Positions 1-64,000 of a stretch of DNA of 64,000 bases are shown here, piece by piece; position 1 is the first letter of the stretch; every line of letters begins with the position of its first letter. The notes under the pieces are model-generated. The model searched no databases. It saw only the letters and a program-made list of their open reading frames with translations, and was not told where the DNA came from. Source of the stretch: Vibrio pelagius (lineage in GTDB: Bacteria; Pseudomonadota; Gammaproteobacteria; Enterobacterales; Vibrionaceae); contig NZ_AP025504.1 of the NCBI RefSeq assembly GCF_024347575.1, positions 62,001 through 126,000 on the forward strand, in the 5' to 3' direction. The position numbers were made by a program, and so were the translations under genes.

Positions 1-2
1 CT

Positions 3-1421
3 GCTTGTCCTGCGGGCATCGCTCATACCTATATGGCTGCTGAGTATTTGGAAAAAGCGGGTAAGAAGCTGGGTTACAACGTTCATGTTGAGAAGCAGGG
101 CGCTAATGGTATCGAAGACCGCTTAACTGCTGACCAGCTTAATAATGCCGTTGCTTGTGTCTTCGCAGCCGAAGTCGCAATCAAAGAGCTTGATCGCTTT
201 AACGGTATCCCACGAGTAGAAACTCCGGTAGCAGAGCCGATTAAACACGCTGAGCGCATTTTAAATGACGCGATTGATGAATCTAAAAATGGCAATGGCG
301 CTGATCGCACCGTGGCAACAGATGATAAGCCGAAGAAATTGCCACTTAAAACTGAGCTCAAGCAAGCGCTTCTTTCAGGTATCTCTTACGCTGTTCCCCT
401 AATCGTTGCTGGTGGTACTGTTCTGGCAGTCGCTGTTCTTATCGCTCAAATTTTTGACCTGCAAGAGCTGTACGCAACCAAAGACTCTTGGTTATGGATG
501 TACCGCAAATTAGGTGGTGGCTTGTTAGGTACATTGATGGTACCAGTACTAGCAGCTTACACAGCATACTCCCTAGCAGATAAACCTGCATTAGGCCCGG
601 GTTTCGCAGCGGGTATCGCGGCTAACCTCATCGGTTCAGGTTTCCTTGGTGGTGTTGTTGGTGGTTTGATTGCCGGTTACGTTATGCGCTGGGTGAAAGA
701 AAATGTTCGCCTAAGCCCTGCATTCAACGGCTTTCTGACCTTCTACCTATACCCGGTGATCGGCACATTAGTGGCGGGCTCTTTGATGCTCTTTGTTATC
801 GGTAAACCGGTAGCATTGCTCAACCAAGGTTTGACTGATTGGCTAAACGGCATGTCGGGTACTAACGCTCTACTACTAGGCGCAATCATCGGTCTATTCG
901 TATCGTTCGACTTGGGCGGCCCAGTTAACAAAGCGGCTTACGCATTCTGTTTAGGTGCGATGGCAAACGGTGTTTATGGTCCTTATGCAATTTTCGGCTC
1001 GGTTAAGATGGTATCTGCGTTCACGGTAACAGCATCTACTCTTATTGCTCCGCGTCTGTTTAAAGATTTCGAGATTGAAACAGGTAAGTCTACTTGGTTA
1101 CTTGGTCTAGCGGGTATTACAGAAGGTGCGATTCCAATGGCGATTGAAGATCCAATCCGTGTTATCGGCTCGTTCCTACTGGGTTCTGTCGTTACAGGTG
1201 CAATGATTGGTGCGGCAGGTATCGGTCTATCAACCCCGGGTGCAGGTATCTTCTCTATCTTCCTACTTCATGACGCTGGTTTAGGTGCATTCTCTGCCGC
1301 AGCAATTTGGTTCGGCGCAGCACTTATCGGTACGATTATTTCAACAATTACTCTTCTGGTATGGCGAGGCCACGCTGTAAAAAAGGGTAAGTTTGAAGTG
1401 CAAACCGCAGCACAAAACTAA
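3..1421 (+). CDS. mngA: PTS EIIBC permease, mannosylglycerate-type (5' truncated)
   Basis: The reading frame is open from the first complete codon, so the gene begins before the window. The visible protein starts at the fructose-family EIIB active site (ACPAGIAHTYMAAE), whose cysteine is the phosphorylated residue. The rest of EIIB follows, then a linker near residue 90 and a hydrophobic EIIC domain of about 330 residues with a conserved proline/glycine-rich core. PTS EIIC proteins import and phosphorylate a sugar at the inner membrane. The fructose-type domain alone does not give the substrate. The neighbouring mngB, glycerate kinase and manA genes point to 2-O-alpha-mannosyl-D-glycerate, as for E. 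coli MngA. Whether EIIA is fused at the missing N-terminus cannot be seen. Confidence 0.85.
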   Translation, partial: ACPAGIAHTYMAAEYLEKAGKKLGYNVHVEKQGANGIEDRLTADQLNNAVACVFAAEVAIKELDRFNGIPRVETPVAEPIKHAERILNDAIDESKNGNGADRTVATDDKPKKLPLKTELKQALLSGISYAVPLIVAGGTVLAVAVLIAQIFDLQELYATKDSWLWMYRKLGGGLLGTLMVPVLAAYTAYSLADKPALGPGFAAGIAANLIGSGFLGGVVGGLIAGYVMRWVKENVRLSPAFNGFLTFYLYPVIGTLVAGSLMLFVIGKPVALLNQGLTDWLNGMSGTNALLLGAIIGLFVSFDLGGPVNKAAYAFCLGAMANGVYGPYAIFGSVKMVSAFTVTASTLIAPRLFKDFEIETGKSTWLLGLAGITEGAIPMAIEDPIRVIGSFLLGSVVTGAMIGAAGIGLSTPGAGIFSIFLLHDAGLGAFSAAAIWFGAALIGTIISTITLLVWRGHAVKKGKFEVQTAAQN

Positions 1422-1430
1422 CTAAATTCT

Positions 1431-1448
1431 GAGTTAACTCCTTAACTC
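1431..1448 (+). other. Intercistronic hairpin mngA-mngB
   Basis: A perfect 7-bp inverted repeat (GAGTTAA / TTAACTC) with a 4-nt loop lies 10 nt after the mngA stop. It has no T-run, so it is not a standard terminator. It could protect or process the mRNA. The remaining 180 bases to mngB show no other clear signal. Confidence 0.4.
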
Positions 1449-1630
1449 ACTCAATAAATATAACGAACAACACTGGCTGTCCTAATTTCTGTGCTCCTAA
1501 CGTTTTATTCACACAGAATCTGGGCGTGGATTCTTGCACCCTAAATTTAGTGGCAGCCAGTTTTAACCCCTTGAAAATTTTAAAAATTAGCGGTTTTGAG
1601 TGTCGAATCCGCAAACTTAGGTAAATCACT

Positions 1631-4270
1631 ATGACTACATCACGCGTTCATATTACTCCACACATGCACTGGGATCGTGAATGGTATTTCACTACTGAAG
1701 AGTCGCGCATTCTTCTCGTGAACAACATGGAAGAGATCATGCAGCGTCTTGAGAACGACCCAGAGTACAAGTACTACGTACTCGATGGTCAAACAGCGGT
1801 GCTGGAAGATTACTTTGCTATCAAGCCAGAGAATAAAGCGCGCGTAAAAGCACTGGCAGAAGCAGGTAAGTTGATCGTGGGCCCTTGGTACTCTCAGACT
1901 GACACTATGCAAGTTTCAGGTGAGTCTATCGTTCGTAACATGATGTATGGACTACGTGATTGCCTAGAACTAGGTGAGCCAATGAAGATCGGTTATCTAC
2001 CGGATTCATTCTCAATGAGCTCGCAATTGCCTATGATCTACAATGGCTTTGATATTGATACTGCTATGTTCTGGCGCGGCTGTTCTGAGCGTCACGGTAC
2101 CAATAAGACAGAATTTCTGTGGCAATCAAACGATGGCTCAGAAGTGATGGCGCAAGTGCTTCCTTTGGGATACGCAATTGGTAAATATCTGCCTCAAGAC
2201 GAAGAAGGCCTGCGTGCGCGTTTAGACAAATACTTCCCAGTATTAGAGAAGCCATCGGTAACGAAAGACATCTTATTGCCAAACGGTCACGACCAGATGC
2301 CTATTCAAAAAGACATCTTTGAAGTAATGGATAAGCTGCGTGAAGTCTACCCGGATCGCGAGTTCATGATGAGCCGCTTTGAAGAGGTATTCGATCGCAT
2401 CCGTGAAGAGCGTGACAACCTAGATATCATCAAAGGTGAATTTAATGACGGCAAGTACATGCGTGTTCACCGCACGATCTCTTCAACTCGTATGGACATC
2501 AAACTGATTCATGCTGAAGTTGAGAACAAGATAGTGAATATCCTCGAGCCACTAGCATCAATCGCATGGTCACTGGGCTTTGAATACCACCACGGCCTTA
2601 TCGAGAAAATGTGGAAAGAGAGCATGAAGAACCACGCTCATGACTCGATTGGTTGCTGTTGTTCAGACAAAGTACACGCTGAGATCCTAAACCGCTACAT
2701 CCTAGCGGACGACATGGCATCAAACCTAATCAACTTCTACAAACGTAAGATTGTTGACCACATGCCTGCACGTGAAGGTTGCGACAAGTTGGCGTTCTTC
2801 AACTTGTCTCCTTATGAGCGTGAAGAGGTTATCAATACAACGATTACGATTCGCGCAAACGAGTTCAATATCTTTGATGAAAATGGCAACCAAGTTGAAT
2901 ACTACATTCAAGATCAACATGTGATTGACCCAGGCAAGATCGACCGTCAGATCGTTCACTACGGAAACTACGACCCGTTCATTGAATATGACATTCAAAT
3001 TAAACGTGCTGTACCAGCAATGGGTTACACCACGCTACATATCGAAGGCAATACAAAGGGCAGCAACATCGTTGCTGAGCAAAAAGATTACCTACTAGAG
3101 AACGAATTCTACCGCATCAATGTCAACGACAACGGCACGCTATCGGTTTTCGACAAAGAAACAGAGATGTTGTTTGACCAAGTACTTCGCGTAGAAGACG
3201 GTTCAGACGATGGTGATGAGTACGATTACTCGCCATCTCGCCAAGAATGGCTGCTGTATTCAGATGAGTTCAAAGCAGAAACCAGCATTAAACACGAAGG
3301 TTTCCAATCTGTAGCAACTATCAAACTACGCATGAACGTGCCCGCGAACCTACAAGAGCGTGAAGAGCGCACTGGCCAAAACGGCTTCGTCGATGTTGAT
3401 TGCCAAGTAGTATTGAAACAAGGCTCTCGCCGTATTGAAGTTCGTATGGAACTAGATAACCAAGCGGATGATCACCGTGTTCGTGTTCTAGTACCAACGC
3501 CATTCGTTTCTGAAAATGTCGTTGCTGATAACCAGTTCGGCTTGATTACTCGCCCAACGAACGATCCAGCAATGGCGGTTTGGGAAGAAGAGAAATGGAA
3601 GGAAGCGCCAGTACCGGTTTACCAACTAATGAACTTCGCTGCTGTTGAAAACACCACGGGTGGTATGGCGTTGATGACCAATGGTCTACGTGAGTTTGAA
3701 GTTATCTCAAGCAAAGGCAATGAAGAGCGCGATACATTTGCTCTAACTCTACTGCGCGGTGTTGGCGTACTGGGTAAAGAAGAGCTTCTGCTTCGCCCTG
3801 GTCGTCCTTCAGGCATCAAGATCCCAACACCAGATTCACAAACACGCGGCAAAATCGTATGTGAGTTTGCGCTGTTTGGCTTCGCGGGGAACCACATCGA
3901 TGCAAACATCATGGCGGAAGCTCGTGACAATGTCACACCTATCGAGTGCTACAACAAGATTCCATACAACGCGATGAAGCTAAACGTTGGCGAACAGGAT
4001 AAGCCTTTGACGTACTCACTACTAAGCAAAGAGCAAAAGGGCGCGGTGTTGAGTGTACTTAAGAAAGCTGAAGACGAAGATGCGTTGATTCTCCGTGTTT
4101 ACAACCCTGCCGAATCGGGTGAAGTAGAAGACAAGATTGAGTTTACTCAACCTGTGACTTCTTGGCTTGAAACGAGTATGGACGAACGAGTTCGCGATAC
4201 TCAAGTGGAAGCTCAAACCTTTGGCTCTCTAAAAGCCTGTCAGGCGAAATCATTCCAAGTGAAATTCTAA
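1631..4270 (+). CDS. mngB: Alpha-mannosidase, GH38 (mannosylglycerate hydrolase)
   Basis: The 879-residue length matches E. coli MngB (877). The GH38 N-terminal catalytic motif HMHWDREW is at residues 11-18 and supplies metal-binding H and D. The family nucleophile segment ([13 protein letters not shown]) has its aspartate at about residue 125. The C-terminal two thirds fit the GH38 middle and beta-sandwich domains. The enzyme is cytoplasmic. In the known pathway it hydrolyses phosphorylated mannosylglycerate from the PTS to mannose-6-phosphate and glycerate, and the two downstream genes use exactly these products. No signal peptide is present. The start is a clean ATG about 200 bases after mngA, in the same direction. 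Confidence 0.9.
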
Positions 4271-4277
4271 CTTAAGG

Positions 4278-4304
4278 TACTCCGCCCAGGTGTTGGGCGG
4301 AGTA
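4278..4304 (+). other. Intercistronic hairpin mngB-glycerate kinase
   Basis: A perfect 11-bp stem (TACTCCGCCCA / TGGGCGGAGTA) with a 5-nt loop fills most of the 45-base gap. No T-run follows, and the next ATG is 12 bases away. It is better read as a stabilising or translation-tuning hairpin than as a terminator. Confidence 0.5.
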
Positions 4305-4315
4305 GGTGAACGACG

Positions 4316-5479
4316 ATGAAAATTGTTATTGCTCCTGATTCATTCAAAGAATCCCTAACAGCAAAGCAGGTATGTGAAAGCATTGAGGCTGGGTTTCGCC
4401 AAGTATTTCCTTGTGCAGAGTATGTTCACTTACCGTTAGCTGATGGTGGAGAAGGAACGGTTGATGTTCTGTTGCAAGGGCTTGAAGGTGAGTTGCACAT
4501 ATCAACAGTAACGGGACCACTCGGCGAACCTGTTCAAGCAAGCTGGGCGTTACTTAATGGTGACAAGTCAAACGGAGAGAAAACAGCACTGATTGAATTC
4601 GCTGCTGCTTCAGGTCTTGACCTCATTACACCACAGCAGCGAGACGTTCAGCGAGCAACCAGCTTTGGTACAGGGGAACTGATCAAACAAGCATTAGATT
4701 GTGGTGTAGATAAGATCTTACTTGGCTTAGGTGGTAGTGCCACGAATGATGCGGGGGCGGGTATCGTTCAAGCATTAGGGGCGAGATTACTGGATACGAA
4801 CGGTTGTGAATTACAACCGGGTGGTGCTGCGTTGAGTGATATCGCAAAGATAGATCTTTCAAACCTTCACCCTCGCTGTAGCACGGTTGAGTTTATCGTT
4901 GCTTGCGACGTAGATAATCCATTGACTGGCCCTAATGGAGCAAGCCACGTCTTTGGACCGCAGAAAGGAGCAACAGCGGAACTTGTCGAAACGTTGGATG
5001 CAGCCATTGAACAGTTTGCTTTGGTTGTGAAATCAGAGAGTGGGAAAGATCATCGTGAGCGTATGGGATTTGGAGCCGCTGGTGGCGCACCTCTAGGGCT
5101 ATCTTTGCTGTTTGATATTCACATCAAACAGGGCATTGAGATGGTTTTGGACACGCTAAATGCTGACAAAGTGCTCGAAGATACAGACCTTGTTATTACT
5201 GGGGAAGGCCAAATGGATAATCAAACCTTACAAGGTAAGACGCCATTTGGAATCGCCAGACGCGCGCAAAGTAGATGCATTCCGACGATCGGTATTGCTG
5301 GCTCATTAGGTCAAGAAATCGATGAGTTATACCAAGTCATCAACAGCACCTTTGGCACTGTACGTTCACCGCAACCTTTAGAACAAGTTTTATCAGAAGC
5401 GAGTCGCAACCTAACTCGCACTGCCCGCAACATCGCAGCCACGCTCAAGCTTGGCAGCCAGATTTTTAATGAGAAGTAA
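4316..5479 (+). CDS. Glycerate kinase (GarK/GlxK family)
   Basis: The 387-residue protein starts with the family signature MKIVIAPDSFKESLTA. It carries the glycine-rich GLGGSATNDAG motif near residue 140 and the VITGEGQMDNQTLQGKTPFG motif near residue 295, both hallmarks of this family. It phosphorylates glycerate with ATP, sending the glycerate half of mannosylglycerate into lower glycolysis. The E. coli relatives make 2-phosphoglycerate, and the position here is inferred from family. The gene is followed 2 bases later by manA, so the two are probably translationally coupled. Confidence 0.9.
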   Translation: MKIVIAPDSFKESLTAKQVCESIEAGFRQVFPCAEYVHLPLADGGEGTVDVLLQGLEGELHISTVTGPLGEPVQASWALLNGDKSNGEKTALIEFAAASGLDLITPQQRDVQRATSFGTGELIKQALDCGVDKILLGLGGSATNDAGAGIVQALGARLLDTNGCELQPGGAALSDIAKIDLSNLHPRCSTVEFIVACDVDNPLTGPNGASHVFGPQKGATAELVETLDAAIEQFALVVKSESGKDHRERMGFGAAGGAPLGLSLLFDIHIKQGIEMVLDTLNADKVLEDTDLVITGEGQMDNQTLQGKTPFGIARRAQSRCIPTIGIAGSLGQEIDELYQVINSTFGTVRSPQPLEQVLSEASRNLTRTARNIAATLKLGSQIFNEK

Positions 5480-5481
5480 TT

Positions 5482-6669
5482 ATGTCTCTATTTAAACTCG
5501 ACAATGTTATTCAAAACTACGCATGGGGCAGTAAAGACTCCATTAATCAATTGTTTGGTATTGTAAATCCTAATCAAGAACCACAAGCTGAGATCTGGAT
5601 GGGAGCTCACCCAAATGGTTGTTCGAAGGTCGATGACACAGGGGAAGCTCTCTCTCACGTGATTGATGAGAATAAGATTGATGTCTTAGGTGGGTACACC
5701 GCAGCTCGATTTGGTGAGTTACCTTTCCTATTTAAGGTGCTGGCTGCGGAAACACCCTTGTCTATTCAAGTTCACCCAAACAAGCGTAAATCTGAAATAG
5801 GCTTCGAGCGTGAGAATGCACTGGGTATTCCACTGAATGCGGCTAACCGTAACTACAAAGATCCAAACCACAAACCTGAGTTGGTTTATGCACTGACGTT
5901 TTACAAGGCGATGAATGGATTCAGACCGATTGAGGACATTATTGCTCTGTTTGAAGAGGCTGATATTCCGTCGCTAGCGATTGAGTTAAACGTTCTTAAA
6001 ACCAATGCCGACAGCGATTCATTGAAAGCATTCTTTACCGCGATCATGTCGTTAGAAGGTGAAAAGAAAGAAACGGCGTTACAGGAATTGTACGCGGCAC
6101 ATCGACGTCCGGCTAAGACGGTAATGGGCCGAGAAGCTTTGCAATACAGCCAAGACTTTAAACAGCACTACCCAGGAGACATCGGTTTGTTTGCGCCATT
6201 GATGTTAAACACGGTTGAACTTGCACCGGGCGAAGCTATGTTTTTGTTTGCGGAAACACCGCACGCTTATGTTCAGGGTACTGGTTTAGAGATCATGGCT
6301 AGCTCCGACAATGTTCTGCGGGCAGGTTTAACGCCAAAGTATATTGATGTGCCAGAGCTGATTGACAACACTATTTTTGAGCCTATCAAGCCGCAAGACA
6401 TCCGCCTCAAGCCAGTGCTAAAAGAGGGCAAAATGAGTTATCCAATTCCAGTGGATGATTTTGGTTTTGATATATTATCTGCTACAGATGAAAGTAAATC
6501 TCAGTATCTTCGTAGCGCGGAAATCCTGTTCTGTGTGGAAGGGGAAGCGACGGTGACTTCAGAAGGGCAAAGCATCACATTGAAGCCGGGAGAGTCGGTT
6601 TTTGTGAGTAACAATTCAAGTGTTTACCAATATCAAGGGAATGGTATCTTGGCTCGTGCTTTCAACTAA
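5482..6669 (+). CDS. manA: Mannose-6-phosphate isomerase, class I
   Basis: The 395-residue protein matches the usual ManA length. Zinc ligands of type I isomerases are visible: Q96 and H98 in QVHPNK, E133 in KPELVYAL, and a later histidine in ETPHAYVQGTG. It interconverts mannose-6-phosphate and fructose-6-phosphate in the cytoplasm. As the last gene of this operon it handles the mannose half released by MngB. A vibrio may well carry another manA for cell-wall sugars, so this copy may be pathway-specific, which is inference. Confidence 0.93.
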   Translation: MSLFKLDNVIQNYAWGSKDSINQLFGIVNPNQEPQAEIWMGAHPNGCSKVDDTGEALSHVIDENKIDVLGGYTAARFGELPFLFKVLAAETPLSIQVHPNKRKSEIGFERENALGIPLNAANRNYKDPNHKPELVYALTFYKAMNGFRPIEDIIALFEEADIPSLAIELNVLKTNADSDSLKAFFTAIMSLEGEKKETALQELYAAHRRPAKTVMGREALQYSQDFKQHYPGDIGLFAPLMLNTVELAPGEAMFLFAETPHAYVQGTGLEIMASSDNVLRAGLTPKYIDVPELIDNTIFEPIKPQDIRLKPVLKEGKMSYPIPVDDFGFDILSATDESKSQYLRSAEILFCVEGEATVTSEGQSITLKPGESVFVSNNSSVYQYQGNGILARAFN

Positions 6670-6789
6670 TGCCCCCGTGTTAGCTAAAAAGCAATGAGAT
6701 ATCAGAGCGTTATTTAGTCATAGTTACGCTCAATATGGGTTTGATGGTTGCAATAGAGCTGTTATAAGCAGTCACAAAGTTTGACCATG

Positions 6790-6813
6790 CCCGCCGTAGT
6801 TGGCGGGTTTTTT
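6790..6813 (+). terminator. Rho-independent terminator after manA
   Basis: CCCGCC, a 6-nt loop and GGCGGG are followed by six T's. It ends the mannosylglycerate operon. Confidence 0.85.
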
Positions 6814-6842
6814 CGTTATGAATAAAAATCACAAGTCCTTAA

Positions 6843-6871
6843 AACGACAAAACCCCGTCATAGGGACAGGG
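6843..6871 (-). terminator. Terminator of the monooxygenase gene
   Basis: On the minus strand a 7-bp stem with one G-T pair (CCCTGTC / GACGGGG) is followed by TTTT. It lies about 30 bases after the stop codon at 6900. Confidence 0.65.
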
Positions 6872-6899
6872 CATTCTAAAGTCGTGGGACGTTGGGTGT

Positions 6900-7190
6900 T
6901 TAAGCGACGTGCGTCATTTTATTGATAACAAATGACTCAACGAAACCTTCCGTCGCTGCAAGGTAATCTGCGATATGTTGGCTGTCTAAATGCTGTTCTA
7001 GTAGAGCTTCAGATTCCCAATTTTCGTGAAAAACGAAGTAAGCAGGGTTGTCGTTGTCTTGATGTAGATCGTAACTGATACAACCTTCTTCTACGCGAGT
7101 TGGCTCGATTAATTTGATCAGTTCAGATTTAACTAGGTCGATGCGGTCTTGTTTTGCGGTGATAGTTGCAATAATAGTTAGCTTGCTCAT
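6900..7190 (-). CDS. ABM-fold putative quinol monooxygenase (YgiN-like)
   Basis: This 96-residue protein has the antibiotic-biosynthesis-monooxygenase pattern. It has an N-terminal strand (LTIIATITAKQD), then EEGCISYDLHQDNDNPAYFVFHENWES, then a helix ending in DSQHIADYL. The family forms small dimeric ferredoxin-like barrels. Members such as YgiN act on quinols without a cofactor, but the substrate here cannot be read. A good ribosome site (AAAAAGA) precedes the ATG. The gene stands alone, between two terminators. Confidence 0.8.
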   Translation of the reverse strand: MSKLTIIATITAKQDRIDLVKSELIKLIEPTRVEEGCISYDLHQDNDNPAYFVFHENWESEALLEQHLDSQHIADYLAATEGFVESFVINKMTHVA

Positions 7191-7330
7191 TCTTTTTTCC
7201 TTGGTATTTCACTCGGTAAGTGCAAGTAATATAGGCAGTTTGTAGATGGAATTAAAGAGTGTCCAAATCCAATGACTATGGAATCGTGAGTCCATAATCT
7301 GATGCTCTTAAATGGAGAATCAGCGCTAAA

Positions 7331-7361
7331 TAAAAACACCCTGCTATCGAGGAGTAGGGCG
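7331..7361 (-). terminator. Terminator of the desaturase gene
   Basis: On the minus strand an imperfect stem around CGCCCT...AGGGTG is followed by TTTTTA. It lies about 30 bases after the desaturase stop. Confidence 0.6.
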
Positions 7362-7388
7362 TTTTGACTGAAGCGCTGCTTTTAAATA

Positions 7389-8531
7389 CTAAGCGTACTG
7401 TTCTACCGTTTGGACCCAATTGCGCTTCTGTTGTTCGAAGTTGAGCTTGATTTGCTGGTAACGAACTTTAAGTAATGAGTGCTCATATTTCTTAACTACG
7501 TCGTCGCGTTTGCTCTCAAGCAACTGCTTTTTCACCGCATAGTATTCATTCATGTTTGCAACAAGAGAGTCGAACTCTGCTTGCAGCTTTTCAGCAATTT
7601 GAATGTTGTCTGCTCGATGCATGATTTTCTGTTGAGTACGCTTTAACAGCATCGCAGCTTCTGCTTTCTCTATTCGTGCTTGTGGCGTTTTCTTTAATTT
7701 CGACGTTAGGCCACATAGCGACGCGCCTTTGATCAGCCACTTAGTTGGATCGTATTGCCACCAGTAAATGCCATTGCGGTAATCGTTCTCAAAAATATGG
7801 TGGAAGTTGTGGTAACCCTCGCCAAAAGTCAAAACCGCAAGAATGCCATTATCACGTGCTGTATTCTTGTCTGTGAAAGGTTGGCTACCCCAGATGTGCG
7901 CAAGTGAGTTAATAAAGAAAGTTGTGTGATGGTTAAGTACTAGGCGAACTGCACCAACCATTAGCAACATGCCAATCACGTCGCCATAGACCACGCCAAG
8001 CGCAATAGGTACGCCAAAATTCATAACAAGTGCTAACAAGATGTAGTGTTTATGCTGCCACATCACAATTTTGTCTTTTTTAAGGTCGCGACAATTTTCG
8101 TAGTCCTTGTAAATTGAAGTGTTGTAGTTACGAATCATCCAACCGATATGCGAGTACCAAAAGCCGCGTTTCGCAGAGTATGGGTCTTTGTCGTTGTTGT
8201 CGACATGCTTGTGATGTACGCGGTGATCTGAAGACCAGTGAAGGGCGCTGTTTTGAAGTGCAAATGCACCACCCAAAGCAAAAAGAAATCGTAAGCTAGA
8301 ATGTGCTTCAAACGCTTTGTGTGACCACAAACGATGGTAACCCGTTGTTATTGATAGATTACAAAAGCTAAAACAGATTGCTAACCAAACCCAATGCTCC
8401 GCTCCATAGCCGTTGTAGTAGCCATAAAGAGGGGCGGCAATCAAAGCCAAAAGCATACTAAAAGAGAAGATAAAAACATTTAACCAGATAAGAGGTGGCT
8501 TGCTATTTTGCGTTGTATTGCCAGTTGTCAT
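7389..8531 (-). CDS. Membrane acyl-CoA fatty acid desaturase (delta-9 type)
   Basis: The integral membrane desaturase carries all three histidine boxes for a di-iron site: HRLWSH at residues 66-71, HRVHH at 103-107, and HNFHH near residue 240. Hydrophobic segments lie before, between and after the boxes. Such enzymes introduce a double bond into saturated acyl chains using oxygen. The last 110 residues form a charged, probably helical tail, longer than the minimal family core. Two in-frame ATGs exist at 8537 and 8531. The inner one has the better distance to GGA upstream, so it is chosen. FabR-like operators sit just upstream, which fits control of unsaturated fatty acid synthesis. Confidence 0.88.
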   Translation of the reverse strand: MTTGNTTQNSKPPLIWLNVFIFSFSMLLALIAAPLYGYYNGYGAEHWVWLAICFSFCNLSITTGYHRLWSHKAFEAHSSLRFLFALGGAFALQNSALHWSSDHRVHHKHVDNNDKDPYSAKRGFWYSHIGWMIRNYNTSIYKDYENCRDLKKDKIVMWQHKHYILLALVMNFGVPIALGVVYGDVIGMLLMVGAVRLVLNHHTTFFINSLAHIWGSQPFTDKNTARDNGILAVLTFGEGYHNFHHIFENDYRNGIYWWQYDPTKWLIKGASLCGLTSKLKKTPQARIEKAEAAMLLKRTQQKIMHRADNIQIAEKLQAEFDSLVANMNEYYAVKKQLLESKRDDVVKKYEHSLLKVRYQQIKLNFEQQKRNWVQTVEQYA

Positions 8532-8546
8532 CAGCATATTCCATTG

Positions 8547-8564
8547 AGCGTACAGTTGTTCGCT
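8547..8564 (-). promoter_or_regulatory. FabR-like operator 1
   Basis: AGCGTACAGTTGTTCGCT is an 18-base palindrome with one mismatch. It resembles the known FabR operator of fabA/fabB. It lies about 10 bases upstream of the desaturase start codons. Recognition by FabR is inferred from motif similarity remembered from the literature, not from a matrix scan. Confidence 0.6.
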
Positions 8565-8572
8565 AGAATATC

Positions 8573-8590
8573 AGCGTACACGTGTAAGTC
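8573..8590 (-). promoter_or_regulatory. FabR-like operator 2 (weaker)
   Basis: A second AGCGTACA half-site is followed by CGTGTA, giving a perfect TACACGTGTA core. The outer right arm does not match. It begins 26 bases from the start of site 1. Confidence 0.4.
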
Positions 8591-8713
8591 AATAATCAAA
8601 GTGTAAGTACCTGTTAGTAGTCAGGCTTTAATAGTATGTTTTGCTTTAATTTTGTGTTTAAGTAGTATTAAATGTAGAAGTAATAAATAAATGGAAGTGC
8701 TAAGGGCTAATAA

Positions 8714-9253
8714 ATGGAAATTAGAGTAGCTGAATATAAAGATTACGAGCGTATCGCACAGTTACACGCAGACAGCTGGAAAATCTACTATCGTGGGATT
8801 CTTGCTGATCAATATCTAGATCACGACGTTCTAGAAGACAGATCGGTAATTTGGCAGACTCGCCTCATCAATCCACCTTTTAACCAACATGTACTGCTGC
8901 TTGAAGAGGGTGGTTTGCTTGTTGGGTTTGTATGTGCGTTTGGTAATCACAACTTCGACCGTGGTACTTTTATTGACGCTTTGCATGTCGATAACGCCTA
9001 TCGTGGTCGTGGGATTGGTAAGCGTTTATTGTCAGAGCTCTCAGAGCGACTTGAGCAATATTATGCTGATAGTGGTCTTTACTTAGAGGTGATGTCGAAG
9101 AACAAGCAGGCTATTGGTTTTTATGAGTCTATTGGTGGTAAAGAAGAGCTTGAGCAGATCTGGGACGCGCCTTGTGGCAGCAAAGTCAAAGAGAAAGTCT
9201 ACTCTTGGTCATCGCCTTCGACTTTGGCCCAGCAACTGAAAACACCTGCTTGA
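8714..9253 (+). CDS. GNAT family N-acetyltransferase
   Basis: The 179-residue protein has the GNAT acetyl-CoA motif A, VDNAYRGRGIGKRLL (R97-G-R-G-I-G102). A preceding beta strand and a C-terminal NKQAIGFYESIGG motif B are also present. It should transfer an acetyl group from acetyl-CoA to an amine, but nothing in the sequence tells the substrate. The ribosome site before the ATG is weak. The gene is monocistronic, with a strong terminator after it. Confidence 0.85.
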   Translation: MEIRVAEYKDYERIAQLHADSWKIYYRGILADQYLDHDVLEDRSVIWQTRLINPPFNQHVLLLEEGGLLVGFVCAFGNHNFDRGTFIDALHVDNAYRGRGIGKRLLSELSERLEQYYADSGLYLEVMSKNKQAIGFYESIGGKEELEQIWDAPCGSKVKEKVYSWSSPSTLAQQLKTPA

Positions 9254-9278
9254 TAAAGCTAACAAGATGATAAACGAA

Positions 9279-9306
9279 AGCCCTGAGTATTCGCTCAGGG
9301 CTTTTT
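9279..9306 (+). terminator. Rho-independent terminator after the GNAT gene
   Basis: AGCCCTGAG, a 6-nt loop and CTCAGGGCT are followed by TTTT. This marks the left edge of the AT-rich island. Confidence 0.9.
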
Positions 9307-9394
9307 GTTTTCAGCTAAAACTATCTAGTTCAGTAGGTGGTTACCATTTAGTTATACTTTACCTCTGTTAAATACTCTCTTGTTCTATGGTGAA

Positions 9395-9451
9395 TCAAAG
9401 GAGTACAAGTAATATGATTAGATCTAATCATATTACTTGTACTCACTTTGA
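9395..9451. repeat. Long perfect palindrome over a translation start
   Basis: Bases 9401-9444 are a perfect 44-base palindrome with no spacer, centred on AGATCT. Allowing one bulged A at 9445, the arms extend to 28 bp (TCAAAG pairs with CTTTGA). The left arm holds the ribosome site AAAGGAG (9397-9403) and the ATG (9414) of the small ORF that follows, so the mRNA could fold the start shut. No T-run follows. Confidence 0.9.
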
Positions 9452-9578
9452 AAACCTCAAAATTCAAGTTGATAGATTATATTTTGACAGCGTAGGAGAT
9501 AATGGAGAAATTTTACAACGCTATGCAAGACATCTAGAAAAATATCACGTGGGACAGTCACATTTAGCGTTTAACTAA
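9414..9578 (+). CDS. Small protein of unknown function (54 aa)
   Basis: I do not recognise this protein. The ATG at 9414 is preferred over an in-frame ATG at 9387 because AAAGGAG sits 10 bases ahead of it. It has no signal peptide or membrane segment. The C-terminal half (ILQRYARHLEKYHVG) looks helical and basic. The first residues are encoded inside the long palindrome. The base composition is AT-rich like the genes that follow. It may be a real small gene or an accidental frame through the palindrome. Confidence 0.35.
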   Translation: MIRSNHITCTHFENLKIQVDRLYFDSVGDNGEILQRYARHLEKYHVGQSHLAFN

Positions 9579-9809
9579 AAAAAGCTAACTCAGTTAGAAG
9601 CAAATAATTAACTTACCATTAATAGAATTATGACTGAAGATAACCATAAATATTTATGTTTATGATCTATTGAAATAAATAATATATAAATTGTATTTCT
9701 TTATTTTAAATTAATTTTATGGGGAAATATAATTGATATACAAAAAATGGTTAATATTTTTATCGACCAGATTATGACGTCAACATCGAATCAAAGAGGT
9801 TTGTACTAT

Positions 9810-10028
9810 ATGATAAAAAATTACGCAGTATATCGAAACAAGAATAGATATATAAGTAGAGCGATTGAACTATCAGTAGTTACACTAACATTTATAGACT
9901 TGTTCGTGATTGCTACATCAAGTAATTTTAGCATAGTCAAAACTGGACTTATGTTACTTCCATTAAGTCTAGTTCTATTAGTATTTTTCTATCTTTCAGA
10001 AAGGCTAAGCCAAGTGTTGCCACAATGA
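9810..10028 (+). CDS. Small two-helix membrane protein, unknown function
   Basis: From the ATG at 9810 the product is 72 residues with two likely membrane helices, about residues 20-38 and 46-64. The frame is open further up to an ATG at 9747, but that start has no ribosome site, whereas AGAGG lies 12 bases before 9810. The leader (GAATCAAAG, a purine-rich site, then ATATGAT) resembles the leader of the 54-residue ORF upstream. I recognise no family. Confidence 0.45.
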   Translation: MIKNYAVYRNKNRYISRAIELSVVTLTFIDLFVIATSSNFSIVKTGLMLLPLSLVLLVFFYLSERLSQVLPQ

Positions 10029-10328
10029 TTAGCTTGAAAGTTGTTTCAATTTGCATAAATTGCACTTTTTATAAATTTAGTTGAAAAACTTAAGGTAGCT
10101 CTTGGTATAAAGTTGGTTGCATATTTGAGAGATCAGTTATCCATATCTAACGTCTATCCTGATTTGAAAACCTAAAACTCACGTGACGTAAATCACACTA
10201 AATCTTCATTTTAGGTGTAATTTATATATTTTTTCTATGGTTATTTGGTCGGGGCATTTGTAATACATACGTCGCTAGGGTGTCAACAAACGCGTATGAA
10301 AGCGACGGTCTAAAGAAACGGAGAAATC
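10029..10328. other. 300-base AT-rich intergenic region with a CRP-like site
   Basis: No gene is seen. CGTGACGTAAATCACA at 10182-10197 matches the CRP pattern TGTGA-N6-TCACA with one change. Bases 10266-10305 contain an interrupted inverted repeat (CATACGTCGCT against CGTATG...AGCGACG). The region probably holds the promoter of the 10329-14667 genes. Confidence 0.4.
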
Positions 10329-10556
10329 ATGGATATGAGTGAGTCCTGTGAGACTTTATATATGCAACAAGTGGTAAATGTTACGTTGATTGCTAGCTCT
10401 ATACAGTCCATTTTAGATATGTGTGACAATGAGTTAGTTGCGGGAAAAAACATGCACTGTACTTTTAAACTGCCTTTAAACGACATCGATTGGGTAGAGG
10501 CATACTTCAGGAGCAAAGGTGGACTTAGCTTTAGCGTAACCAATGTTTTCGATTGA
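10329..10556 (+). CDS. Small protein of unknown function (75 aa)
   Basis: A good ribosome site (GGAGA) sits 4 bases before the ATG. The protein is soluble-looking and has cysteines at residues 7, 32 and 44. It ends in a segment (DWVEAYFRSKGGLSFSVTNVFD) that could be an alpha/beta fold. I recognise no family. It lies 57 bases before the membrane regulator and probably belongs to the same transcript. Confidence 0.55.
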   Translation: MDMSESCETLYMQQVVNVTLIASSIQSILDMCDNELVAGKNMHCTFKLPLNDIDWVEAYFRSKGGLSFSVTNVFD

Positions 10557-10613
10557 GTAATTGTACACAAAATGAACTAAAATGTACGTAGTTACCAACA
10601 GTCGGAGTGAAAA

Positions 10614-11222
10614 ATGGATCTGATTCATATTGGTCCTTTTGAATTAGAGATATCGCAGAATGCTATTTTGAAGATGCCGGACGGGAATGTTTATGCTATT
10701 ACGCTTCCAGAAGCCTACATACTAAAAAAGCTTCATAGCCACACTGGTTCAATTTTATCAAGAAAAGAATTAGAGAAAGCTGGTTGGGGAGAGAACAATT
10801 CTACTGGTATAAATTCTCTAGCTGTAGCTATATCTAACTTAAGAAAGATACTTAAGTTAGGTGGAATAAAAATTGTTAATGAACCGAAACGTGGTTACAA
10901 AATCTTAATTGACATAGAAGGAAATCAAGTTGAAGGTCTAGGTCAAAAAATTGAAGACAAGCATATTGGTTACTTTGGTGGATATACCGTTAGTGTTTTT
11001 TTTAAAATGCTGTCGTCAATTGTAATGTTAGCTATATCACTATCAATTATCCTATATTTTTATATGTCCTGGGTTGATGTAAAGTGTGATAATATATTTT
11101 CTAATGATGTCTGTTATTTACATTCAGAAGAACATGCTCTAGGTAGTATCAAATACAATATAGGTAGTAAGATTTATTTCGTCTCTCCAAAGTATTATGT
11201 TGAGGTGAAAAATGATGGATAG
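10614..11222 (+). CDS. Membrane-bound winged-helix regulator (ToxR/VtrA-like layout)
   Basis: The 202-residue protein has an OmpR/PhoB-type DNA-binding domain at about residues 8-98. It includes the recognition region GINSLAVAISNLRKIL and the wing KIVNEPKRGYKI. One membrane helix follows (about 134-152), then a short periplasmic tail of about 50 residues with Cys158 and Cys167. No receiver domain is present, so control must act across the membrane, as in ToxR, TcpP, CadC or VtrA. A clear GGAG ribosome site precedes the ATG. The gene overlaps the next by 11 bases, and that next gene has the features of a ToxS/VtrC-type partner. The signal and targets are unknown. Confidence 0.8.
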   Translation: MDLIHIGPFELEISQNAILKMPDGNVYAITLPEAYILKKLHSHTGSILSRKELEKAGWGENNSTGINSLAVAISNLRKILKLGGIKIVNEPKRGYKILIDIEGNQVEGLGQKIEDKHIGYFGGYTVSVFFKMLSSIVMLAISLSIILYFYMSWVDVKCDNIFSNDVCYLHSEEHALGSIKYNIGSKIYFVSPKYYVEVKNDG

Positions 11223-11667
11223 ACTATTTAGTATATCTATTTCGTTATTGATACTCGTGTCATCATTTTTAGCATATGGCGTTGTTAATGGAGCTGGATG
11301 TGGGTATCAGATTACAAATATAAAACCGGATATTGGAAGAGAAACATATTTAACTTGTTACAGAGGTAAATTCGTAGCGTTACATTACCATTTTGATGAA
11401 CTGAATAAACTTATGTCGACATGGAAAGTGGAAGGGCGACAATTGGCATATGGCAAGCAAATTATTTATTTTGTTTATACTCGAGAAAGAGTTCAGGGAG
11501 GAGATATTGAAAATGCAACGGATCGTTACAACAGAATGTCTCAAGCTTATCGGATGTTATTTTACCACTTTGAAAGGGATGATAACACCATTTATATATT
11601 TCAATCATTTCCTCAAGATAAGTTAATTGTTGGTAACATTAAGGGTAGATTGACCTTAAATGAATAA
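11212..11667 (+). CDS. Small periplasmic partner of the membrane regulator (ToxS/VtrC-like position)
   Basis: The 151-residue protein starts with a hydrophobic segment (about residues 4-24), followed by a periplasmic domain with Cys30 and Cys49. The domain looks rich in beta strands (YLTCYRGKFVALHYHF, QLAYGKQIIYFVYT, NTIYIFQSF). Size, topology and the overlap with the regulator gene match ToxS, TcpH and VtrC, which stabilise or co-sense with their regulators. Actual homology is not shown. GAGGTG precedes the tandem ATGs. It overlaps the following GGDEF gene by 8 bases. Confidence 0.6.
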   Translation: MMDRLFSISISLLILVSSFLAYGVVNGAGCGYQITNIKPDIGRETYLTCYRGKFVALHYHFDELNKLMSTWKVEGRQLAYGKQIIYFVYTRERVQGGDIENATDRYNRMSQAYRMLFYHFERDDNTIYIFQSFPQDKLIVGNIKGRLTLNE

Positions 11668-12997
11668 GTACGTAAACAAAACAAATACGATAATTGGATT
11701 TCTTATTGTTATTTTTATCTTCGTTGAGTTTATGGCTAAACGAGAACTTATTAAAGATGAGATAGAATTGTCATTGATGAATATGAAGTCATTAGCCAAC
11801 TTGTTCGACAAGTTAACAATGACTCAAGACATTAATAAAGGTATAAAAGAAGATGTAAAACTAGTAACTATAGAGAATTTTTATGAGGATGAGTCATTTG
11901 ATCGATTTAGTGAGAAACATGTAAAAATTATATCACACTATATAAGGCAGCTAGCATACTTCGATAAAGTTGCTGAACATGGGCTCATACTTCCAAGGTA
12001 TAAAACGGTTATCAATCATAAGCCTTATAAAACAAAAATAAACAATGTACCTTTTGATTTGTTGTGTGAGAAATTATCCATATGTACAAAGCGGTTTCTT
12101 GAAGAAGGTTATCTAACTGACCATACAACTCACTTTAGTAATCCTTACCTTATAAGAGGACAGTCTAATATAATGTTGTATAAGCATGTTGGTGGCTCTG
12201 AATTTGGCCCATTAATATATTGGTTTAAGTTTAAATACAATCCGGGGAATTTTCTGTCAAATTACCATGTGGTATTTTCAGAATACAATGAATTTTCTGG
12301 TTATAAATATAGAATTTATAAGAAAATTAAAAAAAGTAATCTTGATTATTTTACCATTCCTGTCATAGATAGTTTTGAACACAATAATGACAAGTTATCC
12401 TATAATGCTGATCTTGGTATTTTAGATATATTTGATAGATATATTTTATTGAAAGTTATCATTGTTTTAGGGTTTGGTGTTACGGTTTCTATTGTAACAA
12501 CACGTAAAAGACTTCAAATGAATAAAATTTCATCAATGAATATGATGATATACAAAGATTCGTTAACTGGCCTCTTGAATAGAAAATCATTCGATAGTTA
12601 TTCAGCTAATATTTGTAAAAATGAAAATTTTACAATTTTTAGTATCGATGGAAATAAAGTTAAGTATTTTAATGATAAGTACGGACACAAAGTCGGCGAT
12701 GAAGTAATCAAAGCAATTGGAAGAGCAATCAAAAATTGTTTCCCTAATGAAGATAAACTATTCCGTATTGGAGGTGATGAATTTGTCGTAGTCATGAGTG
12801 GTCTATATGAAGAAGTTGAAATTAGCGAAACTATAGAAAGACTAACGGATATTTTGAGTAAAACTCTGATATTGAAGGGAGAGGGGGTTTCAGTGTCTTG
12901 TGGTGTAGCCCACTCAAGTGAGTGTTTCGATTTCCAATCCACACTGAGGTTATCTGATAATAGAATGTATCAGAACAAACATGATTTATACAATTAG
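11660..12997 (+). CDS. Membrane GGDEF protein (diguanylate cyclase)
   Basis: The 445-residue protein has membrane helices at about 11-26 and 261-280, flanking a periplasmic domain of about 235 residues that I cannot name. A cytoplasmic GGDEF domain follows. Active features are intact: DSLTGLLNR at 300-308, metal-binding D330, NDKYGH at 338-343 and GGDEF at 371-375. It should make c-di-GMP from GTP. The inhibitory RxxD site lacks its arginine (PNED at 362-365), so product inhibition through that site is not expected. It is translationally coupled to the regulator's partner gene upstream. Confidence 0.88.
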   Translation: MNKYVNKTNTIIGFLIVIFIFVEFMAKRELIKDEIELSLMNMKSLANLFDKLTMTQDINKGIKEDVKLVTIENFYEDESFDRFSEKHVKIISHYIRQLAYFDKVAEHGLILPRYKTVINHKPYKTKINNVPFDLLCEKLSICTKRFLEEGYLTDHTTHFSNPYLIRGQSNIMLYKHVGGSEFGPLIYWFKFKYNPGNFLSNYHVVFSEYNEFSGYKYRIYKKIKKSNLDYFTIPVIDSFEHNNDKLSYNADLGILDIFDRYILLKVIIVLGFGVTVSIVTTRKRLQMNKISSMNMMIYKDSLTGLLNRKSFDSYSANICKNENFTIFSIDGNKVKYFNDKYGHKVGDEVIKAIGRAIKNCFPNEDKLFRIGGDEFVVVMSGLYEEVEISETIERLTDILSKTLILKGEGVSVSCGVAHSSECFDFQSTLRLSDNRMYQNKHDLYN

Positions 12998-13011
12998 AGT
13001 AAATTTCGTTA

Positions 13012-14667
13012 ATGAGTGTGTCTAATCTGAAAGTTCTTATACTCGATGATTCAAATGTAGTTATCAGTAGTGTCCGAGGTATGTTGTCAAGAATCGGATT
13101 TAGTGAGAGGAACATCGCTTTTTCTCAGAGTCCTAAAAATGGAATTGCATTGGCAAAAAAAGAGTTATTTGATGTAATAATATGTGATTATAACTTTTAC
13201 TCAACACTTGATGGCAAGCAAGTTTTTGAAGAAATGAAACATTTTGATTGCTTAAAAAGCGACTCGATATTTGTCGTCATCACAGGTGATTCATCTTTAG
13301 AGACAGTAAATTCATTAATCGATCTAGAGCCAGATGACTATCTTTTGAAACCGTTTAATCAAGAGTTTCTTAGAAAACGAGTAATTTCTGGAGTAGAACG
13401 TAAACGTGCAATGAAAGGTATATATATTGCTAGAGATAGAGGTGACTTTGAAATAGGCGTTCAAGAGTGTGACAAGCTATTGCCTTTTTTTCCTCAGTAT
13501 TACAATTATATAATGAAAGAAAAAGGTCGATTTTATCGTCTCATGAAACTCTGGAATCAAGCGAAGGAGTTTTATAAGTCTCTTCTCAATCACAATGACT
13601 CCGATTGGGTTGTTTTGGGCCTTTCAAATTCTATGAAGAACCTAGGAGAATTAGAAGAAGCTAGAAAGTTAGTCAACTCTATTATAGAGAGAAGCCCAAA
13701 TAACATTAATGCTATAAAAGAAATGGCTAGCATCGATCTTCATTCCAATAAAATCCCAGATAGTATAAAAAATATTAAGTTAGTCAATAGTTTGACCAAG
13801 GGTAGTTCTGAGAGGGAGTTAGTGATCTCTAACTTATCACTATCAGTTGGTGACTATCGTGAATCATTTAATTTTTATAAAAAATACTACAACTTAAACA
13901 GAGATACATTTAGAGATGATCTTTGGATGAAATTAAATTTAGTTCGAAGAATGCTAATGTTCTTCACTAGAGACTCCCAAGAAACCATATCATTAGTTAT
14001 GATAGAGTCTTCAGTGTTAGAGTTAGTTTCCATAGAAGATAGGTCAGAATCATGGAAGATAAATGTAGATATTCTGACATCACACTTGTTACTCCTTCAA
14101 GGAAAGTTCGAAGAATTTTTAGGTCTACTAAATTCTTCTTATCGGGATTTGCTCTCAAGTGTTAACAGCAATCTATTTCACTTTTACGATATTTTATATT
14201 TTGTTTGGTTATTGTCTTATTGTTCTTATGACAAAGAAAGCCAAGAAATGTCTGTTATACTTGCAAAATCTTTCAAAAAAAGCATCGTACAAAATAAAAA
14301 TGATATAAATAGTGAAATAATCCTGGATTCTATGAAAGCTCTCCTTGAACAGTCAATAGATTTAGAAAGAGTTAAACGTGACTGGCTTGATGAAAGATAT
14401 CAAGTATTACAGGGTTTAAATATGAATGAGTCGCTCCCTATTTATATTGAGATTTCACAAAGGTATCCAACTCTAGTATCTGTTCGGACGAAGATTGTGG
14501 AACATTTAGGAGATGTTTGGCCAGAGGGGTTGGGCAAGACTCAAACAAAGAGATTACTAAAACAAAGTGATGATGTAGTAAGACAACTTAGTGATAGAGA
14601 TTATCTAGAAGTGATAAAGTATGACTGTTGTTATCAAAAAGCACTTTCTACTATTAGTCGGGTCTGA
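13012..14667 (+). CDS. Receiver-domain response regulator with TPR-like tail
   Basis: The 551-residue protein has an N-terminal receiver domain (about 5-125) with acidic pair D12/D13, phosphoacceptor D59, T91 and K113-P114. The rest has no DNA-binding or enzymatic motif. Residues 140-290 look like helical TPR-type repeats (for example YNYIMKEKGRFYRLMKLWNQAKEFY, then LGELEEARKLV). Such proteins usually act by protein binding. It lies 14 bases after the GGDEF gene and closes the operon. No histidine kinase is nearby, so its phosphodonor must be encoded elsewhere. Confidence 0.8.
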   Translation: MSVSNLKVLILDDSNVVISSVRGMLSRIGFSERNIAFSQSPKNGIALAKKELFDVIICDYNFYSTLDGKQVFEEMKHFDCLKSDSIFVVITGDSSLETVNSLIDLEPDDYLLKPFNQEFLRKRVISGVERKRAMKGIYIARDRGDFEIGVQECDKLLPFFPQYYNYIMKEKGRFYRLMKLWNQAKEFYKSLLNHNDSDWVVLGLSNSMKNLGELEEARKLVNSIIERSPNNINAIKEMASIDLHSNKIPDSIKNIKLVNSLTKGSSERELVISNLSLSVGDYRESFNFYKKYYNLNRDTFRDDLWMKLNLVRRMLMFFTRDSQETISLVMIESSVLELVSIEDRSESWKINVDILTSHLLLLQGKFEEFLGLLNSSYRDLLSSVNSNLFHFYDILYFVWLLSYCSYDKESQEMSVILAKSFKKSIVQNKNDINSEIILDSMKALLEQSIDLERVKRDWLDERYQVLQGLNMNESLPIYIEISQRYPTLVSVRTKIVEHLGDVWPEGLGKTQTKRLLKQSDDVVRQLSDRDYLEVIKYDCCYQKALSTISRV

Positions 14668-14784
14668 TGTTTTTTGTGTTGTCGGCCTGAGATTGTTAAA
14701 TTTTTCGATGATTGTTTGAGTGTGGCCCACAGTGATACACGATCTGGATATGTTCTATGACATTCTTCGTTTTGTTTTGGTATA

Positions 14785-14808
14785 ACGCCCTACAGTATTG
14801 TAGGGCGT
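14785..14808. other. Hairpin at the right edge of the AT-rich island
   Basis: A perfect 10-bp inverted repeat (ACGCCCTACA / TGTAGGGCGT) with a 4-nt loop lies between the convergent response-regulator and ylqF genes. No T-run follows on either strand, so terminator function is uncertain. Confidence 0.5.
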
Positions 14809-14857
14809 GAAGACCTGGGAAGTTTGCGTACTGGCATCACTCGAATATGAGCAATAG

Positions 14858-15793
14858 CTATCGCTTGTTCTTCAGGTAACGCTTGCGACGTTCTTCTTTT
14901 TTCTTCGCTTTCTCTTCTGCTTTACGCAGTGCTGCTTGTTCAACTTCGATCAGCTCTTGCGTGATCATTTCTGGCAGCTCTAAAGTTACTTGGCCAAGTG
15001 TGCCGTTACGCAGTTCATGAAGAAGAATTTCTGAACACTTATGCAAATCGATATGACCACCTGCACGCAGTGCACCACGTTTGCGACCGATCTCTTCCAT
15101 CAATTCGATGTCTGACTCTGGCAGCTCTTCGATTTGGTAACGCTCTTTCAGTAGGTGAGGGTATTGCTTCGCCAAGTACTCTACCGTGTAGAATGCGACT
15201 TCATCGTATTCCATTGCAGTATCTTTTACTGCCCCAGTTGCTGCTAGGCGGAAACCACTGTGAGGGTTTTCTACTTTGGGCCACAAGATTCCCGGAGTAT
15301 CCGAAAGCACCACACCGTTTTGTAGGTTGATGCGTTGCTGGCGACGAGTCACAGCAGGTTGGTTACCTGTTACAGCGATCGTACGACCTGCCAGACAGTT
15401 AATGATGGTTGATTTACCAACGTTTGGAATACCCATGATCATGGTGCGAATGTTTTTACCAATCTCTTCACGGTGAGGGGCTAACTTACGTACTAGCTCC
15501 ATGATGTGATTTACTTCTTCTTTAACGCTGGTAGTAATCGCGATCGCTTTTACGCCTTGCTCTTTTTCAAAGTGTTCAATCCACATTTGAGTGAGTTCTG
15601 GATCCGCAAGATCGCGTTTGTTTAGAACTTTAACTACCGGTTTACCTGCTTTGATCTCTGCAATCATTGGGTTTTCTGAACTAAATGGAATACGCGCATC
15701 TAGTACTTCAATGATAACGTCAACTTTAGGGATAACTTCTTCGATTTCTTTGCGGGCTTTGTGCATGTGGCCCGGAAACCATTGGATAGACAT
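14858..15793 (-). CDS. ylqF: Ribosome biogenesis GTPase YlqF/RbgA
   Basis: The circularly permuted GTPase order is clear: NKRD (G4) at residues 58-61 comes before GIPNVGKST (G1) at 121-129 and DTPG (G3) at 165-168. The protein starts MSIQWFPGHMHKA, the conserved family N-terminus. The frame is open for 26 more residues upstream, but those do not match the family, so the ATG at 15793 is chosen. AAGG sits 9 bases ahead. The C-terminus is strongly basic (KAKKKEERRKRYLKNKR), fitting rRNA contact. The family helps late assembly of the large ribosomal subunit. Confidence 0.92.
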   Translation of the reverse strand: MSIQWFPGHMHKARKEIEEVIPKVDVIIEVLDARIPFSSENPMIAEIKAGKPVVKVLNKRDLADPELTQMWIEHFEKEQGVKAIAITTSVKEEVNHIMELVRKLAPHREEIGKNIRTMIMGIPNVGKSTIINCLAGRTIAVTGNQPAVTRRQQRINLQNGVVLSDTPGILWPKVENPHSGFRLAATGAVKDTAMEYDEVAFYTVEYLAKQYPHLLKERYQIEELPESDIELMEEIGRKRGALRAGGHIDLHKCSEILLHELRNGTLGQVTLELPEMITQELIEVEQAALRKAEEKAKKKEERRKRYLKNKR

Positions 15794-15982
15794 AGAGATA
15801 AACCTTGTAAAAATATTTTGAGCACATTGTAAGGGTTCAATAGGGCGTGTAAAGCTATATAGGCTTTGCACTGCTATATAACGGTAGAAAAACGATCAAG
15901 TGCTTTAGTTTATTGAGTTTAGCACAGGCTGAAGTCGGATTATCTGGTTATACGTCGAGGGTTGACGGAGCTTTTCGAAGGG

Positions 15983-16017
15983 AAAAACAAACCCTATGCT
16001 ACTAGCAACATAGGGTT
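15983..16017 (-). terminator. Terminator of ltaE
   Basis: On the minus strand a 9-bp stem (AACCCTATG / CATAGGGTT) is followed by TGTTTTT, just after the ltaE stop. Confidence 0.8.
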
Positions 16018-16025
16018 GTATTCAG

Positions 16026-17030
16026 TTAAAGTGCTGATTTAAGCTCTGTGAGGAATCGAGCGATGTCTTCGCTAGAGATATCACGGTGTGTCACAAAGCG
16101 GATTGGGTTGCTTGGTGTAATCGTGATCTCTTTTGTTGCCAGTTTATTTGCTATTGCAGTGATATCGACACTGTCACCTAGCTTGGCGAATACGATGTTA
16201 GTTTGAACAAAGTCGGGGTTCACAGAGAAGCCTGGCAGTTCGCTAAGGCCAACTGCGAGATCTTTTGCATTTTTGTGGTCGGTTTTCAGTTGCGCCACGT
16301 TTTCTGTAAGCGCCATTTTACCTGCTGCCGCCAAGATACCGGCTTGACGCATACCACCACCCACCATTTTTCTTAGGCGACGTGCTTTAGCGATATACTC
16401 TTTGCTGCCTAGAAGTAGTGATCCAACCGGAGCACCTAGACCTTTAGATAAACAGATGGTCATTGAGTCAAAGTGTTGAGCGATCTCTTGAACAGGGACA
16501 TCTAATGCTACCGCTGCGTTGTAAACACGAGCACCATCTAAATGCAGTTTTAAACCGTGCTTATTAGTGAACTCACGAGCTTCTGCCAAGTAGGAGAGTG
16601 GTAACACTTTACCGTTGATGGTGTTTTCTAAGCTCAAAAGTGTTGTGCGAGCGAAGTGGCTGTCGTCAGGTTTGATTGCACTTTCGAGTTTGCCAAAGTC
16701 TAGAGTACCGTCTGGGTTGTTCTCGATCGGCTGTGGCTGAATTGAACCGAGAACTGCGGCACCGCCCGCTTCATATTTATAGTTGTGAGCTTGCTGCCCA
16801 CACAAGTATTCATCACCGCGGCCACAATGTGCCATTAATCCAAGAAGGTTGGCTTGCGTGCCCGATGAAGTGAACATGGCGGCTTCAAAACCTGCCTCTT
16901 CGGCGGCCCACTGTTCTAAGTCATTTACAGTCGGGTCATCACCGTAAACATCGTCGCCAACCTCTGCATTAGCCATAACTTGGCGCATAGCCTGACTCGG
17001 TTTGGTGACGGTATCAGAACGAAAGTCCAT
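16026..17030 (-). CDS. ltaE: Low-specificity L-threonine aldolase
   Basis: The 334-residue fold-type I PLP enzyme starts with MDFRSDTVTKPS, the family signature. It has the PLP lysine at K196 in TICLSKGLGAPVGS, and H82 where the cofactor-stacking histidine is expected. It cleaves L-threonine and allo-threonine to glycine and acetaldehyde in the cytoplasm, supplying glycine to the C1 system also encoded in this window. A strong AGGAG site precedes the ATG. The Nudix gene lies 9 bases upstream on the same strand, so the two are probably one transcript. Confidence 0.93.
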   Translation of the reverse strand: MDFRSDTVTKPSQAMRQVMANAEVGDDVYGDDPTVNDLEQWAAEEAGFEAAMFTSSGTQANLLGLMAHCGRGDEYLCGQQAHNYKYEAGGAAVLGSIQPQPIENNPDGTLDFGKLESAIKPDDSHFARTTLLSLENTINGKVLPLSYLAEAREFTNKHGLKLHLDGARVYNAAVALDVPVQEIAQHFDSMTICLSKGLGAPVGSLLLGSKEYIAKARRLRKMVGGGMRQAGILAAAGKMALTENVAQLKTDHKNAKDLAVGLSELPGFSVNPDFVQTNIVFAKLGDSVDITAIANKLATKEITITPSNPIRFVTHRDISSEDIARFLTELKSAL

Positions 17031-17039
17031 ATTTCTCTC

Positions 17040-17555
17040 CTATAGGTAGCCGCAAAGTTGGGCTTTACTTAAACACGCGATAGTTTTGGTATCGGTAATT
17101 TGATCGTTACGAATTTTTTGTTGAAGCTCTTCAACAGTAAGTTCGAGCACTTCAATCACTTCGTCATCATCACAGCTAAAGCGTGTGGTCAGGTTGAGCT
17201 CTGATGCGACGAATAGATGCTGGATCTCATCACAGAAACCAGCGAGTGGAGTCACTTGCCCCAAACTCTGAAATTGATCAGCACTATAACCAGTCTCTTC
17301 TTCGAGTTCTCGCTTCGCACAATCTAAAGGTGTTTCACCTTGTTCCATCGTGCCTGCTGGGAGCTCTAACAGCCATTTTTTTAACGAAGGTCTAAATTGA
17401 TTAATGAGAATGACCTTTCCATTGGACGTGATGGGAAGTATGACTGCTGCGCCAGGGTGTTGAATCGTGGTGTGAGTAATTAAGGACCCGGTGGGTAATT
17501 TAACATCCTCTTCTATTAATGAGATGCTTTTCCATTTGTGGATTATTGTTTTCAT
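17040..17555 (-). CDS. Nudix hydrolase (ADP-sugar pyrophosphatase-like)
   Basis: The 171-residue protein has a complete Nudix box from G68 to Y90 (G-x5-E-x7-REL-x-EE-x-GY, with R82, E83, E86, E87). The upstream segment INQFRPSLKKWLLELPAGTME is typical of ADP-ribose or nucleotide-sugar pyrophosphatases. It should hydrolyse a nucleoside diphosphate linked to another group, using Mg ions. The exact substrate cannot be read. It is the first gene of the pair with ltaE. Confidence 0.85.
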   Translation of the reverse strand: MKTIIHKWKSISLIEEDVKLPTGSLITHTTIQHPGAAVILPITSNGKVILINQFRPSLKKWLLELPAGTMEQGETPLDCAKRELEEETGYSADQFQSLGQVTPLAGFCDEIQHLFVASELNLTTRFSCDDDEVIEVLELTVEELQQKIRNDQITDTKTIACLSKAQLCGYL

Positions 17556-17846
17556 GGAGTGGTAGTCACTTTCCTTGCCAATTGCCGGACATATAAGACG
17601 TTGACCACCTTAACGCCAAATATGTCGAAAATAAAAGAAAAATTCTGAATGTGTTTCCAGCAACTCATCACACATTGTGACACTATTCTCAAAATTGGAA
17701 TCTTTGATTACAGCAAAATTACCAATCTAACCATCTGATATAAATGCTACTCAACAATAAAATACACTTGTAACAAAGTGCTAACAAATGTATAAAAACA
17801 TATCTACACTCTTAATTATCTTGAAAGTTTCCGGAGTTTTGCTGTG

Positions 17847-19505
17847 ATGAATCCTTCTGTATCCTCCCATGCTGACAAAGCATTACTCTCCGAACGCATT
17901 AACAAGCTTGCTCAAGCCTTATCTGACGGTGTCTACGAACGTGAAGACACCATTAAACTTTGTTTACTTGCTGCGCTTGCAGGCGAAAGTGTTTTCTTGC
18001 TTGGTCCTCCAGGTATCGCGAAAAGTTTGATCGCGAAACGTTTAATACAAGCTTTCGATAATAGTAGCTACTTCGAATATTTGATGACGCGCTTTTCAAC
18101 CCCAGAAGAAGTTTTTGGCCCGTTGAGTATTCAAGAATTGAAAGATAATGGTCGTTACGTGCGTTTAACTGAAGGTTACTTGCCAACAGCTCAGGTTGTT
18201 TTCCTTGATGAGATTTGGAAAGCAGGTCCGGCAATCCTCAATACACTATTGACTGTTGTTAACGAAAAAACTTTTAAAAACGGCAGTGACATCGAGCGTG
18301 TTCCGATGCGACTGCTGGTTTCTGCATCAAACGAATTACCAGATGAAGACAGCGGCCTTGAGGCGCTTTATGATCGTATGTTGGTTCGTGTGTTCGTAAA
18401 CCGTATCCAGAATAAGCAGAACTTTAAGTCGATGCTAACCACGGGTACACCTCAAGAAGCGACTATTCCACCGGGTCTTGCTATCACAGATATTGAGTAT
18501 CACCAATGGCAGAAAGAATTAGATCGTCTAGAGCTTAACGACAATGCATTCGACAAGCTTTACGAACTTAAAACCATGCTTGAAGAGACAGTGAAGAAGC
18601 AGGGCGGCGCGATGTCAGACTCTGAGCTTTACGTGTCTGACCGTCGTTGGAAGAAAGCCGTTAAGTTGCTAAAAGCGAGCGCCTTCTTTAGTGGTCGCGA
18701 TACCGTGAATCCCCTTGATATCATGCTACTTCAAGACTGCCTATGGCATAGCCCAGAATCTCGTGATGTGGTTCGTAGTGTCGTTAACGATTTTGCGTTG
18801 AACCGAGCGTTTGACCAACAAGAATCGAAACACCAAATTGAGCTAGCACGTGAAGAGTTAGAAGAGATTCAAGCGGACGTAGAATCTACGCTGTCTGTGT
18901 CTCTTTCGATGGAAACGAGTAGCGGTCTACTGCGTAAAGACATTTACCAGCACGATATCAAAAACGCCAAAATGTACAGCGTAGGTAGTGCCTACAATCT
19001 AGTGAAATTGGTGCTGTTGCAAAGCAATATGTCAGTATCTGAGTCTGAAAAGGGCGACAGTCGCTGGGTTTACGTTGCGAAAGACGACTTCGACCGCGTG
19101 ATCAAAGAAGGTCACGGTGACATCTATGGTTATGTAAATGAAAACAAAAACCTATGTCGCCTGAAGCTGGATTTAGATGCATCCAACCAACTTGTTATCA
19201 AAGACATTGCTAACCGTTCAGTGTTAGTGAGCGTCGTGACGTCTGATGGCCTGGACAAAGAGCTATACGACAAATGGTTAACGGGTGCAGAAGCCGCGCT
19301 TAAACAACTTCAAGATGCAGAATTTAACCTTAAAAAAGTGCGCTCAGATTTTCATGGCGCGCTACCACATAACTTTATTGACCCTGAATTACCGAAGGCG
19401 ATGGAGGCAAGCTTGCAATCCATCACTCAAGATCTTGAAACTACACAAGTTAAGAGCAGTAAGATCGTTCAGCGTATCAAGTTCATGAGCCAATACTTCG
19501 AGTAA
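17847..19505 (+). CDS. ravA: RavA, MoxR-family AAA+ ATPase
   Basis: The protein carries Walker A GPPGIAKS and Walker B VVFLDEI about 60 residues later, with sensor motif SASNELP. It has the long C-terminal region typical of RavA, somewhat longer than E. coli RavA (498 residues). GGAG lies 10 bases before the ATG at 17847, and a GTG one codon earlier (17844) is an alternative. RavA forms hexamers and acts with the VWA protein ViaA. Links to respiratory complexes, envelope stress and aminoglycoside uptake are known in E. coli. viaA follows 11 bases downstream, as in other gammaproteobacteria. Confidence 0.92.
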   Translation: MNPSVSSHADKALLSERINKLAQALSDGVYEREDTIKLCLLAALAGESVFLLGPPGIAKSLIAKRLIQAFDNSSYFEYLMTRFSTPEEVFGPLSIQELKDNGRYVRLTEGYLPTAQVVFLDEIWKAGPAILNTLLTVVNEKTFKNGSDIERVPMRLLVSASNELPDEDSGLEALYDRMLVRVFVNRIQNKQNFKSMLTTGTPQEATIPPGLAITDIEYHQWQKELDRLELNDNAFDKLYELKTMLEETVKKQGGAMSDSELYVSDRRWKKAVKLLKASAFFSGRDTVNPLDIMLLQDCLWHSPESRDVVRSVVNDFALNRAFDQQESKHQIELAREELEEIQADVESTLSVSLSMETSSGLLRKDIYQHDIKNAKMYSVGSAYNLVKLVLLQSNMSVSESEKGDSRWVYVAKDDFDRVIKEGHGDIYGYVNENKNLCRLKLDLDASNQLVIKDIANRSVLVSVVTSDGLDKELYDKWLTGAEAALKQLQDAEFNLKKVRSDFHGALPHNFIDPELPKAMEASLQSITQDLETTQVKSSKIVQRIKFMSQYFE

Positions 19506-19516
19506 GGGGGCATTAC

Positions 19517-20962
19517 ATGTTAGGAGCAGACGGATTAAATCTGGCTTTAATGGTGGCAGACTCTGGCATCATTGATACTGCAATGAATGACTTATTGGCC
19601 CGCTCGCAAGTGATGATGGCGGCGGAAAACAAAGGTGTTAAAACCTCTGTTAAAAACCATTTAGTTAAGTGGCGTGGCAAGGTAAAAAAACGCGTCACCA
19701 AAGTCTGCGAAACCGATCGATTTCAACAAGAAATTGCCCTCTACCAAGAGGTGATTCACTGGAATGAAGAGCAGTTTTTTGAAGAGATCGACTCGGTGAT
19801 CAAAAAGCTAGAGTGGCACTCTGCGTTTTATCTGCAAGCTCGCCGTCTGCTTGAACACAACAAGGGTGTGTACAACGCCATGTTCCCGCATTACTTCTGT
19901 GACCAGTGGTATCAAGCCCTGTCTGAAGCGATCAAACAAGCGCAGGTAACTGAGCTTGAAGCGAGTAAAGAGAAAGTGCTTGCAGATCTTTACCAACGCA
20001 TGGAAACCATGAAAAACATGGACAAAGTGACGGAGTCTGGTGATGAAGGCAGTGTAGGGCGCTTGTGGGATATGGCGTCGGCTAAGCTGAGTAAAACAGA
20101 CCTTACTGTAATGAAGCGTCATGCAGAGTTCCTCAACAAGCACAAAGGGCTTCAAGAGATTGCTGAGAAGCTTGGCCGTATGGCTGGGTTAGAAGATGAT
20201 CCTTCACTGCATAAAGCACCGGTTGAAGAGCTTCAAATGGTGGAAGAGAAAGCCGATGAAGCGGTAGATGATATTGTTGGTATTCACGAAAGTGACGATC
20301 TCAATAAGATGCTGCCAAACGAAACCATGTTTTTGGCTTACCCAGAACTCGAAGTTATCTTCTACAAGCATTTAGCTGATAAGCGTTTATTGAGTTACCG
20401 CTCTCAAGGTAAATCTCGAACTTTAAGAAAAGTGAAAGCGCAAAAACCAGATGCTAAGAATGTAGATATCGAGAAAGGCCCGTTTATCGTCTGTGTTGAC
20501 GCCTCTGGCTCCATGAGCGGGTTCCCTGAGCAATCGGCTAAAGCTATGGCTTATGCTCTGATGCAAATTGCTTTGGCGGAAGAGCGTGACTGTTACGTGA
20601 TTCTGTTCTCTTCGGAGCAAATCACTTATGAGTTAACTCGTCAGGACGGATTGCGTGAGGCGAGTGATTTCTTAAGTTACTCATTCCACGGCGGTACCGA
20701 TCTAGAGCCTGTGTTAATGAAGTCGATTGATCTCATGATGGGCGATAAGTACAAGAACGCAGATTTGGTTGTGCTTTCTGATTTTATTGCGCCTAAGCAG
20801 TCTGATGAGATGATTGCGCAGGTTGAGAAATTGAAACAACACAAGAACCGCTTCCACGCTGTGAGTCTTTCTAAATACGGCAACCCTCAATTAATGAGTA
20901 TGTTTGACCACTGTTGGTCGTACCATCCAAGTCTCGTTGGGCGTTTAATGAAAAAATGGTGA
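19517..20962 (+). CDS. viaA: ViaA, VWA-domain partner of RavA
   Basis: The 481-residue protein has a helical N-terminal half and a C-terminal von Willebrand A domain. The MIDAS motif is DASGSMSG from D328, followed by the threonine in GGTD and the aspartate in VVLSDF. It binds RavA and stimulates its ATPase in E. coli. The gene lies 11 bases after ravA and shares its transcript. The ATG has a ribosome site (AAGGGGG) upstream. Confidence 0.92.
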   Translation: MLGADGLNLALMVADSGIIDTAMNDLLARSQVMMAAENKGVKTSVKNHLVKWRGKVKKRVTKVCETDRFQQEIALYQEVIHWNEEQFFEEIDSVIKKLEWHSAFYLQARRLLEHNKGVYNAMFPHYFCDQWYQALSEAIKQAQVTELEASKEKVLADLYQRMETMKNMDKVTESGDEGSVGRLWDMASAKLSKTDLTVMKRHAEFLNKHKGLQEIAEKLGRMAGLEDDPSLHKAPVEELQMVEEKADEAVDDIVGIHESDDLNKMLPNETMFLAYPELEVIFYKHLADKRLLSYRSQGKSRTLRKVKAQKPDAKNVDIEKGPFIVCVDASGSMSGFPEQSAKAMAYALMQIALAEERDCYVILFSSEQITYELTRQDGLREASDFLSYSFHGGTDLEPVLMKSIDLMMGDKYKNADLVVLSDFIAPKQSDEMIAQVEKLKQHKNRFHAVSLSKYGNPQLMSMFDHCWSYHPSLVGRLMKKW

Positions 20963-21055
20963 TGTAAATTGCTGTACGATTTCTGTCTGAATAGGTGGAA
21001 GGTGCAGCAATTTGATTTAAATGTCAGCAAACAGAATTTAAATGCACATTTTTAT

Positions 21056-21083
21056 TTGACTATCCTTTCTCAATCCGTAAAGT
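21056..21083 (+). promoter_or_regulatory. Promoter of the first tRNA cluster
   Basis: TTGACT and TAAAGT are separated by 16 bases and lie about 50 bases before tRNA-Cys. A similar arrangement is found at the other tRNA units (25608 and 41791). Confidence 0.55.
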
Positions 21084-21131
21084 AAGCACCCGAACACAGG
21101 GGGACAACATCCTAACGTGTTGAAATAAAAA

Positions 21132-21205
21132 GGCGCCTTGGCAGAGTGGCTATGCAGCGGATTGCAAATCCGTGGACCTCGGTTCGACTCCGGGAGGCGC
21201 CTCCA
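21132..21205 (+). tRNA. tRNA-Cys (GCA), copy 1
   Basis: The 74-base gene folds as a full cloverleaf. The acceptor stem is GGCGCC...GGCGCC, the T arm holds GTTCGACTC, the anticodon loop reads TTGCAAA, and the CCA is encoded. It is identical to the three other copies in this window. Confidence 0.97.
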
Positions 21206-21230
21206 TTCAAACCTCGAGTTTGAATACTAT

Positions 21231-21282
21231 GCGAGACTAGCTCAGCTGGTAGAGCGCAACCTTGCCAAGGTTGAGGCCACGC
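21231..21282 (+). pseudogene. Truncated tRNA-Gly (GCC) remnant
   Basis: The 5' part matches tRNA-Gly: D arm TAGCTCAGCTGGTAGAGC and anticodon arm CAACCTTGCCAAGGTTG with anticodon GCC. After the variable loop the T arm and 3' acceptor strand are missing, and no GTTCGA or CCA follows. In E. coli the order Gly-Cys-Leu occurs in one operon (glyW-cysT-leuZ), so this looks like a decayed member of that array. Confidence 0.75.
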
Positions 21283-21398
21283 CTTAAGCCTTGAAGATAG
21301 GGAAGCTCGTGTGTCGCTCAAAATTTTGTAATGTTGATTAGCATCGACATTAAGATGGTGTTTACGAATCGTAACGGCATCGCAATAAAGAATTGCGT

Positions 21399-21485
21399 GC
21401 CCTGGTGGTGGAATTGGTAGACACAAGGGATTTAAAATCCCTCGGCGTTCGCGCTGTGCCGGTTCAAGTCCGGCCCGGGGCACCA
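21399..21485 (+). tRNA. tRNA-Leu (TAA), copy 1
   Basis: The 87-base class II tRNA has a long variable arm (CGGCGTTCGCGCTG), anticodon TAA in TTTAAAA, T arm GGTTCAAGTCC and encoded CCA. An identical copy is at 41879. Confidence 0.97.
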
Positions 21486-21540
21486 TCTATTTCTCTCTAA
21501 AGAGATATGTAGTTACCTTAGACTACAACAATCAATTTAA

Positions 21541-21614
21541 GGCGCCTTGGCAGAGTGGCTATGCAGCGGATTGCAAATCCGTGGACCTCGGTTCGACTCC
21601 GGGAGGCGCCTCCA
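21541..21614 (+). tRNA. tRNA-Cys (GCA), copy 2
   Basis: Identical to copy 1. It is the last gene of the first tRNA cluster. Confidence 0.97.
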
Positions 21615-21625
21615 TTATTCAATAA

Positions 21626-21651
21626 AACCAGTCCTAGTGACTGGTTTTTTT
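21626..21651 (+). terminator. Terminator of the first tRNA cluster
   Basis: AACCAGTC, a 5-nt loop and GACTGGTT are followed by a T-run. Confidence 0.88.
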
Positions 21652-21912
21652 GTTTCTGAATTTTGTCTCTTGTTTTAAACATTTCTAATGTCGCCATTTT
21701 TTTGGAACCGTTGTATCTCATTAGCCCATCTGTATTTCAACAACGTTCCTTTTTAGCTGTTTCAATACTACTTTGGTATTGCACAAGTCACATATTGACA
21801 AATCATACCCAACTTGTTTCATTATTGAGTCGAAACTCTCGAAATATCAGTTGCATAGGTGAGACTATAAAACACTAACTCATGTTCTAAGTTTTATAAG
21901 AGGCTCTAAATT

Positions 21913-23802
21913 ATGCAATTTAGTCTTAAGGGTAAGATGGTTTCCTCTGTGGTTCTGGCAATTGCGATGACATCTGCCATTTTACTTTTCATTGGCTACA
22001 AAACGTTTCAAACCAACAGTTGGCAAGCTATCGAGAGTGAGAGCCGAAATACGCTCCATGCTCACGCAAAAGGTATTAGCGACTGGTTTCACGACAAGAA
22101 ACAAGCAGTAAACGGATTACAACAACAAATTTCATTGAATCCAGATTTGGATGTTGTGCCTCACTTGCGCCAAACCTTGGTGTCAGGTGGATTTGGTTTA
22201 AGTTACTTCGGAAACAAAGAAGGTGAGATGTTCCGCCATGACCCTTCTTTAAACAAAGCCGGTTATGACCCACGTGTTCGCGGTTGGTACAAAGAGACGT
22301 TGGCGGCGAACAGAGCAATTACCACCAAACCTTACGTGAGCGTCACCATGCAAACCTTGGTGGTTACGCTGACGGATCCTGTGTTTGAAAATGGTCAAAT
22401 CGTTGGGGTAGCAGCGTCTAACCTCGCTTTAGATAAGTTGATTCAAGACGTACTGGCGATTCCAGTACCGGGTGATGGCCGAGCTATTTTGATCGACACT
22501 CAAGGCACAGTGGTTGCGCACAGTAACAAAGATTTCATTCTTAAGAAGATCACCGATATTGCGCCCGAGCTAAATGTCGCGAGCTTAAACTCAGCAGCTG
22601 CGAACTTAACGACGCTTTACGCAGACGTAGATGGTGTAGAGAAAGTGATCATGGCTGAACCAATCAAGAATACCGATTGGATGCTTGTGATCGAGATGAG
22701 CAAAGAGGTCTTGGAACAACCGCTATTTACCATGTTAATCAACCAAGTTACGACAGGTTTGATTGTACTTATCGTAATGGCTATCGCGACCTCATGGTTT
22801 GTTGCTCGCCAACTTGTCGAGTTAGGTCGAGTAGGTGAAGCGCTGGCGGATATCGCAGAGGGCGAAGGTGATTTAACCCGTAGGCTGACAGTATCTAGCC
22901 ATGATGAAGTGGGGCAATTGGCTGATAAGTTCAATACCTTCATTGACCGTCTCCATGAGATGATGAAAAACGTGAGTAACGTGTCCTCAGCAATGACCCA
23001 TGGTGCAGAACATGCTAATCAAAGTGCGATGAAGCGAAGTGAGAGCGTTGGCAAGCAACAGGATGAAATCACAATGGTAGCGACTGCTGTGACTGAAATG
23101 GCAACAGCAACGTCAGAGATCGCATCCAACGCGGATAATACCGCTAAGAGCGCTACTTATTCAGTAGAGTTGAGCGAACAAGGCTTCCAGCAAATGGAGA
23201 AAAGCCAAGCATCAATTAATGAATTGGCTAATGAGTTAACTGGTGCAGTATCCATCATCAGCGAACTTGAAGAGCACGGTCAGCAAATAGCGACGATTTT
23301 GGCAACGATTCGTGATATAGCTGAGCAGACTAACCTACTGGCACTTAATGCTGCGATTGAAGCGGCGCGCGCGGGCGAGCAGGGGCGAGGTTTTGCGGTT
23401 GTTGCAGATGAGGTGCGCGTATTGTCGCAAAGAACACACGCATCAACGGAAGAAATTGAAGACAAGATCAAACGACTTCAACAAGCAACCAATGGAGCGG
23501 TTGAAGTGATGAATCAGAGCCATGATATGGCGCGCACCAGTGTGAATGACGTTAACTTAGCGGGTGAAAGTTTGGAGCAGATCCGTGAAGCGATTCAGGT
23601 GATCAGCGATATGGCGACCCAAATTGCTTCAGCTGCAGAGGAGCAATCGCTGGTAACCGCTGAAATCAACACCAATACCGAATCGGTTCGTGAGGTGAGT
23701 GATGTAATGGCGGTAGATGCTTCTGATGCTGTTGTTCAAGCTGACCAACTCAATCAGTTAGCTAACAACCTTAAGCAAGAGCTGAGTCGCTTCAAGCTAT
23801 AA
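21913..23802 (+). CDS. Methyl-accepting chemotaxis protein (dCache sensor)
   Basis: The 629-residue chemoreceptor has a first membrane helix at about 9-30. A periplasmic double-Cache-type domain follows to about residue 270 (with [10 protein letters not shown], typical of dCache ligand pockets). A second helix spans about 275-297, then a HAMP domain and a long signalling coil. The conserved hairpin tip ([34 protein letters not shown]) is complete. It should relay a small-molecule signal to CheA/CheW. [12 protein letters not shown] pockets often bind amino acids, but the ligand is not established. It is monocistronic. Confidence 0.93.
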
Positions 23803-23833
23803 AGATCAATGGATCTTAGCAACACAATAAATC

Positions 23834-23863
23834 AAGCACAGGCCGTCGAGTCTGTGCTTTTTT
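23834..23863 (+). terminator. Terminator after the chemoreceptor
   Basis: AAGCACAG and CTGTGCTT with a 10-nt loop are followed by TTTT. The rest of the 305-base gap to the next gene shows no clear feature apart from AT-rich, promoter-like sequence near 24060. Confidence 0.85.
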
Positions 23864-24107
23864 GTTTTTCAGTCTTTCAATGAGCTAGATGATCTCGTTG
23901 CTATAGAATCCCCCGCCTTTTATGGCACACTTCAAACCATAGAGTGATTAAACTTAACGGCGGTAAAGATCCCAACAGCTCCGAAGATTGGAATCGATCT
24001 TGATAACGTGTTTCAAAACTTCTCGCTTGTAAGCGTGTGTAATGAAATCGAGCACTATAATAAAACACTGTTCATAATTGTTGGGTTATCAAGAAAAGGA
24101 ATAGTGA

Positions 24108-24617
24108 ATGTTCAGAAAACTCGTATCAGTATCATTGATTACCATGCTAACCGGTTGTGTGCTTTATCCAACAACGCGAGACTATTACAAGCCGATTGTG
24201 CAAGTTGGGCAAGCAGAGACAGCAAGTTCTGGGTGTGGTTATCACAAAGCGAAATATGACGCTCTTGAGCAGACCGTCGACGATATCACAGTACGAGTTT
24301 ATCCTAGCTTGTCCTCAGAAAAGACATTGATAGTGAAGTTTGGATTAGAGTCTTCACAGGACAGCGACCATTTGAAGCTAAATACCGTTATCAGTAATGA
24401 CGTTCAATTAAATGAGGAATTTGAATCACTGACTTTAACGTCGAAGTATTTACATGATGGGGTGTTTCGCACTTGGTACTCGTCAAATGCTTACCAGCTT
24501 ACTGATCAACCGAATCAACTGATGATCTCTGTGTCAGACAGCCATGGCAAGACATATCAATTCATGTTTGAGTTTACTACCCAGTCAGATCTCTACTACG
24601 CGTCGATCAACTGTTAG
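24108..24617 (+). CDS. Outer-membrane-type lipoprotein, unknown function
   Basis: The 169-residue protein has a lipoprotein signal peptide with lipobox LTGC, so Cys17 is the lipidated residue. The mature part looks beta-rich, with Cys43 and a C-terminal cysteine that could pair. AAAGGAA precedes the ATG at good distance. I recognise no family. The product should sit in the periplasm or outer membrane. Confidence 0.75.
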   Translation: MFRKLVSVSLITMLTGCVLYPTTRDYYKPIVQVGQAETASSGCGYHKAKYDALEQTVDDITVRVYPSLSSEKTLIVKFGLESSQDSDHLKLNTVISNDVQLNEEFESLTLTSKYLHDGVFRTWYSSNAYQLTDQPNQLMISVSDSHGKTYQFMFEFTTQSDLYYASINC

Positions 24618-24657
24618 GCAGTGACAATACTTAGAATCGCGTAGGGCAATTATGCAT

Positions 24658-25458
24658 TTATCTCTGATCAAAAAAATCTTTGTTGCGAATGTACTTACTC
24701 ATTAAGTGATACGAGAAGGGACGAATAACCCAACTGAGCAGTGAGCGCCCAAAGCGAATTAGGGTTGGGGTGTTCTCATAGATTCGACCGTTGTAAAGCC
24801 AGAGCATTCTGCCTGCGTGCCAATAGACAAGGGGAATGGGTGGCATGAAAGTCACGATGTCTAAATCACAGCAGATGCGATAAGTCTTCTTGTTAAGAGA
24901 ATAGCGCTGCTTGAATTGCCAGTTGCCAATCGCTGGTTGGCCAAACGTCACGACACGTTTAATGCTCTTAGGGTATTTGTGATTCAGGTAATCAGCGAAA
25001 ACGCAGCCAATAGCTCCACCGGAAGAGTGGCCGGTGATGGTAACGCGCTTGCCTTTTTCGATGAGTGGCGCGAGTGTAGTGTCTAAACGCTCGAAGACTG
25101 AAGCGCCGAGTGTATCGTCGTTTCTACTGGGTTGGCTCTCTTGAAACAAAAGATGATAAAACCCTGCGTGGATTCGGTAGTTGAGTCCAATGGATTTACA
25201 GCTTCTTGTCCATAACGCAAAGTTCATCAGCCAATCACTGAGGCTATGAGACCCTTTAAGCACCACAATCACCTCTGTTTCTGCTTCACTCCACAATACT
25301 CGGATCATGGTTTTGCCAAATTGATTTTTGATGATTCGTTGTCCGTTTGGGTCAAACCCATAGCGTGTATGTCTAAACACTCTCGGGTAGGCGAGATTGC
25401 ACAAAACGGCGTACCTTTCATATTGGTATCTTTTAAGTGGTTTCAAACTTGATTCCAA
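24658..25458 (-). CDS. Class 3 lipase-like alpha/beta hydrolase (TTG start)
   Basis: The 266-residue protein has the lipase pentapeptide GHSSG at residues 143-147, with nucleophile S145. The following DLDIVTFMPP segment carries the probable catalytic aspartate (D200), and histidines 214 and 251 are candidates for the third residue. The KGSHSLSDWLMNF segment is typical of Lipase_3 proteins. There is no obvious signal peptide. The first ATG would remove the first 50 residues, while a TTG at 25458 has AAAGGGA just upstream, so TTG is the likely start. The natural substrate is unknown. Confidence 0.8.
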   Translation of the reverse strand: MESSLKPLKRYQYERYAVLCNLAYPRVFRHTRYGFDPNGQRIIKNQFGKTMIRVLWSEAETEVIVVLKGSHSLSDWLMNFALWTRSCKSIGLNYRIHAGFYHLLFQESQPSRNDDTLGASVFERLDTTLAPLIEKGKRVTITGHSSGGAIGCVFADYLNHKYPKSIKRVVTFGQPAIGNWQFKQRYSLNKKTYRICCDLDIVTFMPPIPLVYWHAGRMLWLYNGRIYENTPTLIRFGRSLLSWVIRPFSYHLMSKYIRNKDFFDQR

Positions 25459-25607
25459 TTTTCCCTTTGTTTCTTACCTTAGTGAGCAATTGTGAAGTAT
25501 CCATGAAAACTAATACGAAGAATTTAGCTTTTGGCGCTTTGTGTGCTTATTTTGTTCAACATTAGCTTAAAGCATCAACGAATGAGACAGTAAAGTTTAG
25601 TCAACGG

Positions 25608-25635
25608 TTGACTCAATTTTTATAGGCGCTATAGT
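25608..25635 (+). promoter_or_regulatory. Promoter of the solitary tRNA-Cys
   Basis: TTGACT and TATAGT are separated by 16 bases and followed by the GC-rich discriminator-like ACGTCCCG, as in stringently controlled tRNA promoters. The rest of the 25459-25729 gap shows no gene. Confidence 0.65.
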
Positions 25636-25729
25636 ACGTCCCGTTCTCGCACAGAGGGTGTAAGAACACGGCACAATTGTTATAGGAGATGGTTTATACA
25701 AACTCCCTAAGATAACAATAAAGCTCAAA

Positions 25730-25803
25730 GGCGCCTTGGCAGAGTGGCTATGCAGCGGATTGCAAATCCGTGGACCTCGGTTCGACTCCGGGAGGCGCCT
25801 CCA
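25730..25803 (+). tRNA. tRNA-Cys (GCA), copy 3
   Basis: Identical to the other copies, including the CCA. It stands alone, with its own promoter and terminator. Confidence 0.97.
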
Positions 25804-25824
25804 TTTCACTATCACATCAGATTG

Positions 25825-25846
25825 GTCAGCTATGCTGGCTTTTTTT
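25825..25846 (+). terminator. Terminator after tRNA-Cys copy 3
   Basis: GTCAGC / GCTGGC (one G-T pair) with a 3-nt loop is followed by seven T's. Confidence 0.7.
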
Positions 25847-25952
25847 ATATCTAAATTTTGTGCTCCGAGCTGAACAAGTGTGAGATTAGGGTCAGCTTTT
25901 TTAATTAAAAGCACCTAAAATTACCTTGTTATCAACAAGCTTGCGAGAGTCC

Positions 25953-26855
25953 ATGAGAAGTACCGACGATTACATCATCTTTTATCACTTAATCGAGCAA
26001 GGCTCTTTTAGTGGCGCTGCAAAACAGATGCAGTTGACCAAGTCGGTGGTGAGCAAGCGCATTGCTAAGTTAGAACAAGATCTCGGTGTGCAACTTCTCT
26101 ATCGAACGACACGCAGTATTAAGCTGAGCGAAGCGGGCCAGTCATTTTATGAACAAGCAAAACGCGTTTATCAAGCTGTTGCAACAGCAGAAGAATCGAT
26201 CGTTGGCTTAGGTCAGAGCTTGTCCGGTAGCATCAAGATTACCGTACCTACCATCTCTGGGGAGCTCATTTTACCGGGAGTGATTGCTGAATTTAATGAG
26301 CGTTATCCAGACATCAACATAGACATGGATCTCGACAATCGCTTTGTCGATATCGTTAACGATCGCTTCGACCTTGCTATTCGAACTGGTGTGCTGCCAG
26401 ACTCGAGTCTGATTGCTCGTAAGCTGGTGGATGCGCACTGGGTCGTGTGTGCTTCACCTAAGTATCTGGCCGTAAATGGCAAGCCAGATTCCCCTCAAGA
26501 GTTAGTCAAACACAACTGCTTGGCGTACTCCTACCAAGAGACTGGAGCAAAAGAGTGGGCCTTTAAAGCGGGCGATGAAGTCTACCAAGTCAAAGTTGAT
26601 GGTAATCTGTGTACCAATAATTCATCGGCATTAAGAAACGTGGCTTTGTTAGGGCAAGGGATCATTTACGTACCTAGAGTCTTGATTCATGAGGATTTAG
26701 AGCAGGGGCGTTTAATCCAACTGTTTCAAGGACAAACGGCCAAGTGCTTAGGCATTTATGCGGTTTACCCTTATACGCGTCAGCAACCTGAAAAGGTGAA
26801 GCGTTTTATTGAACACTTGTACCAAGGGTTTCAAAAGCGTAGCCATCAGTTTTAG
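25953..26855 (+). CDS. LysR-family transcriptional regulator
   Basis: The 300-residue protein has an N-terminal helix-turn-helix (FYHLIEQGSFSGAAKQMQLTKSVVSKRIAKLEQDLGVQLLYRTTR). The LysR effector domain follows, with DLAIRTG and WVVCASPKYL motifs of the CrgA/AaeR-like subgroup. An open frame extends to a TTG at 25926, but the ATG at 25953 with GAGAG upstream gives the normal family length. The effector and targets are unknown. It is followed by D-lactate dehydrogenase 326 bases on, which could be a target but is not shown to be. Confidence 0.88.
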   Translation: MRSTDDYIIFYHLIEQGSFSGAAKQMQLTKSVVSKRIAKLEQDLGVQLLYRTTRSIKLSEAGQSFYEQAKRVYQAVATAEESIVGLGQSLSGSIKITVPTISGELILPGVIAEFNERYPDINIDMDLDNRFVDIVNDRFDLAIRTGVLPDSSLIARKLVDAHWVVCASPKYLAVNGKPDSPQELVKHNCLAYSYQETGAKEWAFKAGDEVYQVKVDGNLCTNNSSALRNVALLGQGIIYVPRVLIHEDLEQGRLIQLFQGQTAKCLGIYAVYPYTRQQPEKVKRFIEHLYQGFQKRSHQF

Positions 26856-27181
26856 GCTAAGTCTAAGCAAAGTTTCTAGCTCTTTTTCTGCTCGGTATCT
26901 CATGCTTGGCACCTCACTTCACATCTCGAATATTAGTCGGTGCAAGCGACGCATTTGCAATAACTGGATGTGTGACGCAGCTGTTAATGTTTGGTTTTGA
27001 TATTGTTTCCATAAAGAAACAATCTGTTTCTTACTCAAGTTTTGAAGTTTGTTTTTGTTAACTTGTTGAAAATATTAGCTTTATTATAAGTAAGCCTAAT
27101 ATTGGAGAGTGTTGGCGAGATCAGCAGCGTAGACGCTGTATAACAGGCTGCTTATAGTGGCTGGGCATAATAATTAGAGAT
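26856..27181. other. 326-base region between the LysR gene and dld
   Basis: No gene is supported. A perfect 8-bp inverted repeat ATTGTTTC-6-GAAACAAT at 27002-27023 is followed by another CTGTTTC. It could be a regulator site or a weak terminator. The dld promoter should lie to its right. Confidence 0.4.
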
Positions 27182-28894
27182 ATGGATATGGAACAAAAGC
27201 AGCTGATTGATCAATTCAAGGTAATCGTGGGTGACGACAATGTGTTAACCGACGACATCAAAACCAAGTATTACCGTTCGGGCTTTCGCTCTGGTGGTGG
27301 TTCTGCACTGGCCGTTGTCTTTCCAAATACCTTGGTAGAACAGTGGAAAGTTATTAAGCAATGTGTCGAAGCTAACTGCATCATCATTATGCAGGCTGCT
27401 AAAACCGGTTTAACAGAAGGTTCTGCACCAAGCGGTAACGATTATGACCGCGATGTTGTCGTTATCAATATCACTAAAATGAAACAGATCCACCTTCTTG
27501 ATGGTGGCAAGCAAGCGGTTTGTCTGCCGGGTGCGAGTTTACACTCCCTCGAAAAAACATTAAAAACGGTTAACCGTGCACCACACTCTGTTATCGGTTC
27601 TTCTTCTTTAGGTGCGACAGTGGTTGGCGGTATCGCGAACAACTCAGGTGGGGCGTTAGTGAAGCGTGGCCCTGCCTACACTGAGCTTGCGATATTCGCT
27701 CAAGTCGATAAAGACGGCAAACTTCATTTAGTTAACCATTTAGGCATTGATGGTCTTGGCGAGACACCAGAAGAAATCTTGCAAAACGTTCAAGACGGAA
27801 ACTTCGACCCAAGTAAAGTTGTTCATGATGATCGAATGGCGTCTGACAAAGAGTATGACGAGCGCGTAAGAGACGTGACCTCTGACATTCCATCACGATT
27901 CAATGCGGATGATCGCCGACTGTTTGAAGCTAGCGGTTGTGCCGGTAAGCTTGGTGTGTTTGCAGTTCGCGTTGATAGCTACCCAGTACCAGACAAAGAG
28001 CAGGTCTTTTATCTTGGCACAAATGATCCAGCGAAACTCACTCAGCTGCGCAAAGACTTTTTGACTCAGTTTGAGAATCTGCCTGAAATGGGTGAGTACA
28101 TGCACCGTGATATTTTTAATATGGCGGAGAAGTACGGCAAAGATGTATTCCTATCCATCGACCATCTTGGTACGGACAACTTACCAAAGATGTTTGCTTT
28201 AAAAGCCAAGGTTGAAAATACGTTAGAGCGAATTCCGTTTGTTAGTAAACATCTGCCAGATACGATCTTGTACTATGCGAGTAAGTTGTTCCCGCAACAT
28301 TTACCGCAAAGGTTGCTAGATTATCGTGATAAATACGAGCACCACTTGATCTTGAAGATGAGTGATGGCGGTATTGATGAGGCTAAGAAATACCTTAAAG
28401 AGGTGTGGGCAGCAGAACCAGACCAAGATTACTTTGAGTGTACCGCGGAAGAAGGTAAGAAAGCGTACCTGAATCGTTTTGCAGCAGCAGGAGCGGCGAT
28501 TCGTTACGAAACCATCCATCGAAATGAAGTAGAGGATATTGTCGCACTCGATATTGCGTTACGACGTAACGACGAGGAGTGGTTAGAAACACTGCCACAA
28601 GAGGTGACAGATAACCTTGTGATGCCTCTCTATTACGGCCACTTTATGTGTTTTGTCTTCCACCAAGATTACATCTTCAAAAAGGGAACAGACACAAAAC
28701 GCATGAAGAGATTGATGTTAGAACACTTGAATAGCCGTGGCGCAAAATACCCAGCGGAACACAACGTAGGACACTTGTACGAAGCGGAAAACTCACTACA
28801 GAAGTTCTACCATCAGCTCGATCCAACCAATACCTTTAACCCAGGTATCGGTAAAATGGACAAGTATCGCCGCAATTGTAACTGCTGTGCCTAA
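27182..28894 (+). CDS. dld: Quinone-dependent D-lactate dehydrogenase
   Basis: The 570-residue protein matches E. coli Dld in length (571). It has an FAD-binding PCMH domain (QAAKTGLTEGSAPSG, then IGSSSLGATVVGGIANNSGGALVKRGPAYTE) and the membrane-binding cap and C-terminal region of the family. It ends in a cysteine-rich tail (CNCCA). It oxidises D-lactate to pyruvate at the inner face of the membrane and passes electrons to quinone. A tandem start (ATGGATATG) is possible, and the first ATG is kept. Confidence 0.94.
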   Translation: MDMEQKQLIDQFKVIVGDDNVLTDDIKTKYYRSGFRSGGGSALAVVFPNTLVEQWKVIKQCVEANCIIIMQAAKTGLTEGSAPSGNDYDRDVVVINITKMKQIHLLDGGKQAVCLPGASLHSLEKTLKTVNRAPHSVIGSSSLGATVVGGIANNSGGALVKRGPAYTELAIFAQVDKDGKLHLVNHLGIDGLGETPEEILQNVQDGNFDPSKVVHDDRMASDKEYDERVRDVTSDIPSRFNADDRRLFEASGCAGKLGVFAVRVDSYPVPDKEQVFYLGTNDPAKLTQLRKDFLTQFENLPEMGEYMHRDIFNMAEKYGKDVFLSIDHLGTDNLPKMFALKAKVENTLERIPFVSKHLPDTILYYASKLFPQHLPQRLLDYRDKYEHHLILKMSDGGIDEAKKYLKEVWAAEPDQDYFECTAEEGKKAYLNRFAAAGAAIRYETIHRNEVEDIVALDIALRRNDEEWLETLPQEVTDNLVMPLYYGHFMCFVFHQDYIFKKGTDTKRMKRLMLEHLNSRGAKYPAEHNVGHLYEAENSLQKFYHQLDPTNTFNPGIGKMDKYRRNCNCCA

Positions 28895-28918
28895 CGAGCT
28901 TTAACCGAAAAAATAATA

Positions 28919-28953
28919 AACAAAGCCACTTCAACGAGTGGCTTTGTTGTTTT
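28919..28953 (+). terminator. Terminator between dld and tonB (bidirectional)
   Basis: AACAAAGCCACT and AGTGGCTTTGTT form a 12-bp stem, followed by GTTTT on the plus strand and an A/T tract on the other side. It can serve both convergent genes. Confidence 0.85.
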
Positions 28954-29033
28954 ATAGCGCCTGAGTTCGAGCATTTGGGCGTTTGAGAGTTTGAGTAAGG
29001 GTTTGAAGTGCTAATACTTCAAATACAAATGAC

Positions 29034-30005
29034 TCAAAAGCTAAAGTTGATTGGAAGAGTAAGGCTTAAGCGTGTACCAGTTATGCTCGTCGGGGGTTTA
29101 ATTAATGGTTGAGCGCGGTAAACAAGATCGACAGCTTCGTTATCTAACGAAAGGGTACCCGAACTTTTAACCAACACGACGTCAATCACATTACCTTGGC
29201 GATCCATTGTAAATTTGATAACCGGCATACCTTTCCTCTTCATGCGTTTCGCTTTTCTGGGGTAACGCTTTTCTCGCTCAAGATGTGCATGAAGTGCTTG
29301 CTGCCAATTGATTTTAGCCGCTTTTCCCGCTTCAGAAAGTTGTCCAACCCGAAGCGCACTCGCTTGCTGCTGGCTATTTTCAGCCATTAAATTAGGTTGA
29401 GATTTTGCTGTTTGCACGATTTGTTGCTGGTCTTTGAGATCATCACTGATTGGACGCGGTTTCTCAATCGGAACGGGTTTCACAATCGCCTTTTGGGGAT
29501 CGGGGGTGACTTTAGGTTTCGTCTTTTTGACAACGGGAGGCTCTGAACGACTTTTAGGTGGTACAGGCGTTTTCGCAATCTGTTTTGGCTCCTCGGGTTT
29601 AGTTTTCGTCTCTTTTTCCGGCTTGGCCTCTTGGTTTATTGCTGATGAAAGCGCGTTTGCTTTCTCAACCTCAACGAACTTTGGCTGCTCTTTCACAGCT
29701 TTCGGTTTGACGATTGGTTGTATCTCCTCAACCGTTGCAGCTTGGATCATCTGCTCTTGAGCTATCTCAGGTTGATTTTCGCCTATCTCCGTATCTTCTA
29801 CTTGCATTTTTGCCATCGCAAGAGGAGCAACAATCGTAACCTTAATGGGGGCAGCTTGCGGAGGCGGAGCAAAATCGTACTCAGGTGTCCAAAGGTAATA
29901 AACAAGAGCAGATAAGTGAAGGGCAACACTCAATGCAAAACCGACGACAAACCAAGGTCGACGAGGCTTACGTGATCGAACCCTTAAGGTGGCAAAAATA
30001 CTCAT
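29034..30005 (-). CDS. tonB: TonB energy transducer
   Basis: The 323-residue protein has a basic N-terminus and one membrane helix (about 18-38, with the SxxxH-type motif SVALHLSALVYYL). A long proline/lysine/glutamate-rich periplasmic spacer follows, then the C-terminal TonB domain (YPRKAKRMKRKGMPVIKFTMDRQGNV...LIKPP). It couples the proton motive force to TonB-dependent receptors. It is the last gene of exbB-exbD-tonB, 5 bases after exbD. Its promoter is the ECF-type site upstream of exbB, which ties it to the receptor at 36881-40003. Confidence 0.93.
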   Translation of the reverse strand: MSIFATLRVRSRKPRRPWFVVGFALSVALHLSALVYYLWTPEYDFAPPPQAAPIKVTIVAPLAMAKMQVEDTEIGENQPEIAQEQMIQAATVEEIQPIVKPKAVKEQPKFVEVEKANALSSAINQEAKPEKETKTKPEEPKQIAKTPVPPKSRSEPPVVKKTKPKVTPDPQKAIVKPVPIEKPRPISDDLKDQQQIVQTAKSQPNLMAENSQQQASALRVGQLSEAGKAAKINWQQALHAHLEREKRYPRKAKRMKRKGMPVIKFTMDRQGNVIDVVLVKSSGTLSLDNEAVDLVYRAQPLIKPPTSITGTRLSLTLPINFSF

Positions 30006-30010
30006 GCTTA

Positions 30011-30433
30011 TTACCCCTGTGGCGTTTCTAAGCCAACGAGCGCAATCTGGCTGTATCCAGCGCGTACAAGTGTGTTCATGACTTTCATGAGTTCGTCATA
30101 GGTAATGCTTTTGTCAGCTCTTAGATAAATTCTCTGATTTTGGTCCTCGATAAGTAGCGGAAGATCAAATGGTAGCTGTTCTAACGTTGAAGCCTTATCC
30201 TCACCTAATGTCAGCTCTAGCCCCTTACCAACGGTAAGGAACAAAGGTTCATCAGGTAAAGGTGTGGCTTCAGCAGAAGATGAAGGTAGATCGACGGGCA
30301 CATTAACGGTAGCCAATGGTGCTGCTACCATCACAATGATGAGTAGAACGAGCATTACATCAACCAAAGGTGTCACGTTGATATCGTGGTTTTCCACCAG
30401 TTCATCGCTGTCTGAAGATGTTTGAAATCCCAT
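30011..30433 (-). CDS. exbD: ExbD, TonB complex subunit
   Basis: The 140-residue protein has a short cytoplasmic N-terminus and one membrane helix with the conserved aspartate (INVTPLVDVMLVLLIIVMV). A periplasmic domain follows (YLRADKSITYDELMKVMNTLVRAGYSQIALVG). It forms the proton-driven motor with ExbB. It starts 1 base after the exbB stop. Confidence 0.94.
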   Translation of the reverse strand: MGFQTSSDSDELVENHDINVTPLVDVMLVLLIIVMVAAPLATVNVPVDLPSSSAEATPLPDEPLFLTVGKGLELTLGEDKASTLEQLPFDLPLLIEDQNQRIYLRADKSITYDELMKVMNTLVRAGYSQIALVGLETPQG

Positions 30434-30434
30434 A

Positions 30435-31280
30435 TCACACCACCTGCTTTAATTGTGATGGCATCTCTTCGTTAGTATCGCGGTCACAATCTCGGCTAAC
30501 AAGTACCATGGTCGCAACAGACACGTCTGTTAGGAGTGCTTTGTAGTGTCCAATACGTCGAGAAAAATAGTTATACATCATCACCGCAGGAATAGCGGCA
30601 ACCAAACCGATCGCTGTTGCGAGTAATGCTTCAGCTATACCAGGGGCGACAACGACAAGCGTCGTACTTTTGGCTTTCGCGATGCCGATAAACGCATTCA
30701 TAATTCCCCAAACTGTACCAAATAGGCCGACGAATGGGCTAACTGAACCTATGGTTGCCAAAATGCCCGTCAGTGACGTCATGTCTCGGGTTAACTCCGC
30801 TTGAACTCGCTCAAGTCTTAATTGAACGCGTTCTTTAATGCCGTTATGAGTCGCAGGGCCTTGACCGGACATATAGATTTCGTGCTGTGCAGCTGTCACC
30901 ACGGAGACTTCTTGCCCTGTTTGTAGTGTAAGAGCGGATTCCGCATGCTGAAGAGTGTCTGCGGTCACTAAGGTTGCTAATAGTTGCTTAGTTCTTTTCG
31001 TAGCAAGAACGAGCTGTATCTGCTTAGTAATGAAGACTGCCCAGCTCAAAATGGAAGCGACTAATAAAGCGATCATAACCGACTTAACTACCCAATCTGC
31101 AGCATGGTACATTCCCATTGGCGAAAGATCGTGGGTGATCAATGGATTTGAAGGTGGGGCAATCTGTTGGTTTGAGACCACAGTATCGGAGATAGGTTGA
31201 ATCGACGTATCACTCAAAGAATAATGGGAAAACGTCAGCATTAAAAACACTGACGCGATACGAAAAAAAAGCGTTGTCAT
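30435..31280 (-). CDS. exbB: ExbB, TonB complex subunit with N-terminal extension
   Basis: The 281-residue protein has a MotA/TolQ/ExbB proton-channel domain. Its conserved region includes [22 protein letters not shown] and [22 protein letters not shown] signal-like hydrophobic N-terminus and about 40 extra residues precede the first channel helix, as in the longer ExbB subgroup. It drives TonB with ExbD. The ribosome site is weak. The ECF-type promoter lies about 60 bases upstream. Confidence 0.93.
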
Positions 31281-31342
31281 TAGGTATCACTCACTAGGGA
31301 TTGAATTAGGCTGGTGGAATAAATTTCCACGTTGTCGCTACC

Positions 31343-31372
31343 TATACCGAATGAAATTAAAAAAACCGTAAA
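31343..31372 (-). promoter_or_regulatory. ECF-type promoter of exbB-exbD-tonB
   Basis: On the minus strand TTTACGG, 16 bases, then CGGTATA. It is one of five sites in this locus with the same two blocks and the same spacing. The next gene upstream, slam, ends at 31388. Confidence 0.8.
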
Positions 31373-31387
31373 GAAATTTTAATTATT

Positions 31388-32869
31388 TTAAAAACGCCTA
31401 GTGAACTTGATAGTGATCTCATTTTGCTGGTAGGTGTAGAGCCAATCAACATTGCTTTTTATTCTTTTATGATTCCAAACCAATGAAGGGGTAACACCGA
31501 ATAACTTGATATCTTTTAGCGAAGCAGAGAGCGCGTAATTTTGCTCTTTATCTCTACGTGTTTCGCTCAGAATGCTATTGAAGCCTTGGTAGTCACGATG
31601 TCTAAACGATCCAAAAAGTGTCAGATCAACCCAAGGAATCACATCTGAATTCAAGCCAATTTTACCGCCATAAAGCTCGTAAGCATGGGCTTGTTCTTTA
31701 TTCTGTTTACCTGTCCAGTCTATGCCACCGAATAACAATAAGTCATGATTAAATTGGTACCAATAAGTAAGATACGAAGCCAGTTGCCAGTCTGTTTGAT
31801 AGCTGAGCACATTTGGGATGTAGTCTTGATAGTCGGCTTTGAACTCGAATTTAAGGGCACTGTTTTGGCTGGTTGTTCTAAGCCAGTCTAACTTGACTCC
31901 TGAGCTGAAATAAACAGAACTGTTCGCGTAACGACTTAATTCAAAAGAGGGGCCGATTGATACTTTGTTGAGGCGATCATGAAAACTGTATCCGAAGCCG
32001 ATTCGAGAAGTATGTTCATTATAATCACTGTTGTTCCCGTAGTTAGTGCCATAAGTTAGGCCTTGTAAATGAATAGCGTGGTGTCGAGACAAAGAGAAAC
32101 GTTTATTGATACTCGCCTCAAAATCGATCCCATATGCTTTTTCTTTTTTAGGCGTGACACGGTCAAAGAGACACTGACCTGTGTTGGATGTCACTAGGCA
32201 GGTATAAGATTCAGAAGAGCTGTTTAAGTTATCATTAAAAGAACCGCCAATCGCCACAGACCCGTTCCAGCTGTTGCGAGCAATAAGCGCTTGGGTAAAG
32301 CTGTCGATGGTTCGAATCACACCAGCAGCTCTCGGATTTTGTGAGGGTATTTTTGATTTGATTTGATTGAACAGATTGAGTGCATCTCGGTTTTGGTTAC
32401 TTTCAAACAAGACTCGTGCTAGCTCTAACTGCGCGGGCATAAAATTGGGTTGTAAGGCTAATGCGTCTTCGAATGCGAGTTGGGCGTGTTCCAGATCACC
32501 TTTAGCTCGCGAGATTGCGCCGTCAGCGTATTTCAGTAACAACGGGTCAGGCTGTTCAAACTGTCGATAGATTTCCAGTAATTGGCTAGCTTGAACCCAT
32601 TGACGATAACGAACAGCAAGATGAAGAGCTTTCGCGACTTGATTCACATCATTTGTGTCGATCTGGTATCCAGTTTGGGCTGGTTTTTGGGAGTTAGCTT
32701 CGCGCTGGTTCTCTTCTTCAAGTATTGCTTGTTCTTTGTTTTGAGCCGACAGGGCGTCTCGTTGTTCAATACGAAACTGCGTATCCGTGTCTTGAGACCA
32801 AGAAAGAGGTGAAGAAAAGACGCAAGACAATAGTAGGCAACGTATAAGTGAAGTGGTGTTGGAGTTCAT
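31388..32869 (-). CDS. Slam-type outer-membrane translocator (TPR + DUF560 barrel)
   Basis: From the ATG at 32869 the protein is 493 residues. It has a signal peptide (to about 25), a TPR-like periplasmic region (about 80-200, with GDLEHAQLAFEDALALQPNFMPAQLELARVLF) and a C-terminal beta barrel of about 280 residues ending in phenylalanine. This is the layout of Slam proteins, which move TbpB-like lipoproteins or hemophilin to the cell surface. An in-frame ATG at 32914 lies inside a terminator-like hairpin and is rejected. The gene follows the hemophilin-like gene and probably exports that protein. Confidence 0.82.
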   Translation of the reverse strand: MNSNTTSLIRCLLLSCVFSSPLSWSQDTDTQFRIEQRDALSAQNKEQAILEEENQREANSQKPAQTGYQIDTNDVNQVAKALHLAVRYRQWVQASQLLEIYRQFEQPDPLLLKYADGAISRAKGDLEHAQLAFEDALALQPNFMPAQLELARVLFESNQNRDALNLFNQIKSKIPSQNPRAAGVIRTIDSFTQALIARNSWNGSVAIGGSFNDNLNSSSESYTCLVTSNTGQCLFDRVTPKKEKAYGIDFEASINKRFSLSRHHAIHLQGLTYGTNYGNNSDYNEHTSRIGFGYSFHDRLNKVSIGPSFELSRYANSSVYFSSGVKLDWLRTTSQNSALKFEFKADYQDYIPNVLSYQTDWQLASYLTYWYQFNHDLLLFGGIDWTGKQNKEQAHAYELYGGKIGLNSDVIPWVDLTLFGSFRHRDYQGFNSILSETRRDKEQNYALSASLKDIKLFGVTPSLVWNHKRIKSNVDWLYTYQQNEITIKFTRRF

Positions 32870-32881
32870 GTGGTGCTCATT

Positions 32882-32908
32882 AAAAAGAAGCAGCCGAAGC
32901 TGCTTCTT
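32882..32908 (-). terminator. Attenuator-like hairpin between the hemophilin-like gene and slam
   Basis: On the minus strand AAGAAGCAGC, TTCG and GCTGCTTCTT form a perfect 10-bp stem, followed by TTT. It lies between the two genes and has the form of a Rho-independent terminator. Partial read-through would give much more substrate than translocator. Confidence 0.75.
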
Positions 32909-32923
32909 AGCCATTGAAGGTGA

Positions 32924-33652
32924 TTACTGTTTTGCACCGCCGAATGCAGTATCAAGATCAGAGTTGCCAGCAAAAGTCGCAATACCAGCAAGTGTTGCTG
33001 CATCTGCGCCAAAGAAGTGACCTTGAGAAATACCTTGAGTTGTCACACCCGCTTGGTTAGCTGTTGCCGTACCATTGAACGAAGCGCTTGCTGCATCAAT
33101 CGTGCTATCCATATTGATAGATAGAGACGCATTAGCAATGTCGCCTGTTAGTGTTTGTTGAGCGAAATCAGCAGTAAACGTACCTGAAAGTTTGTTGCTA
33201 CCGCTAAAGTGGTTAATACCAGTAATGTTATACGTCGCGCTACCTGAAGTAGGAACAGTGGTACCAGTATTGTCGCCTACATAGTAAACAGTACGGTTGT
33301 TGTAATCTTTATCTTGTCTTCCTTCATACCACTCGCCAAACCAAACGTCTTGGTTTGCCGCTTGCGCAAAGTTGTAGTGCGTTGAGCCAAAGTGTTTACT
33401 ACCAGAGGTGTAAACGCCATCTCGTTCTGCACCGTTGAAAATATTATTTGCTAGACCTTCGAAATCGACACGCTTACCTGTTGAGCTGCCAATGCCGGCC
33501 TTACCTTTTGCGTGAAACAGTGGGACGTAAACTTCAGATTCACCAACCTGGCGTAGAGAGTCGTCGCTAATCGCGCCATCAAAACCTGCTTGTACAAGTG
33601 GGCTAAGGCCAATCATTGCAGCCGCGATCCATGAAAGTTGAACTGGTTTCAT
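32924..33652 (-). CDS. Hemophilin-like secreted Slam substrate
   Basis: The 242-residue protein has a cleavable signal peptide (cleavage near VQA-G at residue 22) and no lipobox, so it is secreted rather than lipidated. The C-terminal 90 residues look like the TbpB-type beta-barrel domain. The ending GHFFGADAATLAGIATFAGNSDLDTAFGGAKQ follows the usual F-x-G-x-x-A...FGGA-K pattern of Slam substrates. Acinetobacter HphA has this layout and takes haem from haemoglobin. The ligand here is not shown. A strong AAGGAA site and its own ECF-type promoter precede the gene, with slam directly downstream. Confidence 0.72.
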   Translation of the reverse strand: MKPVQLSWIAAAMIGLSPLVQAGFDGAISDDSLRQVGESEVYVPLFHAKGKAGIGSSTGKRVDFEGLANNIFNGAERDGVYTSGSKHFGSTHYNFAQAANQDVWFGEWYEGRQDKDYNNRTVYYVGDNTGTTVPTSGSATYNITGINHFSGSNKLSGTFTADFAQQTLTGDIANASLSINMDSTIDAASASFNGTATANQAGVTTQGISQGHFFGADAATLAGIATFAGNSDLDTAFGGAKQ

Positions 33653-33741
33653 TTTGATTCCTTTTAAATTGAATATGATAAGTAAAAAAGCAAACCCAAC
33701 ATCCGGTGCGCGCGACAGATGTCGTGCTTGCTTTCAACTAT

Positions 33742-33770
33742 TACACCGTTTAAGAAAGGGAGAACCGTAA
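33742..33770 (-). promoter_or_regulatory. ECF-type promoter of the hemophilin-like gene and slam
   Basis: On the minus strand TTACGG, 16 bases, then CGGTGTA, about 90 bases before the start codon. Confidence 0.8.
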
Positions 33771-33797
33771 TAGAGAATCGAATTTTTTAATAAAATT

Positions 33798-35177
33798 TTA
33801 TCGGCTAATGAAATTGTAGTCGCCGCCGACGCGCTCTATCAGCGTAAAGTCATTTGGCCCATTTAAACTCCAGGCAAATTCGAAAAGCACTCGAGTGAGT
33901 TTGCTCTGGGTTGGGGGAGAAAGCACAGTCAGGGTTTCACGGGTACCTGCTGGAATTACATAAACATCAGACTTAGCGAGTTCACCGAAAGGGGTTCTTA
34001 TGATGGGTTGTACGATATCTTTAAGGTCAGTCAAGGAAGTCACGGTAATAGTGATGTCTTTTTCGACGGCTTCAAACGTATAGGACCCTAAAGTGTAATA
34101 CTCAGGCACTTGTCCAGTATCATTGGTTAGATCTATGCTCTTCTCGTCATCAAAAGGTAGAAGTAAAGGTTCGGTTTCATCTCTCAGAAAGACTTTTGCG
34201 TGTGGGCCATTTAACGAAGCAACGCGCACGTATGTAGGTCTGCCAGGTAAATCGGTGAACTCGCCATCACTTACTTCGACACTGACAGCAAATTGCCCGC
34301 TCACATCGGCAACAAAGCTTGTGGTTTCGGCACTAGGGTCAGCGATAGTTGCATTGCTCCCTTGCGGTTTTGACACAAAATACCAATTAAAGGTGAGGGG
34401 GTCGCCGTCCGGGTCATAACTTTCACTGGCAGTGAAAGAAACCTTCATACCTTCAATGGCCAACATGGCTTGGGTATTATTAGCAGTTGGAGGTCGGTTT
34501 TGATGGTTTTCATTAAAGGTGACGGTTGTGGTCGCCTTGGTCGATAAGAAACCATCGGTGACGGTTAATTCCACCACATAGTCACCTGCCACATCAGCGG
34601 CTAAGTCGGGGTATTTTCCCTCATATTTACTGAGGCTAGGCTGACTCCCATCTGGCTGGTCGATAATTTTCCATTGACGGTACAGTTCATCGCCGTCAGC
34701 ATCCGTGGATGTGTCAAACAGCTTAACGGATTGAGACAGGGAAGCGCTATACGTTGGGGTAAGAGAGACCACCGGTGGCGAGTTGTCTTGGTCGGGTTTA
34801 GCCACTATTTTCACTTGATTTGGGCGACTGTTGACTTGGCCATCGTTGACCACCAACGAGAGATAATACGTACCAATCTGATCCGCCACGAAAGTCGGTT
34901 TGATGGCCTCCAAGCTGGAAAGTTGTGCTTCGCTACCTGCGGGTTTTTCTGAGAATGACCATGAATAAGAGATGAGGTCGTTGTCATAATCAACACTGCG
35001 CGTGCCGTCTAAGTGGACGACTTGATTAACTTTAACTTGTTGATTGATGCCAGCGATAGCGATCGGAGTTTGATTATTCGGGTCGCTTGTCGGCGATGAA
35101 TCAGAAGCGCTTCCATTACACGCCGTAATGAAAGCAAAAGAGAGAATTATTGGAAACTTGTAAGTATAGCCATGCAT
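33798..35177 (-). CDS. PKD-repeat lipoprotein 1
   Basis: The 459-residue protein has a lipoprotein signal with Cys20 (FITAC). Three PKD-type domains follow, each about 95 residues, with repeated patterns such as DGTRSVDYDNDLISYSWSF, DADGDELYRQWKI and DPDGDPLTFNWYF, and endings like YYLSLVVNDG. A C-terminal domain of about 130 residues (PEYYTLGSYTFEAVEKDITITV) is shared with the next lipoprotein upstream. PKD domains usually mediate binding at the cell surface. It is not part of the known hemophilin systems I recall. It has its own ECF-type promoter. The ribosome site is weak. Confidence 0.75.
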   Translation of the reverse strand: MHGYTYKFPIILSFAFITACNGSASDSSPTSDPNNQTPIAIAGINQQVKVNQVVHLDGTRSVDYDNDLISYSWSFSEKPAGSEAQLSSLEAIKPTFVADQIGTYYLSLVVNDGQVNSRPNQVKIVAKPDQDNSPPVVSLTPTYSASLSQSVKLFDTSTDADGDELYRQWKIIDQPDGSQPSLSKYEGKYPDLAADVAGDYVVELTVTDGFLSTKATTTVTFNENHQNRPPTANNTQAMLAIEGMKVSFTASESYDPDGDPLTFNWYFVSKPQGSNATIADPSAETTSFVADVSGQFAVSVEVSDGEFTDLPGRPTYVRVASLNGPHAKVFLRDETEPLLLPFDDEKSIDLTNDTGQVPEYYTLGSYTFEAVEKDITITVTSLTDLKDIVQPIIRTPFGELAKSDVYVIPAGTRETLTVLSPPTQSKLTRVLFEFAWSLNGPNDFTLIERVGGDYNFISR

Positions 35178-35233
35178 TGCAATACACCGTCGAGAGTAGA
35201 ATGTTAAGTCATCGTTTTTTTGCCTTTCCTTGC

Positions 35234-35262
35234 TATACCGTTTAAGAAAGAGAAAACCGTAA
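35234..35262 (-). promoter_or_regulatory. ECF-type promoter of PKD lipoprotein 1
   Basis: On the minus strand TTACGG, 16 bases, then CGGTATA, about 57 bases before the start codon. Confidence 0.82.
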
Positions 35263-35271
35263 TCAAAAAAT

Positions 35272-35298
35272 AAAAAAAGCGCGAATGTTCGCGCTTTT
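35272..35298 (-). terminator. Terminator of PKD lipoprotein 2
   Basis: On the minus strand the stem GCGCGAA / TTCGCGC, widened by A/T pairs, is followed by seven T's. It separates the two PKD genes, so each needs its own promoter. Confidence 0.88.
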
Positions 35299-35369
35299 CG
35301 TAGTTTTAGTTTGGAAGATACGGTTTTTAGCTTGGAAAGGTTGTGCTCTTGGTTTGGAAAATAGTGAAC

Positions 35370-36692
35370 TTAGTTCGCCTCAGCACTTAAGTCGTAAGCA
35401 ACGCCCATGTAGTTTGAGAAATCACTATCAAGGATGAACGAATATACAACGTTGGTTCGCGTGCCAGTCGTCGGCTTTGCCCACATTTTCACGTAAGCCA
35501 CATCCCCTGCATGTAGGACTTGGTTTAGTTCTATCCCTGTCATTTTCGGTGCATAATCTTCACCTCTGAAGTCCATCTCAGTAATTTCACTAATGGTGTA
35601 GTCCTTACCAACCGCCTCTAGAGTATAAGTACCCACTAGAACGTATTCGGGTGCATCACCTGTGATGGCTTTATCTAGGGTAATCGGCGTCGGTGTGTAA
35701 GGTAGGGCATGTACTGTTTTTTCATCCCCAAAGGTAAAGATGATTTCGCTGCTGCCTGCGGCACTCGCGCTCAAACGAACCATATCGGCTTCGCTGGTGA
35801 ATTCACCGTCATTTACAGTTAGCGAGAAGAGGTAATCACCCACTTGGTCGGGTGTGAAATCTGGTTTCGCGACCGTAGAGTCTGACAGCTCAGCTGTACT
35901 GTTTTCCGGTTTAGAAAGTAGTTTCCACGTGTACGTAATCGCATCTTCATTGCCGTCGTAGCTGCCGCTGCCATCTAAGGTTGCTGTTTCTCTCATCTCT
36001 AAAGACTTTACGCCACCCGCATTAGCGACTGGAGCAACGTTTTCTGCTGAATAAGACACAGTCACTTCTTGGCTAACGCTTTCGTAACCGTCGCTTACTG
36101 TTAATTTCAGCTTGTAGTCACCGGCTGTATTAGAAAGTAGTACTGCTGTTGATGTTGCGCTGCCCGTGAGTTTCATTGTCGCATTATCCGGCGTTGATAA
36201 AAGCGCCCATTGATAAGTTAAAACATCGCCATCAAGGTCGACGGCGTTAGACGGAATTTCGATAGATTTGGTTATAGCAACACTTGGTGGTGTTGCTATA
36301 TCGATAATTGGCGCCACGTTTTGTGATGCGTCAGTGACTTCAATAGTTTGTTTTGTGGTACTTGAAGTGCCAGATACGACACTTTCTAGTTCAAATGTGT
36401 AATCACCAACAACATCTGGAGTGAAATAAGGTGAAATGGCCTTGCTTGCGTTAAGTGCAACGTTACTGCCATCAGGTTTGCTTGTGAGCTTCCATTCGAA
36501 AGTCATGTTTTCGTTGTAGGTATCTAAACCTTGGGTTGCATCTAAACGTACACGCTTGCCTAATTTGGCATAAGATTTTTCTACAGTTGCGTTATTTGAA
36601 GAGTTTGAACTGCTGTCGCTGCTCCCACTACCGCATGCGATAAGCGCTGGCATAGCGGCAGCAAGTAAGGTCCATTTTAGTTTTGAAGTCAT
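35370..36692 (-). CDS. PKD-repeat lipoprotein 2
   Basis: From the ATG at 36692 (AGGA 8 bases upstream) the protein is 440 residues, with lipobox LIAC at Cys20 and a serine/asparagine linker. The same three-PKD plus C-terminal-domain layout as lipoprotein 1 is present, and the C-terminal segment PEYVLVGTYTLEAVGKDYTI is clearly related. Two upstream in-frame ATGs (36719 and 36710) would hide the signal peptide and are rejected. The two genes are diverged paralogs from a duplication. Location at the outer membrane is inferred, and function is unknown. Confidence 0.78.
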   Translation of the reverse strand: MTSKLKWTLLAAAMPALIACGSGSSDSSSNSSNNATVEKSYAKLGKRVRLDATQGLDTYNENMTFEWKLTSKPDGSNVALNASKAISPYFTPDVVGDYTFELESVVSGTSSTTKQTIEVTDASQNVAPIIDIATPPSVAITKSIEIPSNAVDLDGDVLTYQWALLSTPDNATMKLTGSATSTAVLLSNTAGDYKLKLTVSDGYESVSQEVTVSYSAENVAPVANAGGVKSLEMRETATLDGSGSYDGNEDAITYTWKLLSKPENSTAELSDSTVAKPDFTPDQVGDYLFSLTVNDGEFTSEADMVRLSASAAGSSEIIFTFGDEKTVHALPYTPTPITLDKAITGDAPEYVLVGTYTLEAVGKDYTISEITEMDFRGEDYAPKMTGIELNQVLHAGDVAYVKMWAKPTTGTRTNVVYSFILDSDFSNYMGVAYDLSAEAN

Positions 36693-36760
36693 CGGTTTTT
36701 TCCTAATCATGAGTGGCAAAGCTGTTTGAAATCAGCCATGCAAATGTCAATTTCATTGGG

Positions 36761-36790
36761 TATACCGAATCAAGATGAGAAACCCGTAAA
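36761..36790 (-). promoter_or_regulatory. ECF-type promoter of PKD lipoprotein 2
   Basis: On the minus strand TTTACGG, 16 bases, then CGGTATA, about 69 bases before the chosen start. Confidence 0.82.
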
Positions 36791-36816
36791 GAAAAACGCC
36801 CCGAAAGGCGTTTTAT
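36791..36816 (-). terminator. Terminator of the TonB-dependent receptor gene
   Basis: On the minus strand AAAACGCC / GGCGTTTT with a 6-nt loop is followed by T's. It directly abuts the next ECF-type promoter. Confidence 0.85.
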
Positions 36817-36880
36817 TATGGTTTTGATTGATACGTTTGATTCAAAATGAGTCTGAAAGGCAATATCAGTGGTTTTTTTA

Positions 36881-39800
36881 TTAAAACTTACCACTTAGTT
36901 TGAAGGTTAATGTTCGGCCTGGAGCGGGCATACCTGATACCGAACCTGTATCTAAGTAATAAACATCAGATAAATTGTTACCAATCAGTTCAGCACTCAG
37001 TTTTTTTGTGAGGGCATATTTGATGTAGGCATCATAAGTAATCACCTCAGTTCTTTTTATGATTTCGTCATCATGACTCGCTGAAACGTAGTTCGTACGT
37101 ACGCCTGTTTCTAAGTCGGTATCAAAGAAACGAGTACCTAGTAAAATACTGCCTGTATATTCAGGTGCTGCATGGGCAGCTAGGAAGCTTCCTTCTGAAA
37201 ATCCACCACGAACACAGGTTTCTTCAGATGGGGTATTGCCTAAAATTACATCCTTTATATAACCTTGAGCGGCTGAGTTTCTGTCACAAACTTCGTTTCG
37301 GAAGTTGTAAGCAATTGAGGCATCAGCAAAATAATCGCTGTTATCAAACTGCCCATTGATCTCAATACCGCTGGTTCGTTGGCTATCTAGGTTAGTGAAG
37401 TTATAACTGTCACGGTCTCTATCCATCACGTCGTCAATGGTTTGATCAAAATAGGTCAACTTAAAGCTCGCATTATCGAAGTAGTGAATGTAGGCCGTCT
37501 CGTACAGTTTGGCACGCTCAGGTTGTAGTGGAGCACTTGCGACGGGGTTGCTACTGAATCCACTGGTACTTTCAAATAAGCTTGGGAAACGTAAAGTCTC
37601 AGCATAGCGTGTGTAAATTCGGCTGTTATCGCTGATTAACCATGTGGCTGTGACAGAAGGCATCCAACCGCTACCGCTAGTTTTATACTGGGTATTGTAT
37701 TCTTCAGAAGTCTCAAGCGACTTGGCTTTACAACTGCCTTCGATGTAGTTTTCTTGTTGCATGGCAATACGACAAGCATTGTTCGCCAGATCGAGCTCGT
37801 TGTGGCTATTAGTTAACCAATTGGATGCATGGTGCTCGATGAAAGTGGTTTGATTTTGCGCCGCTTCGGTTTGTGTTTGTAACTTTTGTTGCAATATGGC
37901 ATCGAAATTAGCAAGTTCTGTTTGTCGTTCGTCTAGCTGACTTTGGTATTCACTGGCTTGATCGGGGAACATAACGATCAAGTTTTGTAATCTATCTATC
38001 TCTGTGTTGAGGTTTTGTTGCGTGAAAGTGATTCTTACCTCATGCTCTGCATTTGCTACATTTTGTGCGATCTCTTCCGGCGCATAGGTCTCTAGTGTTT
38101 GATACGTTAATTGGTAACCGTCTTTCTTGTACTCTTTAAGAGGACTGATGTCGCCAGAGTTTACTTGATGTTCGATATAGTAATCTGTCGCGTTGTAAGA
38201 GATGTAACGGACACCTGAATCTAACACGATGGATTCATGTGGACGCCATTCAATCTTTATTGCGCCGTTGTATTCTTCTCTTTCACCGGCACGGACTGCA
38301 CCACCATAGAAATCGACAAGGTTAGCTAGTCCCTCTTTAGGGTTCAATTCGTGCATCATGTAACTGCCCGACAATGTCATATCAATCGAGTCTGTCAGTA
38401 GCATCTTGTTATTAAAATCGAACCCGTACCTTTGCTCATCACGGTTAACGACGGATGTGTTTATGATGATGTCAGGCGTATCGCTTTTGTAGTTCACGAA
38501 GTTGGGGAAGCCATAACCAGTATTGCTGCGCGAATCTGTTTTTGTCAGCCATAAGTTGGTGCTTAGGTTTAGCAGATCGTGTTCGGGGTTTGCTCGAAAT
38601 TTCAGTGTGTAGGCTTGCATTTTTGCGTTTGCAAGCGGCCACTGAGCGAGTCCGTCGGAATTTCGGTAGTCTGAACGACTCGCCAATATTTCACCATGAG
38701 TACTTTCCGTGTATCGGATACTGGCGTGCAGTTTGTAGTAATCACTGAAATTGATCGTACCTTTTAATAGTGCTGATTCCATTTCAGCCGATGTGTTGGG
38801 TACTTCGTGGCCAGGGTAGTGTACCAATGCCATGTGTTCAGGTCTTAAAAGTGGATTTCGCCCGGCGACTTGGTCACTCGAGTTATTATCAAATGGTTTC
38901 GAGTAGAAGTCAGCTTTACTGGTGCCTGAGTAGTAGTTGCCTCGATTTCGGTATGCGTATGCGGCTAACCAGTCAAATTTTGGTTCGATTCCTGCGAGTG
39001 CGAGGCGATAGGCGACGTCTTCTCCATTGAAGGGATTATCTGTTTTGTTGTCTCTGGTTTGGAAACGAAGTTCTGGATCGTCGTACAGTGGAACACCACC
39101 TAGCTCGGTATAAGCAGGGACATCTTGCCAACGTTTTCCGGTATGCAGTCGCGCTTTGTTTGGCTCGATGGAGTTACTGCTGCTTTCGGCAATTAACTCA
39201 ATACCAAATTGTTCTCCTTCTTCAACGATATCTTGCGGTTGCAAGGTGGTCACTTTTACGGCACCACCTGTTGAGGTATTGATCTCTGAGTTTAACTGAG
39301 CACCTTGGTAGACGGTCATACTGCCGATAAGGTTGGGGTCAATGTAGTTTCTGTTCGATGACCCACGATAGCCGTTATACACTGAAATACCTTGTTCAGT
39401 ACCATCGATAACAACAGGTACACGACCAAAGCCTTGTACACCGCGTACGTTCGGGTCGATACTGCCACCGCCATTTCGTGCTTCGCCACTGTGTGTGTTG
39501 GCGACACCGGTGAATAGATCCGCCGCACTGGTCCCTTTGAAACGCTCGATTTCTTCTTTCCCAAGATAAGCGGTTGCGACGTCTTTGTCGTACACATCCA
39601 TTTCACCGTCTGTGTCTCTTTGATAAGCATCATCAAAATGGGTTCGAACTTGTATAGCATCGAGTGTCATCGAGTCTGTAGTCGGTACGAGGTAGTAAAC
39701 ACCATCAGACTGCTTTTGTGCTTGCAGACCGGTATTGGTCAACAGCATAGAAAGCGCTTGTTCGCTGTTGTATTGACCGACTAAACCTTGGCTGTAGAGC

Positions 39801-40003
39801 TCTGAAGAGAGTGACGAATCTAGATAAAATTCGATACCCGATTCAACGGCAAAGTGGTTGAGAGCACTGTCTAGGGTGCCTGCTGGAATATTATATTGAT
39901 GGTCTTCTGCAGCGTGGGAAGCAAAAGGAAAACTCAATATAACGACACCGAGTTTTATCGTGGTAAGTTTGGAGAGTAGCGAGCGCTGCTTGGCATTTGG
40001 CAC
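36881..40003 (-). CDS. TonB-dependent receptor with STN signalling domain
   Basis: The 1040-residue receptor has a signal peptide (to about 32). An STN domain at about 37-110 (YNIPAGTLDSALNHFAVESGIEF...YLVP) passes signals to FecR-type anti-sigma factors. A TonB box region and plug (about 140-270, NVRGVQGFGRVPVVIDGTEQG) follow, then a long 22-strand-type barrel ending in phenylalanine. It is larger than usual because of an inserted helical, glutamine-rich segment around residues 635-770 with two cysteines. The start is GTG with AAGGA 7 bases upstream. Linkage suggests haem or haem-protein import, but the ligand is not proven. Confidence 0.9.
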   Translation of the reverse strand: MPNAKQRSLLSKLTTIKLGVVILSFPFASHAAEDHQYNIPAGTLDSALNHFAVESGIEFYLDSSLSSELYSQGLVGQYNSEQALSMLLTNTGLQAQKQSDGVYYLVPTTDSMTLDAIQVRTHFDDAYQRDTDGEMDVYDKDVATAYLGKEEIERFKGTSAADLFTGVANTHSGEARNGGGSIDPNVRGVQGFGRVPVVIDGTEQGISVYNGYRGSSNRNYIDPNLIGSMTVYQGAQLNSEINTSTGGAVKVTTLQPQDIVEEGEQFGIELIAESSSNSIEPNKARLHTGKRWQDVPAYTELGGVPLYDDPELRFQTRDNKTDNPFNGEDVAYRLALAGIEPKFDWLAAYAYRNRGNYYSGTSKADFYSKPFDNNSSDQVAGRNPLLRPEHMALVHYPGHEVPNTSAEMESALLKGTINFSDYYKLHASIRYTESTHGEILASRSDYRNSDGLAQWPLANAKMQAYTLKFRANPEHDLLNLSTNLWLTKTDSRSNTGYGFPNFVNYKSDTPDIIINTSVVNRDEQRYGFDFNNKMLLTDSIDMTLSGSYMMHELNPKEGLANLVDFYGGAVRAGEREEYNGAIKIEWRPHESIVLDSGVRYISYNATDYYIEHQVNSGDISPLKEYKKDGYQLTYQTLETYAPEEIAQNVANAEHEVRITFTQQNLNTEIDRLQNLIVMFPDQASEYQSQLDERQTELANFDAILQQKLQTQTEAAQNQTTFIEHHASNWLTNSHNELDLANNACRIAMQQENYIEGSCKAKSLETSEEYNTQYKTSGSGWMPSVTATWLISDNSRIYTRYAETLRFPSLFESTSGFSSNPVASAPLQPERAKLYETAYIHYFDNASFKLTYFDQTIDDVMDRDRDSYNFTNLDSQRTSGIEINGQFDNSDYFADASIAYNFRNEVCDRNSAAQGYIKDVILGNTPSEETCVRGGFSEGSFLAAHAAPEYTGSILLGTRFFDTDLETGVRTNYVSASHDDEIIKRTEVITYDAYIKYALTKKLSAELIGNNLSDVYYLDTGSVSGMPAPGRTLTFKLSGKF

Positions 40004-40041
40004 CGTAATTTCCTTATCGGGATTTCTAACTGACTGTCAGA

Positions 40042-40070
40042 TACACCGAACAAGAATCAGAAATCCGTAA
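40042..40070 (-). promoter_or_regulatory. ECF-type promoter of the receptor gene
   Basis: On the minus strand TTACGG, 16 bases, then CGGTGTA, about 40 bases before the GTG start. It lies just after the fecR-like stop codon. Confidence 0.82.
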
Positions 40071-40077
40071 TAAAATT

Positions 40078-41013
40078 TTATTTTGCTGTGATGGTGACCC
40101 AAAGAGGGGTTCGGTAATGGATTCTTACCGGCAGTATCTGGCTGATATTGTGTAAGGTTTTATCAATATCTTTGGTCGAGAACACACCGGTAAGTTTGAG
40201 TGCTGCGGCACTGGCATCGACGTTGATGATGCCGCGTCGATAACGCCCTAATTCGTTGATGAAGGTTTTGAGCTGTGTCGCTTCCGCCATGATCTTATGC
40301 TCTAACCAAAGCATGTCGGAATCTTGGGTCTGGTTTGGCTGCGATACTGTGCGGCGATCGAAGTGGGCAGTTTGCCCTGCGAAAAGATGCGGTTTCCCCA
40401 TCCCAAGCATAGGTTGAATTTCGACTTCACCCTCGTAAACAGAGACTTGAGTGGTGTCGGCATGCTCTCGGATACTGAATTGGGTTCCGATAGGCAACAC
40501 CAAACCCCGCGAAGTCGAGACTGTTAACGGGCTACGATGATGTGTATTGGTGATCATGACTTCACCGCGTTCGATGTGAATATCTCGCTGATGATTATCA
40601 AAATCGACAAATAATTTGGAATCAGTATTGAGCGCCAATTGTGTGCCGTCGAGCAGCGTCATCGAACGAATTTCGCCCGTCGCCGTTGAGTATTCGGTAC
40701 CTGTTGGTGTTGGCCTGTAAATCGCCATGCCTGAACCTAGTGCGACGAACGAAAGTGCGCTTATGGATAAGAATTCGCGACGGCTGACTCTCGGCGGTTT
40801 ACGCGTCAAGACCTGCTTGCTAATTGTTCCTTTAGGAATGGCACAAAACTTACTTTGTAGCAGTTCTAACTTTTGCCATGCCAAGGCGTTGTTAGGGTGG
40901 GCAAGTCTCCAACACTCGAACGAGTCGTGATCTTGTTGCGTGGCATCATCAGCCCAAAGACGTGCCATCCAAACCGATGCTTGCTCTATGGTCTCCGGTG
41001 GTAATTGTTGCAT
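40078..41013 (-). CDS. FecR-family anti-sigma/sensor protein
   Basis: The 311-residue protein has an N-terminal cytoplasmic domain (IEQASVWMARLWADD...CWRLAHPNNALAWQ) that binds the sigma factor. A single membrane segment preceded by twin arginines (SRREFLSISALSFVALG) follows, then the periplasmic FecR domain and a C-terminal STN-like fold (VFSTKDIDKTLHNISQILPVRI). It should receive the signal from the receptor's STN domain and control the sigma factor. The twin-arginine motif suggests Tat-dependent insertion, reported for some FecR homologs. It starts 1 base after the sigma gene. Confidence 0.9.
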   Translation of the reverse strand: MQQLPPETIEQASVWMARLWADDATQQDHDSFECWRLAHPNNALAWQKLELLQSKFCAIPKGTISKQVLTRKPPRVSRREFLSISALSFVALGSGMAIYRPTPTGTEYSTATGEIRSMTLLDGTQLALNTDSKLFVDFDNHQRDIHIERGEVMITNTHHRSPLTVSTSRGLVLPIGTQFSIREHADTTQVSVYEGEVEIQPMLGMGKPHLFAGQTAHFDRRTVSQPNQTQDSDMLWLEHKIMAEATQLKTFINELGRYRRGIINVDASAAALKLTGVFSTKDIDKTLHNISQILPVRIHYRTPLWVTITAK

Positions 41014-41014
41014 T

Positions 41015-41530
41015 TTACACCTCGCTAAGCATGGCTAGCATGCAACCTTGGAGTCCCTTAGCAACGTACTTTTCCACAGATGATACTGAAACTTCAAGTT
41101 CGAAGGCGATCTCTTTGTAGCTTTTGCCTTCGAGCTGTCTCATGAGCAGTGCTTGGCGAGCTTTGATTGGGAGTTTGTGGAGTAGGGCATCGATCTCAAC
41201 AAGTGCTTCAACCACTATGGTGTGGTCTTCCGGAGAACTGGCGACCAGAGAGGGTTCTTGTTCAATGAGCTCTAAATAGGCACTTTCTACACGACGTTTT
41301 CGATAAAGATCAATCACCAACCCTTTAGCGATATGAGTCAGGTACTTTCTTGAATCTTTGTATTCAGGCAGCTTACCTTTGGTTAACAAGCGAAGATAAG
41401 TATCTTGAACCAGATCAGCCGTAGTGTCAGGGCATCCTAAGCGTCGTTTAATAAACACCGATAACCAGCTGTGATGCTCTTGGTACATTTGATCCACGCT
41501 GTGTGAGGTGTTGTTGCTCGCTACGGTCAT
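41015..41530 (-). CDS. FecI-like ECF sigma factor
   Basis: From the ATG at 41530 the protein is 171 residues. It has sigma region 2 (DLVQDTYLRLLTKG...RKYLTHIAKGLVIDLYRKRR) and region 4 (LPIKARQALLMRQLEGKSYKEIAFELEVSVSSVEKYVAKG). An upstream open stretch runs to 41572, but it would translate the Fur box, and AGGAG lies near the 41530 start, so 41530 is chosen. The likely targets are the five TTACGG-N16-CGGTRTA sites in this locus. Fur control of this gene would make the whole regulon respond to iron. Confidence 0.92.
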   Translation of the reverse strand: MTVASNNTSHSVDQMYQEHHSWLSVFIKRRLGCPDTTADLVQDTYLRLLTKGKLPEYKDSRKYLTHIAKGLVIDLYRKRRVESAYLELIEQEPSLVASSPEDHTIVVEALVEIDALLHKLPIKARQALLMRQLEGKSYKEIAFELEVSVSSVEKYVAKGLQGCMLAMLSEV

Positions 41531-41554
41531 TCCCTGATACTCCTTACTAACCTT

Positions 41555-41573
41555 AATGATAATTATTATCATT
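41555..41573. promoter_or_regulatory. Fur box upstream of the fecI-like gene
   Basis: AATGATAATTATTATCATT is a perfect 9-1-9 palindrome and contains the classic 7-1-7 Fur motif TGATAAT-N-ATTATCA. It ends 25 bases before the chosen sigma start codon. The remaining 300 bases to the tRNA genes are AT-rich with no gene seen. Confidence 0.92.
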
Positions 41574-41790
41574 GGGGCGATGAATATATCAGAAATTCTT
41601 TAATGTGCTACATGTTTTTTATAAATCATTTGAATTTGAGAGTTCATTCAAATCTTTGATTTGTATGGATAGTATTTCAATAAGAACCAAAGAAGGATGT
41701 TTAAATGAAATGTTAATTGACGGATACGGTTATAGAACATTCAACCAAGCTCGCTTTATAACCATTTGAATCAATTAGCTAAAATAATTG

Positions 41791-41818
41791 TTGACCCAAA
41801 AATTCAATCCGTTAAAGT
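41791..41818 (+). promoter_or_regulatory. Promoter of the tRNA-Leu/Cys pair
   Basis: TTGACC and TAAAGT are separated by 16 bases, followed by ACGTCTCG. The AATCCGTTAAAGTA region closely resembles AATCCGTAAAGTA at the first cluster. Confidence 0.6.
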
Positions 41819-41878
41819 ACGTCTCGTTCTCGCGGCATAAGCCGATGAGAGATGGTGTTGCCATCGCATGATTGCGTT

Positions 41879-41965
41879 GCCCTGGTGGTGGAATTGGTAG
41901 ACACAAGGGATTTAAAATCCCTCGGCGTTCGCGCTGTGCCGGTTCAAGTCCGGCCCGGGGCACCA
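41879..41965 (+). tRNA. tRNA-Leu (TAA), copy 2
   Basis: 87 bases, identical to the copy at 21399, with CCA encoded. Confidence 0.97.
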
Positions 41966-42018
41966 TCTACTTACTCGAAAGAGGGAACAGAGTCGTACTC
42001 TTAAAACACGCACAATTT

Positions 42019-42092
42019 GGCGCCTTGGCAGAGTGGCTATGCAGCGGATTGCAAATCCGTGGACCTCGGTTCGACTCCGGGAGGCGCCTCCA
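42019..42092 (+). tRNA. tRNA-Cys (GCA), copy 4
   Basis: 74 bases, identical to the other copies. It lies 53 bases after tRNA-Leu and is the last conserved gene before the defence cassette. Confidence 0.97.
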
Positions 42093-42103
42093 AATTACTT
42101 AAG

Positions 42104-42126
42104 ACCAGCCTAGTGCTGGTTTTTTT
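42104..42126 (+). terminator. Terminator of the second tRNA cluster
   Basis: ACCAGC / GCTGGT with a 5-nt loop is followed by six T's. The loop CTAGT equals that of the terminator at 21626. Confidence 0.85.
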
Positions 42127-42251
42127 GTACCTGGAGTTTGGTAAGTACAAGCCATTTATAGTTTGGACAAAGCAAAGTAGAAATGTGAGAGATAAAAAAA
42201 GCGAACCCAATGATTAATGCTTGTAAGTTAATAACCATCTAACACCTTTTT

Positions 42252-42287
42252 GAAGGCCTAGTCGCGTAGCGACTGGGCCTTCTTTTT
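42252..42287 (+). terminator. Orphan strong terminator
   Basis: A 14-bp stem with one G-T pair (GAAGGCCTAGTCGC / GCGACTGGGCCTTC) is followed by TTTTT. No intact gene precedes it, so it may be left from a lost gene or insulate the cassette. Confidence 0.8.
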
Positions 42288-42412
42288 AATGCTCTTGGAT
42301 AACCTCTATCTCGTCTGTCTGGCAGTATAAAACTCTCAGCCATATCTAGCATGTAGTTCATTACTACAAGCTATGTAGTGGCATAGATGTCTTTAATCTG
42401 AACTTTAATTAG

Positions 42413-42706
42413 TATGAATCCCCCCTAGCTGCTTTCGCAGCAGAAGAGAACCGAGAATTGGTTGCTACTTTGGAAGGTTGTAGACGCAAGACACTTGTCA
42501 TCTTTGAAGGAGCTGACGCGCTGGCACCTTTGGAGTGTAATGAGACGTTTTGGCTGAGGTCGGCTATCGTCGCTGCAGATAACTCTCTGGTGGTTATGAT
42601 TTCTTTTGAAGCTAAGGAATCATATAAGAACTTGCTCTATCACAGGAATTCGCCTTTTTATATGTCAGCAATACCTCTACGACATGAGTTCTCGGCAAGA
42701 ATATGA
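42413..42706 (+). pseudogene. Fragment of an AAA-type ATPase
   Basis: The frame is open from 42413 without a good start. It reads like the second half of an AAA ATPase core: a Walker-B-like RKTLVIFEGADAL, then LRSAIVAADNSLVVMIS, then SPFYMSAIPL, a pattern I associate with P-loop ATPases of mobile or defence loci. Walker A is absent and the frame stops after about 95 codons, so this is probably a remnant. The parent family is uncertain. Confidence 0.4.
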
Positions 42707-42828
42707 TAAAGAGCACACTGTTTGTGGTGTCATTGTTACTAGTTGCATTTGAATTTGGTAGAGTATTGGGCACCTAATGATACCTATTGCAAGCAAAGCG
42801 ACATGATGTCGCATCGGTTCAAATGTAA

Positions 42829-43911
42829 ATGTCGCAATATAATTTAGTTCAGATCTTAGCTGGTTCTCCAGTGCCCCCAATGCAACGAATAAAAATTTTT
42901 TCTCCAGATGAATGGGAAGAATTCGTTGAGGAGTGGTTAACGGTTAAGAAGAAAGAATTTCTTGATACGGATAGATTAGGTGGTGCTGGTGATAAAGGGC
43001 GTGATGTCGTTGGTTATGTTACATGTCCTAAACAGTATCCTGATTCTTATGTTTGGGATAATTTTCAGTGCAAGCACTATGATCATCCGTTGATGCCTAG
43101 TGATGTCTGGGCGGAGTTCGGTAAACTCTGTTATTACACCTTCATCGGTGATTTTCCTGTTCCAAGGTACTATTTTTTTGTAGCTCCTCAAGGTTTGGGA
43201 ACTTCATTGTCAGATTTACTTCGTAAACCTACCGTTCTAAAAAAAGAACTTAAGGCGAATTGGGACAAGTACTGTAAACATAAAATAACGAAAACAGTGA
43301 GTGGTGGAATTTCGCTCGAAGGGGATCTACTAAAATACATTGATGAGTTTGACTTTTCTATTTTCTACAAAATGAAGCCACTTACTCTTGTAGAAGAACA
43401 TGCTAAGTCTCGCTATCACGCGACAAGGTTTGGTGGCGGTTTACCTGATCGTCCTAATGTTGGTGATGTCCCCCAAGATATTGCGTCAAGTGAGTTGGTA
43501 TACATTTCCAAGTTGCTAGACGCCTATAGCGAAGCTGATAACGCTGAGTACATAAAGGTTAGCGACTTGCCTAAAGGGAAAGCAACAAATAAGCACTTTA
43601 AACGCGCTCGTAAGAATTTCCATAAAGCTGAACAGCTTAAGCAGTTTTCTAGAGATACACTCCCCCCAGGTATATTTGAAAAATTCCAAGGAGAAATATT
43701 ATCTGGAGTCGTCGATATAGTAGACGAAGAGCATGAGAACGGTTTCGTGAGAGTGAAAACTGTAGAAAAGGAAGCTCGTCGATTGGCTATAACATCAAAC
43801 CCACTGACACTATGCAGTGATGGTGAGGATAGGGCTGGTATATGTCATCACCTAGCCAATGATAATAGCGGAGACAATGAGTTTGTTTGGGTAGCTGCTG
43901 ATGACGACTAA
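42829..43911 (+). CDS. ABC-3C effector with restriction-endonuclease-like domain
   Basis: The N-terminal part carries a PD-(D/E)xK-type pattern: GAGDKGRDVVGY (D59), then FQCKHY (Q80-C-K82), as in Mrr-like DNA nucleases. The C-terminal 200 residues have no motif I know. The two following genes are the middle component and ATPase of the ABC three-component systems predicted by Aravind and colleagues, so this is the effector position. The ATG at 42829 has a weak ribosome site. An in-frame ATG at 42880 is a possible alternative. It overlaps the next gene by 11 bases. Confidence 0.72.
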   Translation: MSQYNLVQILAGSPVPPMQRIKIFSPDEWEEFVEEWLTVKKKEFLDTDRLGGAGDKGRDVVGYVTCPKQYPDSYVWDNFQCKHYDHPLMPSDVWAEFGKLCYYTFIGDFPVPRYYFFVAPQGLGTSLSDLLRKPTVLKKELKANWDKYCKHKITKTVSGGISLEGDLLKYIDEFDFSIFYKMKPLTLVEEHAKSRYHATRFGGGLPDRPNVGDVPQDIASSELVYISKLLDAYSEADNAEYIKVSDLPKGKATNKHFKRARKNFHKAEQLKQFSRDTLPPGIFEKFQGEILSGVVDIVDEEHENGFVRVKTVEKEARRLAITSNPLTLCSDGEDRAGICHHLANDNSGDNEFVWVAADDD

Positions 43912-44389
43912 AACTAATCTCGCGTTTAATAATCATGTTGAATATGGCTTACGTGCGTTGGCAATATTGAAGCACCTATATCCCACATACGGTGATCTCG
44001 ATAAGCTAGCTTGCCTCGACTACATTGTTGTCCACTCTGGAGACTTTTCTAACTCATTAGATAGCTTGCATGCACCTATACCTTATAGAAGCAGTGAGCT
44101 TTATATTAGGCGCTCATTAATGAGAGATGGCTTAAATCTACTGTGCCAATATGGCTTGGCGTCAGTTATAAACGATGAATCTGGCTTGCAGTATGTACTT
44201 ACGGAAGAAGGTGAACCGTTTTTGGATATGCTCGGCTCAGAGTATGTAGAACATGTTCAGAAGAGAGCCAAGTGGGCAGTCAGGAAGTTTGGGTTGCTTG
44301 ATAGCGAGAGTTTAAGAAGAAGTATCCAGCAGTCGTTTAATGGTACGGATGCAGAGATCGCATTCAGAACACACATTTTGAGAGGTTAG
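43901..44389 (+). CDS. ABC-3C middle component
   Basis: The 162-residue protein looks all-helical, with a winged-helix-like centre (YIRRSLMRDGLNLLCQYGLASVINDESGLQYVLTEEGEPFLDML). Size, position and the GLRALAILKHLYP start fit the middle component type 2 of ABC-3C systems. That component is predicted to link the ATPase to the effector. It overlaps the effector gene by 11 bases and is followed by the ATPase 2 bases later. Confidence 0.68.
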   Translation: MTTKTNLAFNNHVEYGLRALAILKHLYPTYGDLDKLACLDYIVVHSGDFSNSLDSLHAPIPYRSSELYIRRSLMRDGLNLLCQYGLASVINDESGLQYVLTEEGEPFLDMLGSEYVEHVQKRAKWAVRKFGLLDSESLRRSIQQSFNGTDAEIAFRTHILRG

Positions 44390-44391
44390 TT

Positions 44392-46206
44392 TTGGCGCAT
44401 TTGTATATTAGTGAGCTTCGATTGAGCAGTGCAGATGCAGATAGTGCAGATGCCTCAATTAAGTTTGATAAGGGCGTTAATATAATTACAGGGCCTTCTA
44501 ACACAGGTAAAACTTTCATTTTCGAGTGTTTGGAGTACATGTTGGGCAGAGGTGCACTGGAAAGGCGAATTACGGAGTCTAAAGTATATTCAGAGATTTA
44601 CCTTGAACTTTGTGATGCTGACGGTGATACATTTACGTTAAAGTCAGGATTTAGCGGAGAAAACTTTGAGGTTTTCGAGTCATCTATAGATGAAATCGAT
44701 AGTGCCAGCTCCTCTAGAGAGCTGAAGAGGAAGCACACTGCAAAAGCCAAAAATACTCTATCGTACTACTTGCTGGAACGCTGCGGTCTGACTGGTACAT
44801 GGATTCGAAGCAATAAACAGGGCAAGAAAAACGAACTTAACCTGACCTCAATGAGGCAACTGCATTTAATCGACGAGTTAAGAATACCTACAAAGTTATC
44901 TCCTTTTCTGTCGGGACAATACACTGATGAGACTAAGGAAATTAACGTAATAAAGTGGCTTGTTAGTGGTGAGGATGACTCACACATTACTGAAAAACTT
45001 CCAGTGAAAGTTATCAATAACAAAACGGGAAAGCTCGAGTTGTTGGAAGAGTTGATCTCGTCACTAATGGAACGCATTCCCACTGGGGCGACCAGAACTG
45101 AGCTTGAGGATCAGGAAAGTAAGCTCGAATTGGCAATAGAGGAAGTTGAGTCTAAACATCTCGCAATCATATCTCAATGTGAGGTACTTGAAAGTGAGCG
45201 TGATTCGTTGAACCGTCAGTTATTAGATCATGCTGAACAGAGAAAAGAGCTACAGAAATTGTCTCAAAACTCGGCAATAGTAGAAAAGCAATACTTCTCA
45301 GATCTAATGAGGCTACAGTCAACCATAGAGATGGGATCCGCTGTTCAAGGAATAGAAACTAGGAGCTGTCCTGTATGTGATAGTGTATTGAATGACCTTA
45401 ATCATACTGTTGTTGAAGTGTGTAATAGTTCAAAAATAGAGATAGAAAAAACCATCCGTCTAATCAATGAATTAAAGAGTGCGAAGTCTCAGTTCGACGA
45501 TGAAGTTGACGAGCTTGATTTGCTCGATGTCAGTCTTGTAGAAGAGCTGGAAATGAAAAAAACTGAGTTAGATGGTTACGTTTCTAATGCACTAAAAGAG
45601 CTATCTGTAAAAATGAGAGAGCTCGAAGATAAACATAAAGAAGTGCAACACAACATTTATCTCATAGAGCACATTGAGGGCCTGCAACTACAGAAAGATG
45701 ACATAGAACAGGTTATAGAAGACTCTTCGACCTCAAGGCAGTTTGAGGTTCCAACTGTAGCTATGATGGAAAGATTAGCTAATCGGATAGGAGAATACCT
45801 TGATTTATGGGGTTATCCAAATGTTGAATCAAGTCGCGTTTTGTATAGTGAGGATGACAAGGACTTTGTAATTGCTGGGGAAAGTCGGAACTTAGCAGGT
45901 AAAGGTTATCGTTCAATAACGTATGCTGCTTGTGCTATTTCATTGTTGGAACTATACAAAGGCCTAGGCTTTATGATCATTGATTCGCCATTGGTTACTT
46001 ACAAAAAGCCAGATGTTCCTGAAGGCGAAGAAATTTCGGAAGATATGGCATCGAGTTTCTATGACTCGTTGAAGGGCCTTGATAAATCGCAACAATTAAT
46101 AATTATCGAGAACGAGGATGTTCCCGAGGATGTTAGTGAAGTGGTGAACCATATACATTTCACTAAAAGTAAGAGAAAAGGGAGATACGGTTTTATACCT
46201 CATTGA
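44392..46206 (+). CDS. ABC-3C ATPase (DUF3732, Rad50/SMC-like)
   Basis: The 604-residue ATPase has Walker A GPSNTGKT at 34-41 and a long central coiled coil (about 220-460). The coil is interrupted by a zinc-hook-like CPVC at 326-329. Walker B is FMIIDSPL with D531. The layout is that of SMC/Rad50-type ATPases and of DUF3732 ATPases in ABC-3C systems. It probably senses nucleic acid or nucleoprotein and activates the effector. The start is a TTG 2 bases after the previous stop, with AGAGG upstream. Confidence 0.8.
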   Translation: MAHLYISELRLSSADADSADASIKFDKGVNIITGPSNTGKTFIFECLEYMLGRGALERRITESKVYSEIYLELCDADGDTFTLKSGFSGENFEVFESSIDEIDSASSSRELKRKHTAKAKNTLSYYLLERCGLTGTWIRSNKQGKKNELNLTSMRQLHLIDELRIPTKLSPFLSGQYTDETKEINVIKWLVSGEDDSHITEKLPVKVINNKTGKLELLEELISSLMERIPTGATRTELEDQESKLELAIEEVESKHLAIISQCEVLESERDSLNRQLLDHAEQRKELQKLSQNSAIVEKQYFSDLMRLQSTIEMGSAVQGIETRSCPVCDSVLNDLNHTVVEVCNSSKIEIEKTIRLINELKSAKSQFDDEVDELDLLDVSLVEELEMKKTELDGYVSNALKELSVKMRELEDKHKEVQHNIYLIEHIEGLQLQKDDIEQVIEDSSTSRQFEVPTVAMMERLANRIGEYLDLWGYPNVESSRVLYSEDDKDFVIAGESRNLAGKGYRSITYAACAISLLELYKGLGFMIIDSPLVTYKKPDVPEGEEISEDMASSFYDSLKGLDKSQQLIIIENEDVPEDVSEVVNHIHFTKSKRKGRYGFIPH

Positions 46207-46216
46207 ATCTTATATA

Positions 46217-46249
46217 CAAAAAGGCGAACCAAATGGTTCGCCTTTTGTT
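46217..46249. terminator. Bidirectional terminator between the ABC-3C system and gcvP
   Basis: AAGGCGAACC / GGTTCGCCTT with a 4-nt loop, flanked by A and T tracts. It can stop both convergent transcripts. Confidence 0.88.
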
Positions 46250-46260
46250 ATTCAAGTTAG

Positions 46261-46319
46261 TTTCCAACTTAGTTATCGGTTTCCAACTCGGTTATCACAG
46301 TTTCCAACTTGGTTATCTG
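46261..46319. repeat. Three tandem ~20-base repeats
   Basis: TTTCCAACTYRGTTATC occurs at 46261, 46280 and 46301 with small variations. The repeats lie between the convergent ends of the ABC-3C ATPase gene and gcvP. Confidence 0.75.
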
Positions 46320-46334
46320 TGATCATATACGAAA

Positions 46335-49214
46335 TTAGTCTTCGTAGTTCTCAATGCTTGGGCAAGAACAGATTAAGTTACGGTCACCGTATACGTTGTC
46401 TACACGATTCACAGTAGGCCAGTACTTCGAGTTCTTCGTTGCTTTCGATGGGAAACAACCCAGTTCACGAGAATATGGACGGTCCCATGTGTCGCTCGAT
46501 AGATCTACTTGTGTATGTGGTGCATTGACTAGTGGGTTGTTATCTAGCGGCCACTCGCCGTTCTTAACTGCCGCCATTTCATGACGGATTGCGATCATCG
46601 CTTCGCAGAAACGATCTAGCTCTTCTAAATCTTCTGATTCAGTTGGCTCAACCATTAGTGTGCCAGCAACTGGGAATGACATCGTCGGCGCGTGGAAACC
46701 GTAGTCCATCAAACGCTTAGCGATATCTTCTTCGCTGATGCCTGTCTCTTCCTTAAGTGGACGAATATCGATAATACATTCGTGCGCTACGCGACCGTTA
46801 GTGCCACGATAAAGAACAGGGTAGTGCGGACGTAGTTTTTCCATCACGTAGTTTGCGTTCAGGATGGCAACTTTAGTCGCTTCAGTCAGACCTGGTTCAC
46901 CCATCATTGCGATGTAAGCCCAAGAGATAGGCAGGATAGAAGCACTACCTAGATCCGCAGCAGATACCGCGTAGTCAGAACCTTGTACGCCATTTTCGAT
47001 GTGGCCTGGTAGGAAAGGTGCTAGGTGAGATTTAACACCGATAGGACCCATACCTGGACCACCACCACCGTGTGGAATACAGAACGTTTTGTGTAGGTTC
47101 AAGTGAGACACGTCTGAACCGATGAAGCCTGGAGACGTTAGACCTACTTGAGCGTTCATGTTTGCGCCGTCTAGGTAAACCTGACCACCCGCAGCGTGTA
47201 CTTGCTCACACACTTCCTTCACTTGCTCTTCGTATACACCGTGTGTAGAAGGGTAAGTGATCATGATGCTTGATAGGTTCTCTTTGTGCTTCTCGATCTT
47301 AGCGGCTAGGTCGGCCATGTCGATGTTGCCATCTTCATCACACTTAACAACCACTACCTTCATAGAAACCATAGATGCTGTTGCAGGGTTAGTACCGTGT
47401 GCAGAGCTAGGGATCAGACAAACATTACGGTGACCTTCACCGCGGCTTGCGTGGTAACGTTGAATCGCGATTAGACCTGCGTATTCACCAGATGCACCAG
47501 AGTTAGGCTGTAGAGAGAAATCGTCGTAACCAGTGATCTCACATAGCTTCTCTTTAAGATCTTTTGCTAGAGCTGTGTAACCAGCCGCTTGTTCTAGAGG
47601 AGCGAATGGGTGGATGGAACCAAACTCAGGCCATGTCACTGGGATCATCTCTGCTGCAGCGTTCAGCTTCATCGTACAGCTACCCAGTGGGATCATGCCG
47701 TGCGTTAGTGAGAAATCTTTGTTCTCAAGCTGTTTTAGGTAACGCATCATCTGCGTTTCGCTGTGGTGCGTGTTGAATACTGGGTGCGTTAGGAACTTAG
47801 ATTCACGACGGCAGTTTTCTGGAATTGCAGCGAATTCATTAGCAGCAATGTCTGTAGACAGTGCGTTGATGTCTTCTTTCACGTCGAAGATAGCGAATAG
47901 TGCGTTGATATCTTCGATCGTAGTTGTTTCATCTAAGCTGATACCGATCTTGCCTGGAAGTAGACGCAGGTTAATGTCTGCAGCTTGAGCGCGTGCGTAC
48001 AGTGCTTCTGTCTTCTCTTCAGAGTTAATCGTGATGGTATCGAAGAAGCTGTTGTTTGTTAGCTCGTAACCTGATTTAGTTAGACCTGCCGCTAGAATCG
48101 CAGTCATGTGGTGTGTACGACGAGCAATAGTACGTAGACCTTCTGCACCGTGGTAAACCGCGTAGAATGACGCCATGTTTGCCAGAAGCGCTTGAGCTGT
48201 ACAGATGTTTGATGTCGCTTTTTCACGGCGGATGTGTTGTTCACGAGTTTGCATCGCCATACGTAGCGCTTGGTTGCCGTTTGTATCGATAGAAACACCG
48301 ATTACACGACCTGGCATAGTACGCTTGTGCTTGTCACGTGTTGCCATAAATGCAGCGTGTGGACCGCCGTAACCCATAGGAACACCAAAGCGTTGTGCGC
48401 TACCGATCACTACGTCTGCGCCCATTTCGCCAGCTGGCTTGAGCAGAGCAGAAGCAAGTAGGTCTGTCGCAACCGTTACCAGTGTTTTGTTTGCTTGCGC
48501 TTTTGCGATGATGTCGGTTAGATCGCGTACTTCACCGGTTGTACCTGGGTACTGTACAAGAGCACCGAATACGTCTTGCTCAGGAAGTGTTTCAAGAGCA
48601 CCAACCATAACTTCGAAGCCAATGTACTCAGCACGAGTTTTTACAACTTCTAGTGTTTGTGGGTGAACATCGTCAGCCACGAAGAACACTTTGCTCTTGC
48701 TCTTACCTGCTCGCTTACACAGAGTCATCGCTTCGCCTGCCGCAGTTGCTTCATCAAGCAGTGATGCGTTTGCGATTTCCATGCCAGTTAGATCCATGAC
48801 CATCTGCTGGTAATTAAGCAGTGCTTCAAGACGACCTTGAGAGATCTCTGGTTGGTAAGGCGTGTAAGCTGTGTACCAGCCTGGGTTTTCCAAAACGTTA
48901 CGCAGGATAACGTTTGGAGTGAATGTGTTGTAGTAGCCTTGGCCGATGAACGTGCGTTTCACTTGGTTTAGGTTAGCGATCTCTTTAAGCGAGCTCAGCA
49001 TATCCATTTCGCTCAGTGGCGCAGCAAGCGTCATTGGCTTCTCTAGGCGAATTTGTGCAGGGACCGTTTCATCGATCAATGTTTCTAGGCTTGTCGCGTT
49101 AATCGCTTCAAGCATCTTTTGCTGGTCTGCCTTGTTTGGACCGTTGTGGCGTGCAACGAACTCGTTTTGAGTACCCAAATCTTTAAGTAATTGGCTTTGA
49201 AGTAATTCAGTCAT
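46335..49214 (-). CDS. gcvP: Glycine dehydrogenase (decarboxylating), P-protein
   Basis: The 959-residue protein is the full-length fused P-protein. It has the PLP lysine K709 in [19 protein letters not shown] and an N-terminal inactive half with the same fold. It decarboxylates glycine and passes the aminomethyl group to the lipoyl arm of GcvH. It is the third gene of the minus-strand glyA-gcvH-gcvP unit, 92 bases after gcvH. The ATG has an AGAAAG site upstream. Confidence 0.96.
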
Positions 49215-49263
49215 GATATCGTTCTACTTTCTCTGTAAGGGCTGTGAGCAAGCCCCTAAAATT

Positions 49264-49285
49264 AAGCTGCTTCAAAGAGCAGCTT
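49264..49285 (-). other. Intercistronic hairpin gcvH-gcvP
   Basis: A perfect 8-bp stem (AAGCTGCT / AGCAGCTT) with a 6-nt loop is followed by AATTTT on the minus strand. It may stabilise the upstream mRNA or cause partial termination. Confidence 0.5.
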
Positions 49286-49306
49286 TATCGTATACGGGTT
49301 ACCTAA

Positions 49307-49687
49307 TTAATCTTCGTCGATTGAATTTAGGTATTCTTCTGCATCTTTTAGGTTGTCTAGTTCAGACGCGTCAGCCATCTTCACTTTAACAATCCAACCA
49401 CCTTCATAAGGTTCTTCGTTGATTAGCTCTGGGCTATCTTCTAGCTCTTCGTTGATTTCAACGATTTCACCAGTGATAGGAGCGTAGATGTCAGATGCTG
49501 CTTTTACAGACTCTACTAGAGAGAAGCTTTCACCTGCTTCGATTTCGTCTTCTGTTTCTGGCAGGTCAACGAATACAACGTCACCTAGCATCTCTTGAGC
49601 GTGCTCAGAAATACCGATAGTTACAGTACCGTCACCGTTGTCTTTAACCCACTCGTGGCTGTCTGCAAACTTAAGTGTATTGTCCAT
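49307..49687 (-). CDS. gcvH: Glycine cleavage system H protein
   Basis: The 126-residue carrier has its lipoylated lysine at K62 in [16 protein letters not shown], a normal family length, and an acidic C-terminus. It shuttles the aminomethyl group between GcvP, GcvT and the L protein. The gene lies 55 bases after glyA, with GGAG before the ATG. Confidence 0.96.
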
Positions 49688-49742
49688 TGCTTGTTCTCCA
49701 AAAATTTATGAGGTGTTAATTTATAAAATAAAAAGTGTTCTA

Positions 49743-51038
49743 TTAACGGTAAAGCGGGAAGCGCTTGCACAGCTCTTTAACTTGCTTGCGAACGCGTTGC
49801 TCAACTTCAGCGTTACCTTCTGGGCTTTCAACAAGACCATCAAGTACATCGCCGATCCACTCACCGATGAGTTTGAATTCTTCAGCGCCAAAACCACGGC
49901 TAGTCCCAGCAGGTGTTCCTAAACGAATACCAGATGTAATCATAGGTTTTTCTGTATCGAATGGGATGCCGTTTTTGTTACATGTGATCCCGGCACGCTC
50001 CAATGCTTCTTCGGTTACATTACCTTTCAAACCTTTAGGGCGAAGGTCAACCAGCATCAGATGTGTATCTGTTCCGCCTGTCACAATGTCACAACCGCGA
50101 GTTTGCAATACTTCAGCAAGAACTTTTGCGTTGTTGATCACTGAATCGATATAAGTATTGAATTCTGGACCTAGAGCCTCACCGAAAGCGACGGCTTTAG
50201 CCGCAATAACGTGCATTAGAGGGCCACCTTGAAGACCTGGGAATACCGCAGAGTTGATCTTCTTGTTGATCTCTTCGTGGTTAGTCAGAATCATACCGCC
50301 ACGTGGACCACGCAGTGTTTTGTGCGTCGTTGTGGTTACAACGTGAGCGTGAGGAAGTGGGCTAGGGTGCGCACCTGTCGCGATAAGACCCGCAATGTGT
50401 GCCATATCGACCATCAGTAGTGCGCCAACTTCATCCGCGATTTCACGGAATTTAGCAAAGTCGATAGTACGTGGGATCGCGCTACCACCAGCAATGATCA
50501 TTTTTGGTTTATGTTCAACGGCCAGTTCGCGTACTGCATCATAATCAATTTCTAGTGTGTCACGGTTTACACCGTACTGAACTGCGTTGAACCATTTACC
50601 AGAAAGAGCAGGGCGTGCGCCGTGAGTTAAGTGGCCGCCTGCGTCAAGAGACATGCCTAAAATAGTATCGCCTGGCTGTAAAAGAGCCAGTTTTACAGCG
50701 CCATTTGCTTGTGCGCCAGAGTGAGGTTGAACGTTAGCGTATTCACAGTTAAACAGTTTCTTAGCGCGCTCAATCGCGATCGCTTCTACTGTATCTACGT
50801 GTTCACAACCGCCGTAGTAACGACGACCAGGATAACCTTCAGCATATTTGTTGGTTAGGCAAGTGCCTTGAGCTTGCATAACTGCTTTAGACACGATGTT
50901 CTCAGAAGCAATTAGCTCGATTTGTTCGTTTTGACGTGCGTTTTCCGCCTGGATTCCTGCGAATACTGCGTCGTCAGTTGCCGATAGGTTAGTAGAGAAA
51001 AAACTGTCTAAGCTATGGTTTTGGTATGCGTTGTTCAT
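49743..51038 (-). CDS. glyA: Serine hydroxymethyltransferase
   Basis: The 431-residue PLP enzyme has the active-site lysine K240 in [11 protein letters not shown] and the conserved [18 protein letters not shown] segment. It interconverts serine and glycine with tetrahydrofolate. Being transcribed with gcvH and gcvP, this copy probably serves glycine catabolism, and a housekeeping copy elsewhere is likely. It is the first gene of the unit. A PurR-like box lies about 70 bases upstream. Confidence 0.96.
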
Positions 51039-51109
51039 TGTCGAGACCTTTCAATTAACTAATGGATATTGTTTTTATGTGTCCATTAGGTCTTGCGTTG
51101 GTTTCTGCA

Positions 51110-51125
51110 TCGTAATCGTTTGCGT
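51110..51125 (-). promoter_or_regulatory. PurR-like box upstream of glyA
   Basis: On the minus strand ACGCAAACGATTACGA keeps the left half and core of the PurR consensus ACGCAAACGTTTTCGT (13 of 16). E. coli glyA and gcv are known PurR targets. Confidence 0.6.
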
Positions 51126-51323
51126 CCAATTTGGTGTTAAGCCTTAAATATTGTGCGCTAACGACCAAACGTAGGGTCAATGCAGTGCGAAATTGGTTCC
51201 CCAAAAGTGGGGTAAAAACAGCCGCCTTAAATGTTAAATCTGTCATTTAATGCAAGCTGAAGTAGCATCTCTTCATCTAACAAGTCGATAACATAGCGTC
51301 GTTAAATCCAATTTTCAATAAAA

Positions 51324-51339
51324 ATTTCCAATAGGAAAC
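51324..51339. promoter_or_regulatory. Operator-like palindrome in the glyA-regulator gap
   Basis: Read on the minus strand, GTTTCCTATTGGAAAT shares 11 of 16 positions with the GTTTACTATAGTGAAC repeats upstream of gcvT. It lies between the divergent glyA and XRE-cupin genes. The 421-base gap holds no gene. Confidence 0.4.
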
Positions 51340-51459
51340 AGATTTTCTTGTTTTGCTACTCGGAGCACGCTTTATTTTGTTGCGTGGTCTTTAATCAACA
51401 AAGCGCTTCATGCAACAATGAATTCTATAGACAGGATGCAGAAATAAAACGAGGGACCT

Positions 51460-52083
51460 ATGTCAGAAGACATCTATGATGAGTACCCATCTTTGACACT
51501 GGCGAAAGAGACGCCAGACCAAAATATTGAGCCGTTAAAATTAGGACAGCGCATTAAAGATATCCGTAGCAAATTGGGTATTACATTAGAAGAAGCGAGC
51601 CAAAGAACTGGCCTTGCGCGTTCCACGCTCAGCAAGATTGAAAATGAGCAGATATCTCCTACCTTCCAAGCAATGCAAAAGCTAGCGATGGGTTTGCAGA
51701 TAGATATGCCCCAACTCTTTGAGCCACCAAGAAAAAAAGTCGCCACTGGTCGTCGTGATCTAACCAAAGCGGGAGAAGGAAAACCGCATCCAACTCCCAC
51801 TTACGAACATGAGCTATTAGCAACGGAATTATCGAACAAGAAGATGATGCCATTTAAGAGCCGCGTTAGAGCGCGCGCGTTCGAGGAGTATAATGATTGG
51901 GTACGCCATGATGGTGAAGAGTTTCTTATGGTCATTTCGGGTGACATCATGTTCTACTCAGAATTCTATGAGCCTATCCCGATGAGTGAAGGGGATAGCA
52001 TGTATTATGATGCCAATATGGGGCATATGCTTATCTCAACTAGCACTGAAGATGCTCTGATTCTGTGGGTGACTGCAAAATAA
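51460..52083 (+). CDS. XRE-cupin transcriptional regulator
   Basis: The 207-residue protein has a helix-turn-helix at about 28-82 (IKDIRSKLGITLEEASQRTGLARSTLSKIENEQISPTFQAMQKLA). A basic linker and a C-terminal cupin domain (about 115-205, HDGEEFLMVISGDIMFYSEFYEPIPMSEGDSMYYDANMGHML) follow. Proteins of this type often sense a small metabolite of the pathway they sit in. Its place between glyA and gcvT suggests control of glycine catabolism. GAGGGA precedes the ATG. Confidence 0.88.
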   Translation: MSEDIYDEYPSLTLAKETPDQNIEPLKLGQRIKDIRSKLGITLEEASQRTGLARSTLSKIENEQISPTFQAMQKLAMGLQIDMPQLFEPPRKKVATGRRDLTKAGEGKPHPTPTYEHELLATELSNKKMMPFKSRVRARAFEEYNDWVRHDGEEFLMVISGDIMFYSEFYEPIPMSEGDSMYYDANMGHMLISTSTEDALILWVTAK

Positions 52084-52098
52084 CTGGATAGTTTTTAA

Positions 52099-52114
52099 AT
52101 TTCCTATAGTGAAG
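52099..52114. promoter_or_regulatory. Operator-like site after the XRE-cupin gene
   Basis: ATTTCCTATAGTGAAG matches GTTTACTATAGTGAAC at 13 of 16 positions. It lies 16 bases after the regulator's stop codon. Confidence 0.45.
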
Positions 52115-52279
52115 GCAAACGTTTGCTTTTGTGGCGAACGTCTTTCAATTGGCGTGATATCGATGGTAAAAACATCAATATCACGCTTTTTTGTATCTAC
52201 AATATTTGTTTTCAAATTGTTAAATGTCACATTTTGGACTGTTTTGATCTTGTTAAGGGTGTAAAACTGATTCAGGCTT

Positions 52280-52334
52280 GTTTACTATAGTGAACACGGT
52301 TTACTCATGTTGATTGATGTTTACTGAAGTGAAT
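52280..52334. promoter_or_regulatory. Three operator-like repeats upstream of gcvT
   Basis: GTTTACTATAGTGAAC (52280), GTTTACTCATGTTGAT (52299) and GTTTACTGAAGTGAAT (52319) are spaced 19 and 20 bases, about two helical turns. The first is a near-perfect palindrome. They probably bind the XRE-cupin protein, which is inference. The 466-base gap before gcvT holds no gene and no glycine-riboswitch motif that I could find. Confidence 0.6.
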
Positions 52335-52549
52335 TATTGGAAGGCGGCCGAATGTGTCTATTTCGCTATTTTTTGGATTTTCTATACAGAGCACTCTTCT
52401 CATATAGAAAATCCATAGATTGAGGCCATATCGCCACTTCCTACTTTCTAACGGTTCTTATCTTAGGTGAAAGATAGAGAGCAACTCTACATAGAGATAT
52501 AAGCGGCAGCGTCGATGTTGGATACCTGCAACGCTTCATGGAGAATAAA

Positions 52550-53683
52550 ATGACTCAAGAACAAGCAACTCAAGACCTGTTAAAAACACCTCTACATGCC
52601 CTGCACGTAGAAGTTGGTGCAAAGATGGTTCCTTTCGCTGGCTACGATATGCCAGTTCAATACCCACTCGGGGTTAAGAAAGAGCACTTACACACGCGTG
52701 ACGCAGCAGGTCTGTTTGATGTTTCTCACATGGGCCAGTTGCGTCTTCACGGTGAGAATGCAGCAGCGGCTCTAGAGACGCTAGTTCCAGTAGACATCAT
52801 CGACCTGCCTTCTGGTAAGCAGCGTTATGCGTTCTTTACCAATGAGCAAGGCGGTATCATGGACGATCTTATGGTAGCTAATCTAGGTGACCATTTGTTC
52901 GTTGTGGTCAACGCGGCTTGCAAAACACAAGACATCGACCACCTAACCGCGCACCTTCCAAGTGATGTAGAGCTTGAAGTGATCGACGACCGTGCTCTAC
53001 TTGCATTACAAGGTCCTAAGGCATCTGAAGTACTGGCTCGTTTCCAACCAAGCGTCGCGGATATGCTTTTCATGGACGTGCAAAAAGTCGACATCGATGG
53101 TGTTGAGTGCATAGTAAGTCGCAGTGGTTACACGGGTGAAGATGGTTACGAAATCTCAGTTCCAAATGAGCACGCTGAAGCACTTGCTCGCAAGCTGACC
53201 GCAGAAGCTGAAGTAGAATGGATTGGCCTTGGTGCTCGCGATTCACTGCGTCTAGAGTGTGGCCTGTGTCTATACGGTCACGATTTAGATACAACAACGA
53301 CACCGGTAGAAGCAAGCCTACTATGGGGCATTCAAAAAGTTCGTCGTACTGACGGTGAGCGTGCTGGCGGTTTCCCTGGTGCTGATATCATTCTTGAGCA
53401 AATCGCGACCAAAGACGTGCAACGCAAACGTGTTGGTTTAGTTGGTCAAACTAAAGCCCCCGTACGTGAAGGTGCTGAGCTGTTTGATGCTGAAGGCAAT
53501 AAAGTCGGTGTGGTAACGAGTGGTACTGCTGGTCCTAACGCGGGTAAGCCGGTTTCAATGGCGTACGTTCGCACTGATCTTGCTGCTATTGGTACAGAAG
53601 TCTTTGCTGAAGTTCGTGGTAAGAAACTACCAATGACAGTAGAAAAAATGCCATTCGTACCTCAGCGCTACTACCGTGGCTAA
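52550..53683 (+). CDS. gcvT: Aminomethyltransferase, T-protein
   Basis: The protein has the GcvT signature (PLHALHVEVGAKMVPFAGYDMPVQYPLG, and later GYTGEDGYEI and LGARDSLRLECGLCLYGHD). It moves the one-carbon unit from GcvH to tetrahydrofolate and releases ammonia. GGAG lies 6 bases before the ATG at 52550, which is chosen over an in-frame ATG at 52538. The product is then 377 residues. It is separated from gcvH and gcvP by the regulator and transcribed in the opposite direction. Confidence 0.95.
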   Translation: MTQEQATQDLLKTPLHALHVEVGAKMVPFAGYDMPVQYPLGVKKEHLHTRDAAGLFDVSHMGQLRLHGENAAAALETLVPVDIIDLPSGKQRYAFFTNEQGGIMDDLMVANLGDHLFVVVNAACKTQDIDHLTAHLPSDVELEVIDDRALLALQGPKASEVLARFQPSVADMLFMDVQKVDIDGVECIVSRSGYTGEDGYEISVPNEHAEALARKLTAEAEVEWIGLGARDSLRLECGLCLYGHDLDTTTTPVEASLLWGIQKVRRTDGERAGGFPGADIILEQIATKDVQRKRVGLVGQTKAPVREGAELFDAEGNKVGVVTSGTAGPNAGKPVSMAYVRTDLAAIGTEVFAEVRGKKLPMTVEKMPFVPQRYYRG

Positions 53684-53716
53684 TCATCAATATTATTAAC
53701 TGATTGTTTTCTTTGA

Positions 53717-53766
53717 CCCCTTATTATCCCAATGTTTATCTGGTCGATAATAAGGGGTTTTGTTTT
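53717..53766 (+). terminator. Terminator after gcvT
   Basis: CCCCTTATTATC and GATAATAAGGGG form a 12-bp stem with a 17-nt loop, followed by TTTTGTTTTT. Confidence 0.85.
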
Positions 53767-53894
53767 TGTCTAACTTATTGAACATCATGAGGATGATCGA
53801 CATCTGATCGTTAGATTAGTTAATGTTTTACAATTTAAGCCGCTATACTGAAGGGTATTCAATAAGTGTATCCTGAAGGTGTAGGAGAGTGGAA

Positions 53895-55004
53895 ATGAAA
53901 AGCGCACTATCGAAGAAATGGATAATGGCAGGCGCACTTCCTCTGATCGGAAGTTTTGCTGTGTGTGCGGATACCACAGACACAATCACTCCACCCAATG
54001 CCAATTTAGAATCCAATATTGAGATTACCCCTTATATTGTTAACGGCAGTAATGCTTCGGTGTCGGATTTTCCCTCTATAGCTGCTCTTTTTATCGATAG
54101 CCTCGAATACGATAACTTCTATTCAAGTAATCCATATTGCGGTGCGACGATTCTCGACCAATACCATGTACTTACTGCTGCTCACTGTATCTATGGTAAC
54201 GAAGCTGCACAGTTGTTTACTACCGTTGTACCTCAACTCGAAAACGTAAATGACTACCCTTTCGGCAACATTCAACGTTACCGCGTCACTGAAATCTATT
54301 ATCGAAACGATTACGACAACAGGCTGAGCCAACTGCTGGCAAACGATATCGCAATTCTAAAGTTATCGGAAGCGATGAACATTGATACAGTGAACGATAT
54401 TGTTAAGCGTCCAAGCAGTGAGGCCTACCGAAGCACGTTTGGTGCACCCGAATTCGTGGCGATAGGTCATGGTGATACGTCTTCAGGCTTTGATGCAACA
54501 ACGCGACTCCAGCAAGTTGACCTTAACTTAGTTAGCAACTCGGTGTGTCGAACTGTCTTTACCAATGGTTCAGCAATCACTGATAGACAGATATGTTTTG
54601 ATGGCGATTTTAGCTCTTTTACGCAGTTACGTGGAGGAACGTGCCAAGGGGATTCGGGTGGTCCGGTATATTGGAAAGATGGTTCAAGCTACGTTCAGGT
54701 AGGTATTACTAGTTTCGGTCCAAGTCAATGTGGGGATCCAAATGCTGGAGCGACTTCTGTGTTTACTGAAATTTATGACTATCGTTTGTGGATTAACAGC
54801 GTGCTTAGTGGCTCTGAAACACCACGAGCAACATCAAGCGATTTACAACGCACGACTTATTTAAATCAGCATGGAACCATTCAGTCGGAGAGTGGCTCAA
54901 GTGAAGCGGGCGGAGTGTTGTCTACGCTATGGCTTGGAGTTCTTCTTGTATTAGGGTTAAGAAGAACTCACTCTATTCGAATCTTACGAAGTTCTGGACG
55001 ATAA
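53895..55004 (+). CDS. Secreted trypsin-like serine protease with GlyGly-CTERM-like tail
   Basis: From the ATG at 53895 (AGGAGA upstream; a GTG at 53889 is rejected) the protein is 369 residues. It has a signal peptide (to about 25) and a short pro-region. The S1 protease domain starts near IVNGSNA, with catalytic H97 (LTAAHC), D151 (NDIAIL) and S254 (GDSGGP). Six or more cysteines can form disulfides. The C-terminus has a Ser/Gly-rich linker, a GG, a hydrophobic helix and RR, as in GlyGly-CTERM proteins such as Vibrio VesB, which are processed by rhombosortase after type II secretion. It overlaps the convergent next gene by 21 bases. Confidence 0.88.
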   Translation: MKSALSKKWIMAGALPLIGSFAVCADTTDTITPPNANLESNIEITPYIVNGSNASVSDFPSIAALFIDSLEYDNFYSSNPYCGATILDQYHVLTAAHCIYGNEAAQLFTTVVPQLENVNDYPFGNIQRYRVTEIYYRNDYDNRLSQLLANDIAILKLSEAMNIDTVNDIVKRPSSEAYRSTFGAPEFVAIGHGDTSSGFDATTRLQQVDLNLVSNSVCRTVFTNGSAITDRQICFDGDFSSFTQLRGGTCQGDSGGPVYWKDGSSYVQVGITSFGPSQCGDPNAGATSVFTEIYDYRLWINSVLSGSETPRATSSDLQRTTYLNQHGTIQSESGSSEAGGVLSTLWLGVLLVLGLRRTHSIRILRSSGR

Positions 55005-55313
55005 CCTTTCCAATAACTCATCAATTTCTAAGATCGCTTTGTCTATGTGTAAAACACCTAATCGAGCGATCTTTTTCTCTTCTGGTGTCAGTGAATTAAA
55101 GCCTTTGTCCACCTCTGCTTTAGTTAGGCTGTGGCTGTGAAGTAGTAACTCCTTGCAAGTGAGCAGTCGAAATTGAACTGCGGTGATTTCTGCGATTGGG
55201 TTACGAGTGTCTAGCAACTGTTTAATACAGGGAAATATTATTCTGAAGCGATCTGCAATGTCGTTTTTTGCATCGCTAGTTTTTGCATTTTGCAATTTAT
55301 TTGGTCTTCCCAA
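54984..55313 (-). CDS. Small soluble protein, unknown function
   Basis: The 109-residue protein is charged and mostly helical (LTPEEKKIARLGVLHIDKAILEIDELLERL) and has no signal peptide. I recognise no family. The ATG is at 55313. It is divergent from the XRE gene at 55495, with 181 bases between them that could hold a shared control region. That could be a regulator-target pair, but this is not shown. Confidence 0.55.
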   Translation of the reverse strand: MGRPNKLQNAKTSDAKNDIADRFRIIFPCIKQLLDTRNPIAEITAVQFRLLTCKELLLHSHSLTKAEVDKGFNSLTPEEKKIARLGVLHIDKAILEIDELLERLSSRTS

Positions 55314-55494
55314 GAGTTATTTTAGTTTGTTTGTTTCTTGCGCCAAATTTATTAACTAACGCAAGTTGATTGAAAAATAATATATTTTAGGTGCCGCATC
55401 ATATGCCACTGTGCGTTTATGTAAATAGTTTATACCCAATTTGGTCTGCTTTTTGCTGAAAATAGGACATAGGTGTCTTTTCAGGGGTAAGAGT

Positions 55495-55812
55495 ATGTCG
55501 AATGAACCCATAGTGATGGCAATTGTTGAACGAAGAAAACGAGCCAACCTTTCGCAAGAAAAACTCTCGTCGATGGCCGGGATGAGTTTGAAAACATATC
55601 AGAGGATTGAAAGGGGCGAAGCCGATATCAAAATGTCGCAGTATCGATCGTTAACGCGATCGCTAGCGATATCAGATTTAGATCTTGTGATGGATACTTT
55701 AGACGCAAGTCAAACGACGGTTAATGATGTAGCAGCCGTGTCTAGACTCCTAACGGACAAGCAAAGAAAGCTGTTGATAAAGCTGATCTTATCCTTAACG
55801 AAAGAGCAGTAA
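55495..55812 (+). CDS. Small XRE-family HTH protein
   Basis: The 105-residue protein has a helix-turn-helix near the N-terminus (IVERRKRANLSQEKLSSMAGMSLKTYQRIERGEADIKMSQYRSLTRSLAI). A short helical tail follows. An upstream open stretch to a TTG at 55441 has no support, while the ATG at 55495 fits the fold. The target is unknown. The divergent gene at 55313 is the obvious candidate. Confidence 0.75.
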   Translation: MSNEPIVMAIVERRKRANLSQEKLSSMAGMSLKTYQRIERGEADIKMSQYRSLTRSLAISDLDLVMDTLDASQTTVNDVAAVSRLLTDKQRKLLIKLILSLTKEQ

Positions 55813-55851
55813 TCTTTACGGCTATACTAAAGTGGGCGATCCAAATATCGC

Positions 55852-56262
55852 TTAATTTACTCGGCCACGCAGCTGCTTGGTGTTACTACGCTGTTTTTTC
55901 TTTTCTAAGCGCTTCTTCTGAGAAGATTTAGTCGGTTTGGTAGCACGTCTAGTCTTGGTCACTTTTGTTGCTTCTAGGATCAAGGCCTTTAGCCTATTGA
56001 GCGCATCCTCTCTGTTCTGTTCTTGTGTTCTGAACTGTTGCGCTTTAATGATGATCACACCCTCTGTAGTGACACGGCTGTCTTTTAACGCTAATAGTCT
56101 CTCTTTGTAAAAATCAGGTAGGGTAGAACGATGGATATCAAAGCGCAGATGGATGGCACTAGATACTTTGTTCACATTTTGCCCGCCAGAACCTTGAGCA
56201 CGAATTGCGGTAAGTTGAATCTCCCAAGCTTGTATTGAGACGTTATTCGATATTTGCAGCAT
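55852..56262 (-). CDS. arfB: Alternative ribosome rescue factor ArfB (YaeJ)
   Basis: The 136-residue protein has the peptidyl-tRNA hydrolase loop GSGGQNVNKV with G26-G27-Q28. Its basic C-terminal tail (TKSSQKKRLEKKKQRSNTKQLRGR) enters the empty mRNA channel of stalled ribosomes in ArfB. It releases peptides from ribosomes stalled without a stop codon. Length and tail set it apart from PrfA/PrfB. It is monocistronic. Confidence 0.92.
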   Translation of the reverse strand: MLQISNNVSIQAWEIQLTAIRAQGSGGQNVNKVSSAIHLRFDIHRSTLPDFYKERLLALKDSRVTTEGVIIIKAQQFRTQEQNREDALNRLKALILEATKVTKTRRATKPTKSSQKKRLEKKKQRSNTKQLRGRVN

Positions 56263-56364
56263 AACGATTGATAAATATTAAATTGATAAATGTAAAAAAA
56301 TGTTGGCTCATGATACTCGTAATTGGGTATGGTAGCAGTAGTTTTATTTTAGAGTGACAAAGCG

Positions 56365-56970
56365 ATGACGATTGATCTAACGAAGTACGAAGGCTTAATT
56401 TTCGATATGGATGGTACCCTGATTGATACCATGCCGGCACATATCCAAGCGTGGCAGCAAACGGCTAATCATTTTGGATTTGAATTTGAAGCGTCTTGGT
56501 TACATAGCCTAGGTGGTATGCCGAGCTACAAGATAGCGGGCGAAGTAAACGCAAAATACGGTTTGAGTTTGGATCCGAAAGCGGTGTCGGCATTTAAGAT
56601 GGAAGCGTTTTCTAGTATTGAAAATAAAGGCAATGTGATCTCGTGTACCCATGATTTATTGTTAGAGCATTATGGAGAAAAACGACTGGCGGTGGGAACG
56701 GGTAGTCAGCGTAAAAGTGCAGAAAGCCTGCTTACTAAGACTGATATTTTGCCTAAGTTAGACGCCTTGGTTACCGCAACCGATGTTGAGCGTCACAAAC
56801 CTAACCCTGATACTTTTTTAGATGCATGTAGAGGAATGGGCTTGTCACCCGATCAATGTGTTGTATTTGAAGACACGGATCTGGGGAAACAAGCGGCTCA
56901 CGCGGCGAATATGGACTGCATTATGGTCGTCAAAGGTGAGCAATTGATGTTCTATCCAAGGCCTGATTGA
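56365..56970 (+). CDS. yqaB: HAD phosphatase, YqaB/beta-phosphoglucomutase family
   Basis: The 201-residue protein has HAD motif I DMDGTLIDT with D14 and D16. Motif II lies in VGTGSQR, motif III in RHKPNPD (K), and motif IV in VVFEDTDLG. A small helical cap is present. E. coli YqaB dephosphorylates fructose-1-phosphate and related sugar phosphates. The same use is inferred here. Confidence 0.88.
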   Translation: MTIDLTKYEGLIFDMDGTLIDTMPAHIQAWQQTANHFGFEFEASWLHSLGGMPSYKIAGEVNAKYGLSLDPKAVSAFKMEAFSSIENKGNVISCTHDLLLEHYGEKRLAVGTGSQRKSAESLLTKTDILPKLDALVTATDVERHKPNPDTFLDACRGMGLSPDQCVVFEDTDLGKQAAHAANMDCIMVVKGEQLMFYPRPD

Positions 56971-57098
56971 TACGATTACTTTGGAATGAAGTAATCAGTA
57001 TTAATACCATTGAGGCGAGCTAAAAATGGCTATTACTTCTATTTCCTGAAATTGGAGACGATCAGTAAGAGCCATATTTATGTCTAGCTATTGATATG

Positions 57099-59003
57099 CT
57101 AAGCGATTTGCTCCATTTCACTGTCAAGGAACAGGCAGATGGTATTTCTTCCATTTGCTTTCGCTTCATACAGCGCCAAGTCTGCGCATTTGTAGCTGAG
57201 TTTAGAGTCATGAGTTAGATTGGTTACGCCACCACTGACCGTGACTTGGTCATCAAACTCCAGCGATATTGCAACCCTCAGACGATTCAGCACACTGTAA
57301 GCTTCGTTTGGCTTAGTATGAGGAAGTACAATACCAAACTCTTCACCGCCAATACGCGCTACAAAATCGGTTTCACGACACTCTCTTTGTAACACTCCAG
57401 CGACGACTTGAATCACCTTATCGCCATAGTCATGCCCAAAAGTATCATTGATACGTTTGAAGTGGTCAATGTCGATAATGGCTAAACAAGATTGTTCAAA
57501 CTCAGGGTAGCGGGCGACGCGGTTACACTCATCACGCAGCTCTTCATCAAATTTTCGGCGATTCCAACAACCAGCCAGACCGTCTTTTTCACTTAGGTTA
57601 CGCAGTTTGTTTTCTAGCTCTTTGCGTTTGCTGATATCGACAAATGACGCAACGTAGAACTGAATGACATTGTTTGAATCTTTGATCGTCTGAATTCTTA
57701 AGATTTCCGTAATCAGAGAGCCGTCTTTGCGACGGTTGATCACTTCGCCCTCCCACATACCGCGCTCATTAATGATCGCCCACATACGCATGTAGAACTC
57801 TTGATTATTCTTCCCAGAAGCGAACATTGAAGGCTGTTTGCCTTTGACCTCTTCTAAGGTATAGCCGCTCATACGAGTAAATTCGCGATTAACCTTAATG
57901 ATGCGATTGTTTCTGTCTGTAATAACCAACGCAGACATGCCGTTCATGGCCGCTTTAGCCAGTTGGCTCTCAATACTGTTCTTCTTATGGTTGATGTTCC
58001 AAGCGACAAAAGCACCAGAGACGATTGAGATGAGTATCGAAAGAGTGGCTAGCTGAATGATGATTGCTGTATATTCATTTTGGTATTGCTCACGAAGTTG
58101 TTGATTATCAACGTGCAACACCATATATACAGGCCCTTCTAGCTGTTCAATACTAGGGCTGATATCCTCGTAGAAATACCAATCTGTACCATCAAAATAA
58201 CTGTCACTACGTTGCTGTCGAATCTCGTTCCAAAGCTCTGGATGAGTCACAGCGTAGGTTTTGTCTGCACGAGCATCAATAAGATGACCAAAGGCTTGGT
58301 CTGGAACTGGAGACATCAATATATGGCCTGAGCCGTTAATCAAGATGGGTTGTGCCAGCGAAGAGCCAAAGGTGTATTGAAGTCGTTCGTATATTTCTAC
58401 CATGTTCAAGTTGACAATGAAGTAGCCAACAATACGACCTTCTATTGCAACTGGAGTCATGACTCGTAGTGTAGGAAGCAGGGGCGTCACTGGTTCACCG
58501 TTTTGATACTCTAAGTCGATACCAAAAGACGCTATCTCGCCGACTTTTAACTGCTGCACTGCAGTGAAATAGTCGCGGGACGCCTTGTTTTGCAGCTCAC
58601 TCTCAGGAACAACGCCGGCTTTTCCGTCGTGATAGTTGATGCGTATTGTTTCGTTGCCTTCAAGGTCGAGGTAGCGAAGTTGAGAGTAGTATTTTTGCCC
58701 ATTGGCCAACATCAGCCAGAGATCTTGTAGAGCTTGGATGCTATCGGTTGAAGCTGATTGTACAGCACGTTTGAGCGTGGATGATTCAGCAATGGCAGGA
58801 ATGGTGTTAGAAACTTCACGCATGACTAAACCCAGTTCGTGAAAACTGTATTCAATTTGATTTTGGCTAGCCTGTTTAATGTTCGTGTCGTATTGCGCTT
58901 TTATGCGATCAAATTCGGAGTTGATGTATAAAGCGGGAACTATTCCGAGGGCTAGGAGAGTACAGAGAAATTGGCCTAAGAGTCTTTTTATGCTTACTTT
59001 CAT
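57099..59003 (-). CDS. Membrane Cache-PAS-GGDEF protein (diguanylate cyclase)
   Basis: From the ATG at 59003 (GGGGAA upstream) the protein is 634 residues. It has a first membrane helix (about 10-28), a periplasmic dCache-like domain and a second helix (about 320-340). A PAS domain (about 350-465, NRIIKVNREFTRMSGYTLEEVKGKQPSMF) precedes a GGDEF domain. The catalytic motif is GGEEF at 552-556, and the inhibitory RETD site eight residues upstream is intact. It should make c-di-GMP under product inhibition. It stands alone. Confidence 0.92.
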   Translation of the reverse strand: MKVSIKRLLGQFLCTLLALGIVPALYINSEFDRIKAQYDTNIKQASQNQIEYSFHELGLVMREVSNTIPAIAESSTLKRAVQSASTDSIQALQDLWLMLANGQKYYSQLRYLDLEGNETIRINYHDGKAGVVPESELQNKASRDYFTAVQQLKVGEIASFGIDLEYQNGEPVTPLLPTLRVMTPVAIEGRIVGYFIVNLNMVEIYERLQYTFGSSLAQPILINGSGHILMSPVPDQAFGHLIDARADKTYAVTHPELWNEIRQQRSDSYFDGTDWYFYEDISPSIEQLEGPVYMVLHVDNQQLREQYQNEYTAIIIQLATLSILISIVSGAFVAWNINHKKNSIESQLAKAAMNGMSALVITDRNNRIIKVNREFTRMSGYTLEEVKGKQPSMFASGKNNQEFYMRMWAIINERGMWEGEVINRRKDGSLITEILRIQTIKDSNNVIQFYVASFVDISKRKELENKLRNLSEKDGLAGCWNRRKFDEELRDECNRVARYPEFEQSCLAIIDIDHFKRINDTFGHDYGDKVIQVVAGVLQRECRETDFVARIGGEEFGIVLPHTKPNEAYSVLNRLRVAISLEFDDQVTVSGGVTNLTHDSKLSYKCADLALYEAKANGRNTICLFLDSEMEQIA

Positions 59004-59199
59004 TACATTCCCCAAAGAATCAGCGCAATACTATAGATTTCATGGGGGTATTAATGTGATCTTTACCCAGAACTTAAGAGCTCGATCTCCTAGGTGAGAG
59101 GTATGTGTGCAATTTGTTGCTTTTGTGTGCAAATTTCAGGTTATCTTACACTCACCGTGACGATAACCTGCAATTTGCTGTTTCAAGCGCCTATAAACG

Positions 59200-60948
59200 C
59201 TAACTTAAGCCTGTAATTTCGCCATGCTCGTTAATATCTAAAGACATAAACGCTGGTCTATCAGGAAGCCCTGGCATGGTCATTACGTTCCCACATAACG
59301 CATAAACAAATCCTGCACCTGCACAGAGTTTGAGTTCTCGCACAGGAACATCAAACTGAGTTGGGGCGCCTTTAACATGTGCTTCCGTCGAAATCGACAA
59401 TGGTGTTTTAGCTAGACATACCGAAAGGTGGTCAAAGCCATGCTTTTTGAACTCTGTCAGTTGCGATTTGGCTTTGTCAGACAACGTCAAACTGGCTGCG
59501 CCGTAACCCACTTCCGCGACAGCCATCAATTTCTCTTCGAGTGACTGTTCTGTTGTATACAGGGGCTTAAATTGTGCAGGTTTTTCGCAAGCTGCGACGA
59601 CCGCTTTGGCTAAATCCGTTGCGCCTTCTCCGCCTCTACCGAACGCCTCGCTCACCGCCACTGATATGGTGTCGTCGTACTCACGGATCATTGTGGCTAG
59701 TTGCTCGAGTTCTTGGTCTGAGTCTTGTGGGAATCGGTTGATAGCAACTACAACAGGAACGCCATATTTCTTAACGTTATCAATATGCCATTTAAGGTTT
59801 TCAAAACCCGCTACAAGAGCATCAGGGTCGTCGTGGAAGATCGAATCAGGTAGTGGTGTACCTGGCCTTAAATCGTACACCCCCGAATTTGCTTTTAGGC
59901 CTCTAAGCGTTGCTACAATCACTGCGCAGTCTGGTGACTGTTTGGCGGCAGTAGCTTTGATATTGCATGCCTTCTCAAAGCCCATATCAGAACCGAAACC
60001 ACCTTCAGTTACGACGTAATCTGCCAACTTGAGGGCGATATTGTCAGCAATGATCGACGAGTTACCATGAGCAATATTGGCAAAGGGGCCTGCGTGAATC
60101 AGGGTAGGGACGCCTTCTAATGTTTGCATTAATGTTGGCTCGATAGCATCCTTCATTGTCACTGTCATTGCGCCAGCAACTTGGAAGTCTTCAGCTGTTA
60201 GTGGCTCACCGTTTCGATTGTAAGCCAATACAATGCGTCCGATGCGTTTACGCAGGTCTTGTAAGTTCTCTGCGAGCGCGAGAATGGCCATAAGCTCTGA
60301 GGCAGCTGAAATATCAAAGCCGTCTTCACGCTCAAAGCCATTAATGGTTTTACCGTCTTCGTTTTGACCGATGGTAACCATACGTAGAGCACGATCGTTA
60401 TGATCGAGAACCCGTCGCCAAACGACACGTTGAGGGTCAATATTGAGCGCTTTTAAGCCAGAGCGTTGTTCAAAGGCTTCCGTTCCTTCTCGCTTCTCAT
60501 GATACAAACGAGCGTCGATGGCTGCCGATGCAAGGTTATGGGCCGCGGTAACAGAATGAATATCTCCAGTAAGATGGAGGTTCAATTGTTCCATAGGGGC
60601 GACTTGCGAATAACCACCGCCCGCAGCACCGCCTTTGACCCCAAATACTGGCCCCATTGAAGGTTGACGAATACATGCCATTACTGACTGATTAATCGCT
60701 GCTAAACCTTGGCTCAAACCGATTGTTGTGACGGTTTTCCCTTCACCAAGTGGCGTTGGTGTAATTGCGGTAACAAGGATCAGCTTACCTTTTGGTTTCT
60801 CTTCGAGACGCTTTAGGCTTTCTAAAGAGACTTTCGCTTTGTGCAATCCGATAGGTTGGAATTCTTCAGTGGTTAAGCCCGCACCGAGAGCAATATTACG
60901 GATGTTCTTAAGTGAAGAGGAGCGGCAAATTTCAATATCAGACAGCAT
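59200..60948 (-). CDS. fhs: Formate-tetrahydrofolate ligase
   Basis: The 582-residue protein has the family ATP-binding motif [10 protein letters not shown] at 63-72 and conserved [23 protein letters not shown] and [14 protein letters not shown] segments. It joins formate to tetrahydrofolate using ATP, giving 10-formyl-THF for purine synthesis. AAGGA precedes the ATG. A PurR box is 34 bases upstream, and the gene fits with the C1 genes in this window. Confidence 0.95.
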
Positions 60949-60981
60949 ATTAAATCCTTATGTTGAAACCGATAAGGTGGT

Positions 60982-60997
60982 ACGAAAACGTTTGCGT
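60982..60997 (-). promoter_or_regulatory. PurR box upstream of fhs
   Basis: On the minus strand ACGCAAACGTTTTCGT is an exact match to the E. coli PurR consensus as I know it. It lies within the likely promoter of fhs. Confidence 0.85.
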
Positions 60998-61148
60998 GGC
61001 GATAATACTGTATAAATCGACTATGTAAAGGCTAAACACGCGAAGTATGTGCTGGAAGATACCAGATTTAGTGAGTCATTGCGCGAGATCAAATCTAGTG
61101 ATGACAACTCATCATGGTTACTGAGGTCTCCTATTGAGTCAGTCGAAA

Positions 61149-61176
61149 ATAAAAAGGGTTGCATAGTGCAACCCTT
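61149..61176 (-). terminator. Terminator of gsk
   Basis: On the minus strand AAGGGTTGC / GCAACCCTT with a 5-nt loop is followed by TTTATTTT. Confidence 0.88.
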
Positions 61177-61200
61177 AATAGAAAAACGTAGAACCTGTGA

Positions 61201-62505
61201 TTAACGATCCCAGTATGCTTCTTCTAAGCTGTCTTCACGCTCTGGAAGCGCGCGACCAAGGCGCGGAGAGTGTTGTGTTAGAACTTCGTAACTTACACGG
61301 TTAGCGTACTTACAGATCTGTGACAGCGACGAGTAAGTCATATAAGGTTGATCATGTTTAGACGAGTTTGGCACGTTCATGTAGTGGTGGCTATTTGCAG
61401 CCATATCATGAAGCAGGGCAGACAATGCAGCATCACCCGCGCCATTGGTGTTCTTAATCTCTAGCGGACCACCAAGGTAAGGTCCAATGTGAGAGTACAC
61501 TTTAACGGGATTGTTACAGTCTGCCTTACGCATCGCGCGGCTAAATTCATATTTATTAAATTCTGGGATGTTTCCTGGAAGAAGAGGCAGCTCAGTTTCA
61601 CGTTTCGCTGTCTCGTCTGTGTAACCTGCCATGTATAGGCCAACAGGACCTGCCGTACACAGAACTAAATCTACCCACTCCAGCGCTTTATCAGCTGCAA
61701 GTAGAGGATCTTTCTCGCCGGTTAGTGCTTGGCCTTCCTCTTCGTTCATCGCAATGATAGAGATATTCTCTTTGATGTAGTCTTGCCACCACTCAGCGTT
61801 ACCTTCGATTACCCACTTAGTGCCTAACGTCAGTACCACTGGCACGTTGTTTTCTTTAGCAATCTCGATAGCACGAGCGACCGCTTTTGGCATTGGATCT
61901 TCTGGTTTACCACGCATTAGGTATGAAGAAACCACCAATGCAGAAGCCTTTTCAAATACATCTTCAGGGATGCTATCTGGACGCAGGTTATTCATTTCAC
62001 CTTCGTTGATCGCAAACGTACGCTCACCATCATCAGAAATAAGGGTGTAACAACGACCGATAGAGCCTTCGACTGTCTGTAGATGGTTTAAGTTCATACG
62101 TGAAGAAGTGCGGCATAGGTAACGGTATGCAAATGAACCAACTTCGATATTACGTGACATAACACCTAGAAGTACCGATTTGCTGTCTGCTAGCACAGAG
62201 TAATTGTGCAGAGTATTACCAATGGTATCACCTGGATATTGATGCGTGATTAGACCGCTCTCTACAAGTTCTTCGTATAGGGCATCAGCTTTGCTCTCTT
62301 CTAAAACGAGAGAGTGACCTTTACTCAGCTCGTATTTAGCAAGGAACTCATCAGAAACACGCGCTTCGATATCTACAATTGTTTGACCAACACCAACAAT
62401 AATCGGGCGAAACAGTTTTGGCGTTTCCTTCATCTGGTTGATGAGTGGATCACGGGCGTGTGTAGGGAAGTAGTGCTTAGATTTGCGCTGTCCAGGAAAT
62501 TTCAT
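61201..62505 (-). CDS. gsk: Inosine/guanosine kinase
   Basis: The 434-residue length equals E. coli Gsk. The PfkB/ribokinase fold is shown by GVGQTIVDIEA near the N-terminus and the catalytic IKNTNGAGDAALSALLHDMA near residue 355. It phosphorylates guanosine and inosine in purine salvage. No clear ribosome site is seen beyond AAAATTTT, but the start MKFPGQRKSKHYFP is the family N-terminus. Confidence 0.95.
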   Translation of the reverse strand: MKFPGQRKSKHYFPTHARDPLINQMKETPKLFRPIIVGVGQTIVDIEARVSDEFLAKYELSKGHSLVLEESKADALYEELVESGLITHQYPGDTIGNTLHNYSVLADSKSVLLGVMSRNIEVGSFAYRYLCRTSSRMNLNHLQTVEGSIGRCYTLISDDGERTFAINEGEMNNLRPDSIPEDVFEKASALVVSSYLMRGKPEDPMPKAVARAIEIAKENNVPVVLTLGTKWVIEGNAEWWQDYIKENISIIAMNEEEGQALTGEKDPLLAADKALEWVDLVLCTAGPVGLYMAGYTDETAKRETELPLLPGNIPEFNKYEFSRAMRKADCNNPVKVYSHIGPYLGGPLEIKNTNGAGDAALSALLHDMAANSHHYMNVPNSSKHDQPYMTYSSLSQICKYANRVSYEVLTQHSPRLGRALPEREDSLEEAYWDR

Positions 62506-62583
62506 AAGAAAATTACAGTGAGAAAATTTTGCCGCATGATATCACAGTTTTTTGTAATATCTTTCATTTTTATTACATTCAGA

Positions 62584-62612
62584 CTCACCTGTACATTGTG
62601 TGTACAGGTGAG
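62584..62612. other. Perfect 12-bp hairpin/palindrome upstream of gsk
   Basis: CTCACCTGTACA and TGTACAGGTGAG are separated by 5 bases. No T-run follows on either strand, so it is not a standard terminator of creA. It may be an operator or processing site. Confidence 0.6.
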
Positions 62613-62640
62613 CGGATAGCAGAAAACGAGTGGCTTATTT

Positions 62641-63114
62641 TTACTTTTCAGATGATGTTGCCGGCTCTATGTAAGCATCGGTGCCCCAAAGTGGAACAGT
62701 TGAAAGACTGTGCTTGAAGCTACCTTCTGTCTCCTTGGTTGTGTAAGACAGATACAGCAAGGTTTGGTTGTCTGCATCGTAAATGCGTCTTACCTTCATT
62801 GTCTTAAAGAAAATGCTTTTTGACTGCTTGAAGACCACTTCACCAGACGCGCTCTTATCTATTTTCGCAATCATCTCAGGAGTGATATCGCCCGTTTGAC
62901 GACATGAGATCGAGCTGTCACTTGGGTCTGCCAGTGAGAAATCCGCCTTGATAGAAGCGATGTGACAGGTGACTCCTGGGATTTTTTCATCGTCGAGGTG
63001 AGAGATCTTAATATCTTTCAAAGTGAAGAAACCAAGTGATACGTCACCAACTTCGTTATCTGAACAACCAGCCAACATGGTTATAATACCTAATGCGATT
63101 AGGGCTTTTTTCAT
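62641..63114 (-). CDS. creA: CreA family protein
   Basis: The 157-residue protein matches E. coli CreA in length. It has a lipoprotein-like signal (LAGC, Cys17) and the family core (VSLGFFTLKDIKI...DDEKIPGVTCHI...DFSLADPSDSSISCRQTG...VFKQSKSIFFKTMKVRRIYDADNQTLLYLSYT). It acts in the periplasm or envelope, and the function of the family is not established. AAAGGA precedes the ATG. Confidence 0.9.
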   Translation of the reverse strand: MKKALIALGIITMLAGCSDNEVGDVSLGFFTLKDIKISHLDDEKIPGVTCHIASIKADFSLADPSDSSISCRQTGDITPEMIAKIDKSASGEVVFKQSKSIFFKTMKVRRIYDADNQTLLYLSYTTKETEGSFKHSLSTVPLWGTDAYIEPATSSEK

Positions 63115-63230
63115 AAGAAGTCCTTTTAATTTATAGAGTTCTAATTACTATAAGGAGTATTGAAAGCTTGAATACGAGTGTAGAGCTTTTCGCTCTATTC
63201 GAAAAGGTAGTATTGGGAGAACCTTAATTT

Positions 63231-63347
63231 ATGAAGCATTTAAAGTACTTGTTGGTAGTCACGATGCTCTGTATGCTCTCTGCTTGTAGCTCGGCGCCTA
63301 AGGCGACCGTATGCCTTCCAAATAATTGTGATATTTGGGGATACTAA
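63231..63347 (+). CDS. Tiny lipoprotein (38 aa)
   Basis: The 38-codon frame encodes a hydrophobic signal with lipobox LSAC (Cys19). The short mature peptide has two cysteines (VCLPNNC) and ends in DIWGY. GGGAGA lies 10 bases before the ATG. It precedes the next gene by 17 bases and may be cotranscribed with it. I recognise no family. Length and lipobox recall small entericidin-like or YjbF-size lipoproteins only in size. Confidence 0.65.
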   Translation: MKHLKYLLVVTMLCMLSACSSAPKATVCLPNNCDIWGY

Positions 63348-63364
63348 AAGTAGGTAGTAAAAGA

Positions 63365-63859
63365 ATGAATAATGAAATACCTGAAATCGCGCTGAAAAAG
63401 AACGCGTGGTTGGCAAGTCAAGTGGATGTTGCTTATCCGGCGAAAGAGAGTTTGCTTGGTCGAGATGTTTATCAAGCCAACCTTGCCAAGAAAAGCTATC
63501 AACTGCTTCCTTCAAATCAAACTCCTTCCCATATTGAAGAAATTCACAAAGTCGACTTTCATAAGCTCACCGTTTTATTCTCGCTTAATCAAGCCAGCGT
63601 TTATGAAAGTGAGTTCGATAAAACTCATATCCTTGAGTTCTTGAGCCAAATTATCTTGTCTGACGAATATCAACTTTATATAGGAACCCTTGGTTCTGAT
63701 GTCGTAGCCAGTGCAATTGTTACTGTCGAAGAAGACGAAGTTCTGATTTCGGATATCGTTAACCAAGCGGGGCAGGATACAATAGGTTTTGCTCATCAAC
63801 TCGTCTCATTACTAGAAAGTTCGATAACTCCCAATACCAAGGTGTGGGTGGAAAGTTAA
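63365..63859 (+). CDS. GNAT-like protein, unknown substrate
   Basis: From the ATG at 63365 the product is 164 residues. The second half (LYIGTLGSDVVASAIVTVEEDEVLISDIVNQAGQDTIGFAHQLVSLLE) reads like the central strands and motif A region of GNAT acetyltransferases. The usual R/Q-x-x-G-x-G/A loop is replaced by NQAGQDTIG. It may be a degenerate or non-catalytic member. An upstream TTG at 63335 would overlap the small lipoprotein and is not preferred. Confidence 0.5.
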   Translation: MNNEIPEIALKKNAWLASQVDVAYPAKESLLGRDVYQANLAKKSYQLLPSNQTPSHIEEIHKVDFHKLTVLFSLNQASVYESEFDKTHILEFLSQIILSDEYQLYIGTLGSDVVASAIVTVEEDEVLISDIVNQAGQDTIGFAHQLVSLLESSITPNTKVWVES

Positions 63860-64000
63860 TACAAAAAGTGGGAGTGCGCTCCCGCTATAACCGGCTATTA
63901 CCACTCGTTCACTGATAAGCAACTGTCTTTACTTCACATTAATGTCACGTCTTTGTGTTTAAATTATCAACAAATCCTCCCAATAGACTGCTTTTGTCGC

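Follow-up and report, generated by a model that had tools for sequence, protein, structure and literature searches.

Genes of the hemophilin locus

The window, a 64,000-nucleotide stretch of Vibrio pelagius DNA analysed as a whole, contains a locus of ten genes on the minus strand from 29034 to 41572. The gene order, based on the ORF list and on Pfam and NCBIfam searches, agreed with the original prediction, in which the genes ran in one direction from FecI to ExbB-ExbD-TonB. The features are listed in Table 1.

Table 1. Features of the hemophilin locus, in gene order
Feature	Position	Strand	Evidence or remark
Fur-box-like palindrome AATGATAATAATTATCATT	41555..41573	.	In front of fecI
fecI-type (HasI-like) ECF sigma factor	41015..41530	-	NCBIfam FecI-type matches E 1.5e-46 to 2.7e-45, under their cut-offs
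fecR-type anti-sigma factor	40078..41013	-	Pfam FecR 3.3e-20, DUF4880 1.4e-10
hphR element, TTACGG-N16-CGGTGTA	40042..40070	-	Pattern scan
hphR, hemophilin receptor of the TonB-dependent kind with candidate STN signalling domain	36881..40003	-	TonB-hemin 2.5e-48 (below cut-off); Plug, barrel, STN
Palindrome just before pkd1 element	36793..36814	.	Listed as terminator-like on plus strand; TTTTTCT follows on minus strand
pkd1 element	36761..36789	-	Pattern scan; with preceding base contains TTTACGGGTTT
PKD lipoprotein 1 (pkd1)	35370..36692	-	Lipobox LIAC, Ser-rich linker, PKD domains, C-terminal domain
PKD lipoprotein 1 C-terminal domain	35373..35768	-	No Pfam match
Terminator-like hairpin just before pkd2 element	35274..35299	-	Terminator scan
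pkd2 element	35234..35262	-	Pattern scan
PKD lipoprotein 2 (pkd2)	33798..35177	-	Lipobox ITAC, PKD domains, C-terminal domain
PKD lipoprotein 2 C-terminal domain	33801..34223	-	No Pfam match; predicted Ig-like beta sandwich, pLDDT 92.0, pTM 0.85
hphA element	33742..33770	-	Pattern scan
hphA leader hairpin, 10-base loop TCGCGCGCAC	33686..33735	-	z -3.45
hphA, hemophilin with predicted secretion, 242 residues	32924..33652	-	HphA_C 5.9e-23, HphA_N 1.1e-13
Slam (type XI secretion outer membrane protein)	31388..32914	-	SlipAM 3.7e-50, TPR_Slam 2.4e-19
exbB element	31343..31371	-	Located with pattern derived from other four
exbB	30435..31280	-	TIGR02797 6.4e-84, over cut-off
exbD	30011..30433	-	Pfam ExbD 1.8e-24
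tonB	29034..30005	-	TIGR01352 4.6e-16; TonB_C

By its sequence, the 242-residue protein is a hemophilin, because it matched the Pfam profiles of the haem-binding clamp (HphA_N, 52.0 bits, cut-off 22) and the TbpB-like C-terminal barrel (HphA_C, 81.9 bits, cut-off 31), is 74% identical to the V. harveyi hemophilin whose mature form is PDB 8gm3, and both haem-ligand histidines could be aligned. It also scored 129.2 bits for NCBIfam NF041636 (cut-off 80) and matched 8gm3 at E 5.2e-98. The hemophilin of V. harveyi NBRC 15634 is identical to 8gm3, which we take to belong to Shin 2024, across all 219 aligned residues. HphA has a signal peptide and no lipobox. The candidate haem ligands H47 and H87 were invariant in 13 of 13 aligned HphA sequences and align with two histidines read as H43 and H106 of A. 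baumannii HphA, for which haem ligation is stated in PMC8560813. The original reading of a TbpB-barrel-like carrier, a Slam-like translocator and a TonB receptor was borne out by profile matches.

The listed fecI start (ATG at 41572) falls within the Fur-box-like palindrome. Translation more likely begins at the ATG at 41530, which follows AAGGAG, and the product would then have 171 amino acids. The fecI product was the sole match to NF041727 in the genome at E ≤ 1e-8, indicating one FecI-type sigma gene. FecI, FecR and HphR all scored under their NCBIfam cut-offs; those of FecI and FecR are equivalog cut-offs, and therefore the two proteins are of the FecI/FecR type and not the citrate orthologues. 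A Fur-box-like site was found near fecI in 26/26 Vibrionaceae loci, with 14-17 of 19 matches to the Fur consensus; letter shuffles equalled the score in 0-8 of 200 cases.

HphR was predicted to be an STN-bearing TonB receptor. Plug, barrel and STN were found, and the STN match (E 1.2e-5, 25.4 bits) stayed below the Pfam cut-off of 28.4 bits. The N-terminus of HphR aligns with the signalling regions of the FecA, HasR, FoxA and PupB structures, and HasR was its best solved relative.

A secreted haem carrier with exporter and receptor, attached to FecI/FecR, is a system of an already known kind. The original prediction had taken the joining of hemophilin to FecI/FecR as new; this was refuted, since the A. 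baumannii hemO cluster already includes ECF sigma and anti-sigma genes (PMC10483418) and 69 of 80 named hemophilin loci matched both FecI and FecR profiles. A Slam profile matched at 80/80 of these loci and HphR at 77/80. According to PMC10483418 and PMC8560813, the HphA-HphR-HsmA system of the hemO cluster likewise groups an ECF sigma factor, an anti-sigma factor, a TonB-dependent receptor, a hemophilin, Slam and a TonB-related gene. In contrast to the hemO cluster, the V. pelagius locus contains no haem oxygenase gene (HutZ, a haem-utilisation gene, lies elsewhere in the genome) and has exbB, exbD and tonB all present, along with two PKD lipoproteins and five copies of one promoter-like element. 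The features that appear to be new here are these five elements, the PKD lipoproteins with a predicted Ig-like C-terminal domain, and a covarying hphA leader hairpin.

Promoter-like elements

Five near-identical TTACGG-N16-CGGTRTA elements were located upstream of hphR, pkd1, pkd2, hphA and exbB. Four of the five window sites served to define the pattern, and its independent tests are the exbB site, rarity elsewhere and other genera only. The window contained five exact matches, compared to a mean of 0.37 in shuffles that were allowed up to 2 mismatches. No further site in the 4.96-Mb genome matched the strict pattern exactly, and three one-mismatch sites occurred elsewhere, compared to six for the reversed-pattern control. 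A generic sigma-70 scan gave fewer promoter-like sites than shuffles (13 versus 22.0).

In the 26 Vibrionaceae genomes with hemophilin, a relaxed pattern found 97 sites, of which 87 lay in hemophilin loci and 10 outside them, compared to 15 sites for the reversed control. At up to 1 mismatch within -320..+60, elements were found at hphR in 25/26, pkd1 in 15/16, pkd2 in 13/16, hphA in 24/26 and exbB in 25/26 genomes. Under the same settings, fecI had an element in 1/26, and fecR, slam, exbD and tonB in 0/26 each. The V. harveyi NBRC 15634 locus (G172 / L058 / L091) agrees in all ten genes and likewise carries five exact elements, with no difference in build seen. In one genome (G142) the locus is divided into two halves that stand about 240 kb from each other, and elements were kept in both.

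Outside Vibrionaceae, an element with up to 2 mismatches preceded hphR in 8 of 63 scanned loci (L100, L101, L102, L121, L134, L136, L143 and L159; five genera outside the pattern definition). The other 55, including Acinetobacter and Stenotrophomonas, had no hphR element meeting the pattern; in these, therefore, the promoter is either missing or differs along with the sigma factor. The scan also returned two unexpected matches, before fecI of L142 and slam of L145, with 2 mismatches each.

HasA is not known to be related to hemophilin. The Has system of Serratia marcescens (HasI-HasS-HasR-HasA) likewise places a haem hemophore and its receptor under a FecI-type sigma factor. According to PMC9249621, the HasI gene is Fur-controlled, TTTACGGGTTT is given as the -35 sequence of HasI promoters, and HasA exits via HasD/HasE, whereas the hemophilin here would leave through Slam. 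This 11-mer was exact in one of the five window elements (pkd1), the other four being 1 to 3 letters off; of 28 locus sequences, 18 contained it at some position. HasI drives hasS, whereas no element stands at fecR here (0/26), the element instead recurring in front of five units.

The five elements are new, concentrated in the hemophilin locus, recurrent in relatives and similar, as letter patterns, to the published HasI -35 sequence, and they would serve as promoters for the FecI-type sigma factor of the locus. Elements between hphR, pkd1, pkd2 and hphA frequently lie right behind terminator-like hairpins. Judged by its five internal promoter-like elements, with those of pkd1 and pkd2 directly behind such hairpins, the hemophilin locus is not a single simple operon. 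The hphA leader hairpin showed covariation and had no Rfam match at E ≤ 1.

PKD lipoproteins

Both lipoproteins contain a lipobox cysteine and PKD repeats, as predicted. The likely start of pkd1 is the ATG at 36692, and its ORF was listed from the TTG at 36719. The model of PKD lipoprotein 1 (pLDDT 86.1), compared as a whole with known folds, gave Ig-repeat matches and no informative fold. The profile of the C-terminal (tip) domain matched nothing below E 0.039 among solved structures. The PKD proteins had no TbpB or HphA_C match at E ≤ 0.1, and the tip alone had none at E ≤ 10. Their candidacy as Slam cargo was rejected, since they lack a TbpB barrel and the tip is predicted as a sandwich.

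An insert between two conserved positions of HphR, considered as a possible partner of the PKD lipoproteins, was 173-176 residues long in the 10 Vibrio receptors with PKD lipoproteins and 24-170 residues in receptors without them; it was 35 residues in the two Alcanivorax-type receptors with PKD lipoproteins. Alcanivorax hemophilin loci carry PKD lipoprotein counterparts. Of the 26 Vibrionaceae genomes with hemophilin, 10 lack the PKD proteins, which are therefore not essential for hemophilin uptake.

Among 369 genomes from the class, three had the tip domain, namely the present one, G434 and G574. In G434 it lies beside fecI-fecR-receptor with a divergent exbB-exbD-tonB and no hphA match. Copies occurred in 6/17 genomes of the family of G574 and 4/147 of the family of G434, and the surrounding stretches examined, G434 excepted, contained no hemophilin-locus genes. 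These copies rule out a tip domain exclusive to hemophilin loci. Among the neighbours tested were uvrA, a WYL regulator and a lipoyl-synthase-like gene.

The original prediction called the PKD lipoproteins an unfamiliar addition. They were likewise not found in the hemophilin papers searched by terms, among which PMC8406197 gave no match and PMC12282271 gave reference-list matches only. The analysis thus brings in two conserved lipoproteins whose tip domain has no Pfam match and is unmentioned in that literature.

As in HpuA/HpuB and TbpB-type systems, a lipoprotein stands beside a TonB-dependent receptor (HpuA role from PMC8560813). The PKD lipoproteins differ from HpuA and TbpB in giving no match to a TbpB barrel and in having a tip predicted as an Ig-like sandwich. 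Most likely, they act as outer-membrane receptor accessories that would hold ligand near HphR through the tip domain.

Proposed control and alternative readings

We consider it highly probable, judging from sequence, that the locus serves haem uptake of the hemophilin type and is controlled by a HasI-like surface-signalling switch that fires five matched promoters. Under low iron, Fur would release fecI-fecR. Slam would export HphA, which would take haem from haemoproteins and pass it to HphR. The loading of HphR would then be signalled by its STN domain to FecR, freeing the sigma factor to fire the promoter copies of hphR, PKD lipoprotein 1, PKD lipoprotein 2, hphA(-slam) and exbB(-exbD-tonB). 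Receptor, accessory lipoproteins, carrier, exporter and energy source would rise together, with some units insulated by terminators. The signal may be haem-loaded hemophilin, and the place and role given to the PKD proteins are likewise presumed. The five matching promoter-like elements lend support to the predicted joint sigma control of carrier, exporter, energy source and receptor. With them, a conjecture on regulation becomes a set of named DNA elements that are testable one by one, and the promoter sequence would link the hemophilins exported by Slam with the classic Has hemophore system.

The switch could instead respond to haem or haemoglobin that HphR binds directly, with hemophilin as an amplifier unneeded for induction; we give this somewhat less than an even chance. 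A. baumannii HphR is said to keep haemoprotein uptake without HphA (PMC8560813), and both free haem and haem-hemophore are said to start hasR/hasS transcription (PMC9249621). However, hphA shares the promoter-like element of the receptor, which fits a hemophore feedback loop without proving it.

A reading that we hold less likely than not takes the PKD lipoproteins for adhesins, or for surface proteins that bind glycans, merely co-regulated in a host contact programme and without a direct part in haem delivery. Against this, all 16 of the 296 sampled Vibrionaceae genomes that carry both PKD lipoproteins also carry hemophilin. The PKD genes lie between hphR and hphA in 14 of these 16, mostly with their own elements, and the split locus of G142 keeps pkd1 beside hphR and pkd2 beside hphA. 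A bolder form of the accessory role, which we regard as rather unlikely, is that the paired lipoproteins form a new co-receptor class of hemophilin systems, with surface stalks and an Ig-like tip, capturing haemoprotein or loaded hemophilin for HphR as HpuA and TbpB do. Each would have a private HasI-like promoter, letting the sensing loop adjust how much of every part of the uptake machine is made, and the conserved hphA leader hairpin would be a second control layer.

That the repeated elements are a conserved regulator-binding or RNA feature rather than sigma promoters is very improbable: their frequent position behind hairpins would suit it, but they consist of two blocks always 16 bases apart (a distance built into the pattern) with a variable spacer, resemble the HasI -35 sequence, and lie upstream of genes while being absent from fecR, slam, exbD and tonB.

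The element pattern is also a search tool for hemophilin-response genes in marine bacteria. The only further relaxed-pattern match in this genome (G000:C2:1371178) was rejected as an extra regulon member because it falls within the coding region of a different receptor gene. An out-of-locus site in another genome (G210:C132) was inside a receptor gene too.

Hemophilin and the FecI/FecR pair

In a profile search, HphA of the window matched Pfam HphA_N and HphA_C, both over the cut-off, and it matched PDB entry 8gm3 with an E value of 5.2e-98. The mature hemophilin of V. harveyi NBRC 15634 was identical to 8gm3 at 219/219 aligned positions; thus, 8gm3 is the hemophilin from a locus of the same build (L058/L091). 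H47 and H87 of window HphA were invariant in 13 aligned proteins and aligned with two histidines of A. baumannii HphA at chain positions 33 and 96 in 7re4, which by our own reading (offset of 10) were taken as H43 and H106. PMC8560813 describes haem ligation by these H43/H106 histidines. Because of the domain and 8gm3 matches and the aligned haem-ligand histidines, the barrel and haem pocket of the secreted protein, on which the original prediction depended, held at the sequence level.

To place the locus among others, a named-genome survey was used, in which the best 80 of 108 hemophilin-encoding places were kept. Up to 10 kb per side were searched on both strands for profile matches at E ≤ 1e-6, at any position in the locus. 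Among these best 80, all had a Slam match, 77 an HphR-type receptor, 27 exbB, exbD and tonB together, and 14 a PKD protein. fecI and fecR occurred together in 69/80 loci, and at least one of them in 73/80. Neither was found in 7/80; five of these (L086, L092, L105, L114, and L116) had less than 3 kb fetched upstream of hphA, and L141 and L149 had upstream sequence, yet gave no fecI/fecR match at E ≤ 1e-6. In PMC10483418, genes for ECF sigma and anti-sigma factors are tabulated as part of the A. baumannii hemO cluster. The pairing of FecI/FecR with hemophilin is therefore general, and the combination that headed the original prediction was already known for Acinetobacter. As judged from sequence, the new parts are the group of putative promoters, the two PKD lipoproteins and their predicted Ig-like C-terminal tip domain, and the predicted leader hairpin.

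Two further features were observed in these loci. A tandem pair of hphA-type genes preceded slam in four Stenotrophomonas-type loci and one A. baumannii locus (L109, L110, L113, L135, and L144, the last being A. baumannii). Locus L124, whose contig bears the name of a Rickettsia endosymbiont of Bradysia coprophila, resembled the Stenotrophomonas loci and probably reflects a binning error.

Conservation in Vibrionaceae

HphA_C was present in 26/296 sampled Vibrionaceae genomes. The genes fecI, fecR, hphR, hphA, slam, exbB, exbD, and tonB were matched in each of the 26 (28 locus stretches including the window), with short or split genes in some loci (fecR in L076 and L077, hphR and slam in L078, pkd2 in L060). 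The window locus is a genuine, well-conserved hemophilin locus.

PKD lipoprotein 1 as query matched 34/296 genomes, with at most five candidates scored per genome. By gene map, 16 of the 34 carried lipoproteins of the same build; the remaining 18 gave partial matches in the PKD repeats, and the tip domain was absent at E ≤ 0.1 from 14 scanned loci of those 18 (stretches up to about 3.7 kb, not always whole genes). All 16 fell among the 26 hemophilin genomes (hypergeometric 4.8e-20, relatedness ignored). Both pkd1 and pkd2 were present in the 16, and in 14 of them the two genes sat together in a single block, with hphR on one side and hphA on the other. In genome G142, the fecI-fecR-hphR-pkd1 half lay about 240 kb from the pkd2-hphA-slam-exbBD-tonB half on one contig, and in draft genome G124 the same halves were on separate contigs.

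Putative promoters and the sigma factor

The element TTACGG-N16-CGGTRTA was read off the intergenic gaps before hphR, pkd1, pkd2, and hphA of the window. With the strict pattern, a further exact match emerged before exbB, bringing the window total to five, and these were the only exact matches genome-wide; 100 shuffles gave a mean of 0.37 matches even at up to two mismatches. Elsewhere in the genome there were 3 one-mismatch sites, and the reversed pattern gave 3+3 matches. The relaxed pattern (TTRMGG) gave 97 sites in the 26 hemophilin genomes, 87 in hemophilin loci (both halves of G142 and G124 counted) and 10 elsewhere, versus 15 for its reversed control. One of the 10 was in the window's genome, within the coding region of a receptor gene.

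At up to one mismatch and from -320 to +60, the element was found at hphR in 25/26, pkd1 in 15/16, pkd2 in 13/16, hphA in 24/26, and exbB in 25/26 genomes; letter-shuffled controls reached this level in at most 0.2%. fecI had it in 1/26, and fecR, slam, exbD, and tonB in 0/26 each, so fecR here differs from hasS of the Has system. Counting gaps whose element had up to two mismatches, a terminator-like hairpin preceded the element in 11/15 hphR-pkd1, 9/12 pkd1-pkd2 (13 gaps examined), 9/16 pkd2-hphA, and 4/8 hphR-hphA (9) gaps, and in 0/21 fecR-hphR (25) and 0/22 slam-exbB (25) gaps.

The element was defined before the published HasI -35 sequence was encountered. This 11-mer occurred exactly at the pkd1 element of the window, the other four being 1 to 3 letters off, and at least once at any position in 18/28 locus sequences. 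At E ≤ 1e-8, a single gene for a FecI-type sigma factor was matched in the window's genome. A Fur-box-like site near fecI scored 14-17 of 19 in 26/26 loci, equalled in 0 to 8 of 200 letter shuffles, and hasI is under Fur control according to PMC9249621. Because of the HasI -35 likeness, the Fur control of hasI and the single FecI-type gene, the simplest account would be that a single sigma factor, gated by Fur, drives the five putative promoters.

None of the 63 non-Vibrionaceae loci scanned had served to define the pattern. The hphR element (0-2 mismatches) was found in 8/63 (Pseudoalteromonas 2, Oceanimonas 1, Microbulbifer 1, Marinobacterium 2, Marinomonas 2), and elements at hphA and exbB were present in L092, a MAG locus. 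In the same scan, Acinetobacter, Stenotrophomonas, and Alcanivorax-type loci had no element before hphR, pkd, hphA, or exbB. Two 2-mismatch matches, at fecI (L142) and slam (L145), illustrate the background.

Leader hairpin and other features

The leader RNA between the hphA element and the ATG folds as a hairpin, whose loop core was invariant in 8 aligned Vibrio leaders except for one C/T position. Six folded leaders gave z-scores of -3.45 (window), -3.83, and -4.51, and weaker values of -0.84, -1.70, and -1.69. Two-sided changes that keep pairing numbered 17 cells versus a shuffle mean of 6.5 (0/500 shuffles reached 17), and paired cells were 80.9% versus 70.3% shuffled; further pair types showed no excess (219 of 500). 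Sliding the structure by +1 gave 13 cells, and other shifts at most 6. Only sequence was used to align the leaders, and the structure was taken from the window sequence, a bias in its favour; the tapetis leader (G136), with a divergent loop, was omitted from the alignment. The loop was not seen in the leaders of L068 and of PKD-less loci. Its motif occurred once in the window's genome and in 6/9 genomes searched, with one extra match each in V. harveyi NBRC 15634 (G172) and G210; the three genomes without it also lacked PKD genes. No Rfam family matched the hairpin at E ≤ 1.

Coordinates of the hairpin and of side observations
Feature	Sequence	Position	Description
hphA leader hairpin	window	33686-33735	
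hphR	window	36881-40003	residues about 608-780: long Glu/Gln-rich insert, probably helical, flanked by two conserved positions
pkd2 of G274	L060	8560-8859 and 7470-8681	broken, two overlapping frames
Uptake-type stretch	L169	9406-19230	fecI-fecR-receptor-PKD lipoprotein; exbB-exbD-tonB divergent; no hemophilin or Slam match
Three genes adjoining the locus	window	42829-46206	ABC-three-component matches: CTD6, MC2, AAA protein (below cut-off)
tRNA-Leu/tRNA-Cys genes	window	21132-21614, 25730-25803, 41879-42092	flank 21-42 kb stretch

Of the 46 receptors aligned, those from Vibrio that have PKD genes carried the longest insert, at 173-176 residues. The L169 stretch is possibly a related uptake system for another ligand, and the ABC-three-component genes are a candidate defence system. 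The end of the hemophilin locus adjoins one tRNA-Leu/tRNA-Cys pair. Since the tRNA genes recur on both sides and the outer neighbours vary by species, the pattern is as at an insertion hot spot.
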